Positions 1 through 64,000 of a DNA stretch of 64,000 nt are shown piece after piece. The stretch comes from a virus: positions 39,524 through 103,523 of IMG/VR virus record IMGVR_UViG_3300025133_000044. One strand, given 5' to 3'. The notes beneath the pieces were generated by a model, which was not told the DNA's origin, made no database searches, and worked only from the letters and a program-made list of their open reading frames with translations. The position numbers and the translations under genes were made by a program. Within the stretch, counting starts at the first letter, position 1. Every line of letters starts with the position of its first letter.

Positions 1-1085
1 TCGAAGATGCGGTCTTCTTCAACCGCCTGCTCACGAATCGCTGCTTGGTTTTCTTCCAGGCAACCTTCGAGTTTTCCATCGGCGGGGTTGACGTCGCAAA
101 GTCTCTCGGTTGGAGCATCAACGACAGCATCTTCGACGGGGTTGACGTTAACTGCTGCGGCATCTTTATCCTTTGTTGGATCAGGTAGGTCTTTATCCAA
201 TTCTATGCCATATGGAAAAGAGCGCGCAATGTTTGAACCTTCGTTGGACGGTCCGCGCCAGTCTCCAGTATTGTGGTCCCACCCTAATGAATGTTCATGA
301 ATAGCGGTTAAATTAAAACTGAGTTTATATTCTGCTGGAATTACAAAATTAGATGGTCGAGTTGTTCCTTCGCCTATCAAAGCGTCATATCGATCTTGGT
401 CGTTAACCCGGCCGGTGGGGGCAACGACCAAGCCCTCCAGATCCCGTAGGGGATCTGGTCCCGCGGGGTCAACACCCAAATGCTGGTCTACAACAATCGG
501 TATAAAACCAGCTTTCTTATTGTGACTAACTCTTACTCCTGTGATAGTGCATAATAGACCCTCAAAATGATTTGCAGACATAATCATATTAGCGTATTTA
601 ACTCTGAAAAGAGGTGAGGCGGAAACTGCATTTGTTCCGTGAGAATCCTCCTTGTAAGCAGGGTATAGAGAAGCCAAGAACCAATTTATATTAGCGAGAT
701 TTCTTAATGCCATATTCTTTCCACTAGATGGTACAGTAATAGTTAATGCCAGATTACGCTGTGAAGCTTTCCAAATATGATATCTATCGGGACGTCCATA
801 AACATTTACTGAATTAAAGTCTGGACGGAAATTATCTACAAAAGCGTCCAAGAAAGCTATAAATGTAATCCTAGGTGGATTTTTAATGTGCATTGGTATA
901 ATTTCTATTAGAGTTCCTCGGGCGGCGGCGGTGGTGACGACACTATCTTTTTCCTCTCCCGACTTTATTATTTCTGGAGTGACTTTTGTAAAGCTTTTCT
1001 GCATGCCGTTGACATCGTTCTTTGCGATTAAGCTTCTTTCGTACGGGAGAAAGCTTTGTTTTGCCTGAAAAAATTTATTTGCCAT
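1..1085 (-). CDS. Tail/baseplate structural protein, C-terminus cut by window edge
   Basis: An open frame runs from ATG at 1085 to the left edge without a stop, so about 361 residues are visible and the C-terminus is missing. The start (MANKFFQAKQSFL) lies 2 nt after the stop of the tape-measure candidate, which suggests coupled translation. A stretch around residues 75-150, including FGRPDRYHIW-like and NINWFLASLYPAY segments, resembles phage baseplate/tail-tube-end proteins in which a rearranged position line ('VYGRPD...') is followed by a small beta domain. That comparison is from memory. The final visible 60 residues are acidic and low complexity. Its place after the tape measure fits a baseplate hub or tail-completion role. 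The function is inferred from this context; the reading frame itself is clear. Confidence 0.75.
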   Translation of the reverse strand, partial: MANKFFQAKQSFLPYERSLIAKNDVNGMQKSFTKVTPEIIKSGEEKDSVVTTAAARGTLIEIIPMHIKNPPRITFIAFLDAFVDNFRPDFNSVNVYGRPDRYHIWKASQRNLALTITVPSSGKNMALRNLANINWFLASLYPAYKEDSHGTNAVSASPLFRVKYANMIMSANHFEGLLCTITGVRVSHNKKAGFIPIVVDQHLGVDPAGPDPLRDLEGLVVAPTGRVNDQDRYDALIGEGTTRPSNFVIPAEYKLSFNLTAIHEHSLGWDHNTGDWRGPSNEGSNIARSFPYGIELDKDLPDPTKDKDAAAVNVNPVEDAVVDAPTERLCDVNPADGKLEGCLEENQAAIREQAVEEDRIF

Positions 1086-1087
1086 TA

Positions 1088-3331
1088 TTATCTACCTTTC
1101 TGCACCGCTGCTTTAAGTTTACCTTCCATAGTGTGCGGCAGCAGGATCCGGAAAAGTTTCAAGCCGTCGACGTTGACAATAAGTTCCTGCTGGCCTGCGC
1201 CAGATTGGCCGGTGGCCTGGTCTGCTTCCTCGCGGGGGTGCACCACGATAGTGGGGGCGTTTAAAAGTTGAGTGATCAGCCCTTTGATCTGATCTACACT
1301 CCCGGGATCTGAGATATTTACAGCATTTAACATTACCGCAGCATCCTGGAAAGTTTTGCCGGCAGCTTCGGCAGCGGCTGTGTCGATATTAACAACCCAA
1401 TCAAATGGTTTGGAAGCACCTAGGGCCGCGGCGGCAGCTGCAGCGCGCTCCATCCCACCGACAAAAGGAGTAAGTTTAGTATCCACTTCGGATTGTGAAG
1501 GCATACCTGTCCATATAGTTCCAGTTTCATCTGTTATCTCTTTGATCTTGTCCATCGACTCTCTGACTCTTTCTTCAATCTTTGTGCCGGCCGTCTCATC
1601 GCCGCCGAATATTACACCCCACATGCCAAGTTCTCTTATACTACCCAGGAAGGGTAATTTATCTATTACGTCAGCAGCCTTAGTTACTTTTTCTATTACT
1701 GATTCTATCATAAGTAGACCAGCCGGGCCTGCAATTTTCCTGTCCAGGTTGGCGCCGGCCGGTTCAGCCAGAACGTCAATAAGGCTTTGAAGGGCTTTGA
1801 CTGGTTTGACTCCCAACATTTCATTGACTTCTCTAACGATATTAGTATAATCTCTCATTGGACCTGCTAGTTCAGACCAGCTTTTCTTCAATAGGTCCGT
1901 AGAACTTATTGCTTTTTTAATGCGCTCTTCCATTTCGTCTTGTTTGGTTGCCGCAGTATCCATTCCCTCACCAGCCATTTGGAAATCTTCTTGGCTACCA
2001 AATAATCTTGCAGCAGATTCAACGTCCATGTCAAGAGCGTTGGCGATGACCAACCTTTGGCGACGATCCATGTCTTCAAAAGCAACACCCGCATCTGCCA
2101 CTGCTTCTTTTATCAATTCAAATTTTTCAGCAGGGTCCGCATGGACAAGCTCCATAACAGATAAATGAGTACCACCCAATATCGCGTTTAGTTTGCCGGC
2201 TGCGTTCGCCGCGCCATCGAATGTATCAAATTTTTGTGCAAACTTATCCAAGTTTGCTAAAGATATTCCAGTCGCTTGAGCTTGAGCTGCCATACCAGCA
2301 AAAACGTCAATAGAACGATCACCATACTGAATTAATGTTTTTGCTGAAGTGTTAAAATCGGCTATTGCTTGGTTAACATCAATGCCCAAAGAGACTGCCA
2401 AACCATCCAATCTTTTGGTGCTTTCCATGGCCATGGCTGGAGTTTGTTTTAAAGCTCTCATAAACAGATCAATATTTTTTGTTGAGGCCTCAGTCGTCAC
2501 GCCATATTTGGCCATACCAGCCACTAAATTAGCAACTCGACTCATTACTTCTCGATCCCCTAAAGAATGCAAACCTGTGCGGAGGCCAGAAATATGTTTT
2601 GTTATGGCCTGCATCGAAAGGCCGAGATCCTTTCCATCCAAGCCAATCTCACGCATAATTCCTCTATATGCCACCATTCCTTCGGGGGTCTTAAAAGCTC
2701 CCATGGCGGAGACCTGTACTCTCTCAAGCGCTTCAGAATACAAACCAGTGGCAGCGGTATACTTATGAAGGCCAGTGTCCATTGTTTTCGCGAAGTCATT
2801 CATGTTCTCTGTTATTTTGCCAAAAAATTCAGTAACTGGAGTATGGAACCTGGCAATTGCAATTTTTTGATTGCTTACATTGTCGGCTATTTTTACACTC
2901 GATCTTTTCCAAGCGTCCTCATATTTCTTAAGTTCTTTCATGGCCTCGTCGTCGCCGACGGCCTTGCGCTTGCGGGCCCAGTCTGCCGTTTCTGCTTCTT
3001 TCATGTTTGCAGCTGCAATTTTTTGTTTAGCAGCTGCAAGCTTTAAATTTTCAGCTTTGAGTTTCGCTACCGCGGCGAGGGCGTCTTTGTACTTCTTTGT
3101 TTCCTCGTTGCCGAGGTCAATTATTTCTTGCGCTTTATCAATTAAGCCTTCTCTTTTAGTTATCATGCGTTGATAACCGTCAACATTGGCCGTAATCATA
3201 TCAGCCATGTGTTTCAAGTTCTCTTCTTCGGCGGTGCTTAATTCAGCTGCAGCTTCGCTTTTTGCTTTTCTTAGCTTTTTATAAAGAGTAATCAGCTTTT
3301 CTACATCTTCTGGATTGTCTGGTACCGCCAT
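1088..3331 (-). CDS. Tape measure protein candidate (gp29-like)
   Basis: A 747-residue protein, mostly predicted helix. It has a coiled-coil N-terminal third (Lys/Glu/Ala-rich, about residues 10-150), an Ala/Gly-rich middle and a hydrophobic stretch near residues 540-590. Tape measures set tail length and fill the tube lumen before DNA ejection; T4 gp29 is about 590 residues. The gene follows tube, hub protein and a small ORF, the usual place for a tape measure. I chose ATG at 3331 (MAVPDNPEDVEK) because GAGGGGG lies just upstream and the octamer ACTATTTA ends 25 nt before it; a longer frame of 20 extra residues upstream has no such signal. If about 1.5 angstrom per residue applies, the tail would be near 110 nm. 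Assignment is from length, composition and position, not from a specific motif. Confidence 0.7.
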   Translation of the reverse strand: MAVPDNPEDVEKLITLYKKLRKAKSEAAAELSTAEEENLKHMADMITANVDGYQRMITKREGLIDKAQEIIDLGNEETKKYKDALAAVAKLKAENLKLAAAKQKIAAANMKEAETADWARKRKAVGDDEAMKELKKYEDAWKRSSVKIADNVSNQKIAIARFHTPVTEFFGKITENMNDFAKTMDTGLHKYTAATGLYSEALERVQVSAMGAFKTPEGMVAYRGIMREIGLDGKDLGLSMQAITKHISGLRTGLHSLGDREVMSRVANLVAGMAKYGVTTEASTKNIDLFMRALKQTPAMAMESTKRLDGLAVSLGIDVNQAIADFNTSAKTLIQYGDRSIDVFAGMAAQAQATGISLANLDKFAQKFDTFDGAANAAGKLNAILGGTHLSVMELVHADPAEKFELIKEAVADAGVAFEDMDRRQRLVIANALDMDVESAARLFGSQEDFQMAGEGMDTAATKQDEMEERIKKAISSTDLLKKSWSELAGPMRDYTNIVREVNEMLGVKPVKALQSLIDVLAEPAGANLDRKIAGPAGLLMIESVIEKVTKAADVIDKLPFLGSIRELGMWGVIFGGDETAGTKIEERVRESMDKIKEITDETGTIWTGMPSQSEVDTKLTPFVGGMERAAAAAAALGASKPFDWVVNIDTAAAEAAGKTFQDAAVMLNAVNISDPGSVDQIKGLITQLLNAPTIVVHPREEADQATGQSGAGQQELIVNVDGLKLFRILLPHTMEGKLKAAVQKGR

Positions 3332-3356
3332 TTCATCCCCCTCACATGGTGCATAG

Positions 3357-3364
3357 TAAATAGT
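3357..3364 (-). promoter_or_regulatory. Octamer ACTATTTA upstream of tape measure gene
   Basis: Coding strand ACTATTTA, 25 nt before ATG 3331. Candidate late-promoter element; see findings. Confidence 0.5.
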
Positions 3365-3410
3365 AGACTTGGGCAAAATAAAAAAGCCCAAAAGGATCTT
3401 TTATTAACTG

Positions 3411-3575
3411 TTATCCGTTTCGAGCTTCTTCCATGGCTTCTTTCTGTTTTTCAAAATGTTCTGTTAGCTTATTCAGAAACCACGAACGCAGCCCAACAGG
3501 AAGATTATAAGCTTCTATGAAGCTCCAGCCACCATGGAATTTTAGAACAAAAAATTGCTCATAAACTTTTTCCAT
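3411..3575 (-). CDS. Small conserved-looking protein between hub protein and tape measure
   Basis: A 54-residue protein beginning MEKVYEQFFVLKFHGG and ending in a charged helix (about residues 33-54). ATG at 3575 is 7 nt after the upstream stop, so translation is probably coupled. The aromatic core followed by NLPVGLRSWFLNKL resembles small proteins that I recall between gp26-like and tape-measure genes in marine T4-like phages. A position just before the tape measure is where tail assembly chaperones usually lie, so a chaperone role is possible but unproven. No frameshift signal linking it to the upstream gene was recognised. Confidence 0.7.
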   Translation of the reverse strand: MEKVYEQFFVLKFHGGWSFIEAYNLPVGLRSWFLNKLTEHFEKQKEAMEEARNG

Positions 3576-3582
3576 GTATTCT

Positions 3583-4437
3583 TCACTCAGGCCAAAAAAA
3601 CGCCGTGGTAAACGGCACCTCCAGGTCAGCTACAGAATAACATTTTTGGCACACAAACACCCGTTTAAAGTCTATATTAGGCACCAATTGTGAATATAAT
3701 TTTCTCAAGTGTTTTGAATCCATGGCCGGCATGGAATCAACAAAGTTTTTAATTGTATATCTGTCTTCCACTCCATTGACTGAAGAGATTATTGTAAACA
3801 AAAGATCTGTGACATCAGCTTCTTCCACTCTTTCTTTTCTAATCTTTGCCAGCTGTTGTTCATCTTGGCCTGTCATAAGTTGGACGCCGACCACAACTTT
3901 TGATTTGGGAAGTTCAACTTCAAAGTCCCCAGTTTTAGACTGAACCGTGATTTTGTTTTCCTTTAAAAATTCTTTATCAAAGCATTTTCCACTATATTCT
4001 ATTTCATTAAGATCATATTCTTCATCATGTGGAGCGTTACATTCAGGGCAAGTTACTTTTGTACTATAAGAACTGCCATAAGCAGACTTGCGTGTGGCAA
4101 TCATTATCGCATTTCGATCTCCAACAAAAAGATCAGTCGATTTAATTCTTTCATCCAGCACAAGATTGTTAATAAGTCTTTCCAAGACAACCCCTTTCTT
4201 GATAAGGGTCATCGAAGTAAGAATATCTTCCTCCTTCGCGGTCATAAACTTTATTTCAATCGTGTCTTCACCGTGAAGAGGATGACCTTCTGGATAGAAG
4301 GCCCCCTTCGAAGGCAACTCAACAAACTCTGTTGGCACCACAAATGCCAAAGGGGAGCCTTGTTGAGAAGCTCCCGCTACATCGCTTGGCTGTGGTCCTC
4401 CAGGGACCATCCCCAAACGTTTCTCATTATTGCGCAT
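3583..4437 (-). CDS. 26: Baseplate hub protein, gp26-like
   Basis: A 284-residue protein. The region near residues 35-110 (FVELPSKGAFYPEGHPLHG, then EIKFMTAKEEDIL and RLINNLVLDERI) is the signature I associate with the T4 baseplate protein family found as gp26 in cyanophages and other marine T4-like phages. Two Cys-x2-Cys pairs (CPEC near residue 136 and CQKC near 263) could bind zinc. The start at 4437 follows GAGAGGT. It lies between tail tube and tape measure, which fits a hub-assembly role. The first 30 residues are low complexity. T4 splits related functions among gp26, gp28 and gp51, so the exact orthologue is uncertain. Confidence 0.75.
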   Translation of the reverse strand: MRNNEKRLGMVPGGPQPSDVAGASQQGSPLAFVVPTEFVELPSKGAFYPEGHPLHGEDTIEIKFMTAKEEDILTSMTLIKKGVVLERLINNLVLDERIKSTDLFVGDRNAIMIATRKSAYGSSYSTKVTCPECNAPHDEEYDLNEIEYSGKCFDKEFLKENKITVQSKTGDFEVELPKSKVVVGVQLMTGQDEQQLAKIRKERVEEADVTDLLFTIISSVNGVEDRYTIKNFVDSMPAMDSKHLRKLYSQLVPNIDFKRVFVCQKCYSVADLEVPFTTAFFWPE

Positions 4438-4459
4438 TTTAACCTCTCGTTAAATTCTA

Positions 4460-5080
4460 TTAAGTGTATTGACCTAGACCGTTAGATGAAGTAGAAGTAG
4501 CATATTTAGCAAAATCATAAGTCAGACCGACAGTCACTTCGACCAAGCCGGCGTCAGCCGCGTAAGTCATCTCGCCAGACCAAGCCACGTCTTTAACAAA
4601 TGCATTTTTCAAGGTCCACTCTTCTCTGATAAAGGGCCCAATAGCGGGTCCAACAATGTTGCCTGGGTCGAGGACAATGGGGCCTCCGGCGCCGGCTCTG
4701 TGGCCGCCGTCTAATTGTCTTATCACGACATCACCGATTGTGGCCACAGATGCGGTCTTGGTGAGCCCCATTAGAGAATTCGTAAAGTTAGTAGGAAGAT
4801 CGTAACCATTGTTCAAAAGAACATTCCAAAACACACTACCTATATTCGGTTCAAAAGCATCAACAAGCGTTACATTGACATCCTGCCATGAAACAATGCC
4901 AGGATATTTAAATTCATGATTCATAAATTGATGTTTTGTAGGTGTTGAGGTAAATTTAGGTTTCGAAACACCTTTAGCCATGAATACTAGATCATTACCA
5001 AGATGCTTAAAACTTACAGTCCACCGATGTTTTCTTTTAGGCTCGAATCCGCCTGGTCCTGAATCTGAGTAAAATGGCAT
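4460..5080 (-). CDS. 19: Tail tube protein (gp19)
   Basis: A 206-residue protein that matches the T4 gp19 tube family in overall pattern: an N-terminal basic strand (KRKHRWTVSF), FMAKGVSKPKF, a central WQDVNVTLVDAF strand and a C-terminal VEVTVGLTYDFA strand. Tube subunits stack as hexamers inside the sheath and guide DNA through the envelope. It is longer than T4 gp19 (163 residues); the excess is mainly a Gly/Ala-rich loop around residues 125-150. It directly follows the sheath gene, as in T4. The octamer ACTATTTA ends 25 nt before the ATG and GGGAG lies between them. Confidence 0.88.
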   Translation of the reverse strand: MPFYSDSGPGGFEPKRKHRWTVSFKHLGNDLVFMAKGVSKPKFTSTPTKHQFMNHEFKYPGIVSWQDVNVTLVDAFEPNIGSVFWNVLLNNGYDLPTNFTNSLMGLTKTASVATIGDVVIRQLDGGHRAGAGGPIVLDPGNIVGPAIGPFIREEWTLKNAFVKDVAWSGEMTYAADAGLVEVTVGLTYDFAKYATSTSSNGLGQYT

Positions 5081-5105
5081 TATTTTAAGTCTCCCTTATC
5101 TCTAA

Positions 5106-5113
5106 TAAATAGT
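5106..5113 (-). promoter_or_regulatory. Octamer upstream of tail tube gene
   Basis: ACTATTTA followed by TTAGAG, 25 nt before ATG 5080, in a 54-nt gap. Confidence 0.5.
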
Positions 5114-5134
5114 GTTTTATTTAAATTTTTATTT

Positions 5135-8100
5135 TTAATCGTCAAATGAAGCGCCGCTTCTGGTAATTATAAAGTCAAGGGCTATAAATTCAATAGCTCT
5201 TGCAGGCTTTAAGAAGATTTTAGCGTATAGAATATTTCTATCAACTAAATCTGGCGTTGTGGTTGTCTCGTCCAGCACAACCCTAAAGTCCGTTAAGCCT
5301 AATCCAGCTTTGACACCCTCCAAGAAAGGCTCGACCTGACCAGTAAACTTATCCCACGTGGCTACAACATTCTGGTCGAAAAGAATTCTAGAAGCGATTT
5401 GTGAAATTTCTTTCTTAATGAAGATAAGAAGTCTTCTTACGTTGATTCTGTCCAAGGCGGAAGGAGTTACCTGCAGGGTTTTCTGGCCAAAGATAACGAT
5501 TCCTTCAGCTGGGAAACTAGCGATTGGGTTAACATTTGCATCGTAAAGTTTATCGCGGAGAGCAGAGGTGAGACGTTCTCTTACCCCAATTACCGGTAAA
5601 CCTGCCGAACCTTCGCTTAAGCCGCCGCGAGTAAAGCCAGCTGGTGCGAACCAAACTGCTGATTTTCTCTGTGAGCTTGAAAAAGTACCAAGAGCGACAA
5701 CAGAAGGCGGAACATATAATATAGCGTCATTGACGTTATCTTTAATACGCACCCACGGGTAGAAAGCACAGCCATAACTCGAATTGAGGGACAGATCTTT
5801 TGCTTTATTAACGATATCAGAGACAGTACCCATTCGAGCGGCCTCGTCATCATCATTTTCGTGTCTTGGCTTATAACCGCCTTCGACATCGATAATAGCC
5901 AAAGCATCAGCACGATCCTCACAAGCGTTAACTAACATAGTATTTAATTTAGAGTTTGTGAGGCCCGGTATAGTAGCAACATCGAATTCTGCAAATTCGC
6001 TATCCGATAAGATATCAATTGCTTTTTTGACCGAGTAATATGCATAATTAGTATTTTCGGAGCCGTTGTCTATATATTCATTACGGAAAGGATCGGCTTC
6101 TGTTATATCCAATCCATCAAAGCCACCGAACATGGGAGAAGTAAACCTATTCCAATCTCTTTCCAACACTTCTGCAGAAGAGGTGACCGATGGAGTGCCT
6201 GTCTCGCCAGCAGTTATAGAACGGCCGCTAGCTCTGGAGCCACTTACCCATATCGCCTTTGAAGTATCAAACCCGCCGCTGCCGCTAACTGATTCTACAT
6301 CATCTAGGGTAAATACCCAAGAATATTTTGTTTCGTTAGCCAAACTACCTGCTAGCACGCCTGCAGGTTGACCTCTTAGAAGATCAAGGTTGGTTTTATC
6401 AAATATTCTAGTGTCTGCTAAAGTTGACTGGTAGCCGAAGTAAGCACGAGTTGCCATAACCATATTGCCCTCAGAAGCAGAAACTCTAAGTCTTGTAGAG
6501 GGCCACTGTAGAGAGGCGGTGAGACCACTAGCATTTGACGGAGTCGTAAGATGGTTGCTTTCTACTGCGGCGCCGGGGCCAACGCTGATCAGGCCGGCAG
6601 CTGCATGGCCAGTAACCAAAGAATCAGCAGGAAGTGATCCAGTACTGGCAATCCATGGATCAATATCGACACCAGCATTATCAGTTATATTAGAAACTAG
6701 TGAACCGCTTAAAAGCTGAAGTTCTCTTGGGATAACAGGTCCATAGACACCATAAGGCAATAGACCTTCGGCTCCTGCGTCGTCGACAATACGTTTGGTT
6801 TCCACTCGAACATACTTAGATCTGTTGGGATATTCTCCATGCTCAGTAATAGTTTTGGTAGTTTGATTATAAGCGTAACTTCTATCACCCACAACTTTCT
6901 TTATGTAATCAGCAGAATTTGGATTTAAGTTAAGTCCGCTAAAACGCTCAAGAATAACAGGATTGTTATCTGAATCTCCAGCTGCTCTAACAGCTAAAGT
7001 AAAAGTACCAAACTTATTAAAGTTATCAGTTGGCGCTTTGATATCCTGAAGGGAGATCTTAATATCTCTATTTATGTGCTCTCCGCTATCGTGAGCTACA
7101 AATCTAAACAACTCTTCTGTGTCGACGGTGGGATTAAAGCTAGCTGTAGTAAGACCTCTGGTATCTTGAGAAATATACCAACCAGTTCTAGCTGCGACGG
7201 CTTTTTGTAAACGGTCTGCCCAATCGACATCCCAGCCATTGCCCTGGAGACCTACAACCGCACCCCAGAACTGGCCTGTCGAAGTGACTGCTGCTCCGGT
7301 GACAGCCATATCATTTAAAACATTAGTTTCAAAAGTTTCACCAAGCCAATAAACTTGTTCAGAGTCAGCTGGAGTTATCTGAGTATTTGTTTTGGTTGGG
7401 TCCGTATTAAAAAGTTTTCTAATGTACAAATCACTGTCTTTATCAAAATTGAATGTCGCAGCTTTTACAGTTGAGCCAGATGCATCTTTTACTTTTGCTG
7501 TAAACTGTTGATTTGTTGATCTAATTAGTACGCCACAACCTTCTGTTGCTCTTCCATTGGGAGCTGTGCCAGTTATTTCAACGGTTGAACCCCCATCCTG
7601 TACATACCATATAGCAGCTAAAGTTCCCGTAACAGCAGGGCATGTGCCGCCGCCGGCCCATGCCGTCGCCCCGCCGCCGCTGTTGGCGAGGATCACATTG
7701 TCGGTCACCGCGGATCCTTCTGTGGCCGTTATACTATTCCCGACCGTACCATTCACACTTGAAACTAAGCGTACGCCTGCGGTCGTCACCGGATCAGCCA
7801 CGGCCTGGACCTTTAAAGTGCCCGCTGTATATGCAGCGTTGACCGCGTCTATGATGTTTGTCGCGAATTGAGCTGCGTTGCTATTAGCGTTCCCAAAAGC
7901 TATAACAGTCGCTGTCGAGGTCGACGTGGTATTATCTATATCAAACTCTACAGACTGACTGTCAGCATCATATATCTTAAGTTTTCTTGTGTTTGCGGCG
8001 CCGGCGGTGCAGGACGTGGCTACAACTATACTATGAGCCCCATTTCCAGAATTAGTAGCTGTATATTGATCTCCGTCTGGCGTCACAAACAAACCAAATG

Positions 8101-8518
8101 CCCCACCACAGGTAGCGCGATCGGTAGTTAATAACTCATCAGTTCTCCAGCCTGGCAATGCTTTGTCGAAGGACTCGTAACTTGTTTCAGCAGAAGTTGG
8201 GTGGTCACCCAAAAGTCGGTAGACAGTACAAGGAGAGTTATTTCGCAACCAAGCTTGAACTGCATATGCAGCATAAGTTGGAGCAGTTAACGCTCCATTA
8301 CGCCATACGTCCCCGCTCGGAGTTCCCGCCGAGGGTCGACCAAAGATTTGAACAAACTCTTTAAATGTTTCTACTTTAATCGGCCTGTTTGCCGGACCTT
8401 TTGCAAAACGACCAACGATTACTGGTCCCATGCGCTCCGGAAGTGCCGGTAATGCGGACTCGTCAATCTCATCCATAAAAATACCGGGTGAAATAAATTT
8501 AAATTTATCGACTGCCAT
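5135..8518 (-). CDS. 18: Tail sheath protein (gp18) with inserted beta-module
   Basis: A 1127-residue contractile sheath protein. The N-terminal core (ISPGIFMDEIDESALPAL, then GPVIVGRFAKGPANRPIKV) and the C-terminal core (about residues 980-1127, with FIKKEISQIASRILFDQN and AKIFLKPARAIEFIALDF) are typical of T4-type sheaths. T4 gp18 is about 659 residues, so roughly 470 extra residues form surface domains. Residues about 160-290 hold an Ala/Thr/Gly-rich beta-module like those in the fibre proteins at 50931-59060 and 59083-60963; its DNA (about 7640-7720) is conspicuously GC-rich. The 5' leader holds the octamer ACTATTTA and a perfect hairpin. Sheath subunits contract on adsorption and drive the tube through the envelope. 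Confidence 0.92.
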   Translation of the reverse strand: MAVDKFKFISPGIFMDEIDESALPALPERMGPVIVGRFAKGPANRPIKVETFKEFVQIFGRPSAGTPSGDVWRNGALTAPTYAAYAVQAWLRNNSPCTVYRLLGDHPTSAETSYESFDKALPGWRTDELLTTDRATCGGAFGLFVTPDGDQYTATNSGNGAHSIVVATSCTAGAANTRKLKIYDADSQSVEFDIDNTTSTSTATVIAFGNANSNAAQFATNIIDAVNAAYTAGTLKVQAVADPVTTAGVRLVSSVNGTVGNSITATEGSAVTDNVILANSGGGATAWAGGGTCPAVTGTLAAIWYVQDGGSTVEITGTAPNGRATEGCGVLIRSTNQQFTAKVKDASGSTVKAATFNFDKDSDLYIRKLFNTDPTKTNTQITPADSEQVYWLGETFETNVLNDMAVTGAAVTSTGQFWGAVVGLQGNGWDVDWADRLQKAVAARTGWYISQDTRGLTTASFNPTVDTEELFRFVAHDSGEHINRDIKISLQDIKAPTDNFNKFGTFTLAVRAAGDSDNNPVILERFSGLNLNPNSADYIKKVVGDRSYAYNQTTKTITEHGEYPNRSKYVRVETKRIVDDAGAEGLLPYGVYGPVIPRELQLLSGSLVSNITDNAGVDIDPWIASTGSLPADSLVTGHAAAGLISVGPGAAVESNHLTTPSNASGLTASLQWPSTRLRVSASEGNMVMATRAYFGYQSTLADTRIFDKTNLDLLRGQPAGVLAGSLANETKYSWVFTLDDVESVSGSGGFDTSKAIWVSGSRASGRSITAGETGTPSVTSSAEVLERDWNRFTSPMFGGFDGLDITEADPFRNEYIDNGSENTNYAYYSVKKAIDILSDSEFAEFDVATIPGLTNSKLNTMLVNACEDRADALAIIDVEGGYKPRHENDDDEAARMGTVSDIVNKAKDLSLNSSYGCAFYPWVRIKDNVNDAILYVPPSVVALGTFSSSQRKSAVWFAPAGFTRGGLSEGSAGLPVIGVRERLTSALRDKLYDANVNPIASFPAEGIVIFGQKTLQVTPSALDRINVRRLLIFIKKEISQIASRILFDQNVVATWDKFTGQVEPFLEGVKAGLGLTDFRVVLDETTTTPDLVDRNILYAKIFLKPARAIEFIALDFIITRSGASFDD

Positions 8519-8538
8519 GCTTATAACTCCCTTAGTGG

Positions 8539-8558
8539 TTTCTAGTCAAAACTAGAAA
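8539..8558 (-). promoter_or_regulatory. Hairpin in sheath leader
   Basis: Coding strand TTTCTAGT TTTG ACTAGAAA, a perfect 8-bp stem with a 4-nt loop, placed between the octamer and the GGGAG ribosome site. No U-run follows, so it is not a terminator. Confidence 0.6.
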
Positions 8559-8572
8559 TACATTTTCTTAAT

Positions 8573-8580
8573 TAAATAGT
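8573..8580 (-). promoter_or_regulatory. Octamer upstream of tail sheath gene
   Basis: ACTATTTA at the head of the 83-nt leader, 54 nt before ATG 8518; followed by a hairpin at 8539-8558. Confidence 0.5.
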
Positions 8581-8601
8581 CTTGGTTGGTTGGAAACTCC
8601 T

Positions 8602-9450
8602 TTAAAATCTAAATTCTCCATCTTCGTCACCAATGACAATTCGCTCCCTAGCAAAGCGAATTTGTACAGCATTCTCCCTTCTTACTGTTCTGCGCTGAAC
8701 TTGATTTTTTCCATCTCCTATAAGATACCCCAAAACATTGATAGTTAAACTACTTTCATATTTACGTTCTGCCTGTTCATAAGCAGAAATGTTATTAGCC
8801 ACATTAAGTTCCCCTTCTATGAAAGCCTCATAATTGTTGTAGTTGTGTTTTATCATAATCCTCTTATGGGCGTGTGCTCTGCGCATAAAGGGCGCGACAA
8901 CATCATTCATTTGCTCTTGGTACTCAGTTCTGATAGTAATATTATATCCGAGTTCCACATAGATAGGCAAGGGTATGGTAATGGTTTCAAAGACTATTTT
9001 ACCATTTTTCTTGTTCCTATATGTAGGGAAATTAAGCTGTGTTCGTTTTTTATAAGCGTCAGCATTAGCGAAATTAGAAGTCTTATCTTGCTTAATAACT
9101 TTATTAATTGTCAAGTAGCCTCCTTCCAGGTCGCCTCTGGGGTCAACTGCAGCGTATGGAACACCTTTGTTTTCGAATTGTTTTGTGACTTTTGTTCTTT
9201 CGACAACAATAGCTGGTAAAATGATCATCCCGGTCTTATCGCGCTTTATATCAGTATTTTTTATATTATGTGCCCTCTCCGAGCCGGCCCAGATTACGGG
9301 GATTTTTTGAAAACCTTTATTTGTTTTTGTATGTATATCCATAGAATCATTAATAAATTCATATAAAGCCATATCAATATCTTCTAGATCAGATTTATAT
9401 CTTGGTACATCTCTGGCGACGTCTTCATTTATAGAATCTTTAGGTGCCAT
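8602..9450 (-). CDS. Tail sheath stabiliser/completion protein, gp15-like
   Basis: A 282-residue protein placed between the gp14-like neck protein and the sheath, where T4 encodes gp15. The motif IPVIWAGSERAHN near residue 50 resembles the IPV-F/W-A-S/G-x-ERA segment of gp15-type stabilisers, and LPAIVVERTKV follows. T4 gp15 (272 residues) caps the last tube and sheath ring and binds the neck. I chose ATG at 9450 (MAPKDSINEDV), which overlaps the upstream gene by 11 nt and follows GAGAGG; a start at 9516 would overlap by 77 nt. The match is by recalled pattern plus synteny, so it is moderately secure. Confidence 0.65.
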   Translation of the reverse strand: MAPKDSINEDVARDVPRYKSDLEDIDMALYEFINDSMDIHTKTNKGFQKIPVIWAGSERAHNIKNTDIKRDKTGMIILPAIVVERTKVTKQFENKGVPYAAVDPRGDLEGGYLTINKVIKQDKTSNFANADAYKKRTQLNFPTYRNKKNGKIVFETITIPLPIYVELGYNITIRTEYQEQMNDVVAPFMRRAHAHKRIMIKHNYNNYEAFIEGELNVANNISAYEQAERKYESSLTINVLGYLIGDGKNQVQRRTVRRENAVQIRFARERIVIGDEDGEFRF

Positions 9451-9934
9451 CAAAAAGGCCCTCTCTAGACTTGATACATTCTGCAGATATTTCAATTCTT
9501 CTATCTGCTTGCCCAAATAATTCTTTTGGTTCTTCTAATTTAACTATCTCATAGTAATTCTCGCCATAAGCAAGAAAATCACCTTCACGTACAAAAAGAT
9601 CCTGATCTTCTGTTAATCGTCTTTTATGGAAATGAACAGTTATTTTAACAGTTTTATCTATACCGTATTTATCAGTTTGAGTTGTTTGGCCTTTAAATTC
9701 AACCAAAGCGTAAACCCTAACAGGGGGCAAAAAAGTTTTAACAATTGCTTCGTTGTATAATGAGTGAAAATTTGTATGTTCTAAGTCTATTGGATAGTAT
9801 GCAATTTGTTGTCCAATCACTCTTTCGATTAATTCATCGTTGACCTGCTTAACCAAATCTCGCTCTTTTTCACCAAGGAAAAGAGGAGGTGGAGGAGCTG
9901 CTGGCTGTGTCCATTTATTTTTCTCACTTGCCAT
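9440..9934 (-). CDS. Neck protein, gp14-like
   Basis: A 164-residue protein with a Pro-rich N-terminus (TQPAAPPPPLF). The sequence NFHSLYNEAIVKTFLPP, then VREGDFLAYGENYYEIVKL and a C-terminal IEISAECIKSREG, matches the order seen in gp14-type neck proteins: a 'LY-E' segment, an 'R-EGD' turn with a (Y/F)EIV strand, and a final beta strand. Neck proteins form the collar that closes the packaged head and receives the tail. It is shorter than T4 gp14 (256 residues). It starts 7 nt after the connector gene and overlaps the gp15-like gene by 11 nt. Confidence 0.6.
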   Translation of the reverse strand: MASEKNKWTQPAAPPPPLFLGEKERDLVKQVNDELIERVIGQQIAYYPIDLEHTNFHSLYNEAIVKTFLPPVRVYALVEFKGQTTQTDKYGIDKTVKITVHFHKRRLTEDQDLFVREGDFLAYGENYYEIVKLEEPKELFGQADRRIEISAECIKSREGLFDGT

Positions 9935-9941
9935 TTAAATT

Positions 9942-11237
9942 TTACCCCTGATAGACAGAATATGGGTAGGTACGTACAAGCTCCTGAGTTTGTTTCGCCA
10001 TATTAGTTTGAGTTGTCGTGATTTTCTCGTATGTTAGTTCATCTAACACTTTTTGCAGTTCTTCTCTTAGTTCCTTTTGTTCTGCTTTGGCCTCTGTGAT
10101 CATTGCTGTTCCGTTAAGAGTCACTGAAGCGCCGGGAATGGGGATTGTGGCGAACTTACTACGAATCTGCCCAAGAACCTCCTTGCACAGGGCTATAGTA
10201 AACCTTCTAATCCACTGCTTTCCTATGCTGTTGATATTTTTATAGGATATATTCGCAAAAGGCAAAGTATTCATGTTGTTGATACCAGCCAAGCCGTCTT
10301 TGCGATCGTCTTGCTCCTCCCAAGGGTCTTCGTTGACTGTGAATTCAAACCAAATTGACCGAGGGCTGGTGCTGGTTGGGATCGGGAATATTCTTAATTT
10401 ATTATTTTTAATTTCATAAGAATAATGAGAATTTCGTGTATAAATTGCATCTTCATATGTTATTGCTTGCAACTTGTTTTGCCATGGCGGAATTACTTCA
10501 AAAGTAGAATCATCGGCAAACATGCCATAAGTTGACATGTTTCCTACTGCGTTTAAGCCACCATAATAACCATAGAATCTCCACATTGCGTGTGGGGTCT
10601 TGAAATAGACTCTTCTTATGATGACACGCTTATTGTTGATTTTATTGTAATAATTGTATTCAGGCGACAAAGAATTAGTTTGAATCTCTTGCTGCAAATC
10701 GTAATCTTGCTTAAGTCTGGTCGTGCCAATCGACCCTGAATATACAGTAGCAGTTCCACCAAGTCCCGTTTCCTGGATCGTATTGTCCATAATCTTTTTT
10801 GAATAACCTAGCTTATATTTAGGATACTTTAGTTCAACGTTGCTTCCACTCAGTGAATCAGTTCTTTGCCCATCTTGATCAAAAGTACCAGTTGTGTGGC
10901 CAAGAGAACTATGTAAGATATTTTTAGCCTGATGAATATTAACAATATAAGAATATTCTAGTATTGCTTCTTCATAAGCAGCATACACGTTCTTTTCTGT
11001 CAGCTCAATATCAAGTACATCGCCGCCGAGCTTTCTATAAGTAAAGTTTACCTGCTCAATAGCACCAGTGATGAAATTAACGTCATAAAGCTCATTTGAT
11101 GTACCATCAGCCTTCGTCTCGCTGGCGTATAAACCATATGGATAGTTTGTTGAGACACTAGCTACGGAAAACGTGCCGGTCTGCGGTAATACAACAGTTG
11201 AAGTCTGTGAACTGGGTGTGAGTGTCGGCGTCGCCAT
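9942..11237 (-). CDS. Head-tail connector/neck protein, gp13-like
   Basis: A 431-residue protein. After a Thr/Ser-rich leader, residues about 50-110 contain a helical segment (LTEKNVYAAYEEAILEYSY) of the type found in head-completion adaptors that dock under the portal. A middle region rich in Tyr and Asn (about 165-240) and a C-terminal helical pair with KEVLGQIRSKF and a long KAEQKELREELQKVLDEL coiled coil follow. It is the first gene of the neck cluster, ahead of gp14-like and gp15-like genes, which is the T4 position of gp13. T4 gp13 is 309 residues, so homology is uncertain; the connector role rests on position and the helical segment. Confidence 0.6.
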   Translation of the reverse strand: MATPTLTPSSQTSTVVLPQTGTFSVASVSTNYPYGLYASETKADGTSNELYDVNFITGAIEQVNFTYRKLGGDVLDIELTEKNVYAAYEEAILEYSYIVNIHQAKNILHSSLGHTTGTFDQDGQRTDSLSGSNVELKYPKYKLGYSKKIMDNTIQETGLGGTATVYSGSIGTTRLKQDYDLQQEIQTNSLSPEYNYYNKINNKRVIIRRVYFKTPHAMWRFYGYYGGLNAVGNMSTYGMFADDSTFEVIPPWQNKLQAITYEDAIYTRNSHYSYEIKNNKLRIFPIPTSTSPRSIWFEFTVNEDPWEEQDDRKDGLAGINNMNTLPFANISYKNINSIGKQWIRRFTIALCKEVLGQIRSKFATIPIPGASVTLNGTAMITEAKAEQKELREELQKVLDELTYEKITTTQTNMAKQTQELVRTYPYSVYQG

Positions 11238-11282
11238 TCATTAGTGCCTCCTATACAATGTAATTAGTTAGGAGAGACTTAA

Positions 11283-11696
11283 TTAGCCCTCAGAGGTTTT
11301 CTTCGTTGCTTTTTTTGGAGTAGTTTTTCTTTTTGCAAAAACGCTCTTCTTTTTCTTCTTTGTTTTCGCAGGAGCCTTTGCAGCTTTTTTTACTTCTGGT
11401 TTTGGAGCCACAACTTCAGCTGCGGCCTCTGAAGCTTTTTCAGCAACTTCTTTTACTTCCTCTACTACTGTCATAACAACTTCTTTTACTTCTTCTGCTG
11501 CTATTGTGACAACTGCTTCAACTAATTCTTCTTTTGCCTGTTTGATTTGCACAGCTTCTTGTTCTGTGACCACGCTATCGGCTTCTGCTTCCTCGATTAC
11601 CTCGCGCAATTTAGTTACAGCCTTGGTGTAAGGATGGGAAGCATATTTTTTCCCATATTTTTGAGGATATCTTCTAATTCTTGCTTTTTTACCCAT
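11283..11696 (-). CDS. Lys/Ala-rich protein with histone-H1-like tail
   Basis: A 137-residue protein of biased composition. The N-terminus is basic and aromatic (KARIRRYPQKYGKKYASHPY), the middle (about 28-95) is a Glu/Ala/Val-rich helix with near-heptad EEVKEVV repeats, and the last 40 residues are Lys/Ala/Pro/Thr-rich (KKAAKAPAKTKKKKK) like eukaryotic H1 tails or bacterial HU extensions. Such tails bind nucleic acid. It is encoded between the decoration protein and the neck cluster with its own octamer (24 nt before the ATG) and a GGAGG ribosome site, and the strong terminator at 11810-11844 isolates it from the upstream gene. A capsid-internal DNA-binding role or a virion assembly role are both possible; function is unknown. 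Confidence 0.75.
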   Translation of the reverse strand: MGKKARIRRYPQKYGKKYASHPYTKAVTKLREVIEEAEADSVVTEQEAVQIKQAKEELVEAVVTIAAEEVKEVVMTVVEEVKEVAEKASEAAAEVVAPKPEVKKAAKAPAKTKKKKKSVFAKRKTTPKKATKKTSEG

Positions 11697-11720
11697 TGTG
11701 GGCCTCCTTGTTCTACCTAG

Positions 11721-11728
11721 TAAATAGT
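11721..11728 (-). promoter_or_regulatory. Octamer upstream of Lys/Ala-rich gene
   Basis: ACTATTTA, 24 nt before ATG 11696 and after the terminator at 11810-11844. Confidence 0.5.
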
Positions 11729-11809
11729 TATTTAAAAAATGAAAATCTCAAAAATTGGTCATGCGATTTTTTTGGCATATCGACATTCTTAACCTTGAAT
11801 ATATATAGC

Positions 11810-11844
11810 AAAAAACCCCTTGTCTGTAAAAGAGCAAGGGGTTT
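11810..11844 (-). terminator. Rho-independent terminator after decoration gene
   Basis: Coding strand: AAACCCCTTG, a 12-nt loop, CAAGGGGTTT then a T-run. The 10-bp stem is perfect and lies 33 nt beyond the decoration gene stop. It should separate that transcript from the Lys/Ala-rich gene. Confidence 0.92.
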
Positions 11845-11876
11845 AATACTTTTGATTTATGACTTATTAGTCACAT

Positions 11877-12362
11877 CTATACCGCGGTAGCGTTTGGAGT
11901 CACAGCACCAGTGGCTTTGTTGCCCTCAGTGAGTACGCCACTGACATACCAGTCTGTTCCATCAGAGATACACTCAAGATAATCACCAGCGCTTACTGCG
12001 CCTTCTGATGAATCAAGAATGAGTCTAGAAATACTAGTGCCAGCATGTTCAATAGCAGCAGGGAAACCGCCTATCTCTACTGCACCAGAGTTACCAGTGA
12101 CAAGAGGTCCTTGAATGTCACATGCAGAATCGTGTGTCGTCAAGGTAAAATCATTTGTAGCTTCTCCATGTGCCGCGACAGCAATGATAAATTTAAAATA
12201 CATTCCTGCCCTAGGGGTTGGCAATGTGACAACAACCGAACTGGATGAAATATCAATGAAGTATACTTCTCCGGTCTCTGCATCACCAATTGTTTTATCG
12301 GCAGAGACGGTTTCGACTCTCATGAGCGATGAATTTCTTGATGCTCTTCCTACTTTAGCCAT
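11877..12362 (-). CDS. Capsid decoration-type beta protein
   Basis: A 161-residue, beta-rich, Thr/Val/Ala-rich protein. It starts MAKVGRASRNSSLMRVETV and then has DAETGEVYFIDISSS and VVVTLPTPRAGMYFKFI, a pattern I recall from decoration proteins encoded next to the capsid gene in marine phages. The strand pair around 'VTLPTP...YFKFI' is similar in order to the C-terminal domain of the long fibre at 16038-18890 (AITLPTTTNAATL then GWHIRVIV), suggesting a related fold. Its position after the major capsid protein and the strong terminator behind it fit a high-copy head surface protein. The leader has the octamer, a short hairpin and AAAAGGAG. Function is inferred. Confidence 0.7.
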   Translation of the reverse strand: MAKVGRASRNSSLMRVETVSADKTIGDAETGEVYFIDISSSSVVVTLPTPRAGMYFKFIIAVAAHGEATNDFTLTTHDSACDIQGPLVTGNSGAVEIGGFPAAIEHAGTSISRLILDSSEGAVSAGDYLECISDGTDWYVSGVLTEGNKATGAVTPNATAV

Positions 12363-12379
12363 GTTTGTTTTCTCCTTTT

Positions 12380-12398
12380 AAAAAAGGCTTTCTGCCTT
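12380..12398 (-). promoter_or_regulatory. Short hairpin with T-run in decoration leader
   Basis: Coding strand AAGGC AGAAA GCCTT then TTTT, just before AAAAGGAG. It could act as a weak attenuator or simply protect the 5' end of the transcript. Confidence 0.45.
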
Positions 12399-12409
12399 AT
12401 CAATCATTA

Positions 12410-12417
12410 TAAATAGT
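12410..12417 (-). promoter_or_regulatory. Octamer upstream of decoration gene
   Basis: ACTATTTA 47 nt before ATG 12362; it reads TATAAATAGT on the other strand. Confidence 0.5.
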
Positions 12418-12441
12418 AATGTGTTTGCTTAAATGTCTAAA

Positions 12442-12642
12442 TTATTCTGATTCTTCTTCGACGGCTTCTTCAACATCTGTCCCTTCTTCCGGCGGTGGTG
12501 CAGGGGGAACGAAATGGTTAACTGCTTGGGATACCAAAGAGGCCTCATTAAGATTAAAGGCTCCTCGCTGTTGAGCCAATTGAGCAGCCTGAATTAACAT
12601 ATGTACTGCTTGCTGCTGTGTTTCTACAGTTTCTTGTGACAT
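12442..12642 (-). CDS. Small protein downstream of major capsid gene
   Basis: A 66-residue protein: an amphipathic Gln/Ala-rich helix (about residues 5-35, with LIQAAQLAQQRGAFNL), a short EASLVSQAVNHF helix, then a Pro-rich and Glu-rich acidic tail. It resembles small proteins of unknown function that I recall in marine phages near structural genes. A ribosome site AGGAG lies just before ATG at 12642. It is transcribed beyond the terminator that follows the capsid gene, so it may depend on read-through. No function is assigned. Confidence 0.65.
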   Translation of the reverse strand: MSQETVETQQQAVHMLIQAAQLAQQRGAFNLNEASLVSQAVNHFVPPAPPPEEGTDVEEAVEEESE

Positions 12643-12715
12643 GGTAAACTCCTTTTTCTATGTCAGATATTATAATTATAACAATCTTAAATTTTAATGT
12701 TAAGTTTTATTTAAT

Positions 12716-12750
12716 AAAAAAACCCGCCAAGAGAAAACTCAAGGCGGGTT
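12716..12750 (-). terminator. Rho-independent terminator after major capsid gene
   Basis: Coding strand: AACCCGCC stem with GGCGGGTT, an A/T-rich loop, and a run of seven T. It lies 25 nt after the capsid gene stop and would cut the level of the 66-residue gene downstream. Confidence 0.92.
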
Positions 12751-12774
12751 GGTTTAGTTACCTAGTAATCAGGC

Positions 12775-14619
12775 TTAGGAGCCAGATTCACCAAGCAGGC
12801 CGCGAACAACGACAAGACCATACATATCAGGTCGAACCATCTGTTTCGCATACCGAGTCATCACGCCCTTACGGGGTACGAAGTCTTCGGTACCAAAGAT
12901 GGTCGGAGTGACCTGTAGCGGTACGTATGGAGCGTAGACATAGCCACTTTCCAAGAAACTTGAACCGTTACGACCGACAAGAAGGACGTTACGCGGGAAA
13001 TAGGGGTCCACGTAGACATCAAACTTGCGGCTGAGGCTGCCAGCGTTAACTGCGCCGATAGTGCCACGATCATCATCATGAGTAACGTTCGCACGGAACC
13101 CTGAGGTGAACTCAAGGATGTTAGCAACTTCAGGTGAACACACCACGAAGTTAGCTCCGCCACGAAGCGTCTTACGATGAATCTGAGCAGACACGTCGTT
13201 AATGGTCTCGACAAGAGTCTCGTACCATTCACTTACCGTACCAGTGAAATCAGGAGCAGCTGCAGTAGCACCTAGCTCTGCACCGGTTTCGCGGTTAACG
13301 AAAAGGCCCGGTGAGCGAGCCCAGTAGTAACGAGCAGCAGTGCCACCCTGAACCAGAGCACCTAGGATTTCACGATCGATTTCAAGGGCGATCTGCTCAG
13401 AAAGAATCTGAGTTAGTTCGACCTCTGCATCGAGGTTGTGATAGGCGTTAAGGTCCTGACCGAGTTCCGGAGTCCACTTAGCTTTGAGCTTCTTGGTAAC
13501 CGCAGTAACAGCGATACTGTCAACCCTGATGTCAATTTCAGGAATGGCACCAGTATTCTCCAAGCCCCACGGTGTACCCATTGCAACGATACCAATAGCA
13601 TCCTGTCCAGTGCCCGCATTTGGCGCGGCATTCATGTTATCGACAAGTGGGAACGTGAAGTCCATATCGGCCCCCGTAGGCATCGTGGTGCCGGCCGCGC
13701 CGGCGTTGGCCGGGTCGACCTGATCGTCCTGACCAATCCACGTAAGATACAAGGTATCCTTGACACCATCCCAAGCAGCTTCAGACGGATGGTTGGCCCA
13801 AGAGCCAAGAGTAGTTAAACGTCGAACCATAACAGCATTTACCATGTTGCCACCGCCGGTGTGCTCAATAGTTATAAGCTTATCTCGATCCAAAATTTGG
13901 CCAGATTGGCCGGCCTCCTGATTTTCAAAGTTAGATACCCGAACTCTAGCTACGACGGCTTCGTGACCAGCGCCAAGACCGAGAACATCTTCGTCCCAAC
14001 GAAGAATTCGTTTTTCAGCCTCACTGGGGTTAGTAAGATCGATGATGCCGACGTGCGTAACAAGTTGCGCAGCCGTGAGGTTCGTTACCGAACCAGTAGT
14101 CGAAGAATAACCAGTATTCAAGTTGTAGAAACCTTCATCTGGGCTATCGCCACTTACACCAACAGCGTCACCCATGGTCGCGGACGATTGGTACCCCAAC
14201 TCAACACCACCTGTGATCTCATGACCAACTTTGCCACCGCCATAGAGCGATTCATTGTCGCCCATAGTGGGCCCAGTGACAGATGCAGCAGTAAAGTCCA
14301 GGAAGAAGATGAGGCCAGACGGCAAACTCATCGGCTGGACCGAAACGAGATTATTGGCGACGAGACCGCCAAAGACACGACGAACGATCGGGAACGCTAC
14401 GGAAGCGAAACCCTCGACATCGCCTGCACTCATACTCGATGCTTCCTTAAGAAGCTGTGCAGCTTGATTTTCTAATAGACGGGCCATACCCTGCCTACTG
14501 GCATCTCCAGTAAGTCCTTCAAGAAGACCAGTACGTTCCCACTTGTCAAGTAAGGCAGCACCCTCTCTTTGAAGACTTCGCGAGGCGATACCTTCAGTTA
14601 GCTTTTGTAAAACAGACAT
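12775..14619 (-). CDS. 23: Major capsid protein (gp23)
   Basis: A 614-residue HK97-fold capsid protein of the T4 gp23 type (T4: 521 residues). The N-terminus is a helical, cleavable propeptide; QLLKE at 55-59 followed by A60 fits the T4 prohead protease rule (L or I)-x-E before A or G, close to the T4 cut site after residue 65. The segment SVAFPIVRRVFGGLVANNLVSVQPM is highly typical of gp23. Near the C-terminus, RFDVYVDPYF-like, 'VLVGRNGSSFLESGYVYAPYVPL' type strands form the P-domain; I cite these only as recalled patterns. It follows the scaffold gene after 25 nt with an AGGAGG ribosome site and is followed by a strong terminator, as expected for the most abundant virion protein. Confidence 0.95.
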   Translation of the reverse strand: MSVLQKLTEGIASRSLQREGAALLDKWERTGLLEGLTGDASRQGMARLLENQAAQLLKEASSMSAGDVEGFASVAFPIVRRVFGGLVANNLVSVQPMSLPSGLIFFLDFTAASVTGPTMGDNESLYGGGKVGHEITGGVELGYQSSATMGDAVGVSGDSPDEGFYNLNTGYSSTTGSVTNLTAAQLVTHVGIIDLTNPSEAEKRILRWDEDVLGLGAGHEAVVARVRVSNFENQEAGQSGQILDRDKLITIEHTGGGNMVNAVMVRRLTTLGSWANHPSEAAWDGVKDTLYLTWIGQDDQVDPANAGAAGTTMPTGADMDFTFPLVDNMNAAPNAGTGQDAIGIVAMGTPWGLENTGAIPEIDIRVDSIAVTAVTKKLKAKWTPELGQDLNAYHNLDAEVELTQILSEQIALEIDREILGALVQGGTAARYYWARSPGLFVNRETGAELGATAAAPDFTGTVSEWYETLVETINDVSAQIHRKTLRGGANFVVCSPEVANILEFTSGFRANVTHDDDRGTIGAVNAGSLSRKFDVYVDPYFPRNVLLVGRNGSSFLESGYVYAPYVPLQVTPTIFGTEDFVPRKGVMTRYAKQMVRPDMYGLVVVRGLLGESGS

Positions 14620-14644
14620 TTTTTAAACCTCCTATAGTATATTA

Positions 14645-15973
14645 TTAAGTCTTATTAATTCCAGCTAGGAATTTCCAGCGATCATACACTGGTACTTTTT
14701 TCTGTCTTGCAGATTTGTTTTCTCTGCTCGACAGAATCATTGAAGAAGACTTTTCAACTGCCTCGCTCAGTGACTTAGGCTGCTTAGCATTTCTGCGAGA
14801 GGTGCTGCCCACTGTGCTTTGAAGTGTTTCAAAAATAACTTTTGCTTCTTCAATATTGTCGGCACTAGAAATAGCTTCGGCAAGCTTACGCTTTTGCCGC
14901 TCATTCAGGGAGTCGCTGTCCAATGCCTTGTTCGTGTAAAGTAGTTTTGCGTTTGTAAGAGAAGCTGCATCGAGCTTCTCTTTTAATATTACAACTGCGT
15001 CTCGTAATCTTTTAACATAATCATCTGATTTTGATAGAGACTTTGCTAGTTGTTTGTTTTTCTTTCCTAATGATTCGTTAACTTTTTCAAGTTCGCTAAC
15101 AGCCTTTCTTATGGCGTCTTTTTCTTCTCGAACTTTCGAATCTTGTTCTAAAGCCAATAATTCTTCATCAGCTAGCTCTAGTAAGGGCCCGGGCGTCCCA
15201 GCCCAGCCGCTCTTTTGGGGGTGAATATCAACTGTCAACTGTTCATAGATCTGACTATAAAGTTCTTCTTCTAGTTCCTCTTCAGAGAGGGTATCTTCCA
15301 AGAATAATTCTTCGTCTAGACCTTCCTCATAAGCATCTTCATCGTAAACAGCTTCCTCATAAAGATCTTCGTCTAAATAATCTTCGTCTAAAGATCCTTC
15401 ACCCAAATAGTCTTCGTCCAGGTAGTCTTCATCTAGACTCTGTTCTCCAAGTGCGGGGGCGCCGACGCTTGAATAATCTGCTTCGCCCCAAAGATCTTCT
15501 TCGTATAAGTCTTCTGCCATCAAATCTTCCAAAAGGCCTTCAGTAAGTTCAACTTCTTCTTTGTTTTCTGTGTCTTCATTCAACTTTTCTATTTGTTCTA
15601 GTAAGGCATCAAGAGGAATTTCAATTTCTGCGTCAATTGCGCCAAGTTTCTGAGTTGCTGCCTTGGGGATATGTTCCATAACAGAACTTTCTTCTACTTT
15701 TTCTCCCATGGCCATATCGTCAGTTGGGGCGCCTATATCCATACCAAGTCCGCCAGCAAGAGGGTCTGCTCCTGCTGCTCCTGGTGCAGGAGGGGCCCCT
15801 GCCATCATTGGATCCGCTGCAAGCGGATCAGGCATGTCTTGTTCTAGTAAAGATTCTACAGCTCCCTTGATCTGCCTTGAATATTTTTCTAAAACCATTG
15901 ATTCAGCATTTTTGACTGCAGCTTCACGAAGAGCATCCGCATCAATTATTGCTTGTTCTAACATGTTGGACAT
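14645..15973 (-). CDS. 22: Prohead core scaffold protein (gp22-like)
   Basis: A 442-residue, highly acidic, helical protein directly upstream of the capsid gene, the T4 position of gp22 (269 residues). Residues about 165-255 are an unusually long acidic tract with tandem DEDYL and LYEE units. The C-terminal half (about 275-440) is a coiled coil ending in the basic VYDRWKFLAGI motif that I associate with gp22-like scaffolds, probably the capsid-binding end. Several L-x-E/A sites (for example LAEA and LSEA) suit degradation by the gp21 protease during maturation. The N-terminus has an Ala/Pro/Gly/Met-rich linker at about 50-90. The leader carries the octamer and an inverted repeat. Confidence 0.85.
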   Translation of the reverse strand: MSNMLEQAIIDADALREAAVKNAESMVLEKYSRQIKGAVESLLEQDMPDPLAADPMMAGAPPAPGAAGADPLAGGLGMDIGAPTDDMAMGEKVEESSVMEHIPKAATQKLGAIDAEIEIPLDALLEQIEKLNEDTENKEEVELTEGLLEDLMAEDLYEEDLWGEADYSSVGAPALGEQSLDEDYLDEDYLGEGSLDEDYLDEDLYEEAVYDEDAYEEGLDEELFLEDTLSEEELEEELYSQIYEQLTVDIHPQKSGWAGTPGPLLELADEELLALEQDSKVREEKDAIRKAVSELEKVNESLGKKNKQLAKSLSKSDDYVKRLRDAVVILKEKLDAASLTNAKLLYTNKALDSDSLNERQKRKLAEAISSADNIEEAKVIFETLQSTVGSTSRRNAKQPKSLSEAVEKSSSMILSSRENKSARQKKVPVYDRWKFLAGINKT

Positions 15974-15990
15974 TTATTGACTCCTGATAG

Positions 15991-16012
15991 ACTATTTGTC
16001 AAAATAAATAGT
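15991..16012 (-). promoter_or_regulatory. Octamer and inverted repeat upstream of scaffold gene
   Basis: The octamer ACTATTTA (16005-16012) is the left arm of an inverted repeat ACTATTT / AAATAGT with an 8-nt loop; 31 nt lie before ATG 15973. Confidence 0.5.
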
Positions 16013-16037
16013 ATGTTGGATATTAAAGTGACTCATT

Positions 16038-18890
16038 TTAAGTTGAACAAACTCCAGTGACATGATACCTGATATCGTTTAATTGAGCATAGATACATGT
16101 AATGTCAACGTAGTCACCGTTAACGGCGCCGGCAATAATAGTTAAAGTTTGATCATCGGTGTGTACAATGTTAGCGGGTGCGCCTTCATCTGCAACTGAA
16201 ACAATCCTAGAAATAAAAGTATCATTAGTGCCCGCGCCGGAAGCTGTCTCAATTGTGACTGCCTCATCGGTGACACCGACGTCGCGGCTGGTGCCTGTCG
16301 CGGTTTCATCGTTAACTATTACTCTTATATGCCAACCTTGAAGCGCTTTAAGTGTCGCCGCGTTGGTGGTGGTTGGCAGCGTAATTGCAAATGCTGCACC
16401 GGTGGTGCTAACAAGAATAGTTGCTCCATAATAGCCCTGCCAAGTACTAGTCAAATCGAGAGCAGAAGCAGCTCGGTGCACTGGTTTCTTGTAACCAAAG
16501 CCCCCCTCGCTGTTCCAGTCGTAACTGTATGCCGTAACGATACCGGCGCCTGGACCTCCACCATATGACAGGAAAGCTAAATCCATATCATCAACATTGG
16601 CGCCGAGACCGAGGAGGTCGGGCACTCCATGAGTAGCGGTACCTTGGACGGCCAGGCCGGATGAAAGGGTGAGAGCGCCGCTGTCGGTGATCCTCATGTG
16701 CTCAGTCGAAGTCGTATCATCGTCGTCATCAATGACGGATGTACCGAACACAAGGTCGCCACCTTTATCGCCGTCGCCATGATCTTCTGCAGCGTACGCA
16801 GCAATAAATACGGAAGCTTCTGTAATCGTGCTAGGCACATTGCCGTCTGTTGAATCAAAACCGATGCCGCCGAGCAAATTAGTGTCTGCAGTTGAACTAT
16901 CCGCACGAACGATCATTAAGCCATCGTCGCCGTCGACGCCAGTATGATCAATCTGCAGTTTGTTTGAAGGCGATGTCGTTCCGATGCCGACGTTATCGCC
17001 CAAAATAGCCATCTTGGTGTTTCCGCCAGTTTTAAATAAAAATCTGTCGGAGCCGTGATCGTAGTCGATTTGTCCCTCATCGTTGTCAGTGGGCGACCCA
17101 AAAATAATAGAACCACCATAAGCACCGGGAGATTGAAAATGTATCTTTGGCTTTTCATTGGACTCTAGAGTTAAAATAGCGCCGTCCGTGGTGGCGATAG
17201 CTCCAGCAGAGCCGTTTTGAAGGTGTAGTGATGTTTCTGGGCTAGCCGTTCCGATACCGACGTTGCCACCGATGCCGACGTTGCCAACGGGAGTTAATAG
17301 AATATCAGCGCCTGATTCGATTGTGAGATCGGTGCCATCGCCAGAGATTTTTTCACCACTGTCGCCGAACTCAAGCGATTTTCCGCTAGCTATGAGGAAG
17401 GTCTCGCGGCCTCCATCAATTCTACAAATTTCGTTGCCATCAGAATCCATAAATTTGATATCTTTTTCTGCGGCGCCGTTGTAAATTTCGCAATCACCAC
17501 TGTTGTTGGTGAATTTTATGAATTGTGTTCCAGCGTCTTTCAGGATAACATCGTTTGCAGCCGCATCAAGAATAATGTCACCAGATGCATCAAGTAAAAT
17601 ATCACCGGTGCCATCAAGCGTAATCCCTGCCACAGCAGCGAGGGCTGCGGCGCCGTTGACGTCAACTGTAAGAGTGGCAAACTTTGATCCATCATATGAC
17701 CATTTTTGTTGTGTGCTGGTTGATAGCACTTCAAGCTGAGTATCTGGATCTCCCACGCCTAGGCCGACGTTGCCCTCGACAATTAACCCGTTTGTGGGAG
17801 CGGCAGTTGATCCAGCTTGACCGGCGCCGATGGTGACGCCTCCTGCAACATCAAGCTTTGATGCCACGGTGGCTGTTCCGATGCCGACGTTGCCGGACTC
17901 ATCAATACGCAATCGCTCCAAATCCGAGGTGCGAAGCGTCAAGTCCCCGGCTGTATCAGATGAGCCTCTGAAACAGCGTATACCTGTGATGGGTGAGGCG
18001 CCCTCATTGTAAAACTGTATGAGGGCAGCAATATCGCCATCGGAGGTTCTGTTGTTATCAAACCTTAGTACTGTTACTTCATCAACTTCTGTGGACTCTA
18101 TCTTTACGGTTGGGTTTGATCCGGCGCTTTTTACGTGAAGAATGGTGTCGGGGGCCGCAGTGCCAATGCCAACACTGTCACCCAAAATTGTCATTTTGGT
18201 GTTCCCGCCTGTTTTAAACAGAAATCTATCTGAACCATGGTCGTAATCAATCTGCCCTTCGTCGTTATCAGTAGGAGATCCAAATATAATAGAGCCGCCA
18301 TAACCACCAGGAGACTGAAAATGTATTTTAGGCTTTTCATTAGACTCCAAGGTTAAAAGTGCGCCATCGGTTGTTGCGATAGTGCCAGCAGAGCCGTTTT
18401 GGATATGAAGTGATGTTTCTGGGCTGGCCGTGCCAACGCCGACCCTATTGTTGCTAGCATCTAAATATAAAGTGTTTGAATCAAAGTTTAGATTATTTGG
18501 GATTGTGACAGCTGATGCGCTAATAATAAGATTGTCGCCACTTGCGTCACCAATAGTTGTAGTGTCAGCTGAAATCTTGAAATCTTGTACGTGAGCATCA
18601 AGAGTTCCAGTAACATATAAGTTACCAGTAATACGAGCGTCACCCGTAACATCAAGTTCGTAAGCTGGATTTAATGTTTTGATACCAACATTATCCATAA
18701 AAGAAACAGCGTTGCCAGAACCAGACTGGAGAAATGATCCTGAAACAATGATGTGGGAACCGCTCAAGGTTAGATATGAACCGCTCAAAGTTGCCTTTGC
18801 CGCATCAGTTTCACGTGAACCACTCAAGGCTAGATAAGAACCTGATAGCGGTCCGATGTTATTTACGTATAATCTGCTAGGGTTAGCCAT
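16038..18890 (-). CDS. Long repetitive fibre protein encoded within the head module
   Basis: A 950-residue fibre-type protein. After an N-terminal run of LSGSYL-like repeats, it has at least five VGIGT-type turns (NVGIGTASPETSLHI and variants), typical of trimeric beta-structured fibres that often end in a peptidase S74 domain. No S74 domain is evident here: the C-terminus (about 800-950) is instead a Thr/Ala/Val-rich beta domain like the decoration protein at 11877. Residues about 150-244 and 544-638 are a near-identical duplication. It sits between two small beta proteins and the scaffold gene, so a head fibre or whisker-like appendage is as likely as a tail fibre. Ribosome site AAAAGGA precedes ATG at 18890. 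Confidence 0.8.
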   Translation of the reverse strand: MANPSRLYVNNIGPLSGSYLALSGSRETDAAKATLSGSYLTLSGSHIIVSGSFLQSGSGNAVSFMDNVGIKTLNPAYELDVTGDARITGNLYVTGTLDAHVQDFKISADTTTIGDASGDNLIISASAVTIPNNLNFDSNTLYLDASNNRVGVGTASPETSLHIQNGSAGTIATTDGALLTLESNEKPKIHFQSPGGYGGSIIFGSPTDNDEGQIDYDHGSDRFLFKTGGNTKMTILGDSVGIGTAAPDTILHVKSAGSNPTVKIESTEVDEVTVLRFDNNRTSDGDIAALIQFYNEGASPITGIRCFRGSSDTAGDLTLRTSDLERLRIDESGNVGIGTATVASKLDVAGGVTIGAGQAGSTAAPTNGLIVEGNVGLGVGDPDTQLEVLSTSTQQKWSYDGSKFATLTVDVNGAAALAAVAGITLDGTGDILLDASGDIILDAAANDVILKDAGTQFIKFTNNSGDCEIYNGAAEKDIKFMDSDGNEICRIDGGRETFLIASGKSLEFGDSGEKISGDGTDLTIESGADILLTPVGNVGIGGNVGIGTASPETSLHLQNGSAGAIATTDGAILTLESNEKPKIHFQSPGAYGGSIIFGSPTDNDEGQIDYDHGSDRFLFKTGGNTKMAILGDNVGIGTTSPSNKLQIDHTGVDGDDGLMIVRADSSTADTNLLGGIGFDSTDGNVPSTITEASVFIAAYAAEDHGDGDKGGDLVFGTSVIDDDDDTTSTEHMRITDSGALTLSSGLAVQGTATHGVPDLLGLGANVDDMDLAFLSYGGGPGAGIVTAYSYDWNSEGGFGYKKPVHRAASALDLTSTWQGYYGATILVSTTGAAFAITLPTTTNAATLKALQGWHIRVIVNDETATGTSRDVGVTDEAVTIETASGAGTNDTFISRIVSVADEGAPANIVHTDDQTLTIIAGAVNGDYVDITCIYAQLNDIRYHVTGVCST
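16976..17260 (-). repeat. Internal fibre duplication, copy B
   Basis: This segment encodes about 95 residues (SPETSLHLQNGSAG through ILGDNVGIGT) that match copy A at 18158-18442 with about six amino-acid differences in 84 compared. The spacing is exactly 1182 bp (394 codons). At DNA level the copies differ at many third positions. Confidence 0.85.
18158..18442 (-). repeat. Internal fibre duplication, copy A
   Basis: N-terminal copy of the same 95-residue unit (SPETSLHIQNGSAG through ILGDSVGIGT). Both copies keep HFQSPG-YGGSIIFG and DYDHGSDRFLFKTGG. Silent divergence with conserved protein indicates an old duplication kept under selection, or selection on both copies against recombination. 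Confidence 0.85.
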
Positions 18891-18914
18891 GTTTATTTTT
18901 CCTTTTAATCAATT

Positions 18915-19451
18915 TTAGGGGTTCCATGTTTTATCAAATGCAAGCTCGCCCGAGACCAGCACTTGTCCTTGGATCTCAGTATCAGTAAACATGGAAAGGC
19001 GTGTATCGCCAGAGACAATGGACTGTATCCCTGTTGCGATCGAAACCTGGTCGCCCGGGCCTTCATGTATTTGGCCGGCCGTGCAGGTGTTTCCTATTAC
19101 TATCGAAGCAATCGTATCTTGAAAAGATAATTTGATCCACTTACGTGGGAGGGTGTCATCAACGCAGCTACCTGAATATATAACCCAATCGTTATTCTGC
19201 CAATTTGATATTCCATCAACTGTTGTGGTTCCAGCAGTATTAACCTGCCAGTAATCTGCAACTGATGCTGTGAGATTGGTTGTAGAGTGATAACCACCAG
19301 CAGCAGTGGTTGTAGCAAAAACAGAAGGTGAAACTGAGCCCTGCACAGAACCGTCGATGTCGGCTCCTGCACCAGTATTAGCATCAGCGTTCCAAAAACC
19401 TTGGAATCTGGCTGCTCCTAGAAAGGATATGCTACCTGTTGCTGTTGGCAT
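18915..19451 (-). CDS. Small beta-rich virion protein beside fibre gene
   Basis: A 178-residue Thr/Ser/Ala/Gly-rich protein. It begins MPTATGSISFLGAARFQGFW, and has an aromatic WQVNTAGTTTVDGISNWQNND middle section that resembles the repeating tip domains of phage fibres and head fibres. It ends 24 nt before the long fibre gene starts, so the two are likely partners. The leader holds a variant octamer (ACTACTTA on the coding strand, 23 nt before the ATG) and AGGAG. No specific function could be recognised. Confidence 0.65.
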   Translation of the reverse strand: MPTATGSISFLGAARFQGFWNADANTGAGADIDGSVQGSVSPSVFATTTAAGGYHSTTNLTASVADYWQVNTAGTTTVDGISNWQNNDWVIYSGSCVDDTLPRKWIKLSFQDTIASIVIGNTCTAGQIHEGPGDQVSIATGIQSIVSGDTRLSMFTDTEIQGQVLVSGELAFDKTWNP

Positions 19452-19474
19452 GTTGAAAATTCTCCTGCTACAGA

Positions 19475-19482
19475 TAAGTAGA
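19475..19482 (-). promoter_or_regulatory. Variant octamer upstream of 178-residue gene
   Basis: Coding strand TCTACTTA, a looser variant, 23 nt before ATG 19451. Confidence 0.3.
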
Positions 19483-19539
19483 TAGTTCCAATTAAAATCG
19501 TCTTGTTAAACTTTTTTAATCAACGCCTAATATTGCTGT

Positions 19540-19611
19540 CTACCCTGGTGCCCATCCGAACGGGTTCGTGGCGATGGTACTGGTGAGGAGAGTATACCAT
19601 TTTACTCTCAT
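19540..19611 (-). CDS. Possible 23-residue microprotein
   Basis: The ATG overlaps the upstream stop as ATGA (coupled arrangement) and the frame ends TAG after 23 codons (MRVKWYTLLTSTIATNPFGW...). It fills the only 156-nt gap in the head cluster and its C-terminal NPFGWAPG looks protein-like. Chance cannot be excluded for so short a frame. Confidence 0.2.
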   Translation of the reverse strand: MRVKWYTLLTSTIATNPFGWAPG

Positions 19612-20099
19612 TCAGTTATGCCTGAACCAGTTAAGTGAGGCATCCTTTGAGTTGGAATATTTGTTAATTCAGCATAAACCATATACCTTAAATTACTAGT
19701 ATCTCCTGTCAAATTAGAAATATATAATTTTGTGCATTTAACGCTCATGAGGCCAGTGGTTGCAAATTGGACAAGGGGCATATAATGGAAGCCTGCAATC
19801 ACATCGGCGGTCGCGGCGATGTCCTGGTGGCCGGTGGGGCCGGGTACTGTAACTGCAGCTGCTGAACCGCTTTGAAAATGTACTAAAATCGGTTTATCCG
19901 CGGCGCTAACATTAGCTACAGTAATCGTTTTTGTAACATAAGGAAATTCAATCATGTGTACTTTGCCATCATCTAAATCCCAAGACCCGGTCACCCACGG
20001 CATGCCAGAAACCTGGTATGAACCTACGTTTCTTAATCCAACTCTGGGGGCGCCCCCAAATACTACGTGATCAGTCGCTACCTTTGGATTTTCAGCCAT
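19608..20099 (-). CDS. Virion structural protein of the head cluster
   Basis: A 163-residue beta-rich protein. The N-terminal VVFGGAPRVGLRNVGSYQVSG segment is one I recall from marine phage structural proteins of unknown role. Residues about 60-130 alternate short hydrophobic strands with turns (KTITVANVSAADKPILVHF), consistent with a jelly-roll or immunoglobulin-like decoration domain. It starts 9 nt after the bS21 gene region ends upstream in transcription? More exactly, it is the next gene after bS21 (9 nt gap) and is followed by a 156-nt gap before the next gene. A capsid surface or vertex role is inferred from position only. Confidence 0.65.
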   Translation of the reverse strand: MAENPKVATDHVVFGGAPRVGLRNVGSYQVSGMPWVTGSWDLDDGKVHMIEFPYVTKTITVANVSAADKPILVHFQSGSAAAVTVPGPTGHQDIAATADVIAGFHYMPLVQFATTGLMSVKCTKLYISNLTGDTSNLRYMVYAELTNIPTQRMPHLTGSGITE

Positions 20100-20108
20100 T
20101 TTTTTCTC

Positions 20109-20342
20109 CTACCTTATATTTAGTTTTCTATTCCTTTCCTGCTCAGCTTTTCTGGCATTCTGGAATTTTTTAATTTTTTCTTGTCTGCGTTTTTTTGATG
20201 GCTTGACATAGAATCTTCTATCTAAATAGTCTTCAATTATTCTTTCTTTTTTGACCTTTTTAATAAACTTTCTTATTAAGCGATTTATATCACCGCCTAC
20301 TTCTCTTATATCAACTGTTACGTTGGCGGGTCTTTTGCTCAT
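20109..20342 (-). CDS. rpsU: Ribosomal protein bS21 homologue
   Basis: A 77-residue very basic protein. Its core matches bacterial bS21: a strand (ANVTVDIREVGGDINRLIRKF) followed by helix KFIKKVKKERIIEDY, then the RRFYVKPSKKRRQEKIKKF segment, equivalent to the conserved R/K-x-x-Y/F-x-K-P-S-x-K/R-R-x-x bS21 block. In bacteria bS21 sits near the anti-Shine-Dalgarno end of 16S rRNA and aids initiation; phage-borne bS21 is known from some marine phages and large phages. I chose ATG at 20342, which overlaps the stop of the upstream gene as ATGA; a GTG five codons upstream is less likely. It lies in the head operon between protease and structural genes. Confidence 0.85.
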   Translation of the reverse strand: MSKRPANVTVDIREVGGDINRLIRKFIKKVKKERIIEDYLDRRFYVKPSKKRRQEKIKKFQNARKAEQERNRKLNIR

Positions 20343-20719
20343 ATCATTTGTTTCCACTTTTCATCTACGATATTTAATATACCAGAGATATCAACACCAG
20401 AATCGTTAGAAGCAACACCAGCAAGTGGAGATCCAGGCTGCGAGTCCGTTATTTCCGGAACATTTTCAAAAACATCCGCTTTAACTTTTGCTGACTCATT
20501 TAAACGTCGAATTCGTTCTTGGCGATCTCGTTCGTATCGTTCTTCCAAATCTTCTTTTTCTGAGTTTTTATTCTTTTTCGTTTCCATCACGACATTTGAA
20601 TTTAAACCTTTAACAACTTCAGTAATAATACCTGATAATATTCCTTCTTCTAATATTACTTCTTTAACTGTTTGTTTAATTAAGGGTTTAAGAATTTTTT
20701 TAAAATCTGCTCTTTTCAT
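20339..20719 (-). CDS. Small protein after protease, N-terminal L-E-E/G site
   Basis: A 126-residue protein with an N-terminal amphipathic helix (MKRADFKKILKPLIKQTVKE) ending in I-L-E-E-G at 22-26, which fits the (L or I)-x-E/G rule of T4 prohead protease. The middle is Lys/Arg/Glu-rich coiled coil, and the C-terminus has DISGILNIVDEKWKQMI. It is encoded immediately after gp21 and before bS21, with ATGA overlap to bS21. In T4 the neighbours of gene 21 include small core proteins gp67 and gp68, so an inner core or packaged role is plausible. Function is inferred only. Confidence 0.7.
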   Translation of the reverse strand: MKRADFKKILKPLIKQTVKEVILEEGILSGIITEVVKGLNSNVVMETKKNKNSEKEDLEERYERDRQERIRRLNESAKVKADVFENVPEITDSQPGSPLAGVASNDSGVDISGILNIVDEKWKQMI

Positions 20720-20720
20720 T

Positions 20721-21338
20721 TTAATCTCTTAATATTGAATCTAATAGTTCATCAATTTTATTATTTTTTGATTCTCTCAAATATAAATTAACTTCTGGAC
20801 TGATGTCCGTAGTCGGCGTTAAATATGCACCTGGCGTTGAAGGTTCTGACACCATATCAAAACAAATAAGTTGGAAATCATCTTCAACGATTGTTTTTCC
20901 ATCTTTTTCTTTGACGGAGCCCAAGCCACGAGATGAGATACCAAGTTTGACATTGGCTTTTACAAGATCTTTGAGAATTTTGCCTGAAGGGGTATCGAGT
21001 ACTTCAAATTTTCCCATTACATTCTCGCCATCCCACCACATTTTTATAGCAAGATGAGAAGCGTTCTTAAGATTGATCACGCTATCATCCGGATGGTCGA
21101 GTTCACCTAGAGATCTCCTTTCTCGAATCGCTTTTTGATAATTTTCAACTTCACGATTAAGAGTCTCTTTGCGATACACCCGTCCATTGCCATTTTTAGT
21201 GCCGGCCTTTTGACAGACGCCCACGAGGTATACTGCCCCGTCCATAGCTCTTTTTCTTTCAGCTTCGGTTAAAACATTTACTGGGCAACGACCTTCAGGG
21301 CACAGCTCAAAGTATTCTTGTAAAAGCTGTTGTGCCAT
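20721..21338 (-). CDS. 21: Prohead core protease (gp21)
   Basis: A 205-residue serine protease of the T4 gp21 / HK97-U35-like prohead protease group (T4: 212 residues). The motif GELDHP contains His82; GISSRGLGS holds Ser135/Ser136; and Asp161 in LICFDMVSEPS completes a plausible triad at the spacing expected for this family. It digests scaffold and trims capsid protein at (L or I)-x-E sites inside the prohead. It lies two genes upstream of the small proteins carrying such sites. The ATG at 21338 is 6 nt after the small upstream gene's stop. Confidence 0.9.
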   Translation of the reverse strand: MAQQLLQEYFELCPEGRCPVNVLTEAERKRAMDGAVYLVGVCQKAGTKNGNGRVYRKETLNREVENYQKAIRERRSLGELDHPDDSVINLKNASHLAIKMWWDGENVMGKFEVLDTPSGKILKDLVKANVKLGISSRGLGSVKEKDGKTIVEDDFQLICFDMVSEPSTPGAYLTPTTDISPEVNLYLRESKNNKIDELLDSILRD

Positions 21339-21344
21339 TTTTTA

Positions 21345-21500
21345 TTATTTTCTCACTTTTGTTGTCAAGTTCGGGCCAATTTTACCTTTACCAGCGCCTG
21401 GGGGTGCTTGATTTGCAACTTTACCCGGATTTTTAACTCCCCATTTCATTGAATCTGCGTTGCCAGTAGACTGACTAGTCCCTTTTTCTTTCTCAGACAT
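21345..21500 (-). CDS. 51-residue Gly/Lys/Pro-rich protein
   Basis: A small frame missed by length cut-offs: MSEKEKGTSQSTGNADSMKWG to KVRK then double stop TAA TAA. AAGGAG lies just upstream, and the gene ends 6 nt before the protease start. The protein is basic, mostly disordered and rich in Gly, Pro and Asn (VKNPGKVANQAPPGAGKGK). Function is unknown. A 5' hairpin (21533-21549) precedes it. Confidence 0.65.
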   Translation of the reverse strand: MSEKEKGTSQSTGNADSMKWGVKNPGKVANQAPPGAGKGKIGPNLTTKVRK

Positions 21501-21532
21501 TTTTTTCTCCTTTTAAAAAGTTTATACAATTT

Positions 21533-21549
21533 GTGAGGCTCCCCCTCAC
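21533..21549 (-). promoter_or_regulatory. Hairpin before 51-residue gene
   Basis: GTGAGG / CCTCAC with a 5-nt loop; no T-run follows directly, so function is uncertain. Confidence 0.35.
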
Positions 21550-21601
21550 GCGATATCGCTACCGTTACAGCAGCGACGGACTTGTGGAATATTACGCCGT
21601 T

Positions 21602-21916
21602 TCATTGTTCATCACCTCCATGTGTATTTCTAAATTTTAAGCCGAAATCATTCAATAACATGCTCAAGAAATAACTTGTCCCGGCTGATAACCATCCCAA
21701 AAGTAATCCGTTTATTAAATTGTATTCAAATGTAAATAGTTCTGTAAAACAGTTGATCCCCCACAAAAAAACACCTACCCAAAATCCTAAACAAAGAGGA
21801 CAATGGAACAATTCACCTAATTTACCTTTAGCTGGTCTAATCCAATCAAAAATTGAGCCGTAAATAAGGATATACGTTAAGCCGTAAGCACACAAAACAA
21901 AATATATTAATTCCAT
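21602..21916 (-). CDS. Membrane protein, DUF1360-like
   Basis: A 104-residue protein with an N-terminal transmembrane segment (about 3-20), a central loop IRPAKGKLGELFHCPLC and further hydrophobic segments (about 42-58 and 68-90). The CPLCLGFWVG motif is the signature I link to DUF1360-type small membrane proteins, which occur in several phages and bacteria and whose role is unknown. The C-terminus is hydrophilic. It sits between portal-associated genes and the protease, and may be an inner-membrane protein acting on the host rather than a virion part. Confidence 0.65.
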   Translation of the reverse strand: MELIYFVLCAYGLTYILIYGSIFDWIRPAKGKLGELFHCPLCLGFWVGVFLWGINCFTELFTFEYNLINGLLLGWLSAGTSYFLSMLLNDFGLKFRNTHGGDEQ

Positions 21917-21923
21917 GAGTTAC

Positions 21924-22448
21924 CTATATACGATAAATTGACGATATGCCATAGGCCGGCCCATTCGGGCGCATGGAGCCTTTTCTGTCACTATGATATC
22001 TTGCAGGATCAAATTCTGTATATTCATCAACCTCTGGTTCAAGCAAATTCCTCTCCACTTCTTTTTCAAACTCTTTTTGATCTTTATAAAACGGTAAGTC
22101 CTCGTCAAAGTACTTAGATATTGCGTATAAACAGTATTGAACAGCGTCACCTTCTTTTGGGTCAGGATAAGAAGCCTCCATAGACATAAATAAATTTCCA
22201 GCTTGTACAGTATCATAATTTATGACACCATTTAAATTTAAAAACTTAAAAAGTCGAGCTTGTGTTTCATAAATTTCATCGTCTAACTCTTCTTTTGGTA
22301 AAGCAACTATTTTCTTTTGGGCCGGCAAAATCATAATATCAAGCTCTGGATGGTCAACAATTATTATGTTTCCATCAATAGTCTTCTTTGCCTTAAGCTT
22401 GATTTTTTCAATCGAAGGCTCTTCTATGATTTTAATAACTATCGGCAT
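21924..22448 (-). CDS. Portal-cluster protein of unknown function
   Basis: A 174-residue protein starting MPIVIKIIEEPSIEKIKLKAK, with an N-terminal strand and then mixed helices; residues about 75-100 (NGVINYDTVQAGNLFMSMEA) are the most distinctive part. Its ATG overlaps the upstream stop by one base (TAATG), showing coupling. The location after portal and before protease is where T4 places small core genes gp67 and gp68; I could not confirm homology to either. Confidence 0.65.
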   Translation of the reverse strand: MPIVIKIIEEPSIEKIKLKAKKTIDGNIIIVDHPELDIMILPAQKKIVALPKEELDDEIYETQARLFKFLNLNGVINYDTVQAGNLFMSMEASYPDPKEGDAVQYCLYAISKYFDEDLPFYKDQKEFEKEVERNLLEPEVDEYTEFDPARYHSDRKGSMRPNGPAYGISSIYRI

Positions 22449-23254
22449 TATTTATTCATCTCGCTAGCTAGTGATTGTATTTGAAAAATTTCAAGTATTA
22501 AATCTTTATCTAATTTTCTCTGATTATAATTCGATATACGCTCTAAGAGTTTTTGTACCTTCTCTTTTGTTATATCATCTTGAGATATTATTTTTTCTTC
22601 TAACGTACTTGAAAGTCTGGAGATCTCTTCGTATAAGAGAGCTTTAAACTCCAAGCCATTATCCATATATGATGTAATATATTTGTTTAGAAGGTCTCTT
22701 TGTGATTCGTTTAGCTTCGTTGAATATTCTTGATTAAATTTCTCAACGAAATTTTTCATAGCTAAATTATTAATTTTAGGAAACTTATTTTTATCTTTCT
22801 GTTCTACCAAAAAAGTATCTAAAAACTTTTTTTCAAGTAAAACTTGCTTTTTAGGGCTTAAATTCTCTTGTAAAAGTTGGTTGATGGTAGCTAGTTTTTT
22901 AAAAGAAGGAACAAAATTTTTCCAAACACTTCTTGTTAGAGACTTATTCATCTTATTAATCAATTTGGTTTGTTGGTTGAAAATATCTTTTCTGTCCAGT
23001 GAACTAAATTGTTTTTTAGCTTCAATTATTAATTTTTCTAAAGTCTCCCTTGAGAATCCTTCAACTCCTGTAAAAGAATCATATATATCTTTTTCTTTAC
23101 CTAAGCTTTTTCCTTTGCCAAAGGACTCTTTAAGAAGAGAAACAATCATATTTTTTTTAGTAGTGTCTTCTCGTAAAACAGCTTTAGTTAACTCTTTGAT
23201 TAATATTTCATAAATCAAAGCAGTGTTTCTTTTTTTATTATGACTAAGTTTCAT
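22448..23254 (-). CDS. Portal-linked helical protein
   Basis: A 268-residue, Lys/Leu/Glu-rich, almost wholly helical protein. ATG at 23254 (MKLSHNKKRNTALIYEIL) overlaps the portal gene end by 11 nt; a longer frame upstream is less likely because this start has the usual phage-like MKLS opening. I recall related proteins right after the portal in marine T4-like phages. A role in head-core assembly or as a packaging-related factor is possible. No catalytic motif was seen. Confidence 0.7.
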   Translation of the reverse strand: MKLSHNKKRNTALIYEILIKELTKAVLREDTTKKNMIVSLLKESFGKGKSLGKEKDIYDSFTGVEGFSRETLEKLIIEAKKQFSSLDRKDIFNQQTKLINKMNKSLTRSVWKNFVPSFKKLATINQLLQENLSPKKQVLLEKKFLDTFLVEQKDKNKFPKINNLAMKNFVEKFNQEYSTKLNESQRDLLNKYITSYMDNGLEFKALLYEEISRLSSTLEEKIISQDDITKEKVQKLLERISNYNQRKLDKDLILEIFQIQSLASEMNK

Positions 23255-25247
23255 CAATAGTTTTCTCCAAAGAATCAATCAGAACTTTAATTTCGTAATT
23301 TTCTTTAAATAATTTAGCTTCTTGTTCATCATAATTAGATTCTACTTCTTCCGAAAGATTATAAAGTGATTTTAAATCAGCGTATCCTTTTAAAGTATTT
23401 CTTGTAGTGCCACTACCCAGTTCTGCGCCGACCATACCAAGCATTGAGCGTCTTCGAGGACCAGACGATTTTCTCTTATCGTGGTCGCGCGGTTTATACC
23501 AACCATGAGATTTAGACGTAGTGGTCTGTCGTCTACCATATTTGTCTCTTTTAGTATATGGCCAATCGTCGCGATTGCCGGGTGCTTTGGCGGCGTCGCC
23601 TGGGTCTTGGCCGGCGCCGGCAAGAAGTGGACCTCCCTCTTCCTCTGGGCCTTCTGGAGCGCCGGGTGCTTCGGCGCCTAATTCTTCAGCGCCTTCTAGT
23701 TCACCTCCCATCTCGGGGCCTGCTCCTTCAAAATCTTCCATGCCCCCAAGGGCGCCGCCCATGCCTCCGCCGGCTGCTGCTGCAGCCTCAGCAACTTGTT
23801 CTAAAGCAAAATCGTGTTTTCTATCATAATATGCTTCATGCTGCATTCTTTGGAACTCCTGTTCACTAATATTCAAAATGTTCTTGGAAACCCAGCGTCG
23901 ACTGAAATATCCTTCACTTGCGGCGTCTGCAGCCTCAAATCTAGCTTTCCAATGTTCAAGCTCTTGCAGTTCTGATATCTTTGAAGGATTATTTAAAGCT
24001 AATTTATAAGACAATAAATCGTTTCCACGATAACCCATTGTGAAAAGGTGTACGATCCCTACTTTTTCAAGTTCTGATACAAGCGATCTTTGCAATCTTT
24101 GAATTGTTCTAGCGAATCTAACATCTTTTTGTGCTAATGTTGCCTTATCTTCTTCAGACCCTTCTCCTCTTGATAAATATGAAGCAGGTATTTTTAATGC
24201 ACTGAAGAGTTTATCCCTTAAATATTTAACATCATCGATAGCGTCAGTATACTTGCCTCCGCCGAGATTTTCTATCTTTGTGTTTGAAGCTTGGCCTCGG
24301 ACTGGAATGTAATAATCTTCTTCAATACTCAATGGGTTATAGCGTAAATCAACTCGGCCACTATTAACGTCGACAATTTGATTTCTTTTCATCTGAGTCA
24401 TAACTTTTTGCATATATTGTTCTACATCTTCTGGTGGTATGTTGCCAACATCGATATAAAATGCCCTACGGTCAGGAGAACGAACGATCCTATATGCCAT
24501 CATAGCATCTTCTAACAAAGTCAATTGGCGCCAAATGCGTCGGGCAGAATCTAAAGCAGAGGTTCCGTACGGAGCAAACTTGTCATTACCTAAAATTCGA
24601 AAATGTGCCATTTGCCAATTTTCTAAAGTTAGGCCGGCAGTGTTCCACTGATACTGTATATAATTGGGGTTCTCTTTATCTTCTCCTTCCATACGTTCAA
24701 TTTCATTTGGAGGTAAGCCAATAGCATTCTTAATTCCCTCATCCTCTTCAATGTCTAGGTAAAGAAAAAAGTCTCCATACTTACACATAGAGCGGGCCCA
24801 ACCATATAAATTAAACTCAATGTTTAGCACATTATAATAGAGAGTTTCCAAAACTGCTTTAATTTCAGCGTTACTACAAATAATATTTAATAGTGGTGTG
24901 TATAATGACGACGTTGTCATCTCATCGGCATAAATATCCAATGAAGAAGCTATTTCCGGTGTGTACTCCATTTGGTCAAAGTCAACATATCTATCTAACC
25001 TATTCTGATTTGAATAGTACTCCATTTGTAGGGCGCCGTAGACATCTTGATACGCAGACATCTTAAACTCTTGACCACTAGACGATCGGATGCGCGACTT
25101 GTATTTATCCAGCTGACGTCTTTTTAATTGTCTGGTATCTTGTCTTCTATATTTGACAAGAGGTCCAGATAATAATTTAGTTAACTGTCGAAAAAGCGGA
25201 TTTTTAGGATTTCTGGGATTGTTTTTCTTTTGATTATTATATGCCAT
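23244..25247 (-). CDS. 20: Portal protein (gp20)
   Basis: A 667-residue portal of the T4 gp20 type (T4: 524 residues). The early section YQDVYGALQMEYYSNQNR, YTPEIASSLDIYADEMTT and a central SPDRRAFYIDVGNIPP / VQYMQKVMT block are typical of this family. Twelve subunits form the DNA channel to which terminase docks and around which the prohead nucleates. The C-terminal extension has a Gly/Ala/Glu/Pro-rich stretch (about residues 490-555) and a basic tail, making it longer than T4 gp20. The gene starts 3 nt after terminase and overlaps the next gene by 11 nt. Confidence 0.95.
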   Translation of the reverse strand: MAYNNQKKNNPRNPKNPLFRQLTKLLSGPLVKYRRQDTRQLKRRQLDKYKSRIRSSSGQEFKMSAYQDVYGALQMEYYSNQNRLDRYVDFDQMEYTPEIASSLDIYADEMTTSSLYTPLLNIICSNAEIKAVLETLYYNVLNIEFNLYGWARSMCKYGDFFLYLDIEEDEGIKNAIGLPPNEIERMEGEDKENPNYIQYQWNTAGLTLENWQMAHFRILGNDKFAPYGTSALDSARRIWRQLTLLEDAMMAYRIVRSPDRRAFYIDVGNIPPEDVEQYMQKVMTQMKRNQIVDVNSGRVDLRYNPLSIEEDYYIPVRGQASNTKIENLGGGKYTDAIDDVKYLRDKLFSALKIPASYLSRGEGSEEDKATLAQKDVRFARTIQRLQRSLVSELEKVGIVHLFTMGYRGNDLLSYKLALNNPSKISELQELEHWKARFEAADAASEGYFSRRWVSKNILNISEQEFQRMQHEAYYDRKHDFALEQVAEAAAAAGGGMGGALGGMEDFEGAGPEMGGELEGAEELGAEAPGAPEGPEEEGGPLLAGAGQDPGDAAKAPGNRDDWPYTKRDKYGRRQTTTSKSHGWYKPRDHDKRKSSGPRRRSMLGMVGAELGSGTTRNTLKGYADLKSLYNLSEEVESNYDEQEAKLFKENYEIKVLIDSLEKTIDET

Positions 25248-25250
25248 ATA

Positions 25251-26834
25251 TTATCCTTTTAACAACCATGTAAATTCTTCATAATCTTTTCTTGTTGATT
25301 CAAGCTTGTTTTCTATCTTGATCTTTTCATATGATACCATACCTGGTATAGCTGTGTTCAATGATCTATTTGTCGTGGATAAAGAAGAAAGAAAAGCTTT
25401 TTGGTAATCAAGATCCCTTTGGTTAATAGAATACGCTGTATCTTTTATCCAACACCCAATTGAACATGCCATCACTAAATCATCATTATGTTTCTTCATG
25501 GCCTGGGGCCTTCCATTATGCCAAATAAAAGTTTTCATCTCATTAAATAATCTCTTTGACTTAACTTTAATTAGTTTATTTCTAACAAACTCTTCCATTT
25601 TGGCTATGACTAATGGCCTGGTTTTTTGTGAAGTAGTAAAACCAGGTATCACACCTGAGACATCAGACATTAAAGGGTCTACATACTCATGAGTTGACTT
25701 TCTAGAAAAATATATATTTGGATATGCGTATTCTTGTAATTTATCTAAAACTGCCCAGCCAACTGTGTTGTTTTCAATAGCGATCATACAATTACCATAT
25801 TCTTTCCCAACCTCATTAAGCATATTGGCGTAAATGTCAGGAGTTGGTTTGCCTTTGTATTCAGCAATTATTTCGTTGGTTTCTAGTTTAAAAATATGAA
25901 ATGTAGAATAGTCTTGACCGTCGCCGCGGGCAACGTCGGCGGCTAGCATGTAGGAATTTTGAGGATTGTATTCTTCCCAAATCCAAAAGTTTCTATCGAA
26001 TCCTGTCTTATATTTCGGCTCACACAATTGTTCCCTAATCCACTCCATATCTTCTGAGTGGAAGACAGTCTCGCCAGACATATTAAAATTACATTCAAGT
26101 TCCTGGGCTATCTGTCTGCGAGACATATTTTTAGTTTCTTTAGCAAACCATTCTTTATCTCGATCGGGATGAACATCCCAGGGCAGAGTCATTAAATTGA
26201 AGTCGTTGGCGCCAGATTCTGCGTCGACGCAAATTTTATGAAACCAATTGCCAACACCGTTTGGAGTTGACAACGCAATGCAACGTCCACCAGTCGACAA
26301 AGTAGGGTATAAACCAGTCCACAATTCGTCCAATCCCTCAACGTGAGCAGCTTCATCTATTACGAGAAAGGAAAGAGCTTCAGAACGACCAGCATCGGAA
26401 CTAGTTGACGAAGCTTTTATTTGTGAACCATTGTATAATTCGAAAGAAGTACGATTGTCAATCACAATATCAGAAATGCGCATCCAATCTGGAAGATGCT
26501 TGTGTATTGACTTTACTTTTTTAACCAGATTTGCCGCTGTTTGAAATTTAGTTGCGATAACTAAAACATTCTTATCGCGATGAAACATCATCAGCCACGC
26601 AACATATGCAGCAGTGATTGTTGAAATACCAAGTTGTCTGGCTTTCAGTATACAGTTAAAGCGGTAATCGTTAAAGTGCTCAATTAATTCTGTTTGATAA
26701 CCATAAGTCTTAAAAGGGATCAAGCCCCTTAAAGGATGAGAAATCTTGGCATAATTGTTAATAAAATATACTGGGTCTTTACCAGACTTAATAATTTCCT
26801 TTACAATCTGCTCTTTCGGGATGTTAAATCCCAT
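25251..26834 (-). CDS. 17: Large terminase subunit (gp17)
   Basis: A 527-residue packaging motor/nuclease (T4 gp17: 610 residues). N-terminal ATPase: Walker A-like KARQLGIST at 64-72, Walker B LSFLVIDE near 154-161, and the coupling motif ALSTPNG near 187-193. C-terminal RNase H-fold nuclease: Asp300 in AADVARGDG, Glu353 in AIENNT, and an Asp in KKHNDDLVMA near 460. It cuts concatemeric DNA and pumps it through the portal. It is preceded by a small protein at the usual position of the small subunit and is followed by the portal gene after 3 nt. Confidence 0.95.
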   Translation of the reverse strand: MGFNIPKEQIVKEIIKSGKDPVYFINNYAKISHPLRGLIPFKTYGYQTELIEHFNDYRFNCILKARQLGISTITAAYVAWLMMFHRDKNVLVIATKFQTAANLVKKVKSIHKHLPDWMRISDIVIDNRTSFELYNGSQIKASSTSSDAGRSEALSFLVIDEAAHVEGLDELWTGLYPTLSTGGRCIALSTPNGVGNWFHKICVDAESGANDFNLMTLPWDVHPDRDKEWFAKETKNMSRRQIAQELECNFNMSGETVFHSEDMEWIREQLCEPKYKTGFDRNFWIWEEYNPQNSYMLAADVARGDGQDYSTFHIFKLETNEIIAEYKGKPTPDIYANMLNEVGKEYGNCMIAIENNTVGWAVLDKLQEYAYPNIYFSRKSTHEYVDPLMSDVSGVIPGFTTSQKTRPLVIAKMEEFVRNKLIKVKSKRLFNEMKTFIWHNGRPQAMKKHNDDLVMACSIGCWIKDTAYSINQRDLDYQKAFLSSLSTTNRSLNTAIPGMVSYEKIKIENKLESTRKDYEEFTWLLKG

Positions 26835-26835
26835 T

Positions 26836-27378
26836 TTATTCTGCTCGGCGAGTCACATTCTTTGGTTTCGCAGACTTTTTGCCCCAGCCGCCTAGCTCAA
26901 GAAAACTTTTAAAATCTTTTTCTAAGTTATCTTCACTTGGCTCTAGTTTATCTTCTGCATCCATACCAGAAATTTTATATGCTTTCGTAGCTACGACAAA
27001 AATAAGATTATTATTTAATTTCTGGACTAGAGCGTCTACTTCTCCTTGAGCTTTAAGCCCAAGTGTATTTCCAGTAATTTGTTTATATTTTTTCTTAAGA
27101 TGTTTTACGATATCTGCCATCGTTTGTTCTAATTCATTTTCGAATTTGGTAGCATAAACATCTCGCAATTTAATTTGCGATTGGTACGTACAAATCATTG
27201 TCGAACCACTGCATCTGACCTTAAAACCATCCATCATTCTGGAATTCAAAAGTGGATTTCCTTCTTCTCTTTTAAGACCGATTTTAATTACTTCGCCATT
27301 TTCATCCAAAGCTCCATCGTAGCTATCGGCCGCGGCTTGGGCGATTCCTTCTATTACTTTAAGTGTTTTTTCTGACAT
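26836..27378 (-). CDS. Protein upstream of terminase, unknown (small-subunit position)
   Basis: A 180-residue protein directly before the large terminase gene with 1 nt between. Residues 1-60 include EGIAQAAADSYDGAL and a KREEGNPLLNSRMMDGFKV segment; I recall similar proteins next to gp17 in marine phages. The T4 small subunit gp16 (164 residues) is in the same place and similar in length, but I see no helix-turn-helix or clear coiled-coil oligomerisation pattern to support it. The start is overlapped 20 nt by the upstream zinc-ribbon gene and has a GGAG ribosome site. Confidence 0.6.
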   Translation of the reverse strand: MSEKTLKVIEGIAQAAADSYDGALDENGEVIKIGLKREEGNPLLNSRMMDGFKVRCSGSTMICTYQSQIKLRDVYATKFENELEQTMADIVKHLKKKYKQITGNTLGLKAQGEVDALVQKLNNNLIFVVATKAYKISGMDAEDKLEPSEDNLEKDFKSFLELGGWGKKSAKPKNVTRRAE

Positions 27379-27754
27379 TCTTTGGTCTCCATCCTTGTAG
27401 CCAGCGATCTTCTCGCCCTTCTACGTATTGTACGTAGCATTTTTCGCAACATTTATGTTTGATAGTGTATATATCGTCATTAATCGTTTTAAGCCTAACC
27501 TCACATACGGGACAATTTAAAATTGCTTCTTTATTAATTAGTTTACGAGATATTAAAATACCGTCTACATTATCAAAATCAGATGTGGTTTCATTAATTT
27601 TTTGCTTTGCGACAAAGGCTTTCAATTGCTCCAAATATTCTTTTTCTTTATCTTTATCCCAAAATTTTGCAGGATTTTGTATAGTATCTTCACCATATTT
27701 TTCTTTTATGGCTCTTTCTAGCCTTGCAATGTAATCAAAATCCTTTTTTTTCAT
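27359..27754 (-). CDS. Zinc-ribbon protein
   Basis: A 131-residue basic protein with a zinc-ribbon-type Cys arrangement: C81-x2-C84 (CPVC) and KCCEKC at 102-106, with about 18 residues between the knuckles. The N-terminal half is a charged helix with many Lys/Glu. The start overlaps the upstream stop as ATGA. Its role is unknown; possibilities include nucleic-acid binding or transcription modulation. Confidence 0.7.
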   Translation of the reverse strand: MKKKDFDYIARLERAIKEKYGEDTIQNPAKFWDKDKEKEYLEQLKAFVAKQKINETTSDFDNVDGILISRKLINKEAILNCPVCEVRLKTINDDIYTIKHKCCEKCYVQYVEGREDRWLQGWRPKNVRKNT

Positions 27755-28209
27755 TTCACCACTTCAACGCTAGCATAAAACACAGCCACAGATAAAACGA
27801 TCCCTAAAGCGACGCCACCAATGACCCACCATTCAGTGTAATCGTCGCTCATCTCTTCTTTTAAGAGAATATTTAAATCATTAATTTGCTGTTCTCTTAG
27901 CGAAAGAGTGCTTTCATGTATTTTCCTTAAAGAGTCATATTCTACTTTAAGCAAATCAAAAGCCAATCTTTTGTTAGCTAAATCCTGTTGAAATTCTTTT
28001 CTAAGCTGTAACTCAATTTCAAATTTTAAATATTTTTGATCTACAACCATTTTTGATGCGGCAATAGGGTCCAACAAGATGCCAGTATACGGTGCTTTCT
28101 CGTTTAAAGAAATAGAAGTAACCTTACCTTCAAGTTCTTCTGCATTTATTTCAAATGGAATTAAAATAATCAAAGCAGATACGAAACATGCTACAATTTT
28201 TTTAAACAT
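27751..28209 (-). CDS. Envelope protein: signal peptide, coiled coil, C-terminal TM
   Basis: A 152-residue protein from ATG at 28209 (MFKKIVACFVSALIILIPF), chosen for AGGTG just upstream. Residues 1-24 form a Sec-type signal peptide; residues about 45-120 form a coiled coil; and residues about 128-148 (WWVIGGVALGIVLSVAVFY) form a C-terminal transmembrane segment. No lipobox Cys is present. This is the layout of a membrane-tethered periplasmic rod, as in unimolecular spanins, but without the lipid anchor. It directly follows a gene for an N-terminally anchored coiled-coil protein, suggesting that the two act together. Spanin function is a hypothesis. Confidence 0.6.
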   Translation of the reverse strand: MFKKIVACFVSALIILIPFEINAEELEGKVTSISLNEKAPYTGILLDPIAASKMVVDQKYLKFEIELQLRKEFQQDLANKRLAFDLLKVEYDSLRKIHESTLSLREQQINDLNILLKEEMSDDYTEWWVIGGVALGIVLSVAVFYASVEVVK

Positions 28210-28213
28210 ATGT

Positions 28214-28618
28214 TCACCTACTATTTTTAAGATATTCTGCACTAAGAATTCTAGCTATTTCTTCTGCCAGTTTATCTGGGCTATCTTTGTTTTCTTCAAG
28301 AATTTCAACAAGCTCTTTTTGTTTTTCTTCTTCGAGTTCTTCTACCTTAATATCATGTTCTTCTTCTATTTTCTCTATTTCTTTTATGTGTTCCGTGAAT
28401 ATCTCAGTTTTTTTCTTATCGGTTTCTTCAGTTGTTTCTTTAATGATTTGTATTTCTTTTTCATAACTTTCCTTTTGCTTGTCAAGCATATCAAACAGTT
28501 TTTTTCTTGAACTCCTGCCAGACATCAATGAGAAAGTTAGTAATACTAGTATAACAGGCCAATACCAATAATGTTTAAGCCAAGCCCAAACTTTTTTCCA
28601 AAAAATTGCTGTAAACAT
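28214..28618 (-). CDS. N-terminally anchored coiled-coil membrane protein
   Basis: A 134-residue protein from ATG at 28618 (MFTAIFWKKVWAWLKHYWYW). A single transmembrane segment (about residues 17-34, WPVILVLLTFSLM) is followed by a Glu/Lys-rich coiled coil of about 80 residues and a C-terminal helical patch DKLAEEIARILSAEY. The layout is like inner-membrane spanins (Rz-type): N-terminal anchor, then a long periplasmic coiled coil. It starts 4 nt after the upstream stop and is 4 nt before the signal-peptide protein. I recall similar proteins in marine phages without a proven role. Confidence 0.65.
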   Translation of the reverse strand: MFTAIFWKKVWAWLKHYWYWPVILVLLTFSLMSGRSSRKKLFDMLDKQKESYEKEIQIIKETTEETDKKKTEIFTEHIKEIEKIEEEHDIKVEELEEEKQKELVEILEENKDSPDKLAEEIARILSAEYLKNSR

Positions 28619-28622
28619 TACT

Positions 28623-29054
28623 TTACTCTCTTGACTTCCATGCACCTTTACCGCTATAGCCACCCTGGGCACGAGTCTGTTGTCTAAGTTCTGCTGTCTT
28701 TCTCGGATCTGGACCGCGGAATGGTGGTTCATCGCCCCCTACAGTTTGAGCTAGGCTTTGCGCTTCGTCCGCAAAGCGCTGCGCATCTTCGGGGGGCACT
28801 AGATCAAATAATTGTCTTAGCACGTCCAGAACTTCGTCAGTTGACTGCCCTCCAGCGGCTAATTGTTCTATCGGATCAAGGGGCTCATCAACTGGGTCCA
28901 TCCCTCCAGGAATAACATCGCCGGGCTTAAGCTTTCCGGTCGTGTCCAGTCCAACCCGGGGCGGTGCGAAAGGTCCAATAAAATCTGCCTCTTTAAGAAC
29001 CTTATTCATCTCTTCTTTGATAATTTGCTTTAATCTAGATTTTGCTATTTTCAT
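28623..29054 (-). CDS. Small protein with capsid-targeting-like N-terminus
   Basis: A 143-residue protein. Its N-terminal helix (MKIAKSRLKQIIKEEMNKVL) ends L20-K21-E22 before A23, matching the T4 prohead-protease cleavage rule. The rest is Pro/Gly/Asp-rich with short helices (EQLAAGGQSTDEVLDVL) and ends with Gln/Arg/Gly-rich residues. In T4, short cleaved N-terminal peptides direct internal proteins into the prohead. Whether this protein is packaged is inference; no enzymatic motif is present. Confidence 0.65.
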   Translation of the reverse strand: MKIAKSRLKQIIKEEMNKVLKEADFIGPFAPPRVGLDTTGKLKPGDVIPGGMDPVDEPLDPIEQLAAGGQSTDEVLDVLRQLFDLVPPEDAQRFADEAQSLAQTVGGDEPPFRGPDPRKTAELRQQTRAQGGYSGKGAWKSRE

Positions 29055-29057
29055 ATT

Positions 29058-29531
29058 TTAAATATCCTTTTTATAATTCGCCTTAGCTCTTGCAAGATCT
29101 TCATCTGCATATGGTGTTCGACCTTGGCCTGAGCCCCTGAAGCGAATTCGGTCACGAAATTCTTTTTTTGGATCCGTTTGCAAGGGCAGTGTTAACTGTC
29201 TAGAGTATTCTTTAATTCGTGTTAAGAAGTCGACGAAGGCCTCGCCTGGCTCTGAAGGAGTTTCCTTCCAATTTTCTAATGGAAAAGTCGCCGTGTACAT
29301 CGGAGAGCCATCGTCCCATGCGCGACTATAATCGATTATTGGCTGGCCGCTTCCCCATCGATGTTTTGAGCTTTTCGGATCTCCAGAATTGAAGCTGAAT
29401 TCTTCAATTGCTTTTTCTATCATATCCCGTGTCATGCCGTCGGACATATCATCAAGTTCTGCTTTGTCATCAGCATCTGAATCCGGGTCGCCAGCTTCGT
29501 TAAGAAACTTTCGAAAATTTTCAAACAACAT
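29058..29531 (-). CDS. Small protein with T4-style capsid-targeting-like peptide
   Basis: A 157-residue protein from ATG at 29531 (MLFENFRKFLNE, then A13-G14). The first 12 residues resemble T4 capsid-targeting peptides (MK-type, ending in Ile/Leu-x-Glu before Ala), and L10-N11-E12/A13 fits the protease rule. The body is acidic and charged with no recognised fold; residues 20-45 are a charged helix, followed by a RFRGSGQGRTPY segment near the C-terminus. An upstream ATG at 29561 would add 10 residues but overlap the preceding gene. Role as an internal head protein is inferred. Confidence 0.65.
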   Translation of the reverse strand: MLFENFRKFLNEAGDPDSDADDKAELDDMSDGMTRDMIEKAIEEFSFNSGDPKSSKHRWGSGQPIIDYSRAWDDGSPMYTATFPLENWKETPSEPGEAFVDFLTRIKEYSRQLTLPLQTDPKKEFRDRIRFRGSGQGRTPYADEDLARAKANYKKDI

Positions 29532-29542
29532 TTTCACAGAAA

Positions 29543-29740
29543 TTAGCTCCCGTGCTTCCACCTAGCCGCAATATCAACTAATGCCTCGGAACCAATATAA
29601 CACAAAGTGACTGCAACCCAGTCCTCGCTTGTCAAAGAACTGCTTGCGACCAAATAAGTTGCAGTGCCCCATGCTAAAAATTTACGAGATATAAATCGGT
29701 TTACGTGTTTATCTAACCATGCTTTTACTCTTGCCATCAT
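29543..29740 (-). CDS. Small membrane protein, holin candidate
   Basis: A 65-residue protein (or 64 from the second ATG at 29737). A basic N-terminus (ARVKAWLDKHVNRFISRKF) precedes a hydrophobic stretch of about 35-40 residues that can form one or two transmembrane segments, ending WKHGS. The octamer ACTATTTA and GGAGG lie just upstream, so it is the first gene of the late sub-cluster after the DNA-repair genes. I recall similar proteins in marine phages; holin activity is only a guess from size and topology. Confidence 0.55.
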   Translation of the reverse strand: MMARVKAWLDKHVNRFISRKFLAWGTATYLVASSSLTSEDWVAVTLCYIGSEALVDIAARWKHGS

Positions 29741-29756
29741 TCTGACCTCCTTTATA

Positions 29757-29764
29757 TAAATAGT
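29757..29764 (-). promoter_or_regulatory. Octamer upstream of small membrane protein
   Basis: ACTATTTA, 16 nt before ATG 29740 with GGAGG between them. Confidence 0.5.
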
Positions 29765-32700
29765 CTATTCATACACATGTGCGTAACCATTTATCTTTTC
29801 AATAAGTAGTTGCTGATCTACAACATCTTTTAAATTATCTAAATGAGATATTAATAATACTGTCTTAAACTGAACCTTGATCATTTCTAGAATTCTAATG
29901 AATCCTTCCATATTCTCAGCATCCAAAGCTGTGCCTGGCTCATCTAAAATAAAAATATCGCCCTTTGGCAGAGTCGTAACATTCAATAAGGCCAAACGAA
30001 TAGCCATGGCAGCAATAGTTTTTTCTGCGCCCGAGCCCATTTCGATCGGGCGGGGCTCATGTTTCGGATGTTTAATTAATATATCTAATTTCTTTTCATC
30101 ATTTTCAAAAAAGACTTCAAATTCAACAATGTTTGTTAAAATTTTAGAAATCTCATCATTAATAACTGGTAATCGTTTTTTAATAACATCATAAGATATA
30201 CCATTAGGATGCATGCATCGCATAAATAAATCAGCAACTGTGAATTCATTTTCAAGGTCATAAAAATCTTGCCTCTGCTTATCAATCTCATTGAATTTCT
30301 GCTCCAAAATTCCATTAGATTTATATAGTTCCATTAAACCCGATTTGGCATTTTTATGTTTATTTTCTAATATTTTCAACTTGGTTGAAAGGTTTTCTTT
30401 CTTCGCTAAGAGATTTTCTAGATTTTCAATTGTCTCTTTGTTCCCTTCGTATTCTTGTTCTTTTGTGTTCAGAACTTTTAAATCTGCTTCAAGACGTAAA
30501 ATCTTTGTTCTGTTTCTTTCATAAGAAAGCTCTAAATTCGTTATTTTGTTCTTTTGCTTATAGTGCTTTTCGAGAATTACTTGATATTTTTCCAAGTATT
30601 CATTAATTTTACTTGGATTTAAATCCTCTATCTTTTTGGCTATTGTTTTTTTACCTAAAGTTAGTTGATTTGTGGCAATTTTAACTCTATTTGTATCCTC
30701 GATGGCCGATCTAGCATCTTTGACAAAAAAGCAGCGGTCACGAAGAGTATATGAACATGGAACGTTCTTTAGGTATTCTATTTTTTTATCATTTGTTATT
30801 TTTTCTTTTTCATACTGCAGAAGATCTTTTTCAATTTGTAGTATTTTCTGTTTATATTTTTCGATAGTTTGTTTTTTATCACCATAAGACGCAACATCGA
30901 AATTGCTAATAAAATTTTCGATCTTCTTAGAAAATTCTTTTTCATTCTTAAGCTCCTCTTGTTTCTTGTGGTTCTCTTCCAAAATGGAAGTTAACTCTTC
31001 CTCGTTTTTCTTAATTTTCTTTTTGATATTTCTAATATCAATTATTTCTGCTGGAATAGAATCAATTTGCTCCCTTGTCGTGTCTAAATCAAGAGACTCA
31101 CAATCAATACTTTGTTCTAATTCATCAAACTTTCTATTTTTTAAAGATAATTCTGTTTCCGATCTCGCTAGATCCGTTCTGGTCTCTTTCAACTCTTGGT
31201 CATAATCTCTATCTGAAAGTCGTCGCAAGACGCCTTTGATATCTGCAGAGTCTTCTTTAATCATTTTAAATTTTCGATCAAAAAGCTCCAAATCTAAAAA
31301 TTTAGCAAGAATTTCCTTTCTTCGAGTCGACCCCTCATTAATAAAGGACAGCGAGTCTAGCTGACTGGCCATGGAAGTCATTAAAAAGTCTTCTACTGTG
31401 CCGAAGACTTTTCTAATGTTTTTATCAGTCTCCATGCGAGTTACGCCATTAAGAGAGTGCGTCACTTTAATCGCATTGTCCGTTACAGTAAATTCAACAT
31501 CTGTTTTCGCTTCTAAGGTTTCTTTGCCTTTTAATTTTTTCTTGTATTTGGCGCTGGTCCTTTCAATTTTATAAGTCTTTGGCCCAATATCAATTTCAAT
31601 GTAGCCTCGACAAGTTTCTTTATCTTGATTTATTAAATTAATCGTTTTACGATTATTTTTAGAAGTCGTGTTGTAAATTGTGTATAGTAAACTGTCAATA
31701 ATGCTTGATTTTCCAGAAAAATTCTTTCCTAGAACGCCAACAATTCCATTTAAGCCACTAAAATCAATTGTGTTAGCTTCTCCATAGTTAAACAAGTTAT
31801 CCCATTCTAACTTCTTCAATTTCCAATTTATATTGCGGTGCACATCCTCTTCGCGCTCGGCGACAGCATTGTATTTTTTATTTAATTCATATATTTTTTT
31901 AAGGATATCTTCTTCCGGCTGGAAATCGGCTAAATATTCAGAAACCAACTCTTCTTGTACGGCCAAATCTCTTAAATCTTCTTGTTTAAGAGAGTTAGTA
32001 AACTCTTCAATATTTCTTCTTTCGCCAGCTGCTCTATTTAAATAAGTTACAGCTTCTGGCTTAAAGCGAGCTTTAGCAACATCAACTGCTCGTCGAACAA
32101 CATCCAGTGGTAAATTATTTTCGGAAATCAAACGCAGGCGAGCACTTTTTTGAATTTCAAGTTTGTTCGGAAGTCTGCCTTTGGGTGTCAACTTGATAGT
32201 GATAAAAGGCTTGGGATTCTTTAGTTTTATATGACTGCAAGTAAAAGCGTCTTTATCGACGATATCCCATATTAAAACTCCCTTGTCGTTAGTTTCCCCG
32301 TGGTTCTGTTGTACCGTGGATCCCGGATAACGTACTTTTCCCTTTTTGTCAAGGGTTTGATTGGTCTTGTGTATATCTCCAAGAAAAGCATAGTCAAAAT
32401 TATTAAAAATACCAATATCATTCTCACCTCTCTCCATTTTCCAACCAGTATCGGTAGTTACTCCGCTAATAGAGCCATGGTACAAAGCAATATTAATTCT
32501 ACTTGTGTCGGATGAACTTTGCCAGTTATCTGTATCAAAAACTGATAAAACGTTAATAGTAAATTTATCATCTAATATTGTTTCTCCCGAATTCTTTAAT
32601 AAATATAAGTCTGGATGGTTTAACGCTTCCACAATAGGTGTTAAAGCATCTTGTCTGCTTGAATTTCTTAAATTTCCATCATGGTTTCCTAAAATTACAT

Positions 32701-32920
32701 ACGTTGGTGCTATATCTGCTAAATTTTTTAAAAAGTTTGAGCACATTTCAACAAACTCAGGGCTTATTTGAGTTTTTGTATGTGCGATATCTCCACAATG
32801 GATGATATAATCAACCGATTGCTGGCGCAGCTTCTTATAAAGTCTATCAAAAACAATACGGTACTCTTTATGATACTTTAAATTTCTAATATGAGTATCT
32901 GCTATATGTGCAAATTTCAT
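29765..32920 (-). CDS. Fused Mre11-Rad50 type nuclease-ATPase (gp47-gp46)
   Basis: A 1051-residue single-chain fusion. Residues 1-190 carry the Mre11/SbcD metallophosphatase motifs: D8-x-H10 (ADTH), D44 in HCGDIAH, N79-H80-D81, H148 in YHGS and GDIH at 181-184. Residues about 365-1051 are Rad50/SbcC: Walker A GKNFSGKSS at 398-406, a long coiled coil (about 540-900), ABC signature MGSGAEKT at 961, Walker B DIFILDEPG near 988-996 and H-loop His1026. In T4, gp47 and gp46 are separate proteins that resect ends for recombination-dependent replication. The usual CxxC zinc hook is not seen; instead C-x7-C occurs near residues 721 and 729. The gene follows primase. Confidence 0.93.
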   Translation of the reverse strand: MKFAHIADTHIRNLKYHKEYRIVFDRLYKKLRQQSVDYIIHCGDIAHTKTQISPEFVEMCSNFLKNLADIAPTYVILGNHDGNLRNSSRQDALTPIVEALNHPDLYLLKNSGETILDDKFTINVLSVFDTDNWQSSSDTSRINIALYHGSISGVTTDTGWKMERGENDIGIFNNFDYAFLGDIHKTNQTLDKKGKVRYPGSTVQQNHGETNDKGVLIWDIVDKDAFTCSHIKLKNPKPFITIKLTPKGRLPNKLEIQKSARLRLISENNLPLDVVRRAVDVAKARFKPEAVTYLNRAAGERRNIEEFTNSLKQEDLRDLAVQEELVSEYLADFQPEEDILKKIYELNKKYNAVAEREEDVHRNINWKLKKLEWDNLFNYGEANTIDFSGLNGIVGVLGKNFSGKSSIIDSLLYTIYNTTSKNNRKTINLINQDKETCRGYIEIDIGPKTYKIERTSAKYKKKLKGKETLEAKTDVEFTVTDNAIKVTHSLNGVTRMETDKNIRKVFGTVEDFLMTSMASQLDSLSFINEGSTRRKEILAKFLDLELFDRKFKMIKEDSADIKGVLRRLSDRDYDQELKETRTDLARSETELSLKNRKFDELEQSIDCESLDLDTTREQIDSIPAEIIDIRNIKKKIKKNEEELTSILEENHKKQEELKNEKEFSKKIENFISNFDVASYGDKKQTIEKYKQKILQIEKDLLQYEKEKITNDKKIEYLKNVPCSYTLRDRCFFVKDARSAIEDTNRVKIATNQLTLGKKTIAKKIEDLNPSKINEYLEKYQVILEKHYKQKNKITNLELSYERNRTKILRLEADLKVLNTKEQEYEGNKETIENLENLLAKKENLSTKLKILENKHKNAKSGLMELYKSNGILEQKFNEIDKQRQDFYDLENEFTVADLFMRCMHPNGISYDVIKKRLPVINDEISKILTNIVEFEVFFENDEKKLDILIKHPKHEPRPIEMGSGAEKTIAAMAIRLALLNVTTLPKGDIFILDEPGTALDAENMEGFIRILEMIKVQFKTVLLISHLDNLKDVVDQQLLIEKINGYAHVYE

Positions 32921-32935
32921 TAATACCTCTTACAC

Positions 32936-32951
32936 GCTATAATTTTATAGC
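32936..32951 (-). promoter_or_regulatory. Inverted repeat before Mre11-Rad50 gene
   Basis: Coding strand GCTATAA AA TTATAGC lies 15 nt before ATG 32920, in an 85-nt gap. It contains TATAAAAT, so a promoter or operator is possible. Confidence 0.4.
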
Positions 32952-33005
32952 ATATAGATACTATAACAACACTTATGAAGTAATAAATCAGATTTTTTTA
33001 GTATT

Positions 33006-33959
33006 TTAACCGATTTCACCAATTGACTTTAATAAATAATTAATAGAATTAATAAAGGTTGCCTCTTGTTTTCTTTGTAAAAAAATAGATTTCGGCATCT
33101 CGCCAACATCACGGTAGGGTGCAATATCAATTTTATAGACTTCAATGTCATACCTTAAAAGTAATTTGATGATTTCAAGTTCTTTCTTTACAGCATCGTC
33201 GTCCAAAGCAATATAAATTGGAGAGTCGTTATTGACAATTTCTTGAAAAAGTTTGTGTCCTTCTCTCAGTGTAGAGCCCAGCAGAGGTACCGCGTTGGGG
33301 CCGGACACTATAGCGTCAAACAAACCCTCAACCAAAATAAGATCTTCATCAAAGTCTAGATATAAATGATTAAAAATAATATTTTTAGATGCCGCTGGAT
33401 TTAAATATTTTTTCCATTCGCTAGGAGAATAGGATCTAGCAACAAAATAATTTATTTTACCGTTCAGATTAAAAGAAGGTATAATTATCCTACCACCGAA
33501 ATCGCCTTCAAAACAATATCCTATTTTCCATCTAATAATATCTGCTTTTGTTATGTCTCTGCTTTGTAGGTAATTCAAAGGATATAAAGCAGTAGATGGT
33601 AATTCCTTGTTGGCAAGAGAGATAAATTCTTTTGGCAATTTTAATTCTAATTCCTTCTTTTGTTCTTCTTTATTGAAGCTATTTAAAAGCTTATCAGCAA
33701 AATTCTCAATTTCAATCTGGCCGAAGTGTTTCTTCCACTCATTGCGATTTTGAAAGGAACTATATCTACGAATAATTCGATATATATCACGACCAGACCA
33801 GTCACAGACCCAACACTTAAATACATTTTTCTCAATATTGATTGATAGCTTGCGCTTATGATGTTCACAACGAGGACAATAAAAAAGGTATTCGGTATTA
33901 CTTTTGTAATAATCACCTAACGTATCTTTTAAAATTGTTACTTTTGTATTTCTTGACAT
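33006..33959 (-). CDS. DnaG-type primase (gp61-like)
   Basis: A 317-residue protein. An N-terminal zinc ribbon has C28-x2-C31 (CPRC) and C49-x2-C52 (CWVC). A TOPRIM-type catalytic core has Glu211 in LILVEGLFDA and the acidic DDD at 253-255 (ALDDDA). It makes RNA primers for lagging-strand synthesis with helicase gp41. ATG at 33959 is preferred over an upstream TTG; it overlaps the resolvase gene by 22 nt. It is a little shorter than T4 gp61 (342 residues), and I saw no separate helicase-binding domain. Confidence 0.88.
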   Translation of the reverse strand: MSRNTKVTILKDTLGDYYKSNTEYLFYCPRCEHHKRKLSINIEKNVFKCWVCDWSGRDIYRIIRRYSSFQNRNEWKKHFGQIEIENFADKLLNSFNKEEQKKELELKLPKEFISLANKELPSTALYPLNYLQSRDITKADIIRWKIGYCFEGDFGGRIIIPSFNLNGKINYFVARSYSPSEWKKYLNPAASKNIIFNHLYLDFDEDLILVEGLFDAIVSGPNAVPLLGSTLREGHKLFQEIVNNDSPIYIALDDDAVKKELEIIKLLLRYDIEVYKIDIAPYRDVGEMPKSIFLQRKQEATFINSINYLLKSIGEIG

Positions 33960-34471
33960 TGTACCCAACCGGCTCTAGCAATAACCCAACTATCCGCCTT
34001 ATCGTAACATTGTGGCCTTGGATTTCCATGCTTAGTATATTCTATAAGAACATTTGGGACGTTGTCAACAACGTATTTTACGACAATTTCTTTTGCCTTT
34101 GAGCCTCTTGGTATTTGTATCCCACATTTTTTTCTTGCAGAAGTTGCGGCAATATATTCCGGTATTAAATTAAATATCGAATAACACAGCCATGAAACGA
34201 TGCCGTTAAAACGAGAGAGGATAGAAAGTGTCTTGGCCGACGAGAAGCCGCTCCGAAAACTCTGTAAGGATTGTTCTATGTAAACAGCGTCTATATGATA
34301 CCAGTCCTCTATCTCGTATATCCTATCTTTAATAAATTGTCCCTTGTCGAACAAAGAAGGAAAATACTTTTTATTACGCATATCCCAAGCAACGCAATAG
34401 ACAACATCACCCGCCTCATTTAAGACTGTTGCGCCAGTTATACTTGTACTAATATCTAAACCAAGAATCAT
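33938..34471 (-). CDS. RuvC-like Holliday junction resolvase
   Basis: A 177-residue RNase H-fold nuclease. Asp6 lies in GLDISTS, Glu66 in VYIEQ, and acidic residues in CYDKADSWVIA near residue 160, giving the RuvC-type acidic set. RuvC cuts four-way junctions; phage enzymes of this type debranch DNA before packaging. T4 uses the unrelated gp49, so this is a functional replacement. It starts the DNA-metabolism island directly after structural genes (12-nt gap) and overlaps primase by 22 nt. Confidence 0.88.
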   Translation of the reverse strand: MILGLDISTSITGATVLNEAGDVVYCVAWDMRNKKYFPSLFDKGQFIKDRIYEIEDWYHIDAVYIEQSLQSFRSGFSSAKTLSILSRFNGIVSWLCYSIFNLIPEYIAATSARKKCGIQIPRGSKAKEIVVKYVVDNVPNVLIEYTKHGNPRPQCYDKADSWVIARAGWVQCQEIQK

Positions 34472-34483
34472 ATATAAATTATA

Positions 34484-35653
34484 CTATATATCTATCTTTA
34501 ATTTAAATGTGTAACTTCGTTCTTCTAACTTCTTAACCGGATTTGCCAGGCCGGCAATTGCAATTAAATTTTTGTCTTCGTCGTATAAAGCAACTTTAGA
34601 AATATAAGTTACAGGCTGATAGCTGGCTGAATAATTTTCGTAGTCATTAGCTACTATATTTTTAATATTTGTTTTATTCGGCTCAATATATAGTGCAGAA
34701 GACGTGGTCGGCGAAATAGAGGCTGTTAACAGATAAGTCACATTATTGGAAAAATTTAATTGATTTTCTTGAGCATGAGCAAACATGGTCAAAGTATTGA
34801 CGTAACTCGTACCTTTGAAATCAATAGCGTAACTAGAGGAAGGAGCTAGGGTGACAGAGCCAGTGACTCCAAAATAGTGCCAAGAAGCAGCAACGGGGTC
34901 TGGAACGGTGCCGTCAGGCTTAAGCGGCTCATATATCTCAGTATGATTGTCAAAATTTGTGCTAGATGTTAATATAATGAAGCCCTCATTATACATGACT
35001 ACGCCGACGGTGTCGCCTGTTAAGGAACCAGTCGTCTGAACCATCTCTCCGTTTCTTTTAGTGTCTGTTGCCTCAGCGACTAAAGATCCACTAACATAAT
35101 ATTTTAATGTTACCGTGCCCTTTTTTATTTTGGAACCATAAAAGATAGAAGGAATACTGATTATATTTAATTTTTGCTCCTCTTTGTTACCGTGAGCAGA
35201 AGAATAAGCATAATGCATACTCAATTTAGAATTAAAATTTAAATTGTTTCTAAGTGCATACAATACTTTTTTCTTTTCAGTAGTAAGTTCTGTATCGTAT
35301 CTGTCTATTGATATAGAAGCTGTTAGAGGATATGAGCCAGATATTACATCACCAAAAACAAAATCATGATTAAACTCGCTTGTTGAGATAGTCTTAAAAT
35401 TTGTAAAAGAACCCTCTTTTGTTATAAAAGGATATATTAGTTGATCTGTAGGTCGATGGACGTTTAATTCATATAAGTTTATACAACCATTAGGTGTATT
35501 TGAATTCATAACGTTCTGGTTTTCGTTATTATAGTATACAGAACCACTATAAATGAAAAACTCCACTTTAGGATGTGTCTTCATCCTATTGTGAAATATA
35601 TCATCTTTATCGAATTTAAAAAAGTTGCCGTATTGGGGCTTGTGAGAAGGCAT
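34484..35653 (-). CDS. Virion structural protein, paralogue of the next gene
   Basis: A 389-residue, Ser/Thr/Tyr/Asn-rich protein. Its C-terminus (NQLNFSNNVTYLLTAS then VTYISKVALYDEDKNLIAIA and LKIDI) matches in order the C-terminus of the neighbour at 35664-36710. Such a pattern of a conserved C-terminal anchor after divergent N-terminal halves is typical of tail or baseplate appendage subunits. It is the last structural gene before resolvase. No known domain was recognised. Confidence 0.75.
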   Translation of the reverse strand: MPSHKPQYGNFFKFDKDDIFHNRMKTHPKVEFFIYSGSVYYNNENQNVMNSNTPNGCINLYELNVHRPTDQLIYPFITKEGSFTNFKTISTSEFNHDFVFGDVISGSYPLTASISIDRYDTELTTEKKKVLYALRNNLNFNSKLSMHYAYSSAHGNKEEQKLNIISIPSIFYGSKIKKGTVTLKYYVSGSLVAEATDTKRNGEMVQTTGSLTGDTVGVVMYNEGFIILTSSTNFDNHTEIYEPLKPDGTVPDPVAASWHYFGVTGSVTLAPSSSYAIDFKGTSYVNTLTMFAHAQENQLNFSNNVTYLLTASISPTTSSALYIEPNKTNIKNIVANDYENYSASYQPVTYISKVALYDEDKNLIAIAGLANPVKKLEERSYTFKLKIDI

Positions 35654-35663
35654 AGGTTACTCC

Positions 35664-36710
35664 CTAGTAATCTAAGCGCACTCTCAAAGTAAGCTCCGTA
35701 TTCGGGTCTTTTCTAATTGGCTCAGACAATTTAGCGACGGCCAATAACTCGTTATCTGCTGAATATAACCCCACTGTCGTCAAATAAGATACCGGCAAAT
35801 CATTGACATTGTTCTTAACAACTAATTTGCTTTCAGAAACATAAGTTGGATTAGAACTATAATTAAATTCATTATGATTAATACGACAGAAATAAATTGT
35901 TGAGTTAAGCTCAATAGTATTATTGAAATCGATATCGTAAATACGATGTCTAAAACTGTCAGATATTTGTTCTATTGTAGAGCTAGTTAATGCAGCAGAC
36001 GTATAATCTCCGCTAGTAAATTGGGCTTCGCCCTGGTCGTTGAGGGCACCGCCCGTATTGGAGCCTGAAAATACGGAAGAAGTTAGAACAAGAATACCAG
36101 CCTGGTAAAATAACAGACCAACACTCTTGGTATTATCCGTTGCATCAGTTGACGCAGTAAATATTAAACCATAGTCTCCGGCTGGTGATGTTCTATATTC
36201 GTCTGCTGCATCATAGTCACCTAGAACTAGCATTGTATCTGGTGTTGCATATGTTCCGGAAGTGAGCAATCCAAATCTAAAAGAGTTCTTCTTGATTTCA
36301 TCTTTTGTAAGCAATCTAGAAAAATTCATAAAGAAACAATGGTCCATTGTACCCGCTGCATCGTCAATGGTACCGTCTGAATCGAATTTTCTAATCTGGC
36401 TGCTAGTAGTATAGCCCATCAACACTTGAGCCATTTGATTATAAATATTTAATTTTTTAGAATTTTGTACATTGGTCGAGGAGCTAGCGTTTGAACTACA
36501 ACCATAAGTCAAATCAAAAATATGATTTGCAGAAGAACTCAAAAAAGGATAATCATATACAGATTCGAACATACCATGTGAAAATGTTTTGATATTATTA
36601 TCTGCATAAGTTCCAGATGCGATTGTACCGGTAATTGGAATTGCCTCATGTAAAAGAGTTCTCGTATTAACCATGTCATCGTTTAATAATGTCTTAAATG
36701 TGCTTGCCAT
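35664..36710 (-). CDS. Virion structural protein, paralogue of the previous gene
   Basis: A 348-residue protein rich in Ser, Thr, Ala and Asp. Its C-terminal 70 residues (EFNYSSNPTYVSES, SYLTTVGLYSADNELLAVAKL, RVRLDY) align in order with those of the 389-residue neighbour, though the N-terminal regions differ. I recall this C-terminal pattern in marine phage virion proteins. It starts 10 nt before the downstream gene and follows a 352-residue relative of baseplate or fibre proteins. Attachment through the shared C-terminus is a hypothesis. Confidence 0.75.
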   Translation of the reverse strand: MASTFKTLLNDDMVNTRTLLHEAIPITGTIASGTYADNNIKTFSHGMFESVYDYPFLSSSANHIFDLTYGCSSNASSSTNVQNSKKLNIYNQMAQVLMGYTTSSQIRKFDSDGTIDDAAGTMDHCFFMNFSRLLTKDEIKKNSFRFGLLTSGTYATPDTMLVLGDYDAADEYRTSPAGDYGLIFTASTDATDNTKSVGLLFYQAGILVLTSSVFSGSNTGGALNDQGEAQFTSGDYTSAALTSSTIEQISDSFRHRIYDIDFNNTIELNSTIYFCRINHNEFNYSSNPTYVSESKLVVKNNVNDLPVSYLTTVGLYSADNELLAVAKLSEPIRKDPNTELTLRVRLDY

Positions 36711-36713
36711 AAT

Positions 36714-37772
36714 TTATAACCCTATTTTAACATATCGGACCGGTATGTCCATCCGAATTCCAGTGTTTGCCCCGACAACTCTGACCGTTGTGTCAAGGTA
36801 GAATGTTGTTTTGCCCACTACTTCATCGCGCGTATCAGTAGTCTCAAACCCAAAAATGTTGTTAGAACCGAGGGTATCCTCAGAAGAACCCAGTTGTGTG
36901 AATAAATATGTAGAACTTTGTAATTCAGCCGAAGCATGTATTCTAAGTTGGAAAGTAGTTCCACGGGGACCAGCGAAAACCTGCGGACCGTTGGGGTGGT
37001 CGTCATCAACACCTTTTATATCAATGCTAGGGTTGTTTTTTACATAAGTAGAATCAGTTACATAGTATGAAGCGATATTATCATCATCTATAAAATTAAC
37101 AGGGGCGGGAGTCTGAGATATCGGCGGTTTTATTCTACCCAAACGATAATCCAGTTCAACAATATAAGCATTTTCAGTTAAATCTGCGTCTAGACCAACA
37201 ACTGGACTAATAGCATCTGTATCTAGACCTTGGTCAATTCGAATTTCTCCGCCGTGTGCGGTGGTGCCGGCTCCGCCGAAGCCCTGGATTACAGCGCTGG
37301 TACCCCAGACGGGGGTGCCGTCCTTGGTCTTCGTGAGTGCTTTAAATGTATCCGCGTCGACAGCGACAACAAATTTAGTGTCCTGCCACGTCGCGGTTTG
37401 GCCCGCGGCGCCGGCGAACATATAAGAACGGTGGCGCTGGATAGTATCGCTCGTGTCGCCGGCAGAAATTTTATTAAGTTTTAATACCGGCATATATAAA
37501 ACATTTGTTCGTGACATTGACATTAACTTCGTGTTCAAATTGGAAGTATTATTTGTAAACGCCTCTAAAATGGGTGTCTGCAAAATCGTCAAATCATAGT
37601 AAGCGCTTCCGCTAGTATGTGTTTTGTCATACAAACCATAATTTATTTCATCGTCACCCAAGGCGAATTTGCTAATTTTAAAGCTTCCATCTCCCTGAGC
37701 TAATCTCATTCTTCCAGTGTCAGTTAGAACCGCGTCTAAAATAATATCACCAGAGTTATCTAAAAAAGCCAT
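36714..37772 (-). CDS. Virion structural protein (marine fibre/baseplate type)
   Basis: A 352-residue protein. The N-terminus MAFLDNSGDIILDAVLTDTG and FKISKFALGDDEINYGLYD is a motif I recall from marine T4-like virion proteins thought to attach fibres to the baseplate. The rest is beta-rich with Gly/Thr/Asp loops and ends with VRVVGANTGIRMDIPVRYV. A variant octamer (ACTACTTA on the coding strand) lies 20 nt before ATG. No enzyme motif is present. Confidence 0.75.
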   Translation of the reverse strand: MAFLDNSGDIILDAVLTDTGRMRLAQGDGSFKISKFALGDDEINYGLYDKTHTSGSAYYDLTILQTPILEAFTNNTSNLNTKLMSMSRTNVLYMPVLKLNKISAGDTSDTIQRHRSYMFAGAAGQTATWQDTKFVVAVDADTFKALTKTKDGTPVWGTSAVIQGFGGAGTTAHGGEIRIDQGLDTDAISPVVGLDADLTENAYIVELDYRLGRIKPPISQTPAPVNFIDDDNIASYYVTDSTYVKNNPSIDIKGVDDDHPNGPQVFAGPRGTTFQLRIHASAELQSSTYLFTQLGSSEDTLGSNNIFGFETTDTRDEVVGKTTFYLDTTVRVVGANTGIRMDIPVRYVKIGL

Positions 37773-37792
37773 ATTCTTGCTCCTCGTTATAA

Positions 37793-37800
37793 TAAGTAGT
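37793..37800 (-). promoter_or_regulatory. Variant octamer upstream of 352-residue gene
   Basis: ACTACTTA, one base different from the octamer, 20 nt before ATG 37772. Confidence 0.4.
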
Positions 37801-37812
37801 TAACAACTTTAA

Positions 37813-40686
37813 TTATGTTTTAACAGTCTTTTTTTTCTTTTTAAAAGCTAAATTGACATCAAGCTTTTTACCTGTGCTTTTTGAAGTCATCCTAACTTTA
37901 AATCTTCTTTTTGTATTTTCGCTATAGCTAGTAAACATGTAATCCACACCTTTACTATCAGTAGTATACACCTGTTGCGGCGTTGGTTTAATATAAATAT
38001 ACTTTTGACACTCTTTTACATATTCTTTTAATTTGGGTTTCTTAAGTCCAACGACCCTTATCATGGGTTTTACTGCTCCATGCTCATCAATTAATTCTAC
38101 TTCAAAAATCGCTGATGGGTTTGATATATGATTATGGTTATCGATAGCTCTAAAAGTATAATAATATTTTGTATTGGGCAATATTTCTTCTTCATAGAAA
38201 TTTTTGTTAACTGTTTTGTAAAGTTCAAAATCAGTATATTTTTTTGGTTTAGTTTGTATTCTGAAAATTTCAAATTTCTTAATTGGATCATCCGATCCAA
38301 ATTCTACCTTACCATCTGGTGAGAATTGTGCATCTTTGATAAAGTTAAATTTTGCCTCGTCTTTTTCTTTATTAAGATAAATTGGAAAATCGCGATATCT
38401 ATCGACCATTCCATTAAATAAAATCTTGATTCTATTATTGACAGCCCTATAAGGAATTATATTAACATCTGGTGCAACAGGGGGCTTGTCCAGTATTCTA
38501 ACTTCTGGCGTTGAAAAAATTAAATCCTCCATCATAACGATATTTGGTTCAATTTTAACCCGCAATTGCGCGTTGTAAGTTTCTACACTGCCGCCATCCT
38601 TGACTCCGGTGCCGGCAAGAGGATTGCTACTTGCAAAAACGGGATCAGGTATAATGTTTATCTCTTCTATATTGCCAGGTTTATAATCTTCGGTCGGCTT
38701 CTGTTCATTACCAGCAGAATTAATCCAAATGTATCGATACAAACTACCAAATACAATTCTCTCTGCATAAACATTATATTTATAGACAGCATCGTCAGCA
38801 TATTTTACCTGTGTATCCACGTATTTAACGATATCTAAATCAGAAGTATTAGGAATAATAATATTTTGTAAATGTACAAAAGAACTTGTACCTTTGTGTT
38901 TTACTAATTTTTCTATCCTATAAAATATATCTTCCGTATAGGCTGGTTTTCCATTTATAATTTCTATATAATCTCTTCGGTGCGCTTTATATGTTTTAAT
39001 TATTTTATCTAATAAAATATTGCCAAATATGGTTTTAAAAATTGCATTGCACGTGCTTATGTCGCCCATTCCAGTAGATGTTTCGCTGTGTACATAAGAC
39101 AAAAAATTCTGTATATCGTCAAGATCGGAACCATCTTCCTCTGGGTATGTATAAAGTGAGTTATCGTCTATAAATTCTTTTAATACTCTAAAAATTTTTA
39201 AAACATCTTTTTTGCTACTTTTTATTTCATTTTGTGTTGCAAGCGGTGTTGCTAGTTCTGCTACAGATAACTGTGAATCTGCATTGATATCTTCATAAAC
39301 TTTTTCCTCGTAAAAGTCATGAAAAGATTGGCCCTTATACCAACCCAGGGCGCCTGGGCCAGAGCCGACAGAGTTACCAGCTAACGAACGAAATAAGTCT
39401 TCTTTTTTAAAAGTTGTTAGGTTTATTCTATGGGTGGAGTTTTCAGCTATTATATTAGATAAATATTTTGTCATAAGAGTGTTTTTTATTAAATCACCTA
39501 TTTCAGTCAATATTTGTGCTGTAAATTCTATTTCACCATAAAAAGGAAAATAATTTTTATATTTCTCAATTTTATCGATAAAATTTGTAACATCAGGACT
39601 AAAAGCAATATTTGTAAAAGTGGCTTCCAAAAGTGTCAACCCAAGTAACTCTAACCAAGTAACTGCGGGAGATACTTCCTCAGCCCACTCATCAAAGTAA
39701 TCTTCGTAAAAAGCAGTAACATCATCTCTTTTGTAATTTATATTTGTAAATTTTTGTATTGTTTCTTTATTAATTTTTCCGTAATAAGTGGTAAGTACAC
39801 TAAAGGGACGGCTGACTAGAGAAGGGCTCATATCGTTGGATCCAGAGAGCTCTTGATATATTTTATCTAAATCAAGTTCATCGTACATTATATCCAAAAA
39901 ACCGTATACAGAAGGAATCGAATTGTTAAAACCAACGGATTTTATCTTGTTCTCAAAACTCATATTTCTGCCGCCAGTACGAGAACTTGACCCAACTCTC
40001 TCATTATAAAATGTTCTTACATCTGCAAAAAAAGCTTTGCCCGATGGCTGTTTTGAGGCCAGTTCTTTTTTGGTAAAAGGCAAAAATGTTTCATGATATA
40101 AATCAGAAAATGTATGGTTCGGGTTGGATACGATTGGCTGTAGTATCACGCCGTCAGTATCATAAAGACCTGCTTTCATTAAAAACATCCACTTTTCTAG
40201 AGTCGGGGCACGTTCAGGATGTTCCACGTATTCACTTTGGTCCTTTGGTAAATCACAGGCTATAACAATCTTTTGTTCTGTTACCATATCACTCTGATAG
40301 GCGATAGGCGGGACGGCACCTCTTGGAAGTTTAGTAGAAGTATGCCCCACCGGGTCGCCTGATAAATCACTCGTGCTTTCAGGAGGAAAATTACACTCTA
40401 TATATAGCTCTTGGCCATACCAAATTTTCGGCTTCGGCGCCCAGGTATTTATTAGTTCTCCATCATTAGAAACAATCCAGCTCTTACCCAAAGCCATTCT
40501 TAAGATATCTTTACGAAGATCAGGGGAAGGGGCGTCGGGGCCCGTAGTGGTACCTTTCTCCAAAAATACTATTCTGCCTTTATCGTCTGGCAACGGAAAA
40601 GAATCGGCAGCCGCGGCAGATCTGCGCCCATAAGAAGCATGGTCTATCACTTTTTTCTTTTTTCCTACTAATTCAAAGTCAGCCAT
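37813..40686 (-). CDS. Large virion structural protein with C-terminal FnIII-like domain
   Basis: A 957-residue, Lys-, Asp- and Tyr-rich protein. The region near residues 730-880 looks like a fibronectin III-type beta sandwich: PPVAPDVNII, then KFEIFRIQ and NTKYYYTFRAIDNHNHISNPS, which is a classic FnIII pattern. FnIII domains on phage tails often aid adhesion. The N-terminal section begins MADFELVGKKKK. An exact TATAAATA on the coding strand lies 16 nt before ATG. It belongs to the baseplate/fibre module; a specific role is unknown. Confidence 0.78.
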   Translation of the reverse strand: MADFELVGKKKKVIDHASYGRRSAAAADSFPLPDDKGRIVFLEKGTTTGPDAPSPDLRKDILRMALGKSWIVSNDGELINTWAPKPKIWYGQELYIECNFPPESTSDLSGDPVGHTSTKLPRGAVPPIAYQSDMVTEQKIVIACDLPKDQSEYVEHPERAPTLEKWMFLMKAGLYDTDGVILQPIVSNPNHTFSDLYHETFLPFTKKELASKQPSGKAFFADVRTFYNERVGSSSRTGGRNMSFENKIKSVGFNNSIPSVYGFLDIMYDELDLDKIYQELSGSNDMSPSLVSRPFSVLTTYYGKINKETIQKFTNINYKRDDVTAFYEDYFDEWAEEVSPAVTWLELLGLTLLEATFTNIAFSPDVTNFIDKIEKYKNYFPFYGEIEFTAQILTEIGDLIKNTLMTKYLSNIIAENSTHRINLTTFKKEDLFRSLAGNSVGSGPGALGWYKGQSFHDFYEEKVYEDINADSQLSVAELATPLATQNEIKSSKKDVLKIFRVLKEFIDDNSLYTYPEEDGSDLDDIQNFLSYVHSETSTGMGDISTCNAIFKTIFGNILLDKIIKTYKAHRRDYIEIINGKPAYTEDIFYRIEKLVKHKGTSSFVHLQNIIIPNTSDLDIVKYVDTQVKYADDAVYKYNVYAERIVFGSLYRYIWINSAGNEQKPTEDYKPGNIEEINIIPDPVFASSNPLAGTGVKDGGSVETYNAQLRVKIEPNIVMMEDLIFSTPEVRILDKPPVAPDVNIIPYRAVNNRIKILFNGMVDRYRDFPIYLNKEKDEAKFNFIKDAQFSPDGKVEFGSDDPIKKFEIFRIQTKPKKYTDFELYKTVNKNFYEEEILPNTKYYYTFRAIDNHNHISNPSAIFEVELIDEHGAVKPMIRVVGLKKPKLKEYVKECQKYIYIKPTPQQVYTTDSKGVDYMFTSYSENTKRRFKVRMTSKSTGKKLDVNLAFKKKKKTVKT

Positions 40687-40701
40687 AATATTTGCTCTCT
40701 A

Positions 40702-40709
40702 TATTTATA
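40702..40709 (-). promoter_or_regulatory. TATAAATA (T4-late-promoter match) upstream of 957-residue gene
   Basis: Exact T4 late promoter octamer TATAAATA on the coding strand, 15 nt before ATG 40686. It is the only coding-strand gap with this exact match that I noticed. Confidence 0.45.
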
Positions 40710-40722
40710 AATAAACATGCCA

Positions 40723-43700
40723 TCAGTAACTGCCGCCAGACATGTCTCCGCCTCCAGCGTCAGAGCCTCCTGGGCCGGGGGTAACATCTTGAGAAACAAT
40801 AGAATCTGATGTATAGGATTCAGGAAGGACCCCCTTCGCTAAAGTTGTCCCTACTCCCTTTAGCTTTATATTAGCCTGCTGGATTAAGAAGCTGCTATTA
40901 GAAGAATCCGTGGTCGGTGCAGCCACAACGGATGACAACGTAATTATTTTTTCTGCTAAGGATTGTGGTGGAGCGGATAATGCAGCGCCATGGTGTATCA
41001 TAAAATATTCATCAGCTATTGGCATATCTAATCCACCAAGCAATTTAATATCGTAATATTTTATTCTACAAAATAATACATCAGATTCACCAAGCGATGT
41101 TATATGCGCCGGGTTGCACACTTGCCACAGATCTTTTAAAGGATGTCCAGCAGTGCCAGTGAAAACTTCAATACGAGCCGTCATATTAAAATTAAAAAAT
41201 TTAAAAGCATTAAATTTTTGATCTTTTGGATTTGAAAATAAAGTTTTTATGGCGCCAGAGGGTGATTTGTTCGCGTAAATGGTATCCCATTGATGAAGAC
41301 CCCATGTTTTAAAATTATTTGGCAGATCTATATTATAAGGTCCATAGCTGTAGACACCCGCCGGAACTTTTACGTATTTTTGATTTTTATTTGCAAGAAG
41401 TTCTTTAAGGTAGGTGAAAGTTAGGCCTAAAGCTTCTGAAAAGTTTTTCTTTTCCAAGGGGAATTCTAAACTATCATCTGTATCTTCTGATATTGGTTTT
41501 CGTGGATCAAAAAAACTATCGTGTTTTTTGATATCATGCAAAGTTATACTCATTTCTTCCAAAAGTTTTCTGCTGACACTCTCTCTTCTCAAAGACTTTT
41601 TTTCCTGTAAAGAAGGCTTGTCGGACAAAAGAATTGGTGGTGTTGCTAAATCAATATTTCTATTATTCTTTCTATCTGATTTATAATTTATTAAACTAAT
41701 CAACATACTATCATAATTTTGATAATTTGAATATCCAGGCGAAAGTAAAGCATCGCCAGAATAATATTTAGGTGTGCTAAATGTAGTATAAGCAGAATTG
41801 GTAAAAGATTCTTGTGTAAAATTAAATGTTTTATTCGTTTTTGCAGAATCAGATATTTTGATTGCGGATGGGGTCAAATACCCAAAAGCTTGATTTATTA
41901 AATTGCCATCTCCTGGTACAGGCGTGTTGAGATCTTCAAGGGACTTTCTCCCGAGGGAGAAAAATTTTGCAGTTTCAAGAAGAATTCTTCTTTGATAGTA
42001 CTCCGGAGTTATCCCCCTTAACCCAGAGCCAACAGAAGTAAAACCTGCTCCTACTGAAAGGTAATCTGCGTAGACACCTTCATGTATCGTTGCATCAAAA
42101 ATCTCTGTAACATTATCATATGAATGTTCTTCATATATTATATTTTTGCTTGTAGTAGCTTTATGCCCATAAGCTTCAATAGGCAGATATGATTGGTCGG
42201 ATCCTGAGCTTGTATTATTTAAATTATTACTATTTTTTTCTGTTTTTGTTGCACCAATTATGCTTTCAATTTTTGTTACCATTGTATCTAACATTTTTAT
42301 ACAAAAATCAATACCAGCTGGTGAACCGCTTGTAGGATTTAACATACTGACCATGTTGTTATACCAATCATTTAAATTTACGCCCCAGTTCATGGCTTCG
42401 TGTGGATCAGACGGGCGATCTACAAAGTACATATATGTTTTTAATAGCCATCGAGAGGCGCGGGTCCATATTGGTGTTGTATTTAATTTTGTAGCAAAAT
42501 TATATGTCGCGTCAACAAGAAATTCATCGTTAAAAGACTTATATGCGTCATCATAATAAGGTTTAAAATGAACTTTTGTAGCGCTCTCAGAAGAATAACT
42601 CATTTTATACGAAAAATCTTTATTAGTTTTTCTGCCAGATATCGCAAATTCATAATATTGTTCTATCTCAAGCTTAATTTTTTTCAATTCATTTAAAAGT
42701 TTATTGACAAAAGCAAAAGTTCCATCAATAAAACTTATCTCAACACGATAACGATATAAACCAGCATCATATGAACCGACTTCATAATCAGAAAATACAA
42801 AATATCTATTTACATAAGATTCGGCCCGGGGAGACAAGTTTGTTTCTTTAATAAATGTTTGACCAGCTTTATAACTCGCTCTTGATGTTTTGTAACCATT
42901 TACATCATACATTCTTCCAATTAATCGAGATGGTTCTTCGTATATTTTACCATTCATAAACTTTTTATATGGTTGAGTTAAATTAACCGGGAGGACGCGA
43001 TCGCGATATAATTTCATTTCAAGTATCTTAGACTCTTGTAAAATTTCTCTTAGCACCTCTCCTTCATCGCCTAGGCCAAATTGTTGGTAATCTGAACCCA
43101 AGATGGAGTACAGAGAAGAATTATTTTGTAATAAATTTTTAAAATTAATAAAAAACAAACCATGAGCATTATTTTTTTTATCCCTTGATAAATATAATTT
43201 TGAATATTCGTCATCATTATCAAAAATAAAATCTCTTTTCTTTTCTTTTTGAAAGGGGCTTAAAATACCATTGATAATTCCTTCCGCTTTTTTATAATTT
43301 GGACCAGCACCTACTATAGGATCTTCTTTACCACCCGGCATTATTATAGAAGAATCTCTGAAATCTGAAATTTTGGTATTTGGTACTTCCAAAAGTTGTA
43401 ACTTAGGCTGATCCGCTGCATATCTGTGTTCACTTCCAACCATCCATCCTTTATAGGCTCCAGGGCCTGGATTGTCTAGTCCATGATAGTGAGCAGATCC
43501 TTCCCAAAGAAGCCCTCCAGGGGCTATGAAGGCTTCTCTTGTTTTGGCTAAACTACCGCCTTCAAGTATAACTTCTGTGTTAACTGTTCCTTCTAAATTT
43601 AAACTTTGAATATATGGGTCACTGTCATATGAGCCCGGGCTGGGCGCCGGCTCCCACGTGGATGTATCTGGGAAAAGGGTTTTCAAATTCAAATAGCTGT

Positions 43701-44280
43701 AGAAAACGATCCCTAGATTATGTGTAGTTGTAGAAAAAGGAATCGAAAGTTCATATGGAATAACATAATACCATTTTCCATTTTTATATTCTTCTCTCAT
43801 TTTCCCAAAAGAGGAAACATCACTTTTTTTAAAATCACCTAGCAAAGAAGATGTCGAAATTTGAAGATTTCCTGAAAAAGCAGGAGTTGGAGAGAGGACC
43901 TCGTGATAACCCTTTTCAGGATATTTTCGTTTTATAACGTAAACATTGCCCGAATTCTTGTATTCTGGATCATTGCCAGGTTTTAATTTTTCAAGGTTAG
44001 AACTTTCTGTGATTACGTGATACTGGATATAAAGTGAATCTAAAATATTTTGAGGGCGCGCGTCTTCGCCGGGTTTGATCACGAAACCACCGGTTGACGC
44101 ACTAGTTAACCAACCTGCATTGTTTAATTTTTCCCTTTCCTCATATAGTTCCAGCAAGAGAGTTGCTTTAGACATGTTTTCTGGATCCGTTGAATGGTTT
44201 TCTAGTATTACTTTCTTACAATATATATGAGGTAGTAAATCACCGACGACCGTGTCCATTATGTTGCATTCATTTGCCAT
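40723..44280 (-). CDS. Large virion structural protein
   Basis: An 1185-residue protein with no recognised domain. It is rich in Ser, Thr, Tyr, Asn and Lys and has mostly short strands and loops. The end is Gly/Asp/Ser-rich (SDAGGGDMSGGSY), probably flexible. It starts 2 nt after the upstream gene's stop, so the set from 1876 to 957 residues is probably co-translated. Size and place fit a baseplate peripheral or fibre-holding protein. Confidence 0.75.
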   Translation of the reverse strand: MANECNIMDTVVGDLLPHIYCKKVILENHSTDPENMSKATLLLELYEEREKLNNAGWLTSASTGGFVIKPGEDARPQNILDSLYIQYHVITESSNLEKLKPGNDPEYKNSGNVYVIKRKYPEKGYHEVLSPTPAFSGNLQISTSSLLGDFKKSDVSSFGKMREEYKNGKWYYVIPYELSIPFSTTTHNLGIVFYSYLNLKTLFPDTSTWEPAPSPGSYDSDPYIQSLNLEGTVNTEVILEGGSLAKTREAFIAPGGLLWEGSAHYHGLDNPGPGAYKGWMVGSEHRYAADQPKLQLLEVPNTKISDFRDSSIIMPGGKEDPIVGAGPNYKKAEGIINGILSPFQKEKKRDFIFDNDDEYSKLYLSRDKKNNAHGLFFINFKNLLQNNSSLYSILGSDYQQFGLGDEGEVLREILQESKILEMKLYRDRVLPVNLTQPYKKFMNGKIYEEPSRLIGRMYDVNGYKTSRASYKAGQTFIKETNLSPRAESYVNRYFVFSDYEVGSYDAGLYRYRVEISFIDGTFAFVNKLLNELKKIKLEIEQYYEFAISGRKTNKDFSYKMSYSSESATKVHFKPYYDDAYKSFNDEFLVDATYNFATKLNTTPIWTRASRWLLKTYMYFVDRPSDPHEAMNWGVNLNDWYNNMVSMLNPTSGSPAGIDFCIKMLDTMVTKIESIIGATKTEKNSNNLNNTSSGSDQSYLPIEAYGHKATTSKNIIYEEHSYDNVTEIFDATIHEGVYADYLSVGAGFTSVGSGLRGITPEYYQRRILLETAKFFSLGRKSLEDLNTPVPGDGNLINQAFGYLTPSAIKISDSAKTNKTFNFTQESFTNSAYTTFSTPKYYSGDALLSPGYSNYQNYDSMLISLINYKSDRKNNRNIDLATPPILLSDKPSLQEKKSLRRESVSRKLLEEMSITLHDIKKHDSFFDPRKPISEDTDDSLEFPLEKKNFSEALGLTFTYLKELLANKNQKYVKVPAGVYSYGPYNIDLPNNFKTWGLHQWDTIYANKSPSGAIKTLFSNPKDQKFNAFKFFNFNMTARIEVFTGTAGHPLKDLWQVCNPAHITSLGESDVLFCRIKYYDIKLLGGLDMPIADEYFMIHHGAALSAPPQSLAEKIITLSSVVAAPTTDSSNSSFLIQQANIKLKGVGTTLAKGVLPESYTSDSIVSQDVTPGPGGSDAGGGDMSGGSY

Positions 44281-44282
44281 AT

Positions 44283-45263
44283 CTAACAGACCTCACCGGG
44301 GTAATCTGATTCATCTTCATAAATATCAAATACTTTCTTCTCTTCTTCGTTAAGAACATCTTGACAGATCTTTGTTCTTCTGTCTGCAAAAACACCTTTC
44401 TTTGTTTGAACAGGATCATATTTACATAATATTTCATCATCAATTTCATCATCTATTAACAAATCAAAATAATGTTGTATATGTGTAACATCAAAATCGG
44501 GCATAGATTCGTTAATAAAACCAAATTCTGATAATTCATGATGTTGTTTTGCAGTGAAATATAATGGTCTTAAAGTTTCTATAGTAACGCCCTCTGCGAC
44601 TTCTTCAATAATCTCATAAACCTCAATATCAAAATTTTTCTTTTGAAAAGGCGCATTGTCCTCAGCAACCTTTAACAAAATTGTCATGTCCTCTTCACTT
44701 GTTAAGACAGCGAAATCTGATAAGAAGTCTTCCCCTGAATCGCCTACTGCTTCATCGATATCTGTTATCTCAACCACTACCTCAGTTTCAAGCTGCGAAA
44801 TTTTTAAAGTATTTTTTCCTCCTGATTTTCCTACTAAATCTATATAACTTGTCGATCCGCTCATTTGACCTTGTAAAAATTGTAAACCCCATGCAGGTGC
44901 ATAATCAGAGTTTATATCACTGGTTCCAATTGGAGTAGAAAACATATAATTTCTTATTGCAGTTGGTTGTAAGGCTTGAGAACCCGGCTTTTCTTTTCCT
45001 AAGAGAATTTTTTCATAAGCATTCTCAAATTGTTTGTCCAATGAAGAAAATGAAATTTGAGGCTGTAGTGTTGGAGTTTCTTTTATTCGAGGTTCTGAAC
45101 TATTTTGTAGTTCAGTTAGTCCCGCATCTTCTACATTATAAAGTATGTCATCATCATGGAAAGAATAAAAAACGGGCTTAAATTTACCAAGAGATAGAAG
45201 ATATCGACCAAATTGAGTTAATTGTAAATCTATAACATCTTGTTTTTTATCAAAAAATTCCAC
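44283..45263 (-). CDS. Virion structural protein, baseplate type
   Basis: A 326-residue acidic protein. The N-terminal section DKKQDVIDLQLTQFGRYLLSLGKF followed by KPVFYSFHDDDILYNVEDAG is one I recall from marine T4-like structural proteins. Asp/Glu-rich stretches (about 170-300) may bind metal or basic partners. The start is adjacent to the end of the 1876-residue gene (1-nt overlap). Function unknown. Confidence 0.72.
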   Translation of the reverse strand: MEFFDKKQDVIDLQLTQFGRYLLSLGKFKPVFYSFHDDDILYNVEDAGLTELQNSSEPRIKETPTLQPQISFSSLDKQFENAYEKILLGKEKPGSQALQPTAIRNYMFSTPIGTSDINSDYAPAWGLQFLQGQMSGSTSYIDLVGKSGGKNTLKISQLETEVVVEITDIDEAVGDSGEDFLSDFAVLTSEEDMTILLKVAEDNAPFQKKNFDIEVYEIIEEVAEGVTIETLRPLYFTAKQHHELSEFGFINESMPDFDVTHIQHYFDLLIDDEIDDEILCKYDPVQTKKGVFADRRTKICQDVLNEEEKKVFDIYEDESDYPGEVC

Positions 45264-48200
45264 TATTTAACAACCTTTATTTTTATATCCATTTTAGCTG
45301 CCTCTATTAAAGAAAAATTATCATATGGCCAATTTATTCCATAAACTTCATTAGCAAATATATCCGAAGATGGGCTTAAATTATCTATCCGGAATCCCGC
45401 TGCTCGCGCTGAGGGGTTCTGTGCTCTATTTTCTGCCATAGTAACTACACTTCTATCTTTGTATCTCTTATAATTAGAAACGGCGCGCTGTTTAATTTTA
45501 AAAACCATAAATTTCATTTTTTCATAATATTCTTTTGTAGTTGTAAACCCTGTTGGACTTGTTGCAGAAACCGGTCCTTTTGCAGGAATTGAAAGGTCCT
45601 TTTCGATTATACTTCTTAGCTCGCTGACCAAAGGCAATGGTGAAAGAAAATTTGCCAAATTAAAAGTTGCTAGTGTTTGTATCGGAGGTGTAGCGCCGAT
45701 GATGGAGGTTATTGGTCTCGCATAACTAGGTATTAAATTAGGATCATCTACAGCATAATCGGGCCCTGGGTGAACTGTTAAATTACGAAATATTTTTTCG
45801 GCGCGGAGACTAATATCCGGCATTATGCCTTGATATATATTAATTAAATCTTGTTTGTTCAGTTGATGTGAAAAAGGCACAACAATCATTTGAAAAGGTT
45901 TGATATCTTTATTATGAATAAAATCAAATTCTGGAGGGAGTTGAAATCCTCGGGATCCCGGAATATCAGTATGCCCTATCAGCGATGTAATCATCTTTCC
46001 GACATCACAGTTCATAGCGTTCTGGAGCGTGGATTGATTGTCTTCTTTATGTGTAAGCCAATGTTTTGTCAATTGTTCATAATTTAATGAATCTCTTTTA
46101 TAATATTTTTCAGTCAATATAGCACTCAAAATATTTTCAAAAGTCAAGCTATGAATTCCCAAGAAATGCTTACCTGGTATTATTTGTCTCGTAGTGAAGA
46201 CATCCTCAAGCATTCTCATATCGCCGTCCAGTGGAGCTGGATCTGCCGACGTGGTATAGATGAAATTTAGACTGACTGGTTCTTCAAAATAAGGAATAAT
46301 AGCTATAGCCTCATGTATATCTTTTTGATTGGCCATTTTACCTATTTCAAACTTCTTAGGTACATTTTCTATACCTAATCTATAAGATAAAGAACCTGTC
46401 ATACTACCAGATGTTGTCATCTGTGATTTTTTTAAGAAAATTGAACCTGGTTCTGAAAAATCACCTGGAATAAGATCAGTTGGCGAGGATACAGGTTCTT
46501 CTTCTAAGTTTGGGAAACTGTCTGCAATTGAAAAATAGATACCTTTTTCAGCCTTGTACCCTGGCCGTTCAGCCCAGGTAGCTAATTTTATAATTGGATC
46601 GTAAGGATCTGTTCCATATCCTCCCCACATTGATCTGCCTGTTTTTTCACTATGATATGGATTAGATACTAGGTTTAATCCGAGTTTGCGCACATTTTCA
46701 TCTGTATACCCAATAGTTTCATAGTGTGCAGTATAGGAAGATGAAAAATCAAGTACCGGACAGACCCACTTTGGCATTGCATACCATATTTTTATGGGAT
46801 CCTGCTGGCTGCCTGCGCCGAAGCCCCCCAAGAAGCCGGCGAGGACGTCTTCCTGTGGCGCAGGGGGCTGACTAACATTTATTAATTCATTAAAAATATC
46901 GATGCTAGCATCAATTTTCATTCTTGTGAAAGAGGCAAGAGCGGTAGAAGCGATTGAAGGAAGTTTTGGTGTAAGGCCGCCGGTTATGTCATATTGTGCA
47001 CGATAAAAAGAACTCGTTACAATTTCTTCAAAAGCTTCAGCAATCGGAAGAGCGCTGCGGCCTCCGTTGACACTAAGTATAATACGACTGCTCCCATAAA
47101 AGTAAGGGGGTGTCCAAGCTTGGTAAGCTGGATCGCTTAGATTGGCAGCATATGCTGAATGGAAATCTGTTGGCATATGATAGCCCAGACCGTCTTTTCT
47201 TCCAACGAGTGCGCCGGCCAGCGCAGACAGGTTGGAGGGAAGTTCTGGGATGACTTCAATTGGTGGTCCATATAAATATCCACGTAAACTAGACGAAAGG
47301 GGGCCCTCGCCAAACGGTATGCTGCCAGAATAAATAAAGTTGCTCTTTCTTGGGCCCTCGCACATTACCTGGTCAACGCCCATTTCCAATCTCAAATCCA
47401 TCTGAAATTTCTTGCCCTTGGGTGCCACATTCAGAAAACGCTGTGGCTTGGACATAATAATAGGAAATTTTATGTTTAATGCCTCATCTTGTGGCGCTAA
47501 GAAAAATTCCATAGTTTCTGAAAGATAGTTATTAATAGCGCTTTCATATAATCTTAAAATTGAATTATCAATCGTTGTGGGATCATTTTTAAGTCGAACA
47601 TTTGGTTGATAATCGAGGGAAGCTGAGCCGTGCGCAGAAGCAGAGATATTGTAGTTGGCGGCGGTACCGAGCCAATCCGAAGAGCCGCCGGCTGCCATGA
47701 CACTTCCAGAACCCCACAAAAAATCAGAAACTAAATAATTTGCATATGGATTTCTCTCGTTATCAGTAAAATGAAGTTTAGCTAATTTGCTCAAATCGTA
47801 AAGTGCCTCAAATGGCATTCTATAATCTGGTCTGTTTTTAAGATAGGCTGGCATGGCATTTGCAACACCCATCATGTGATATCCACCATGACCAAAAGAG
47901 CCAGTTGAAAGAGTCAAATCAATACCGGCGCCGAATTCGCCGTAGACGTCGGGTGTGCCGAACTCGACGAAGTGGGTGAGCATGTTCTCGTTAAGAGCTA
48001 TAGCGTGAGAGGCACTCATACAACTGTTATAATACTCCGGCGGTGATTTCAGGTATACAGGATAATCGACAGCAATACCGGATTTAATTGAATTATATAA
48101 CAAGCCAGGAGCAAAGAAAGGTTCTAACAAAGCCTGCATCATTGCTTGCCCTTTAGAACCTGATTCTTGTGCTGTAGGTTCGCCGTTATCATTAATTGTT

Positions 48201-50893
48201 GAATGTACACTATAGGCGGGGGTGGCGGGGATTGTATAATGAGCTACATTAGTAACGGTATTCTTAAATGAATATCCTTCCTCTATATGGTCTTCAAAAG
48301 CTTTTTTAAAATAAGAACCGATCTGAACAGTTCTTGCCATTGGGTAAAAACCTTCGTATGGCAACAATTTTTTGATGCCATCACACTCAAAAGAGATTTC
48401 TTTAGGTACCGTATTTTGTCTAAATCCCTTTTCATGCATTAAATAAGTAAAGTTTCTGAGATCATCTGTATGCACAAATTTCTGATTAAAAATTACACTT
48501 CCACTAACATTTCTATAATGTTTAGAAGTATTCGTATTATCGCTAAGTCTTTCTACACCATAAATATCATCGTATTCATAACGATTTGTTGTATGGTCGG
48601 CCTGTTCTAAATCGTCTACGGGTGAACTAGAAGTTATCTCGGCGCCGTGTAGTGTTAAAAAGCTTAACTTATGCGAAATATATCCGGCCTTTGGATCGGA
48701 TGTGCTGGTTGGAACACCAAAATTTCTTTTAATTTTTATAGCTTTCGCGCCTAAAGATTGAACATAAGATTCGTGCTCAACAAATATTCTAGTATCTTTT
48801 GCTTCTTCATAAGTTTTTATAAAGTTGTCGTAATGATCATAATGCTCAGATATCCTGAATTCGGGTAAAATCGTGTAATCGCGGGCAATATATTTAATAT
48901 CATTACCAATGAAATCATTGTAAGTATCGTACATTGGATTTCGACCAATAACCAAATTAGTTACCCACCATGGCGATTGATATGGATATGTATGACGTAA
49001 ATATTGCATTGAAGCTGTTGCAGCAGTATAACCTATTGGGCCATCGCCGGTAAAGCTATCATAAGCGGCCGGCGTTGCCGCCTCGAATAGATGGCGAGAC
49101 GGCACGTGTCTATAAAAGAATATTGTTGGTTTGGTGCTGTATGCTAATTCTCCAGCAGATCTGGTTACCCACGTGGGTGGAATATGGAAGGTCTGGCCGG
49201 ATAAAGCGTACGAGAACCCGTTGATTATGGTCCCTATATCACTGAAACTTGAACTCTTATAAGAAGCGTTTGAAGGAAGGGACGCGCAAACCATTTGTTC
49301 TTGTAAGGCGCCTGTAATACAAGAATTCCTCCATTGTGCATGTGGTGTAAGACCAATTTGTGTGCCGTCGTTGCCCGGGGTAAAGTAATCATATTTAGTA
49401 ATCGCCGCGGCGGGGTCGACGGGCGGGTCCGAGCTGCCCTTGACGTGTGGAATAATAATTCCCGAGGGAGCCATGCCATATGGGATAGCATCCAATGGCC
49501 ACATACTATTAAGATTAATCTGATATGGTTGATATGAATCTAATTGAATATAGCCTTTAAGTTCTTCGATCGAAGTGCTTCGGGCCGTGGTCGCCTCGTC
49601 GGGGGAAATTTCCGATGGGTCGCCAGGGAATAGATCGTCGTGGATCACGTCGACGACCATCGAAGAAGATTGATTTGTTATAATGCCATTGGGAAGATAC
49701 TTTAAATACGATCCAAACCAGGTGTCGAGTGGACCGGTGCCCATTTGGCCGATGATGGCGTCGAAATCATATGCATGTTGTACCCAATGGCCGTAGATGC
49801 CCGTAAGAGTGTCCAGTTGAGGAGTGTAGATCATACTTTGTGTAATATCTTGTGTGTTTAAAGCTTGTTCTATCGTTCGAAATCGTGAGGAAGAAGCGGT
49901 TGAATATTGGATATCTCGCCAGTAACTTCTTGTTGAACCATGATTCCGGTCATATCCGTCAGTGCCATAACCAGCAACTTCTTCATAATTTGGTTTTTCT
50001 AATTTAAATTTACGATAAGCATTAATACCACGTGGATAAATCGTTTCATGGAATACATAATCAACGGCACTAGGCTTATAATCCCCGGGATTTCTAGCAG
50101 CATAGAATAGAGAATATACTTCTTGTTTATTTCTAGTATGGCGAGATCTCGCTCTGGGATCTGCATTGGAAAGTTTTAAAGTATCATTTAACTTATCATT
50201 AGAAAAATAAGTCATTTGATTAAACATACTTTGTCTTGCACGAACATATATACGTTGTCCACCAATAATATCAGTTGGAACATCATAGATAAAAGGCTTG
50301 TATTTTGATATAACTGATGGCTCATAAAATTGTTTTAAATTTTGGATGGACACACTGCCAGACCAGGCTGTGGTGTGATAACCTGGTGGTCCTTCGGGAC
50401 CATAATTGTCCATATTGATCGATTTAACAATGTGTTTGGGATTCCTCGTGTCAATCGACATCGTATTGTGCAATCTTTGATCTTTTGCAACAGGGTGTTG
50501 CCAGCCTCGATATTGTTTCCATGTTGGCCAACTATAGGGGCCGTTACGATGATGTATAAGACCATTTAGAATATACGCGTAATCAGCATTATCAATTATC
50601 GCAACGGCATCTCGTATTGGCGATTCCTGGAGGCCTCCCAAATAGTCATTTTTCCACGAAAATCCGGACACTCCATCCTGGGATGGGTCATTAGTGGTGT
50701 TTGGATATCCTAAATAATTCTCGCTGGATGTGACTGGCTCATAAATATTTGTATTCAAGCCAACAAAATCGTTAAAAACAATATGTTGCTCGCCGGCTCC
50801 GAGAGCCGAATAAAACCTAATGCTAGTTCCAGTGCTATTGTGTGTTCCAACTTCACTTGCGCTCAAAAAATTTAATGATCCAGTCGTTGCCAT
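45263..50893 (-). CDS. Very large virion structural protein
   Basis: A 1876-residue protein without a recognised domain. It is Tyr-, Ser-, Pro- and Asn-rich and has many short beta-like stretches. The N-terminal section starts MATTGSLNFLSASEVGTHNS. The start follows GAAAGAGG. It sits between the 2709-residue LamG protein and the 326-residue protein. Size suggests a peripheral baseplate or fibre component in many copies or a long shaft; no catalytic triad was spotted by eye. Confidence 0.75.
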   Translation of the reverse strand: MATTGSLNFLSASEVGTHNSTGTSIRFYSALGAGEQHIVFNDFVGLNTNIYEPVTSSENYLGYPNTTNDPSQDGVSGFSWKNDYLGGLQESPIRDAVAIIDNADYAYILNGLIHHRNGPYSWPTWKQYRGWQHPVAKDQRLHNTMSIDTRNPKHIVKSINMDNYGPEGPPGYHTTAWSGSVSIQNLKQFYEPSVISKYKPFIYDVPTDIIGGQRIYVRARQSMFNQMTYFSNDKLNDTLKLSNADPRARSRHTRNKQEVYSLFYAARNPGDYKPSAVDYVFHETIYPRGINAYRKFKLEKPNYEEVAGYGTDGYDRNHGSTRSYWRDIQYSTASSSRFRTIEQALNTQDITQSMIYTPQLDTLTGIYGHWVQHAYDFDAIIGQMGTGPLDTWFGSYLKYLPNGIITNQSSSMVVDVIHDDLFPGDPSEISPDEATTARSTSIEELKGYIQLDSYQPYQINLNSMWPLDAIPYGMAPSGIIIPHVKGSSDPPVDPAAAITKYDYFTPGNDGTQIGLTPHAQWRNSCITGALQEQMVCASLPSNASYKSSSFSDIGTIINGFSYALSGQTFHIPPTWVTRSAGELAYSTKPTIFFYRHVPSRHLFEAATPAAYDSFTGDGPIGYTAATASMQYLRHTYPYQSPWWVTNLVIGRNPMYDTYNDFIGNDIKYIARDYTILPEFRISEHYDHYDNFIKTYEEAKDTRIFVEHESYVQSLGAKAIKIKRNFGVPTSTSDPKAGYISHKLSFLTLHGAEITSSSPVDDLEQADHTTNRYEYDDIYGVERLSDNTNTSKHYRNVSGSVIFNQKFVHTDDLRNFTYLMHEKGFRQNTVPKEISFECDGIKKLLPYEGFYPMARTVQIGSYFKKAFEDHIEEGYSFKNTVTNVAHYTIPATPAYSVHSTINDNGEPTAQESGSKGQAMMQALLEPFFAPGLLYNSIKSGIAVDYPVYLKSPPEYYNSCMSASHAIALNENMLTHFVEFGTPDVYGEFGAGIDLTLSTGSFGHGGYHMMGVANAMPAYLKNRPDYRMPFEALYDLSKLAKLHFTDNERNPYANYLVSDFLWGSGSVMAAGGSSDWLGTAANYNISASAHGSASLDYQPNVRLKNDPTTIDNSILRLYESAINNYLSETMEFFLAPQDEALNIKFPIIMSKPQRFLNVAPKGKKFQMDLRLEMGVDQVMCEGPRKSNFIYSGSIPFGEGPLSSSLRGYLYGPPIEVIPELPSNLSALAGALVGRKDGLGYHMPTDFHSAYAANLSDPAYQAWTPPYFYGSSRIILSVNGGRSALPIAEAFEEIVTSSFYRAQYDITGGLTPKLPSIASTALASFTRMKIDASIDIFNELINVSQPPAPQEDVLAGFLGGFGAGSQQDPIKIWYAMPKWVCPVLDFSSSYTAHYETIGYTDENVRKLGLNLVSNPYHSEKTGRSMWGGYGTDPYDPIIKLATWAERPGYKAEKGIYFSIADSFPNLEEEPVSSPTDLIPGDFSEPGSIFLKKSQMTTSGSMTGSLSYRLGIENVPKKFEIGKMANQKDIHEAIAIIPYFEEPVSLNFIYTTSADPAPLDGDMRMLEDVFTTRQIIPGKHFLGIHSLTFENILSAILTEKYYKRDSLNYEQLTKHWLTHKEDNQSTLQNAMNCDVGKMITSLIGHTDIPGSRGFQLPPEFDFIHNKDIKPFQMIVVPFSHQLNKQDLINIYQGIMPDISLRAEKIFRNLTVHPGPDYAVDDPNLIPSYARPITSIIGATPPIQTLATFNLANFLSPLPLVSELRSIIEKDLSIPAKGPVSATSPTGFTTTKEYYEKMKFMVFKIKQRAVSNYKRYKDRSVVTMAENRAQNPSARAAGFRIDNLSPSSDIFANEVYGINWPYDNFSLIEAAKMDIKIKVVK

Positions 50894-50930
50894 TTTTTAC
50901 CTCTTTCCTGTCATATAATTAGATTATACC

Positions 50931-53900
50931 CTAAATTATTGATCCTGTTATCCATGCATATTGTTTATCTGTTCTTGGTATCATATGTGAGATAAAAGCG
51001 TTATCATACATTTGCGTTGTCCCCAGGCAGAGTCCGGATGCAGAGTCGGGACCAGATATTACTTGGGGGTATGAGCCTCCTGGTCCTACATTTGTGCTAT
51101 TCGAGCTTTTTCGGTCAACAGAGGTTATTATAAGGGCGCCGTTGGCTGTTAATATATCACCGATATCTCCCATCTTCCACCAAGATACTAAGTTACTATA
51201 CTGAGAATGTTCTTCAAGATCTCCAGGGCCGGGTTGATGGTCCGAGACAATCCCGACACATGAATGCCCATTGTATAATTCTAAAACTTCTGCTGCTGTT
51301 AGCTCGGTTTTCCACAAACTTACCTCGTCTATAGCACCGTCAGCAAACTTATCAGTAGAGTCGTCCTCCTTGCCAATGTTAACAGGTGCAGAGGTATTGT
51401 GCATAGTAGCGTAATCATTTGCGCCTGTTGACTCGGCATGAATAGATGAAACTTGCTGGCCATTTATATATAATTTAATAGTTTTAGCGCCGACAGCTGC
51501 GTTGGCTGTAGCGGCTACGTGGGCCCACGCTCCCTCGATCGTAGCGATGGCGGCGGTGGTGGAGAATTCTTGTTCGTATTTAGAACTAGTTTGATCATAA
51601 ACTGTCAATGACAATTTATCAGCGTCAGTGACTTCAAATCTATATTCGTAAGCTGCAGCGCTGTGGTCAACTTTTTCAAAAATAGGAAAGTTAGTTGCAT
51701 CAGTCATTTTAACCCAAGCGCTAATAGAAAATGGAAGATCTGCAGCCACAATGTCGTCAGTGCCGCCAGTAAAGTTCGGCAACGTAACGGTTCCCTTCGG
51801 CACGAAATTCAAACCCACGACATCATGGTCCTGCTTTGATGTCATTACTACATTACCAGCATCGCCATTTGTACCCTGTGTAAGAAGAAGCGTTTGATCT
51901 AGCAAGCTTCCAACAAAAGGAGGACTTCCAGATGTAATATCAATATGGTTATTGGAACTAGCACCGTTAATAGCTGCTTCAATCATCTCTGCAAGGTCGA
52001 AGGGATCGATGATTACTGCTTCGCTAGCAGCTATAATATAGTTGATAGGGGTAACAGTGTCATCATAAGTAGATATGCCCAAGGAGGTATCAAACGTAAA
52101 TTTTACTTGTTGGCCTGCGACATCCTGTAAAATGAAGTATTCATCATCTAATCCTACCGGTTGATTAACTTCATCGACGCCGTTGAAAAAGTTATTTGTA
52201 GAAAAACTCAACGTGGCTGTGGTGCCGTAAAAGACCTCGATGAGCCAAGGGGCTGTGTAGGTTGTCTCGACGGCTGTATTCCCTTGCGGGCCCTCGTGGT
52301 CTTGTGTGAGAATAAGCGCCCAGCTTCCGGGTGGGGCGGTGGGATCGCCAGAGAGACCAGCCACAGCAGTAGTGGACAGAAGCTGGGGGGTACTCTGCAT
52401 ATAATTAATAGCTTCTTCTATTGCGACTGCTAACTCCTGTGGAGTAGTGATATTGAGAGCTGGTATAACTACAAATCCCTGACCGGTGATGGCGTTGTGG
52501 GTGTAGGTGATGAGGGCCGCGGTGATATCAAAAGAAAATTTAAATGTGCTAGGTGAAACTGGTGCACCGTCAGTTAAAGTGAAGGTTTCGAATTGTAATC
52601 CTAGCGGCTGTATGATTGCGTCCTCTCCACCTGTGAAGTTTATAGAACCAAGTAAAGTAAGGGTGTCAGCATCCTCAACAGCATCGAGTGCGCTGAGAGC
52701 TGCAATAGGATTTCCATTTCCAATAACACCTAGCTGACCTTGCGTAAGAACAATTGTTTGTTCTAAACCTGGGTCGCCGGATCCGGGATGTGGATTTTGA
52801 ACCAATATGTCAATATGATGCTGAGTTTGCGCAAATTCTATCGCGCCAACAATTGCAGAAGCTAACAAATATGGATTATTCTGATCTCTAATACCCACAC
52901 TTATATTTACAGGAGTAACTGCAGTATCCTCAGTTATAACATCATCAGTATTGTCAAACGTGAATTTTACTTGGCGGTCGGCGTGGTCCTGTAGAGTGAA
53001 CCATTCAGTATCCAGGCGGGCTAGCCAGCCAGTGGCGCCCGTGAAATATGCCTGTGGATAAGCCGGAATTTTGAAAGTGTCTGTCGTTGTAGCTGCCGCG
53101 CCGGGGATATTGGCCGGCCAATCGCCGGCGACCTCAAGAATCGCCTGGGCAGAGACCCCTGTTATGTCAGCAGGCCAGTTGCCAGCGATAGCAAGAGTTG
53201 ACGTAGCAGGTGTGCCAGCGGCAGCTGCGACGGCAAAAGAAAGTGAATCAGAATCGTTAACTTGAAGGTAACTATCCGTTCCGTTGAAGGAAGCAGCTTT
53301 ATTTTCAGATAAGGGTACTGAAATAGGTACTTCAGAAGGTCTTTCGAGATTGTTCCTGTGATATTTATGTTTTGACGCGTCGCCTTCAACTTGGTAATTA
53401 GATGAGTTTATTGCGCCGGACACTTCTGATCCGTATACTCTTGCAAAAACAGTACTTGGGCCATGGGTACTTACACCAAACTGGCCCATGTGTGCTTGAA
53501 GTTGGGTACTGAGAACTTTTCTACCCCAATTATTTCTCCACGGCATTGCATTGTAAACAGAATAAGTTTCGTGGGCTGGATCTCGAAAGCCACGTGACAT
53601 AACTTCAAAACCACCTGGAGAACTGAATTTGTTTTTAAATCTCGTTCTATTTTTTACAGATCCAGATATATAATCTTTATTAAGACAGTTGTAATCAATA
53701 CGTTTCAATTCAGTTCTAACTGTACCGGGAGGTATAGACAAAACTTCTTCAATACTACCAGTACCAATTCCTAATATCTCTGCTGTGATACTAGTAATCT
53801 CGTCAACGTGTTTAACGAACCAGGGGTCATTTGCTTCTGGGCTTACCGTGCTAATATATTCATATCTATCAAGATAATTACCTGCTTTCGTTGGTGAAGA

Positions 53901-56900
53901 GGCTGTCATTTGAATATTGCGTATGTTTAGTGGACGTTTTGCATATTCTTCACGAGTATATATAGCTCTTGGTCTGTGATGATTATCATGCATCGCATCT
54001 ATTAATCTAACACTATTTTGTTGTACACCGGAGGGAATTAGTACAATCACTCGATCAATTGCGCAATCCCCAAGATGAGTTATTCCGGCAGTATAAAGAA
54101 ATCTTAAATAAAATCTTGTACCTAAAACTTCTTTACCCAAAGAAGTTGCAAGATCACTAGTATTCGCCCACCTCCAATCATCCACACCAGAAGTCTGCTG
54201 CTGACCTATAATACTGGTACTAGTAAATGGACTGGCACCTAGCCAATCCCATACTAGCGGTATATCGGTAACTCCTGTTTGAAAAGTAGAATCTTGTGAA
54301 TGTTGAACTTTTAAGTAGCCCATATGAATACCATACATGTGGTACTTAAAACGAAAAGTAATATCGCCAGAATCAAGTTGGAGAAGATCAATTAGTGGAG
54401 TAACTAATCCAAAAGTCTGTCCTACAGAAGCCCAAGTTACGTTACAGAAAGCATAGCCAGTACCAGCTTGATCAAGTACATCTGGGCCTGTCCCAACAGA
54501 TGGAGTGGAAGTATTAGTGAGAGACCAACCATACTCAGAACCTACTCCAGTACCTGTTTGCCAATTGTCTTCCATACTAGGATCATCAGGTATGCCAGAC
54601 GGACTAAGAATGGTGAAATCGTTGGTAAGAGCAACGTCGACCTGTTCAAATTGCTCATATAAAGCGTAACTAGTACTTGATAAATTACCAAAGAACTCCA
54701 ACTCCCAGCCCTCAGGCCTCGTTAACTCATGGTCTAATTTGTTATTATTAGCAGAATTAACAATAGGGTCATATCGATTTATATCAGCATGCCGATATTG
54801 CATACCACCAACATATTTTTCAGTAAATGGACCCTGCATGGGGACTTCTGGTTTAACGCCATATTCATCATGATGAACATTTGTAAAATCAACTGGTATG
54901 ATGTCTTTATGGCCTGACATGTATCCAGTATCTATAGAAGAAGAATACATGTTAAAAGGCAGTAGTAGCGTGCTCTTCGCATCAGAATATTTTATATCGT
55001 TAAGACCTGTGCCTTCTGCGTTTGAATTAACAGTTTCCTCTGCTGTCATTGTAAAAGCTTTTACTGTATACTGCTTTTTATTTGATTCATCAGGAATTTC
55101 CTTATCGATAATATCAATTTCTTTAATTTCATGATCTCGATCGATCCAAATGTAGTCATTGTCACTTGCCCACTTAATAACGCCTTTGTAATAATCATGT
55201 ATATTATTATTTTTTGGATTTGATCCTCCCTTAAGTTCAAGTGAGATCTTCTTATCTAGATGAACAGGAACAGAAAGACGACGTGGTTTATATTGAGAAC
55301 CCTCGTATTGAGCTTTACCAATTGTTTTTAGTGTCGGGCCTTTAGCATCTAATTCAGTAATAATTCTTTTTAATAAGATATCTTTATTATCGTTTACATT
55401 ATCGACACTAGAAGATATTTCTAAAACACTTCTTTCTGCTCTCTCTTTCCACCAAAGATGATTTCTGTTCTGTGCTAGCGGAGATTCAGGTAAGGGGGCA
55501 TGCCCAAATTTCCAATTATATAAAATCTCGTTAATCCCCACCAAAGAAGAAATTGGAAATTTAACTTCCGTATCTAGAGTTGGAAATTTAGTCATATATT
55601 TATTTCTTTCTAGTATATGACTTTCAACCATGTTTCTGAGAAGTTCTACAGAATTAGAAGAAGCAGGCATTAATTGTGCTATCATTAAAGTAACAGCTTC
55701 ATCAACCCATTTATAATATTCAATGAATTTATCCAAATCTGGTGTATTTTCTACTTTTTCAAAGAATAAATCAGATAATTTCTCCATGCGCTTATAATCT
55801 GATCGATAGCGGTTGACAGGATCTCCAATAAGATTGTTAAAATCGACAATTGTTGCAAAAAACCTTATCATTTCTTCAGAAATGATTTGATACATACTCT
55901 TTTCAATAGAAATAAGGTGCTGAACATAAGTTGTATCTCGTGTAAAGACTACTTCATCTTGTTGTGATAGAATTTTAATAAAATCATCACTATTAACCGT
56001 CTCCGGAAGCTTTTGTTTGGCAGCTTGTACAAATTCGACGTCTATAGCTTGATCTGCATAATTGGGATCCCTAAGAAAGAAGTCGGCGCGGCCAGAATAG
56101 TTGTGTTTTGCCACATCACTAACCCAACCATATCTTGATATACTCTTATCATAAGCTGAGCCTGAAGCGAAATCTTCAATTAAAAATTGTCCACTGGCAT
56201 TTGAACCAGTTACATTGTCCAAAGTCCAGTTTAAAGCTAAAGTCTCTATTTGTGGAATAAAATCATCAAATAATTCTACGTGGCTGGCAGCAAAATTACT
56301 ATTTTTATAAGGATGTAATGTACCATATATATTAGCATCTCTTGCATGAGCACGAATTGTTTCATTAGGCAAATAATCAAACCAAAATCTAACAGAGGAT
56401 ACTTTTACATCTGAATATCTTGATATACTTCCTGTAAAGTTTTCTCTTTTAGAGCCTGCGTAAAGTCTCTTTGGGAACCCAAAAAATTTTCCTGCGTCTG
56501 TTTCACTCATAGTCCCGGTTATAACAAATTCATTCTGTAAAATATTAGATAAATAATTAACCCCATAAAATTCATATGTATAAGCTATGTTTTCTTCTTC
56601 TAAGCTTTCGTCCACGAAACTTGCAATAGGGTATTTCGTTGGTCTAAGTCTAAATGCCAAATTCCATTTTTGGTTATCATATACTTCCATATAGGAATCT
56701 GATTTCAATGTAGCTATTATTGGTGAAACACCATCAGCCACTAAGGCGAAGCTAACGTTTCTCCTATCATTGTTTCCTTTAATCGCAACAATATTAAAAT
56801 TAGTTGTATTATCTGTGTGATACGTTAAATCTGTATTTGAGTCGTATACGGCATCCATCCCCACAATAGAAGAAGTCAAAGATGGGAACATCTGATAATT

Positions 56901-59060
56901 TGGATCACCAGCTAACGATCTTTTTGGGAACATGACTTCTGCTTCAACTGTCATGGCGGCGCCGGAAGCGTATGTGCCAAGAATACCAGGTATAAAAGAT
57001 AACGAATTGGAATCGGAAGAATCGTAATACTGATAAGCAGTTGCGGTAAAAGATCCAGAATACGTTGTCTTGTTTGAGGAGTCAAATCGATTTTCTAGAT
57101 CATCGAAATCAAGAAATTTCTTTTTTATAGAAGTATGAGAATAGGTGTCTTTTAACTCATATGTATCGTTAGTCGCATAAATATTTATTTTAATTAATTC
57201 TTCATCAACGCCGTAACATCTAAGGAGATTTCTTAAAGATTTTATAGTGCCTTTTGATTTTTGAATATATGCTAAATTATTATATATGTTTTGGTATATT
57301 GTATCTTTTACTTCATAAAGCTTATTCTCATAAAGTTTTTTCTCTCCTCTTTGAAGGTATTTTGATAATATTGAAGCATCAGCAAATAATTCTGGCGTGT
57401 CAAATCCGCGCGAACTCAACAAATAGCTAGCAAAAGGCAGAGGTTTTTCGTAATTGTTATCATAAGGATAGTTTATATCTCTCAACCTCGGAAGACTTTC
57501 CATCTGAAGATATAAGTTGTCAAAGTAACTCGCGATGATTTGTGTTAAAAACCTTAAATGTCCCGATTCAGATTCGTCTTCTTCTAAAATCCACCCTGGT
57601 ACTGACTTGTATATTGATGAACCATTTAAATGATCGTGTATTTTTCCAATAGCTATTTTTCTATTTAAGAAAGAAGAAACTTCTGGGTGGTCTGGATATA
57701 TGATTGGATCTTTAAATTCATATTCAGCAGCTTCTGAAAGGATAATAGCAGAATTTGTATTTCTTGACTCGGAAGGGTTATAATTTATGAATTTACCATT
57801 AGAAATTCTTCCAGAATAATCTAGTATTACAGAATCAGTAGAAGTTTCTCCTACTATGCCCTCATTAAACTTATAGTAAACGCCAAGATCTACTTTATTT
57901 GTTACATCATCGTATTTTTCATTATCAGTATTGGTGCCGCCGCCTATTTGAGTTCTATAATATCTTCCAATTTGTTGTGCGTCCCTTTCTGTTTTCCAAT
58001 ATCTAAATTCGTCAAAAGAAGCAGAAACAATGTTACCCCAACCCTCTCCAGAATTGAGGTAGGCGCCGCCGGGGCCGGCCATGGCGCCGAGAGCCGCTAC
58101 CATAGTACCCGAAGCAGCAGGATAGGGGGCATTAAGAGTAGCGACATCTTTGTGCGCGCCATTTAAATACAAATTAACTGTAGTTATTGGTAAGCCGGAT
58201 ACGGGTGCGGATCCTTTATTTTTAAATGTGACAGCATAGTGTTTCCACTTTCCGTCTGCAATACTTTCTCCTGTTTCTAAAGTAAAAATTTTACCCTGGA
58301 TCGCAGACCCAACAAACCCCTCTTGTGTATAAAGGACGGCCCACAGGGTGTTTTCTTGGCCGGGGATGTTACTTGTTTTAATAGAGAGATAATCAGTTGT
58401 GGCGCCTGATGCGTCTAAAGAAACATTATCAAATATAGTTTCGAGCGAACCATCCGGAGCAGTGCCATCTTTTTTCATCCAAAATTCTACAGTGACACCT
58501 TTATCCAAGTCAAGTTCTAAATTATTAGTTCTTTGACTGGCAGTATGGTATATATTTGCTTTTGATACTCCTATTCCAGAAGGGCCGGCGGAGAAGTCGC
58601 TTTTGTAATCACCAGATGGATCTGCATGGGGGCCACCATAAAAAGAGATATATTGAGGGGCGCTACTAGAATATTGTAAAGCAGATACAGTCGAAGTATA
58701 AGTGCTAGAACCGCTATTAAATGTAATGTACCCGTTAGTTCTGGGATATTCATGCTCAAAAATGAAAAGATCTAGATAAGTACTCTCATTTTCCCATTCA
58801 ATTTTTTCTGTTAATGAACCATCATATGGATATGTTTGATACACCCTTTTAATGGAGTTTTCATAATAAAGTTCGGCTAGCCCAAAACGAGCAAAGTTAG
58901 ATGCAGTTGTGAAGTCTACATCTGGAAAGAATCTGTCCCTTCGAGTTGAATAAACATCAATATACTTTGCAGATTCTAAATCTTTTGCTAAATCATTTTG
59001 GGATTTATTCTTAAGAAACTTTAGCGAATGGCCCTTATCAAATAAATCTTTTATACCCAT
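50931..59060 (-). CDS. Giant virion protein with two LamG domains and tandem beta-modules
   Basis: A 2709-residue protein, the largest gene here. Residues about 185-370 form a LamG/concanavalin A-like domain (VTVEFWMKK, KWKHYAVTF, VNLYLNG). A second LamG is split: its first strand (ASFNGTDSYLQVNDSD) is at about 1920-1943 and the rest (FSISAWVKM, AWAHVAATA, IKLYINGQQ) at about 2437-2600. Three copies of an Asp/Thr-rich beta-module (about 2018-2140, 2146-2300, 2305-2435) lie between. LamG domains commonly bind glycans, so this is a candidate adhesin or baseplate arm. The long middle region carries mixed Tyr/Asn-rich strands and no recognised enzyme motif. Confidence 0.85.
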   Translation of the reverse strand: MGIKDLFDKGHSLKFLKNKSQNDLAKDLESAKYIDVYSTRRDRFFPDVDFTTASNFARFGLAELYYENSIKRVYQTYPYDGSLTEKIEWENESTYLDLFIFEHEYPRTNGYITFNSGSSTYTSTVSALQYSSSAPQYISFYGGPHADPSGDYKSDFSAGPSGIGVSKANIYHTASQRTNNLELDLDKGVTVEFWMKKDGTAPDGSLETIFDNVSLDASGATTDYLSIKTSNIPGQENTLWAVLYTQEGFVGSAIQGKIFTLETGESIADGKWKHYAVTFKNKGSAPVSGLPITTVNLYLNGAHKDVATLNAPYPAASGTMVAALGAMAGPGGAYLNSGEGWGNIVSASFDEFRYWKTERDAQQIGRYYRTQIGGGTNTDNEKYDDVTNKVDLGVYYKFNEGIVGETSTDSVILDYSGRISNGKFINYNPSESRNTNSAIILSEAAEYEFKDPIIYPDHPEVSSFLNRKIAIGKIHDHLNGSSIYKSVPGWILEEDESESGHLRFLTQIIASYFDNLYLQMESLPRLRDINYPYDNNYEKPLPFASYLLSSRGFDTPELFADASILSKYLQRGEKKLYENKLYEVKDTIYQNIYNNLAYIQKSKGTIKSLRNLLRCYGVDEELIKINIYATNDTYELKDTYSHTSIKKKFLDFDDLENRFDSSNKTTYSGSFTATAYQYYDSSDSNSLSFIPGILGTYASGAAMTVEAEVMFPKRSLAGDPNYQMFPSLTSSIVGMDAVYDSNTDLTYHTDNTTNFNIVAIKGNNDRRNVSFALVADGVSPIIATLKSDSYMEVYDNQKWNLAFRLRPTKYPIASFVDESLEEENIAYTYEFYGVNYLSNILQNEFVITGTMSETDAGKFFGFPKRLYAGSKRENFTGSISRYSDVKVSSVRFWFDYLPNETIRAHARDANIYGTLHPYKNSNFAASHVELFDDFIPQIETLALNWTLDNVTGSNASGQFLIEDFASGSAYDKSISRYGWVSDVAKHNYSGRADFFLRDPNYADQAIDVEFVQAAKQKLPETVNSDDFIKILSQQDEVVFTRDTTYVQHLISIEKSMYQIISEEMIRFFATIVDFNNLIGDPVNRYRSDYKRMEKLSDLFFEKVENTPDLDKFIEYYKWVDEAVTLMIAQLMPASSNSVELLRNMVESHILERNKYMTKFPTLDTEVKFPISSLVGINEILYNWKFGHAPLPESPLAQNRNHLWWKERAERSVLEISSSVDNVNDNKDILLKRIITELDAKGPTLKTIGKAQYEGSQYKPRRLSVPVHLDKKISLELKGGSNPKNNNIHDYYKGVIKWASDNDYIWIDRDHEIKEIDIIDKEIPDESNKKQYTVKAFTMTAEETVNSNAEGTGLNDIKYSDAKSTLLLPFNMYSSSIDTGYMSGHKDIIPVDFTNVHHDEYGVKPEVPMQGPFTEKYVGGMQYRHADINRYDPIVNSANNNKLDHELTRPEGWELEFFGNLSSTSYALYEQFEQVDVALTNDFTILSPSGIPDDPSMEDNWQTGTGVGSEYGWSLTNTSTPSVGTGPDVLDQAGTGYAFCNVTWASVGQTFGLVTPLIDLLQLDSGDITFRFKYHMYGIHMGYLKVQHSQDSTFQTGVTDIPLVWDWLGASPFTSTSIIGQQQTSGVDDWRWANTSDLATSLGKEVLGTRFYLRFLYTAGITHLGDCAIDRVIVLIPSGVQQNSVRLIDAMHDNHHRPRAIYTREEYAKRPLNIRNIQMTASSPTKAGNYLDRYEYISTVSPEANDPWFVKHVDEITSITAEILGIGTGSIEEVLSIPPGTVRTELKRIDYNCLNKDYISGSVKNRTRFKNKFSSPGGFEVMSRGFRDPAHETYSVYNAMPWRNNWGRKVLSTQLQAHMGQFGVSTHGPSTVFARVYGSEVSGAINSSNYQVEGDASKHKYHRNNLERPSEVPISVPLSENKAASFNGTDSYLQVNDSDSLSFAVAAAAGTPATSTLAIAGNWPADITGVSAQAILEVAGDWPANIPGAAATTTDTFKIPAYPQAYFTGATGWLARLDTEWFTLQDHADRQVKFTFDNTDDVITEDTAVTPVNISVGIRDQNNPYLLASAIVGAIEFAQTQHHIDILVQNPHPGSGDPGLEQTIVLTQGQLGVIGNGNPIAALSALDAVEDADTLTLLGSINFTGGEDAIIQPLGLQFETFTLTDGAPVSPSTFKFSFDITAALITYTHNAITGQGFVVIPALNITTPQELAVAIEEAINYMQSTPQLLSTTAVAGLSGDPTAPPGSWALILTQDHEGPQGNTAVETTYTAPWLIEVFYGTTATLSFSTNNFFNGVDEVNQPVGLDDEYFILQDVAGQQVKFTFDTSLGISTYDDTVTPINYIIAASEAVIIDPFDLAEMIEAAINGASSNNHIDITSGSPPFVGSLLDQTLLLTQGTNGDAGNVVMTSKQDHDVVGLNFVPKGTVTLPNFTGGTDDIVAADLPFSISAWVKMTDATNFPIFEKVDHSAAAYEYRFEVTDADKLSLTVYDQTSSKYEQEFSTTAAIATIEGAWAHVAATANAAVGAKTIKLYINGQQVSSIHAESTGANDYATMHNTSAPVNIGKEDDSTDKFADGAIDEVSLWKTELTAAEVLELYNGHSCVGIVSDHQPGPGDLEEHSQYSNLVSWWKMGDIGDILTANGALIITSVDRKSSNSTNVGPGGSYPQVISGPDSASGLCLGTTQMYDNAFISHMIPRTDKQYAWITGSII
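51770..53008 (-). repeat. Three tandem beta-modules inside the split LamG domain
   Basis: Each unit has the same order of cues: a (F/Y)-x-L-x-D start, a V/T-K-F-(T/S)-F-D strand about 12 residues later, an I-x-x-A-I helix, an ending L-T-Q-x-x-x-G-x-x-G-N turn, and finally (N/F)FTGG-type residues. The three copies are diverged in DNA, so this is a domain-level repeat, not a recent duplication. Confidence 0.65.
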
Positions 59061-59082
59061 GTTACAATCCCAACTTTATATT

Positions 59083-60963
59083 TCAATTGCTCTCTACTCT
59101 GAATTTAAACATTTCTTGCTGTTCTCGCCAACCATCCGAAGAATGATAAGCAAATTTTATAGCATACATATAGCCAGGTTCCAATAAAGTCATATCAAAA
59201 TCAAAATAACTTCCAGAATTATCATAAGACAAATAAGTATGGTAAGTGGTATTTGAACTTGCCGTTGAATGATTGAAAATAGTCTCACCGTCAGCCATTC
59301 TAATGATTTCGTAAGAGGCACTAGGAATTGTAGTTCCTTGAATATCAGTAGAAGCAACGGAATATATTGTTGGACTAAAGTTTCTTGGTCTGGTGAAGAC
59401 TCTAAATTTAGCTTGTTCTTCTTTGCTATATGAAGGTTTCAAGTTGGTTATTTTTGTCGTGAACTGATTATAATCATTAGATGTTAATACACAAGTATCA
59501 TTAAAGTTCTTAACAGCAACTGAACCAGTCTTATATTCTCCGCCTATACTACCTGACCACACATCATGCAATAAAGAGGAAGAAGAAGTTAAAAATACTT
59601 GAGCTTTGTAAATTCCTGTACTTTGTTTTGTCGCCGTGGCTGTTTTTAATACGGCGCCTGTAGGAGTATTACTTGTACTTTCATATAATTTAACTTTTAA
59701 TGTCTCACTATGTGGTATGTCTTTAAGTTTTCCACGAATATAATTGTACAAATATAAATTATTTAAATTATCAGAAGCAGGAGCGATAGAACTGCTTGAA
59801 TAAAAATTACCTCTATCATCTGCAACTCTAGAATCCCAACGAGCTTCTAGGGCCGGCCTTTTAAAGAAAAATTCGCTGGATCTTGCAAAAAATCGTTTTG
59901 TATAAAAGCTTTTTCGTTGGCCAGAAGTATTGGCCAGGACGCTACCACTTGCTGCTGCGGCATATGCTTCCTGATTAGAAGTCAAGAAAACACCGAAACC
60001 ATAATTTGGTTGCCCGTCTGTATCTATCCACTCTTCCACTGCTGACGTCACATCAAGCAATAAATCTTCATCACCACTTTTAAAAGTACAAGAATAGCCA
60101 GGCATAGTTGAGCCAGCAACGTAAGCAGATGTATGATAATCGCCGCCAACTGTTACCCATTTTCCAGTCCCTCCAGAGAAATTTTGTGCTGTAAGATGAG
60201 CAACACCACTGACATCTACCGTAGTGTTACCGCTATAGCCCGTATTGTCTTGCGTCAAGGGCAGCGTCATCTGCGAATCTGCGTCACCAGCAGCCACTGC
60301 GGTTCCAGCTGTTATCGCAAGAGCAGATACATTATTGATTGCAGTCTTAATTGAATCAATCGCTTGAGTAGTATTCGAATCACCTGTAAAACCAATAGTG
60401 CCTGCAGAATTGACAGAGCCGTCAAAATCAAAAGTAAAAGTTTGAGACACTCCATTAGCGTCAGTAAGAACAAAAGTTTGAGCATCCATCGCTGCTAAAT
60501 TTGCTCCACCTTGAAGCACTAAATTAGTAGTAGCGGAAGCAAAGTCATTGGTGCCATTTATCCAATTTGAGCCATCAATGCCATCTTTCGTTTCGTCGGT
60601 ATAGCCCTCCATATCCAAGCCATATCCTTCTTGCCAAGATGATGATACCGCTAATACATTTACAGTAAAGTTTTTTGGAAGTTGTTCAGAATGTCTTGCG
60701 TTAAACATCCTTAAGTAGAAATTAACGCTTCCAGATGCTGGAATCAGACCAGCTGTTCTATCAGAAGTTACACTATCAACTGGAAATTGTATCAAGACGC
60801 GAGATAATTCAGCCGAAGATGTTGTTTGTTGACCATAAATTGAGAACACTTCTAAAATATCAGAAGCTCCCATGTTTGAACCGGTCCCGCGCGTGCTTAA
60901 ATTTAATTTGTAGGCATTGGTTATAGTATTGTCTGCTGACGCTTTATATCTTTTAATTGCCAT
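59083..60963 (-). CDS. Virion structural protein with inserted beta-module
   Basis: A 626-residue protein. The stretch GYGLDMEGYTDETKDGIDGSNW is a motif I recall from marine phage tail proteins. Residues about 158-268 form the same beta-module as in the 2709-residue protein (TFVLTDANGVSQTFTFDFDG, I-T-A, LTQDNTGYSGNT, NFSGG). The flanks (SNWING and VTVGGDYHTS) look as though they would join into one fold without it. C-terminal parts are Tyr/Ser-rich beta strands (YMYAIKFAYHSSDGW). Position between gp6 and the giant LamG protein suggests a baseplate or fibre-linker role. Confidence 0.78.
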   Translation of the reverse strand: MAIKRYKASADNTITNAYKLNLSTRGTGSNMGASDILEVFSIYGQQTTSSAELSRVLIQFPVDSVTSDRTAGLIPASGSVNFYLRMFNARHSEQLPKNFTVNVLAVSSSWQEGYGLDMEGYTDETKDGIDGSNWINGTNDFASATTNLVLQGGANLAAMDAQTFVLTDANGVSQTFTFDFDGSVNSAGTIGFTGDSNTTQAIDSIKTAINNVSALAITAGTAVAAGDADSQMTLPLTQDNTGYSGNTTVDVSGVAHLTAQNFSGGTGKWVTVGGDYHTSAYVAGSTMPGYSCTFKSGDEDLLLDVTSAVEEWIDTDGQPNYGFGVFLTSNQEAYAAAASGSVLANTSGQRKSFYTKRFFARSSEFFFKRPALEARWDSRVADDRGNFYSSSSIAPASDNLNNLYLYNYIRGKLKDIPHSETLKVKLYESTSNTPTGAVLKTATATKQSTGIYKAQVFLTSSSSLLHDVWSGSIGGEYKTGSVAVKNFNDTCVLTSNDYNQFTTKITNLKPSYSKEEQAKFRVFTRPRNFSPTIYSVASTDIQGTTIPSASYEIIRMADGETIFNHSTASSNTTYHTYLSYDNSGSYFDFDMTLLEPGYMYAIKFAYHSSDGWREQQEMFKFRVESN

Positions 60964-62759
60964 TACTTAATAGTTCCTTTAATATCAAGATTTGGATATT
61001 TTAATTCATAAACTACATTTTCAGGCGCATATAATATGCGGCCGTCGGCAGAAATGTTTTCTTCTATATCATATGAAAAATCAGAATATAAACCACCAAA
61101 TTTATGTTCTACTTGAACATCTGTCACATCAACAATTTCATCAAGTTCATTTACCATATCATAAATTTTTGTAATGTATATTGGCTGTCCAATATCAAGC
61201 TTTTGAACAAACATTCGTTGAATCGTCTTTATAGCTTCGTTAAGAGCTTCAAATTTATCTTGTTCATATGTGGTAACAGCAATAAATTTTATGCTAATAT
61301 TGATTACTCTTGCATCAAGTATGTCAATAGTATCATTTATCATTTTATAATGATTTAGCCAAGTTTTAACGTTGTTCTTCAGAACTTGGTTGCAGGTTAC
61401 CAGGTTTTGATCTGAATCTTCTGTAAGCAGATGCAAGTTTAGATTTCTTTTAAAAGAATCTAAATCTCGAATAATCTTTGCTCTTTTTACTTTTCCAAAT
61501 TTCGCTGGCATTCTATAAATAAGAGCTTCATAATCTTCTGCTGTTACAGCTCTGTTTTGTGTGGCAAAAACATCGTTGACTCTCTGTTTAAGTTCCATAA
61601 GGGAGGGAAGAGACACATCTCCAGTCACAGGTTCCTCGTTTGTTACTTCCAAACTATCTTTAACAAAATTAATCTTGCCTTGGTTGGTGGCATCTTCGTT
61701 AAATATAAATAATGGACTCAATAAATTAGTAATTGAATTTGTGGCGGCGTTAGCATTTGAAGCCACATTAGTTCTGTAAACGACTTTTAAAGCAGTATTG
61801 GCCGGCGCGACTCCAAATTTATCAGTTTCTAATAATTTAGAGGGATCGAACGAAGTATCCGTTTCATAATCCCTACCGTGCATTTTTAACACGATATTCG
61901 AAGGATGAGTTATATTATCTAGTTTTAAAGAAGATTCAGACCCATAACCAAATTTTAGAAGTGTTTGAGTAGCACGATTAAAAACAGTAAAGCGACGAGG
62001 AACAGAAGTAGCGACAAGGATGCTTGGTACTCGGTCTCTTGTACCAGGATCTTTATTAATTATTGTCCTGAAAACAGTATCTTGTGAAAGATATCCTACT
62101 TCAAAATATTCATGTCCCTCTGCATCGACCACAGAAATTATTTCTGTTATATTAGGGTTTGACAATGGAACAGTCAAGAATCTTCTAAAATCTCCTACAT
62201 TTATAGTTTCCTGCTTTATCTCGCCAGACACAACCCTCCCATAAGTTTTAATAGCAAAAGAGCTAGCGACGCCCGTGTTAGAATCGCTCGTGGCAACAAC
62301 GATTTCATTATCAGAATTAGCAAAATCAACATTATCAAGTAAAGTAAAGACTTGTCCTGCCTTGGATGTAAATTTTGTGTCTTTCACTAAAATTGGTAAA
62401 TAATTTAGATCTGGTCCTGAACCATTGGGATCGATGGGGGCTATAATATACAAAGCGACGATGCCAAATGAATTTGACTTAAGCGGTTGTTTATAACCAA
62501 CTTGTTCTCCCAGCCGCACAACATTGTTATACTCTACAGCTGTATCTAAAAAAGATTCGTTTGTTTGGTAATCTAAATAAAAGGATAGAACGTCTCCAAC
62601 ATAAGCAACAGTATCTAACATTAATGAACCGAAAGAAGCTTCAGAAAAGTCTTTAAAAATATCTGGATAATATCTTTTTGTATAGTTTACTAAACCTTCT
62701 TTAATTGTATTAAAATCACGATTTGTATACCTAATAAGTTTTTTGCTGTCTTTAGCCAT
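60963..62759 (-). CDS. 6: Baseplate wedge protein (gp6)
   Basis: A 598-residue protein of the T4 gp6/baseplate J type (T4: 660 residues). The N-terminal block IRYTNRDFNTIKEGLVNYTK, YPDIFKDFSEASFGSLMLD and VLSFYLDYQTNESFL is strongly typical. The mid-section has SPLFIFNEDAT-like strands and the C-terminus has YTKIYDMV... ILYAPENVVYELK. Gp6 dimers form the inner ring of the wedge and hold the baseplate. It overlaps the following gene by one base and comes after gp25, as in T4-like order. Confident by pattern. Confidence 0.9.
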   Translation of the reverse strand: MAKDSKKLIRYTNRDFNTIKEGLVNYTKRYYPDIFKDFSEASFGSLMLDTVAYVGDVLSFYLDYQTNESFLDTAVEYNNVVRLGEQVGYKQPLKSNSFGIVALYIIAPIDPNGSGPDLNYLPILVKDTKFTSKAGQVFTLLDNVDFANSDNEIVVATSDSNTGVASSFAIKTYGRVVSGEIKQETINVGDFRRFLTVPLSNPNITEIISVVDAEGHEYFEVGYLSQDTVFRTIINKDPGTRDRVPSILVATSVPRRFTVFNRATQTLLKFGYGSESSLKLDNITHPSNIVLKMHGRDYETDTSFDPSKLLETDKFGVAPANTALKVVYRTNVASNANAATNSITNLLSPLFIFNEDATNQGKINFVKDSLEVTNEEPVTGDVSLPSLMELKQRVNDVFATQNRAVTAEDYEALIYRMPAKFGKVKRAKIIRDLDSFKRNLNLHLLTEDSDQNLVTCNQVLKNNVKTWLNHYKMINDTIDILDARVINISIKFIAVTTYEQDKFEALNEAIKTIQRMFVQKLDIGQPIYITKIYDMVNELDEIVDVTDVQVEHKFGGLYSDFSYDIEENISADGRILYAPENVVYELKYPNLDIKGTIK

Positions 62760-62788
62760 ATATCTGTTTCCTATAAATTAATGCTTTT

Positions 62789-63163
62789 TTAAACCAATAT
62801 TAAAGTTGAATTTAAATTCATATTTGGTACTCCATATTCAATTTTAATCGATAACATATTAGGATTATCACGATTGTTTCTTGCCGGATTAAATTCTATC
62901 TTTTTAATTTGAACAAAAGGCATATACTTTTTTACCTGTGAATATATGCGTTGTCTTATTTCGACTATAAGACCATGGTCTGGTTCAAAAAGAAAATGTC
63001 TCAAACCAACACCAAAATCAGGCATCATCATCCTTTCACCTTGAGACGTTAACATCAAATTTTTAAAATTTTGTTTTACTTCCTCTTTGTATAATTTTAT
63101 TAAAGAGTAATTTCCAGAACTATTATCTCGAAAAAGTGGCAATTTAGGACCGATTCCGTTCAT
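62789..63163 (-). CDS. 25: Baseplate wedge protein (gp25)
   Basis: A 124-residue protein of the gp25/gpW family (T4 gp25: 132 residues). Motifs are MMPDFGVGLRHFLFEP near 46-62 and a C-terminal strand with IEYGVPNMNLNSTL. Gp25 joins the first sheath ring to the baseplate and starts sheath contraction. It precedes gp6, the common order. The octamer ACTATTTA ends 28 nt before its ATG, and a GGAAT-type weak ribosome site follows it. Confidence 0.9.
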   Translation of the reverse strand: MNGIGPKLPLFRDNSSGNYSLIKLYKEEVKQNFKNLMLTSQGERMMMPDFGVGLRHFLFEPDHGLIVEIRQRIYSQVKKYMPFVQIKKIEFNPARNNRDNPNMLSIKIEYGVPNMNLNSTLILV

Positions 63164-63191
63164 ATCAAAAAATTCCTATAACTTATAAACA

Positions 63192-63199
63192 TAAATAGT
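63192..63199 (-). promoter_or_regulatory. Octamer upstream of gp25 gene
   Basis: ACTATTTA, 28 nt before ATG 63163; a likely entry point for the whole baseplate module. Confidence 0.5.
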
Positions 63200-63228
63200 A
63201 GCGCAAGACAAATCGTGCAAAATGAAAC

Positions 63229-63996
63229 TTATAGTTGGTCATCACAGTCTTCTTCCTCGGAAAGTTGCATATCCAGAGCTTGTCTTTCTTCATACAAATC
63301 CAAAAACATTAAAGCAAGATACACCATACCAGGAATAGTGCCTGATGGGCCGCCGAGCGGGGATAAGCCGCCCAAGAGCGGTATAGTACATGGGACAAGA
63401 GAAGCCCAAACGGCTGGCAACGCGTAAGGAGACTGCGCGGCGCTGACGATCTTTTTTGCCTCTTTTACAGCATTATCTAATTGATCTCTTACTGAATCTA
63501 GCTCATCGCCGGCAGCTTCAGAAACATTTTTAGCAGCGATATACGTTTCCTGAGCATCAAGTAGTTCGTCCAAAATTTCCAAAAAGGCGTCCTTTTTTGC
63601 TTGTTCGGGGTCGCTTAATCCCTGCTCTGGTTGCAGATCCTCGGGCTCGTCGCCCGCCTCGGTCGTTCCGGGAGGGGGCGCCATGGTTTTTTCTAGAGGG
63701 AGTTTCCACGTGTCTGGTTCTCCTTCAAGTACAAGGCACGTTGCGCCTTCGTCACCGCAACAAGGTGCTGCGCCGTCGTCACCGCAAGATTGCCCGGGCT
63801 CGTCGGTTCCCTGGCCTTCGAGAGCTTCCTGCAGTACTGATGCCTCCGCGCCTTCTTCACCCATCTGGTCCTGGTCCAGTTTGGGATCGGAGCCAGGGGT
63901 GAAGTGGTTTTTAGTGTCTTTAGCTAATTTATTCCATGCCGCAAGGGCCGGTGTTGCGGCTACCTTCGCAGCGATGGCAGCTTGACTCAGTGCCAT
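63229..63996 (-). CDS. Virion protein with Cys cluster (start near window edge)
   Basis: A 255-residue protein. An N-terminal Ala/Leu-rich helix (MALSQAAIAAKVAATPALAAW) resembles starts I recall in marine phage structural proteins. A GQSCGDDGAAPCCGDEGATC run at about 68-87 gives four Cys in a short acidic Gly-rich loop. A coiled coil is near 150-190, and the end carries a PLLGGLSPLGGPSGTIPG loop and a hydrophobic MVYLALMFLDLYEERQAL helix. ATG at 63996 is near the right edge, so a further-upstream start cannot be excluded. It precedes gp25, so a baseplate or tail-tip role is likely. Confidence 0.65.
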   Translation of the reverse strand: MALSQAAIAAKVAATPALAAWNKLAKDTKNHFTPGSDPKLDQDQMGEEGAEASVLQEALEGQGTDEPGQSCGDDGAAPCCGDEGATCLVLEGEPDTWKLPLEKTMAPPPGTTEAGDEPEDLQPEQGLSDPEQAKKDAFLEILDELLDAQETYIAAKNVSEAAGDELDSVRDQLDNAVKEAKKIVSAAQSPYALPAVWASLVPCTIPLLGGLSPLGGPSGTIPGMVYLALMFLDLYEERQALDMQLSEEEDCDDQL

Positions 63997-64000
63997 GTCA

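Follow-up and report, generated by a model that had tools for sequence, protein, structure and literature searches.

Ig-like domains added to phage virion proteins (Fraser et al. 2006) are reportedly small and reused in many unrelated phage structural proteins. The modules reported here differ from them in having a central helix, in matching sheath and FliD-like structures and in sitting in loops. The report on Vibrio phage XM1 describes the insertion domain (InD) of its tail sheath as similar to domain D3 of FliD (PMC10457771). Our modules resemble the InD of XM1, and the similar chains of Mu and A-1(L), in fold and in being an extra domain inside another, whereas they occur at several positions, namely in LamG, in a baseplate-region protein and in sheaths; their copy number is one or higher, and close relatives differ in having or lacking them. 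They share a predicted fold with FliD D2-D3 and the outer domains of flagellin (Z about 6-8), and the helix of many modules ends in the consensus AIN, but they have no Flagellin_IN match and lie in phage virion proteins rather than in flagella. Domains of phage tail and receptor-binding proteins are shuffled according to Smug et al. 2023 (PMC10684548), a paper whose main text, by word search, lacks the terms 'tail sheath', 'nested' and 'FliD'. Here, a single module family hops between loops and, at one locus (L134), into itself. Among the titles and abstract beginnings listed, mostly from outside subscription journals, none described modules of one family that change places among the loops of virion proteins.

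Here we analysed a stretch of 64,000 nucleotides (the window), positions 39,524 to 103,523 of the 103,523-base record IMGVR_UViG_3300025133_000044, from a virus of bacteria known from environmental DNA alone. Our reading, to which we give a probability of roughly 0.8, is that three alpha/beta modules of about 125 residues, members of a hopping family probably spread by recombination, entered the concanavalin-like LamG domain of a tail protein behind its first strand and divided it. The proteins concerned are as follows.

50931..59060, minus strand: P0001, a 2709-residue protein of the tail/baseplate region that bears the split LamG; an ORF whose frame is open throughout
59083..60963, minus strand: P0002, its 626-residue neighbour with one module of the family, retrieved with the three window copies at E 2.5e-5
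5135..8518, minus strand: P0004, a tail sheath protein of 1127 residues with one module of the family (PHROG tail sheath, E 3.7e-60)

P0001 adjoins P0002, and the next gene but one encodes a gp6-like baseplate wedge protein (PHROG E 1.9e-20). When 50,697 records of cultivated phages were searched by tblastn, the LamG region, module 3, the P0002 module and P0002 gave no match, and the DNA of the split-LamG region likewise found none. Since the gp6-like neighbour and the sheath matched 85 and 2588 phage records, respectively, the tblastn search itself works. At locus L036:3802-13560 (minus strand), an ORF of 3253 residues matches P0001 in its first part and, judged by eye, resembles the window's 1876-residue protein at its end; the two proteins are seemingly fused there, and some other loci also hold ORFs about as long.

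The Pfam family Laminin_G_3 (PF13385) matched P0001 as a whole in two stretches (E 2.9e-31; 109.1 bits against a curated cut-off of 27.6), the C-terminal LamG domain reaching 88 bits. On residues 2441-2592 the match covers profile positions 16-150 of 151, the first 15 being absent there; in the alignment they are supplied by residues 1920-1943, 493 residues upstream. The motif ASFNGTDSYL begins at residue 1923 and PFSISAWVKM at residue 2443.

53232..53303, minus strand: LamG opening strand, residues 1920-1943, where 12 of 12 LamG rows align
51261..51752, minus strand: LamG remainder, residues 2437-2600, PF13385 profile positions 16-150
51753..53231, minus strand: insert in the LamG, residues 1944-2436 (493 residues), a gap in the LamG rows; its borders are uncertain by a few residues
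51021..53330, minus strand: whole LamG unit, residues about 1911-2680, present or absent as a whole among P0001 orthologues

All 12 aligned LamG rows leave residues 1944-2436 empty, save for three stray residues in one row, and they resume after the insert at residue 2437 (11 rows) or 2441 (one row). A preliminary description of this DNA had proposed that a LamG domain is split by about 490 residues and that extra domains were inserted between its first strand and its body. Both proposals stand: 493 residues separate the opening strand at 1920-1943 from 2437-2600, and the LamG rows leave that stretch free apart from the three stray residues.

The joining of the two parts rests on sequence alignment, and the C-terminal part might instead be a truncated LamG-like domain, with the upstream ASFNGTDSYL segment as an unused remnant. 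The LamG pattern is, however, kept both in the upstream segment (FNGTDSYLQVNDSDSLSF in P0001 versus FNGTNDYLAVADNITLQF in L041) and at the start of the body (FSISAWVKMTDATNFPIFEKV versus FSISAWVQMTDATNFPIIEKV, respectively), and we regard a remnant as improbable. In our reading the LamG would still close as one sandwich, with the modules projecting from the loop after the first strand. It is also hardly credible that the insert is removed before the protein works, as an intein or intron would be, or that it is an assembly chimera. Between positions 50900 and 54000 there was no Rfam match at E <= 1 that would indicate a self-splicing intron, and a Pfam scan of P0001 at E <= 1 returned Laminin_G_3 only, with no intein or Hint domain. 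The frame is open throughout, and contig IMGVR_UViG_3300008050_000073 matches the entire P0001 gene over 8130 nt with 5 mismatches; since a second contig carries the whole gene, an assembly error is unlikely. Base composition was set aside as evidence: G+C is 0.475 in the insert and 0.364 in codons 1-1905, and 30 of 626 stretches of the same size in the 64-kb window are as high. G+C is also raised at about 12300-18600 of the window, up to 0.52 over 1479 bases, unrelated to the split LamG.

The pattern PFSISAWV[KN]M retrieved five other viral contigs in which the opening strand and the body are adjacent; a sixth match is a near-identical contig of the window's own virus. Thirteen distinct P0001 relatives with a readable C terminus were classified, some of the other relatives being cut off or too divergent. 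Nine lack the LamG at this place (L040, L043, L044, L061, L062, L079, L096, L063 and G002/L087, the last two being the more divergent ones), three carry an unbroken LamG there (L041/L066; L052/L053/L055; L089), and one, that of the window's virus, has the split form. The uninterrupted homologues on which the preliminary description depended thus exist, in the five contigs and in the three same-place orthologues. The split form itself was seen in the window's virus and the near-identical contig L038 only. In G001/L040, which lacks the LamG, 56% identity to P0001 extends up to residue 1907 and the match picks up again at residue 2681. This series of orthologues without LamG, with an unbroken one and with a split one makes two layers separable: a LamG set into the tail protein, and modules set into that LamG. 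The LamG was probably gained, not lost, by the P0001-type protein. The opposite order would make the split form the earlier one and derive unbroken LamGs and proteins lacking modules from it by deletion of the insert. This order would agree with the tree of P0002-type proteins described below, on which the change counts do not separate gain from loss. It nevertheless appears very unlikely, as the LamGs of other contigs are unbroken, the split is seen only here and the site is free in the aligned LamG rows. Looking for other LamGs in which the body is immediately preceded by a module end, we obtained four stretches and no new split: one was the own virus, one an unbroken LamG with a chance FTGG, and two had no in-frame match.

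The insert consists of a head followed by three module cores.

53031..53231, minus strand: head of the insert, residues 1944-2010 (67 residues), preceding the cores; start-strand-like segments at 1951-1968 and 1970-1988 and a strand at 1993-1998
52605..53012, minus strand: module core 1, residues 2017-2152; 42% identity to core 3, matched by the iterated profile, first half modelled at pLDDT 75-89
52158..52592, minus strand: module core 2, residues 2157-2301; matched by profile A5 at E 2.4e-7, poorly modelled
51741..52148, minus strand: module core 3, residues 2305-2440; matched by profile A5 at E 3.0e-16, its model matching residues 114-214 of a Mu tail chain at Z 6.5

As the preliminary description had it, the three units are repeats of one kind: identity to unit 1 is 33% for unit 2 and 43% for unit 3. 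Units 1 and 3 are mutually closest (42%), and unit 2 is about equally near to the P0002 module and its neighbours. Profile A5 was made from 47 modules, with the P0002 module as its first member and none of the three LamG units included. On the virus's own record it matched units 3 and 2 at the E values given above; unit 1 was not listed and was joined to the family because of its 42% identity to unit 3. An iterated profile matched all three units (i-E 3.8e-23, 4.3e-17 and 2.8e-22), its training loci including near-identical copies of them in L038, and its next iteration had zero matches at E <= 1 against reversed ORFs. A module search with just the three window copies retrieved the own virus alone, and a single DNA pattern for the modules gave no matches. 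Two details of the preliminary description have to be amended. It called the units beta-modules, yet in the AlphaFold2 models they hold a central helix and are not all-beta; and it took them to stand in plain tandem, yet start strands and cores seem not to alternate. The 67-residue head, with its additional segments that look like start strands, comes before the cores.

To describe the fold of the module, the P0002 copy was modelled with AlphaFold2 together with 46 other rows, giving a mean pLDDT of 92.5 and a pTM of 0.86. These were 46 of 56 selected module rows; one of the ten omitted was identical to the target over its length and the rest were mostly divergent. The model contains a 13-residue helix at 59-71. 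It matched residues 99-222 of a Mu tail chain (Z 9.8, rmsd 3.2, 115 of 136 residues aligned), a chain that we take, judging by its size, to be the sheath. Residues 92-184 of the sheath-tube chain of cyanophage A-1(L) were matched at Z 9.5 (rmsd 2.0, 91 residues aligned, 21% identity). Further matches were a tail chain of Sf14 (Z 9.0), a chain of phage Bas63 (8.6), T4 gp11 (7.9), FliD (7.9) and a flagellin (7.0), where values below 8 may, by the tool's own note, reflect merely a common arrangement. Foldseek alone was weak in the PDB (best E 5.4e-3, FliD); among predicted viral proteins it found seven at E <= 0.001, the best at 1.7e-7. By these models, the module is predicted to have the fold of the sheath insertion domain and of FliD D2-D3 over most of the domain. 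In the LamG, in the P0002 type and in the sheath, it is set inside another domain and not at a chain end.

Family searches gave no consistent assignment. Pfam at E <= 1 returned 39 families over the 47 modules, none common to more than 4 of them, and the best of the 25 families listed was SpuA_C (1.1e-4, one module). A tail-sheath PHROG matched 3 of the 47 modules (best 4.2e-5), and Flagellin_IN (PF07196) had no match at E <= 10 in any of 8 records, one of which was that of the virus itself. An Ig-like all-beta sandwich was rejected, for the confident model contains a helix and none of the 25 listed Pfam families is Ig by name. The LamG insert was folded alone because trials with the whole LamG put the module rows onto the LamG or nearly all of them onto module 3. 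For this fold, 26 of 41 core rows were used; with all 41, the trial rows lay on module 3. The resulting model (mean pLDDT 56.2, pTM 0.39) reaches confidence in core 3 and, within core 1, in its first half, but neither in core 2 nor over most of the head, and the strand at 1993-1998 is at a pLDDT of about 58.

When the own record was searched with the three LamG units, a fourth copy was found in P0002 (E 2.5e-5).

60154..60570, minus strand: module inside P0002, at site A; A5 E 4.1e-35, itself the first member of A5

We therefore compared P0002-type proteins. The sample comprised the best 80 of 171 P0002 relatives, ranked with a query that contains a module, and 31 loci fetched via one module subfamily; 99 ORFs longer than 440 residues were reduced to 74 distinct proteins, that of the window's virus among them. 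An insert is present in 43 and absent in 31 of the 74, figures that are not a prevalence, as the sampling favours carriers. The first insert lies at one of four positions: site A (35 proteins), site B (six) and two further places (one each). At site A, 28 inserts fit the module profile and 7 of 35 do not; the latter (L044, L049, L058, L064, L068, L083 and L100) are possibly very divergent modules or another domain. A second insert elsewhere in the protein is present in L133, L134 and L141. The insert of L093 and the second inserts of L133 and L134 were placed by eye from their flanks.

A quick tree of module-free host proteins requires at least 19 changes between presence and absence of an insert, and starred branches force 10 of these. 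The sister of the window's P0002-type protein, L055, has no insert. Proteins without an insert cluster together on this tree (8 of 500 shuffles were as low), and those with one at site A do not clearly do so (143 of 500). All six proteins with a site-B insert form one clade, so that these inserts perhaps go back to one event. We also compared module identity with host identity in 26 of the 35 proteins whose one module begins at residues 150-200, duplicates removed. Modules were more alike than their hosts in 95 of 325 pairs and not so in 230, with a correlation of 0.26; in the 20 most extreme pairs the hosts are 46-55% and the modules 66-75% identical, for example 75% for the module and 46% for the host. 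At the DNA level, five pairs of filled and empty sites were compared. The change was sharp in the closest pair alone (84% identity), and no clear target duplication was found in any of the five. A pattern scan of genome contigs for the SKTAGQANTR subfamily gave 143 pattern stretches and no relative.

The family also extends to the tail sheath.

7649..8062, minus strand: module inside the tail sheath P0004; A5 E 4.9e-27, not an A5 member; site empty in L129, L140 and L149

This is the fifth copy in the window and resembles the SKTAGQANTR subtype. A conserved G[AS][FY]GLF segment has the module on one flank in the window's sheath and on the opposite flank in L150 and L151. In L129, L140 and L149 neither of the sites flanking this segment is filled, and a module is found at least some 300 residues further on. 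Modules also occur in the proteins encoded at L131:2076-4448 and L142:2016-4457 (plus strand). The L131 protein, the one of the two that was scanned, gave a weak match to a tail-tube family (Phage_tube_2, 2.2e-5) that stays under the Pfam cut-off. Compared at the level of sequence, the same module family occupies several positions in P0002-type proteins and sites in the tail sheaths of relatives, and the matching sites are free elsewhere. By the profile matches, then, the family is set into several virion proteins, which goes beyond what the preliminary description had covered.

We next consider how the three modules of the LamG are arranged. At L134:1695-3971 (plus strand), the outer site-A module is split by a complete inner module, and another module lies further on. 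The profile matches the inner module whole and the outer one from position 31, the start of the outer one being upstream of the inner copy. L133 carries the same module subtype as L134, unbroken. In the LamG insert, the head segments 1951-1968 and 1970-1988 resemble each other with a score that none of 5000 shuffles attained. Where a module stands singly elsewhere, its core mostly follows a start strand without a gap. In P0001, the three best spots for a start strand in the head rank 2, 3 and 8 by start-strand score, and the best spots before cores 2 and 3 rank just 268 and 462; the score is weakly specific, with rank 1 falling inside the LamG and the true strand not being the best in P0002. 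Furthermore, the core 3 model fits the Mu chain from residue 114 (Z 6.5), and the complete P0002 module from residue 99. A fit starting at 114 is expected if the first strand of core 3 lies elsewhere, but the alignment rows for this model consisted of cores only. The order of head start strands first and three cores afterwards suggests successive insertions, every new module being set immediately behind the first strand of its predecessor. For the three modules we consider nesting of this kind, with modules interrupted behind their first strands, somewhat likelier than a simple row.

Plain tandem repeats in the LamG loop, with the head duplicates being a linker or leftover and not the first strands of modules 2 and 3, are a serious contender that we put a little short of even odds. 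They would fit the AlphaFold2 model, which gives the head and core 2 no confidence and shows 1993-1998 as the sole head strand, and also the finding that the likeness of this third strand to the first two is indistinguishable from chance in shuffles. The low ranks before cores 2 and 3 compared with those in the head, the start-strand-then-core order of most single modules and the fit of core 3 from 114, not 99, speak against them.

Taken with the main reading, these observations suggest the following course of events. An older tail protein would have gained the LamG, and the modules would have come later. The module may be an independently folding unit whose two ends lie near each other, so that an exposed loop could take it up without breaking the fold of the host. 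It would move between phage genomes, probably by recombination, and may be kept as an independent decoration of the tail's outer surface, with a putative role in altering contact with cells or particles. More tentatively, and with slightly less than even confidence, a mobile domain of the sheath/FliD type with adjacent ends may have colonised exposed loops of the virion proteins of contractile-tailed phages, repeatedly inserting into itself directly behind the first strand and building nested towers. Such a domain would occupy loops of the sheath, perhaps the tail tube, baseplate-region proteins and the LamG, and the split LamG would be a five-layer doll of tail protein, LamG and three modules.

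The split LamG with its hopping modules is a form of intragenic phage mosaicism. It shows this mosaicism at the level of a single loop, where one of two close relatives may have an entire folded domain that the other lacks. Natural pairs of this kind could be used to test the events at the DNA level, how well tail machines tolerate additional domains and how host contact is affected, and L134 is a small natural case for the structural study of nesting. The finding also connects a set of insertions in uncultivated phages, for which Pfam gave no consistent family here, with the extra domain seen in tail sheaths and in flagellar caps.
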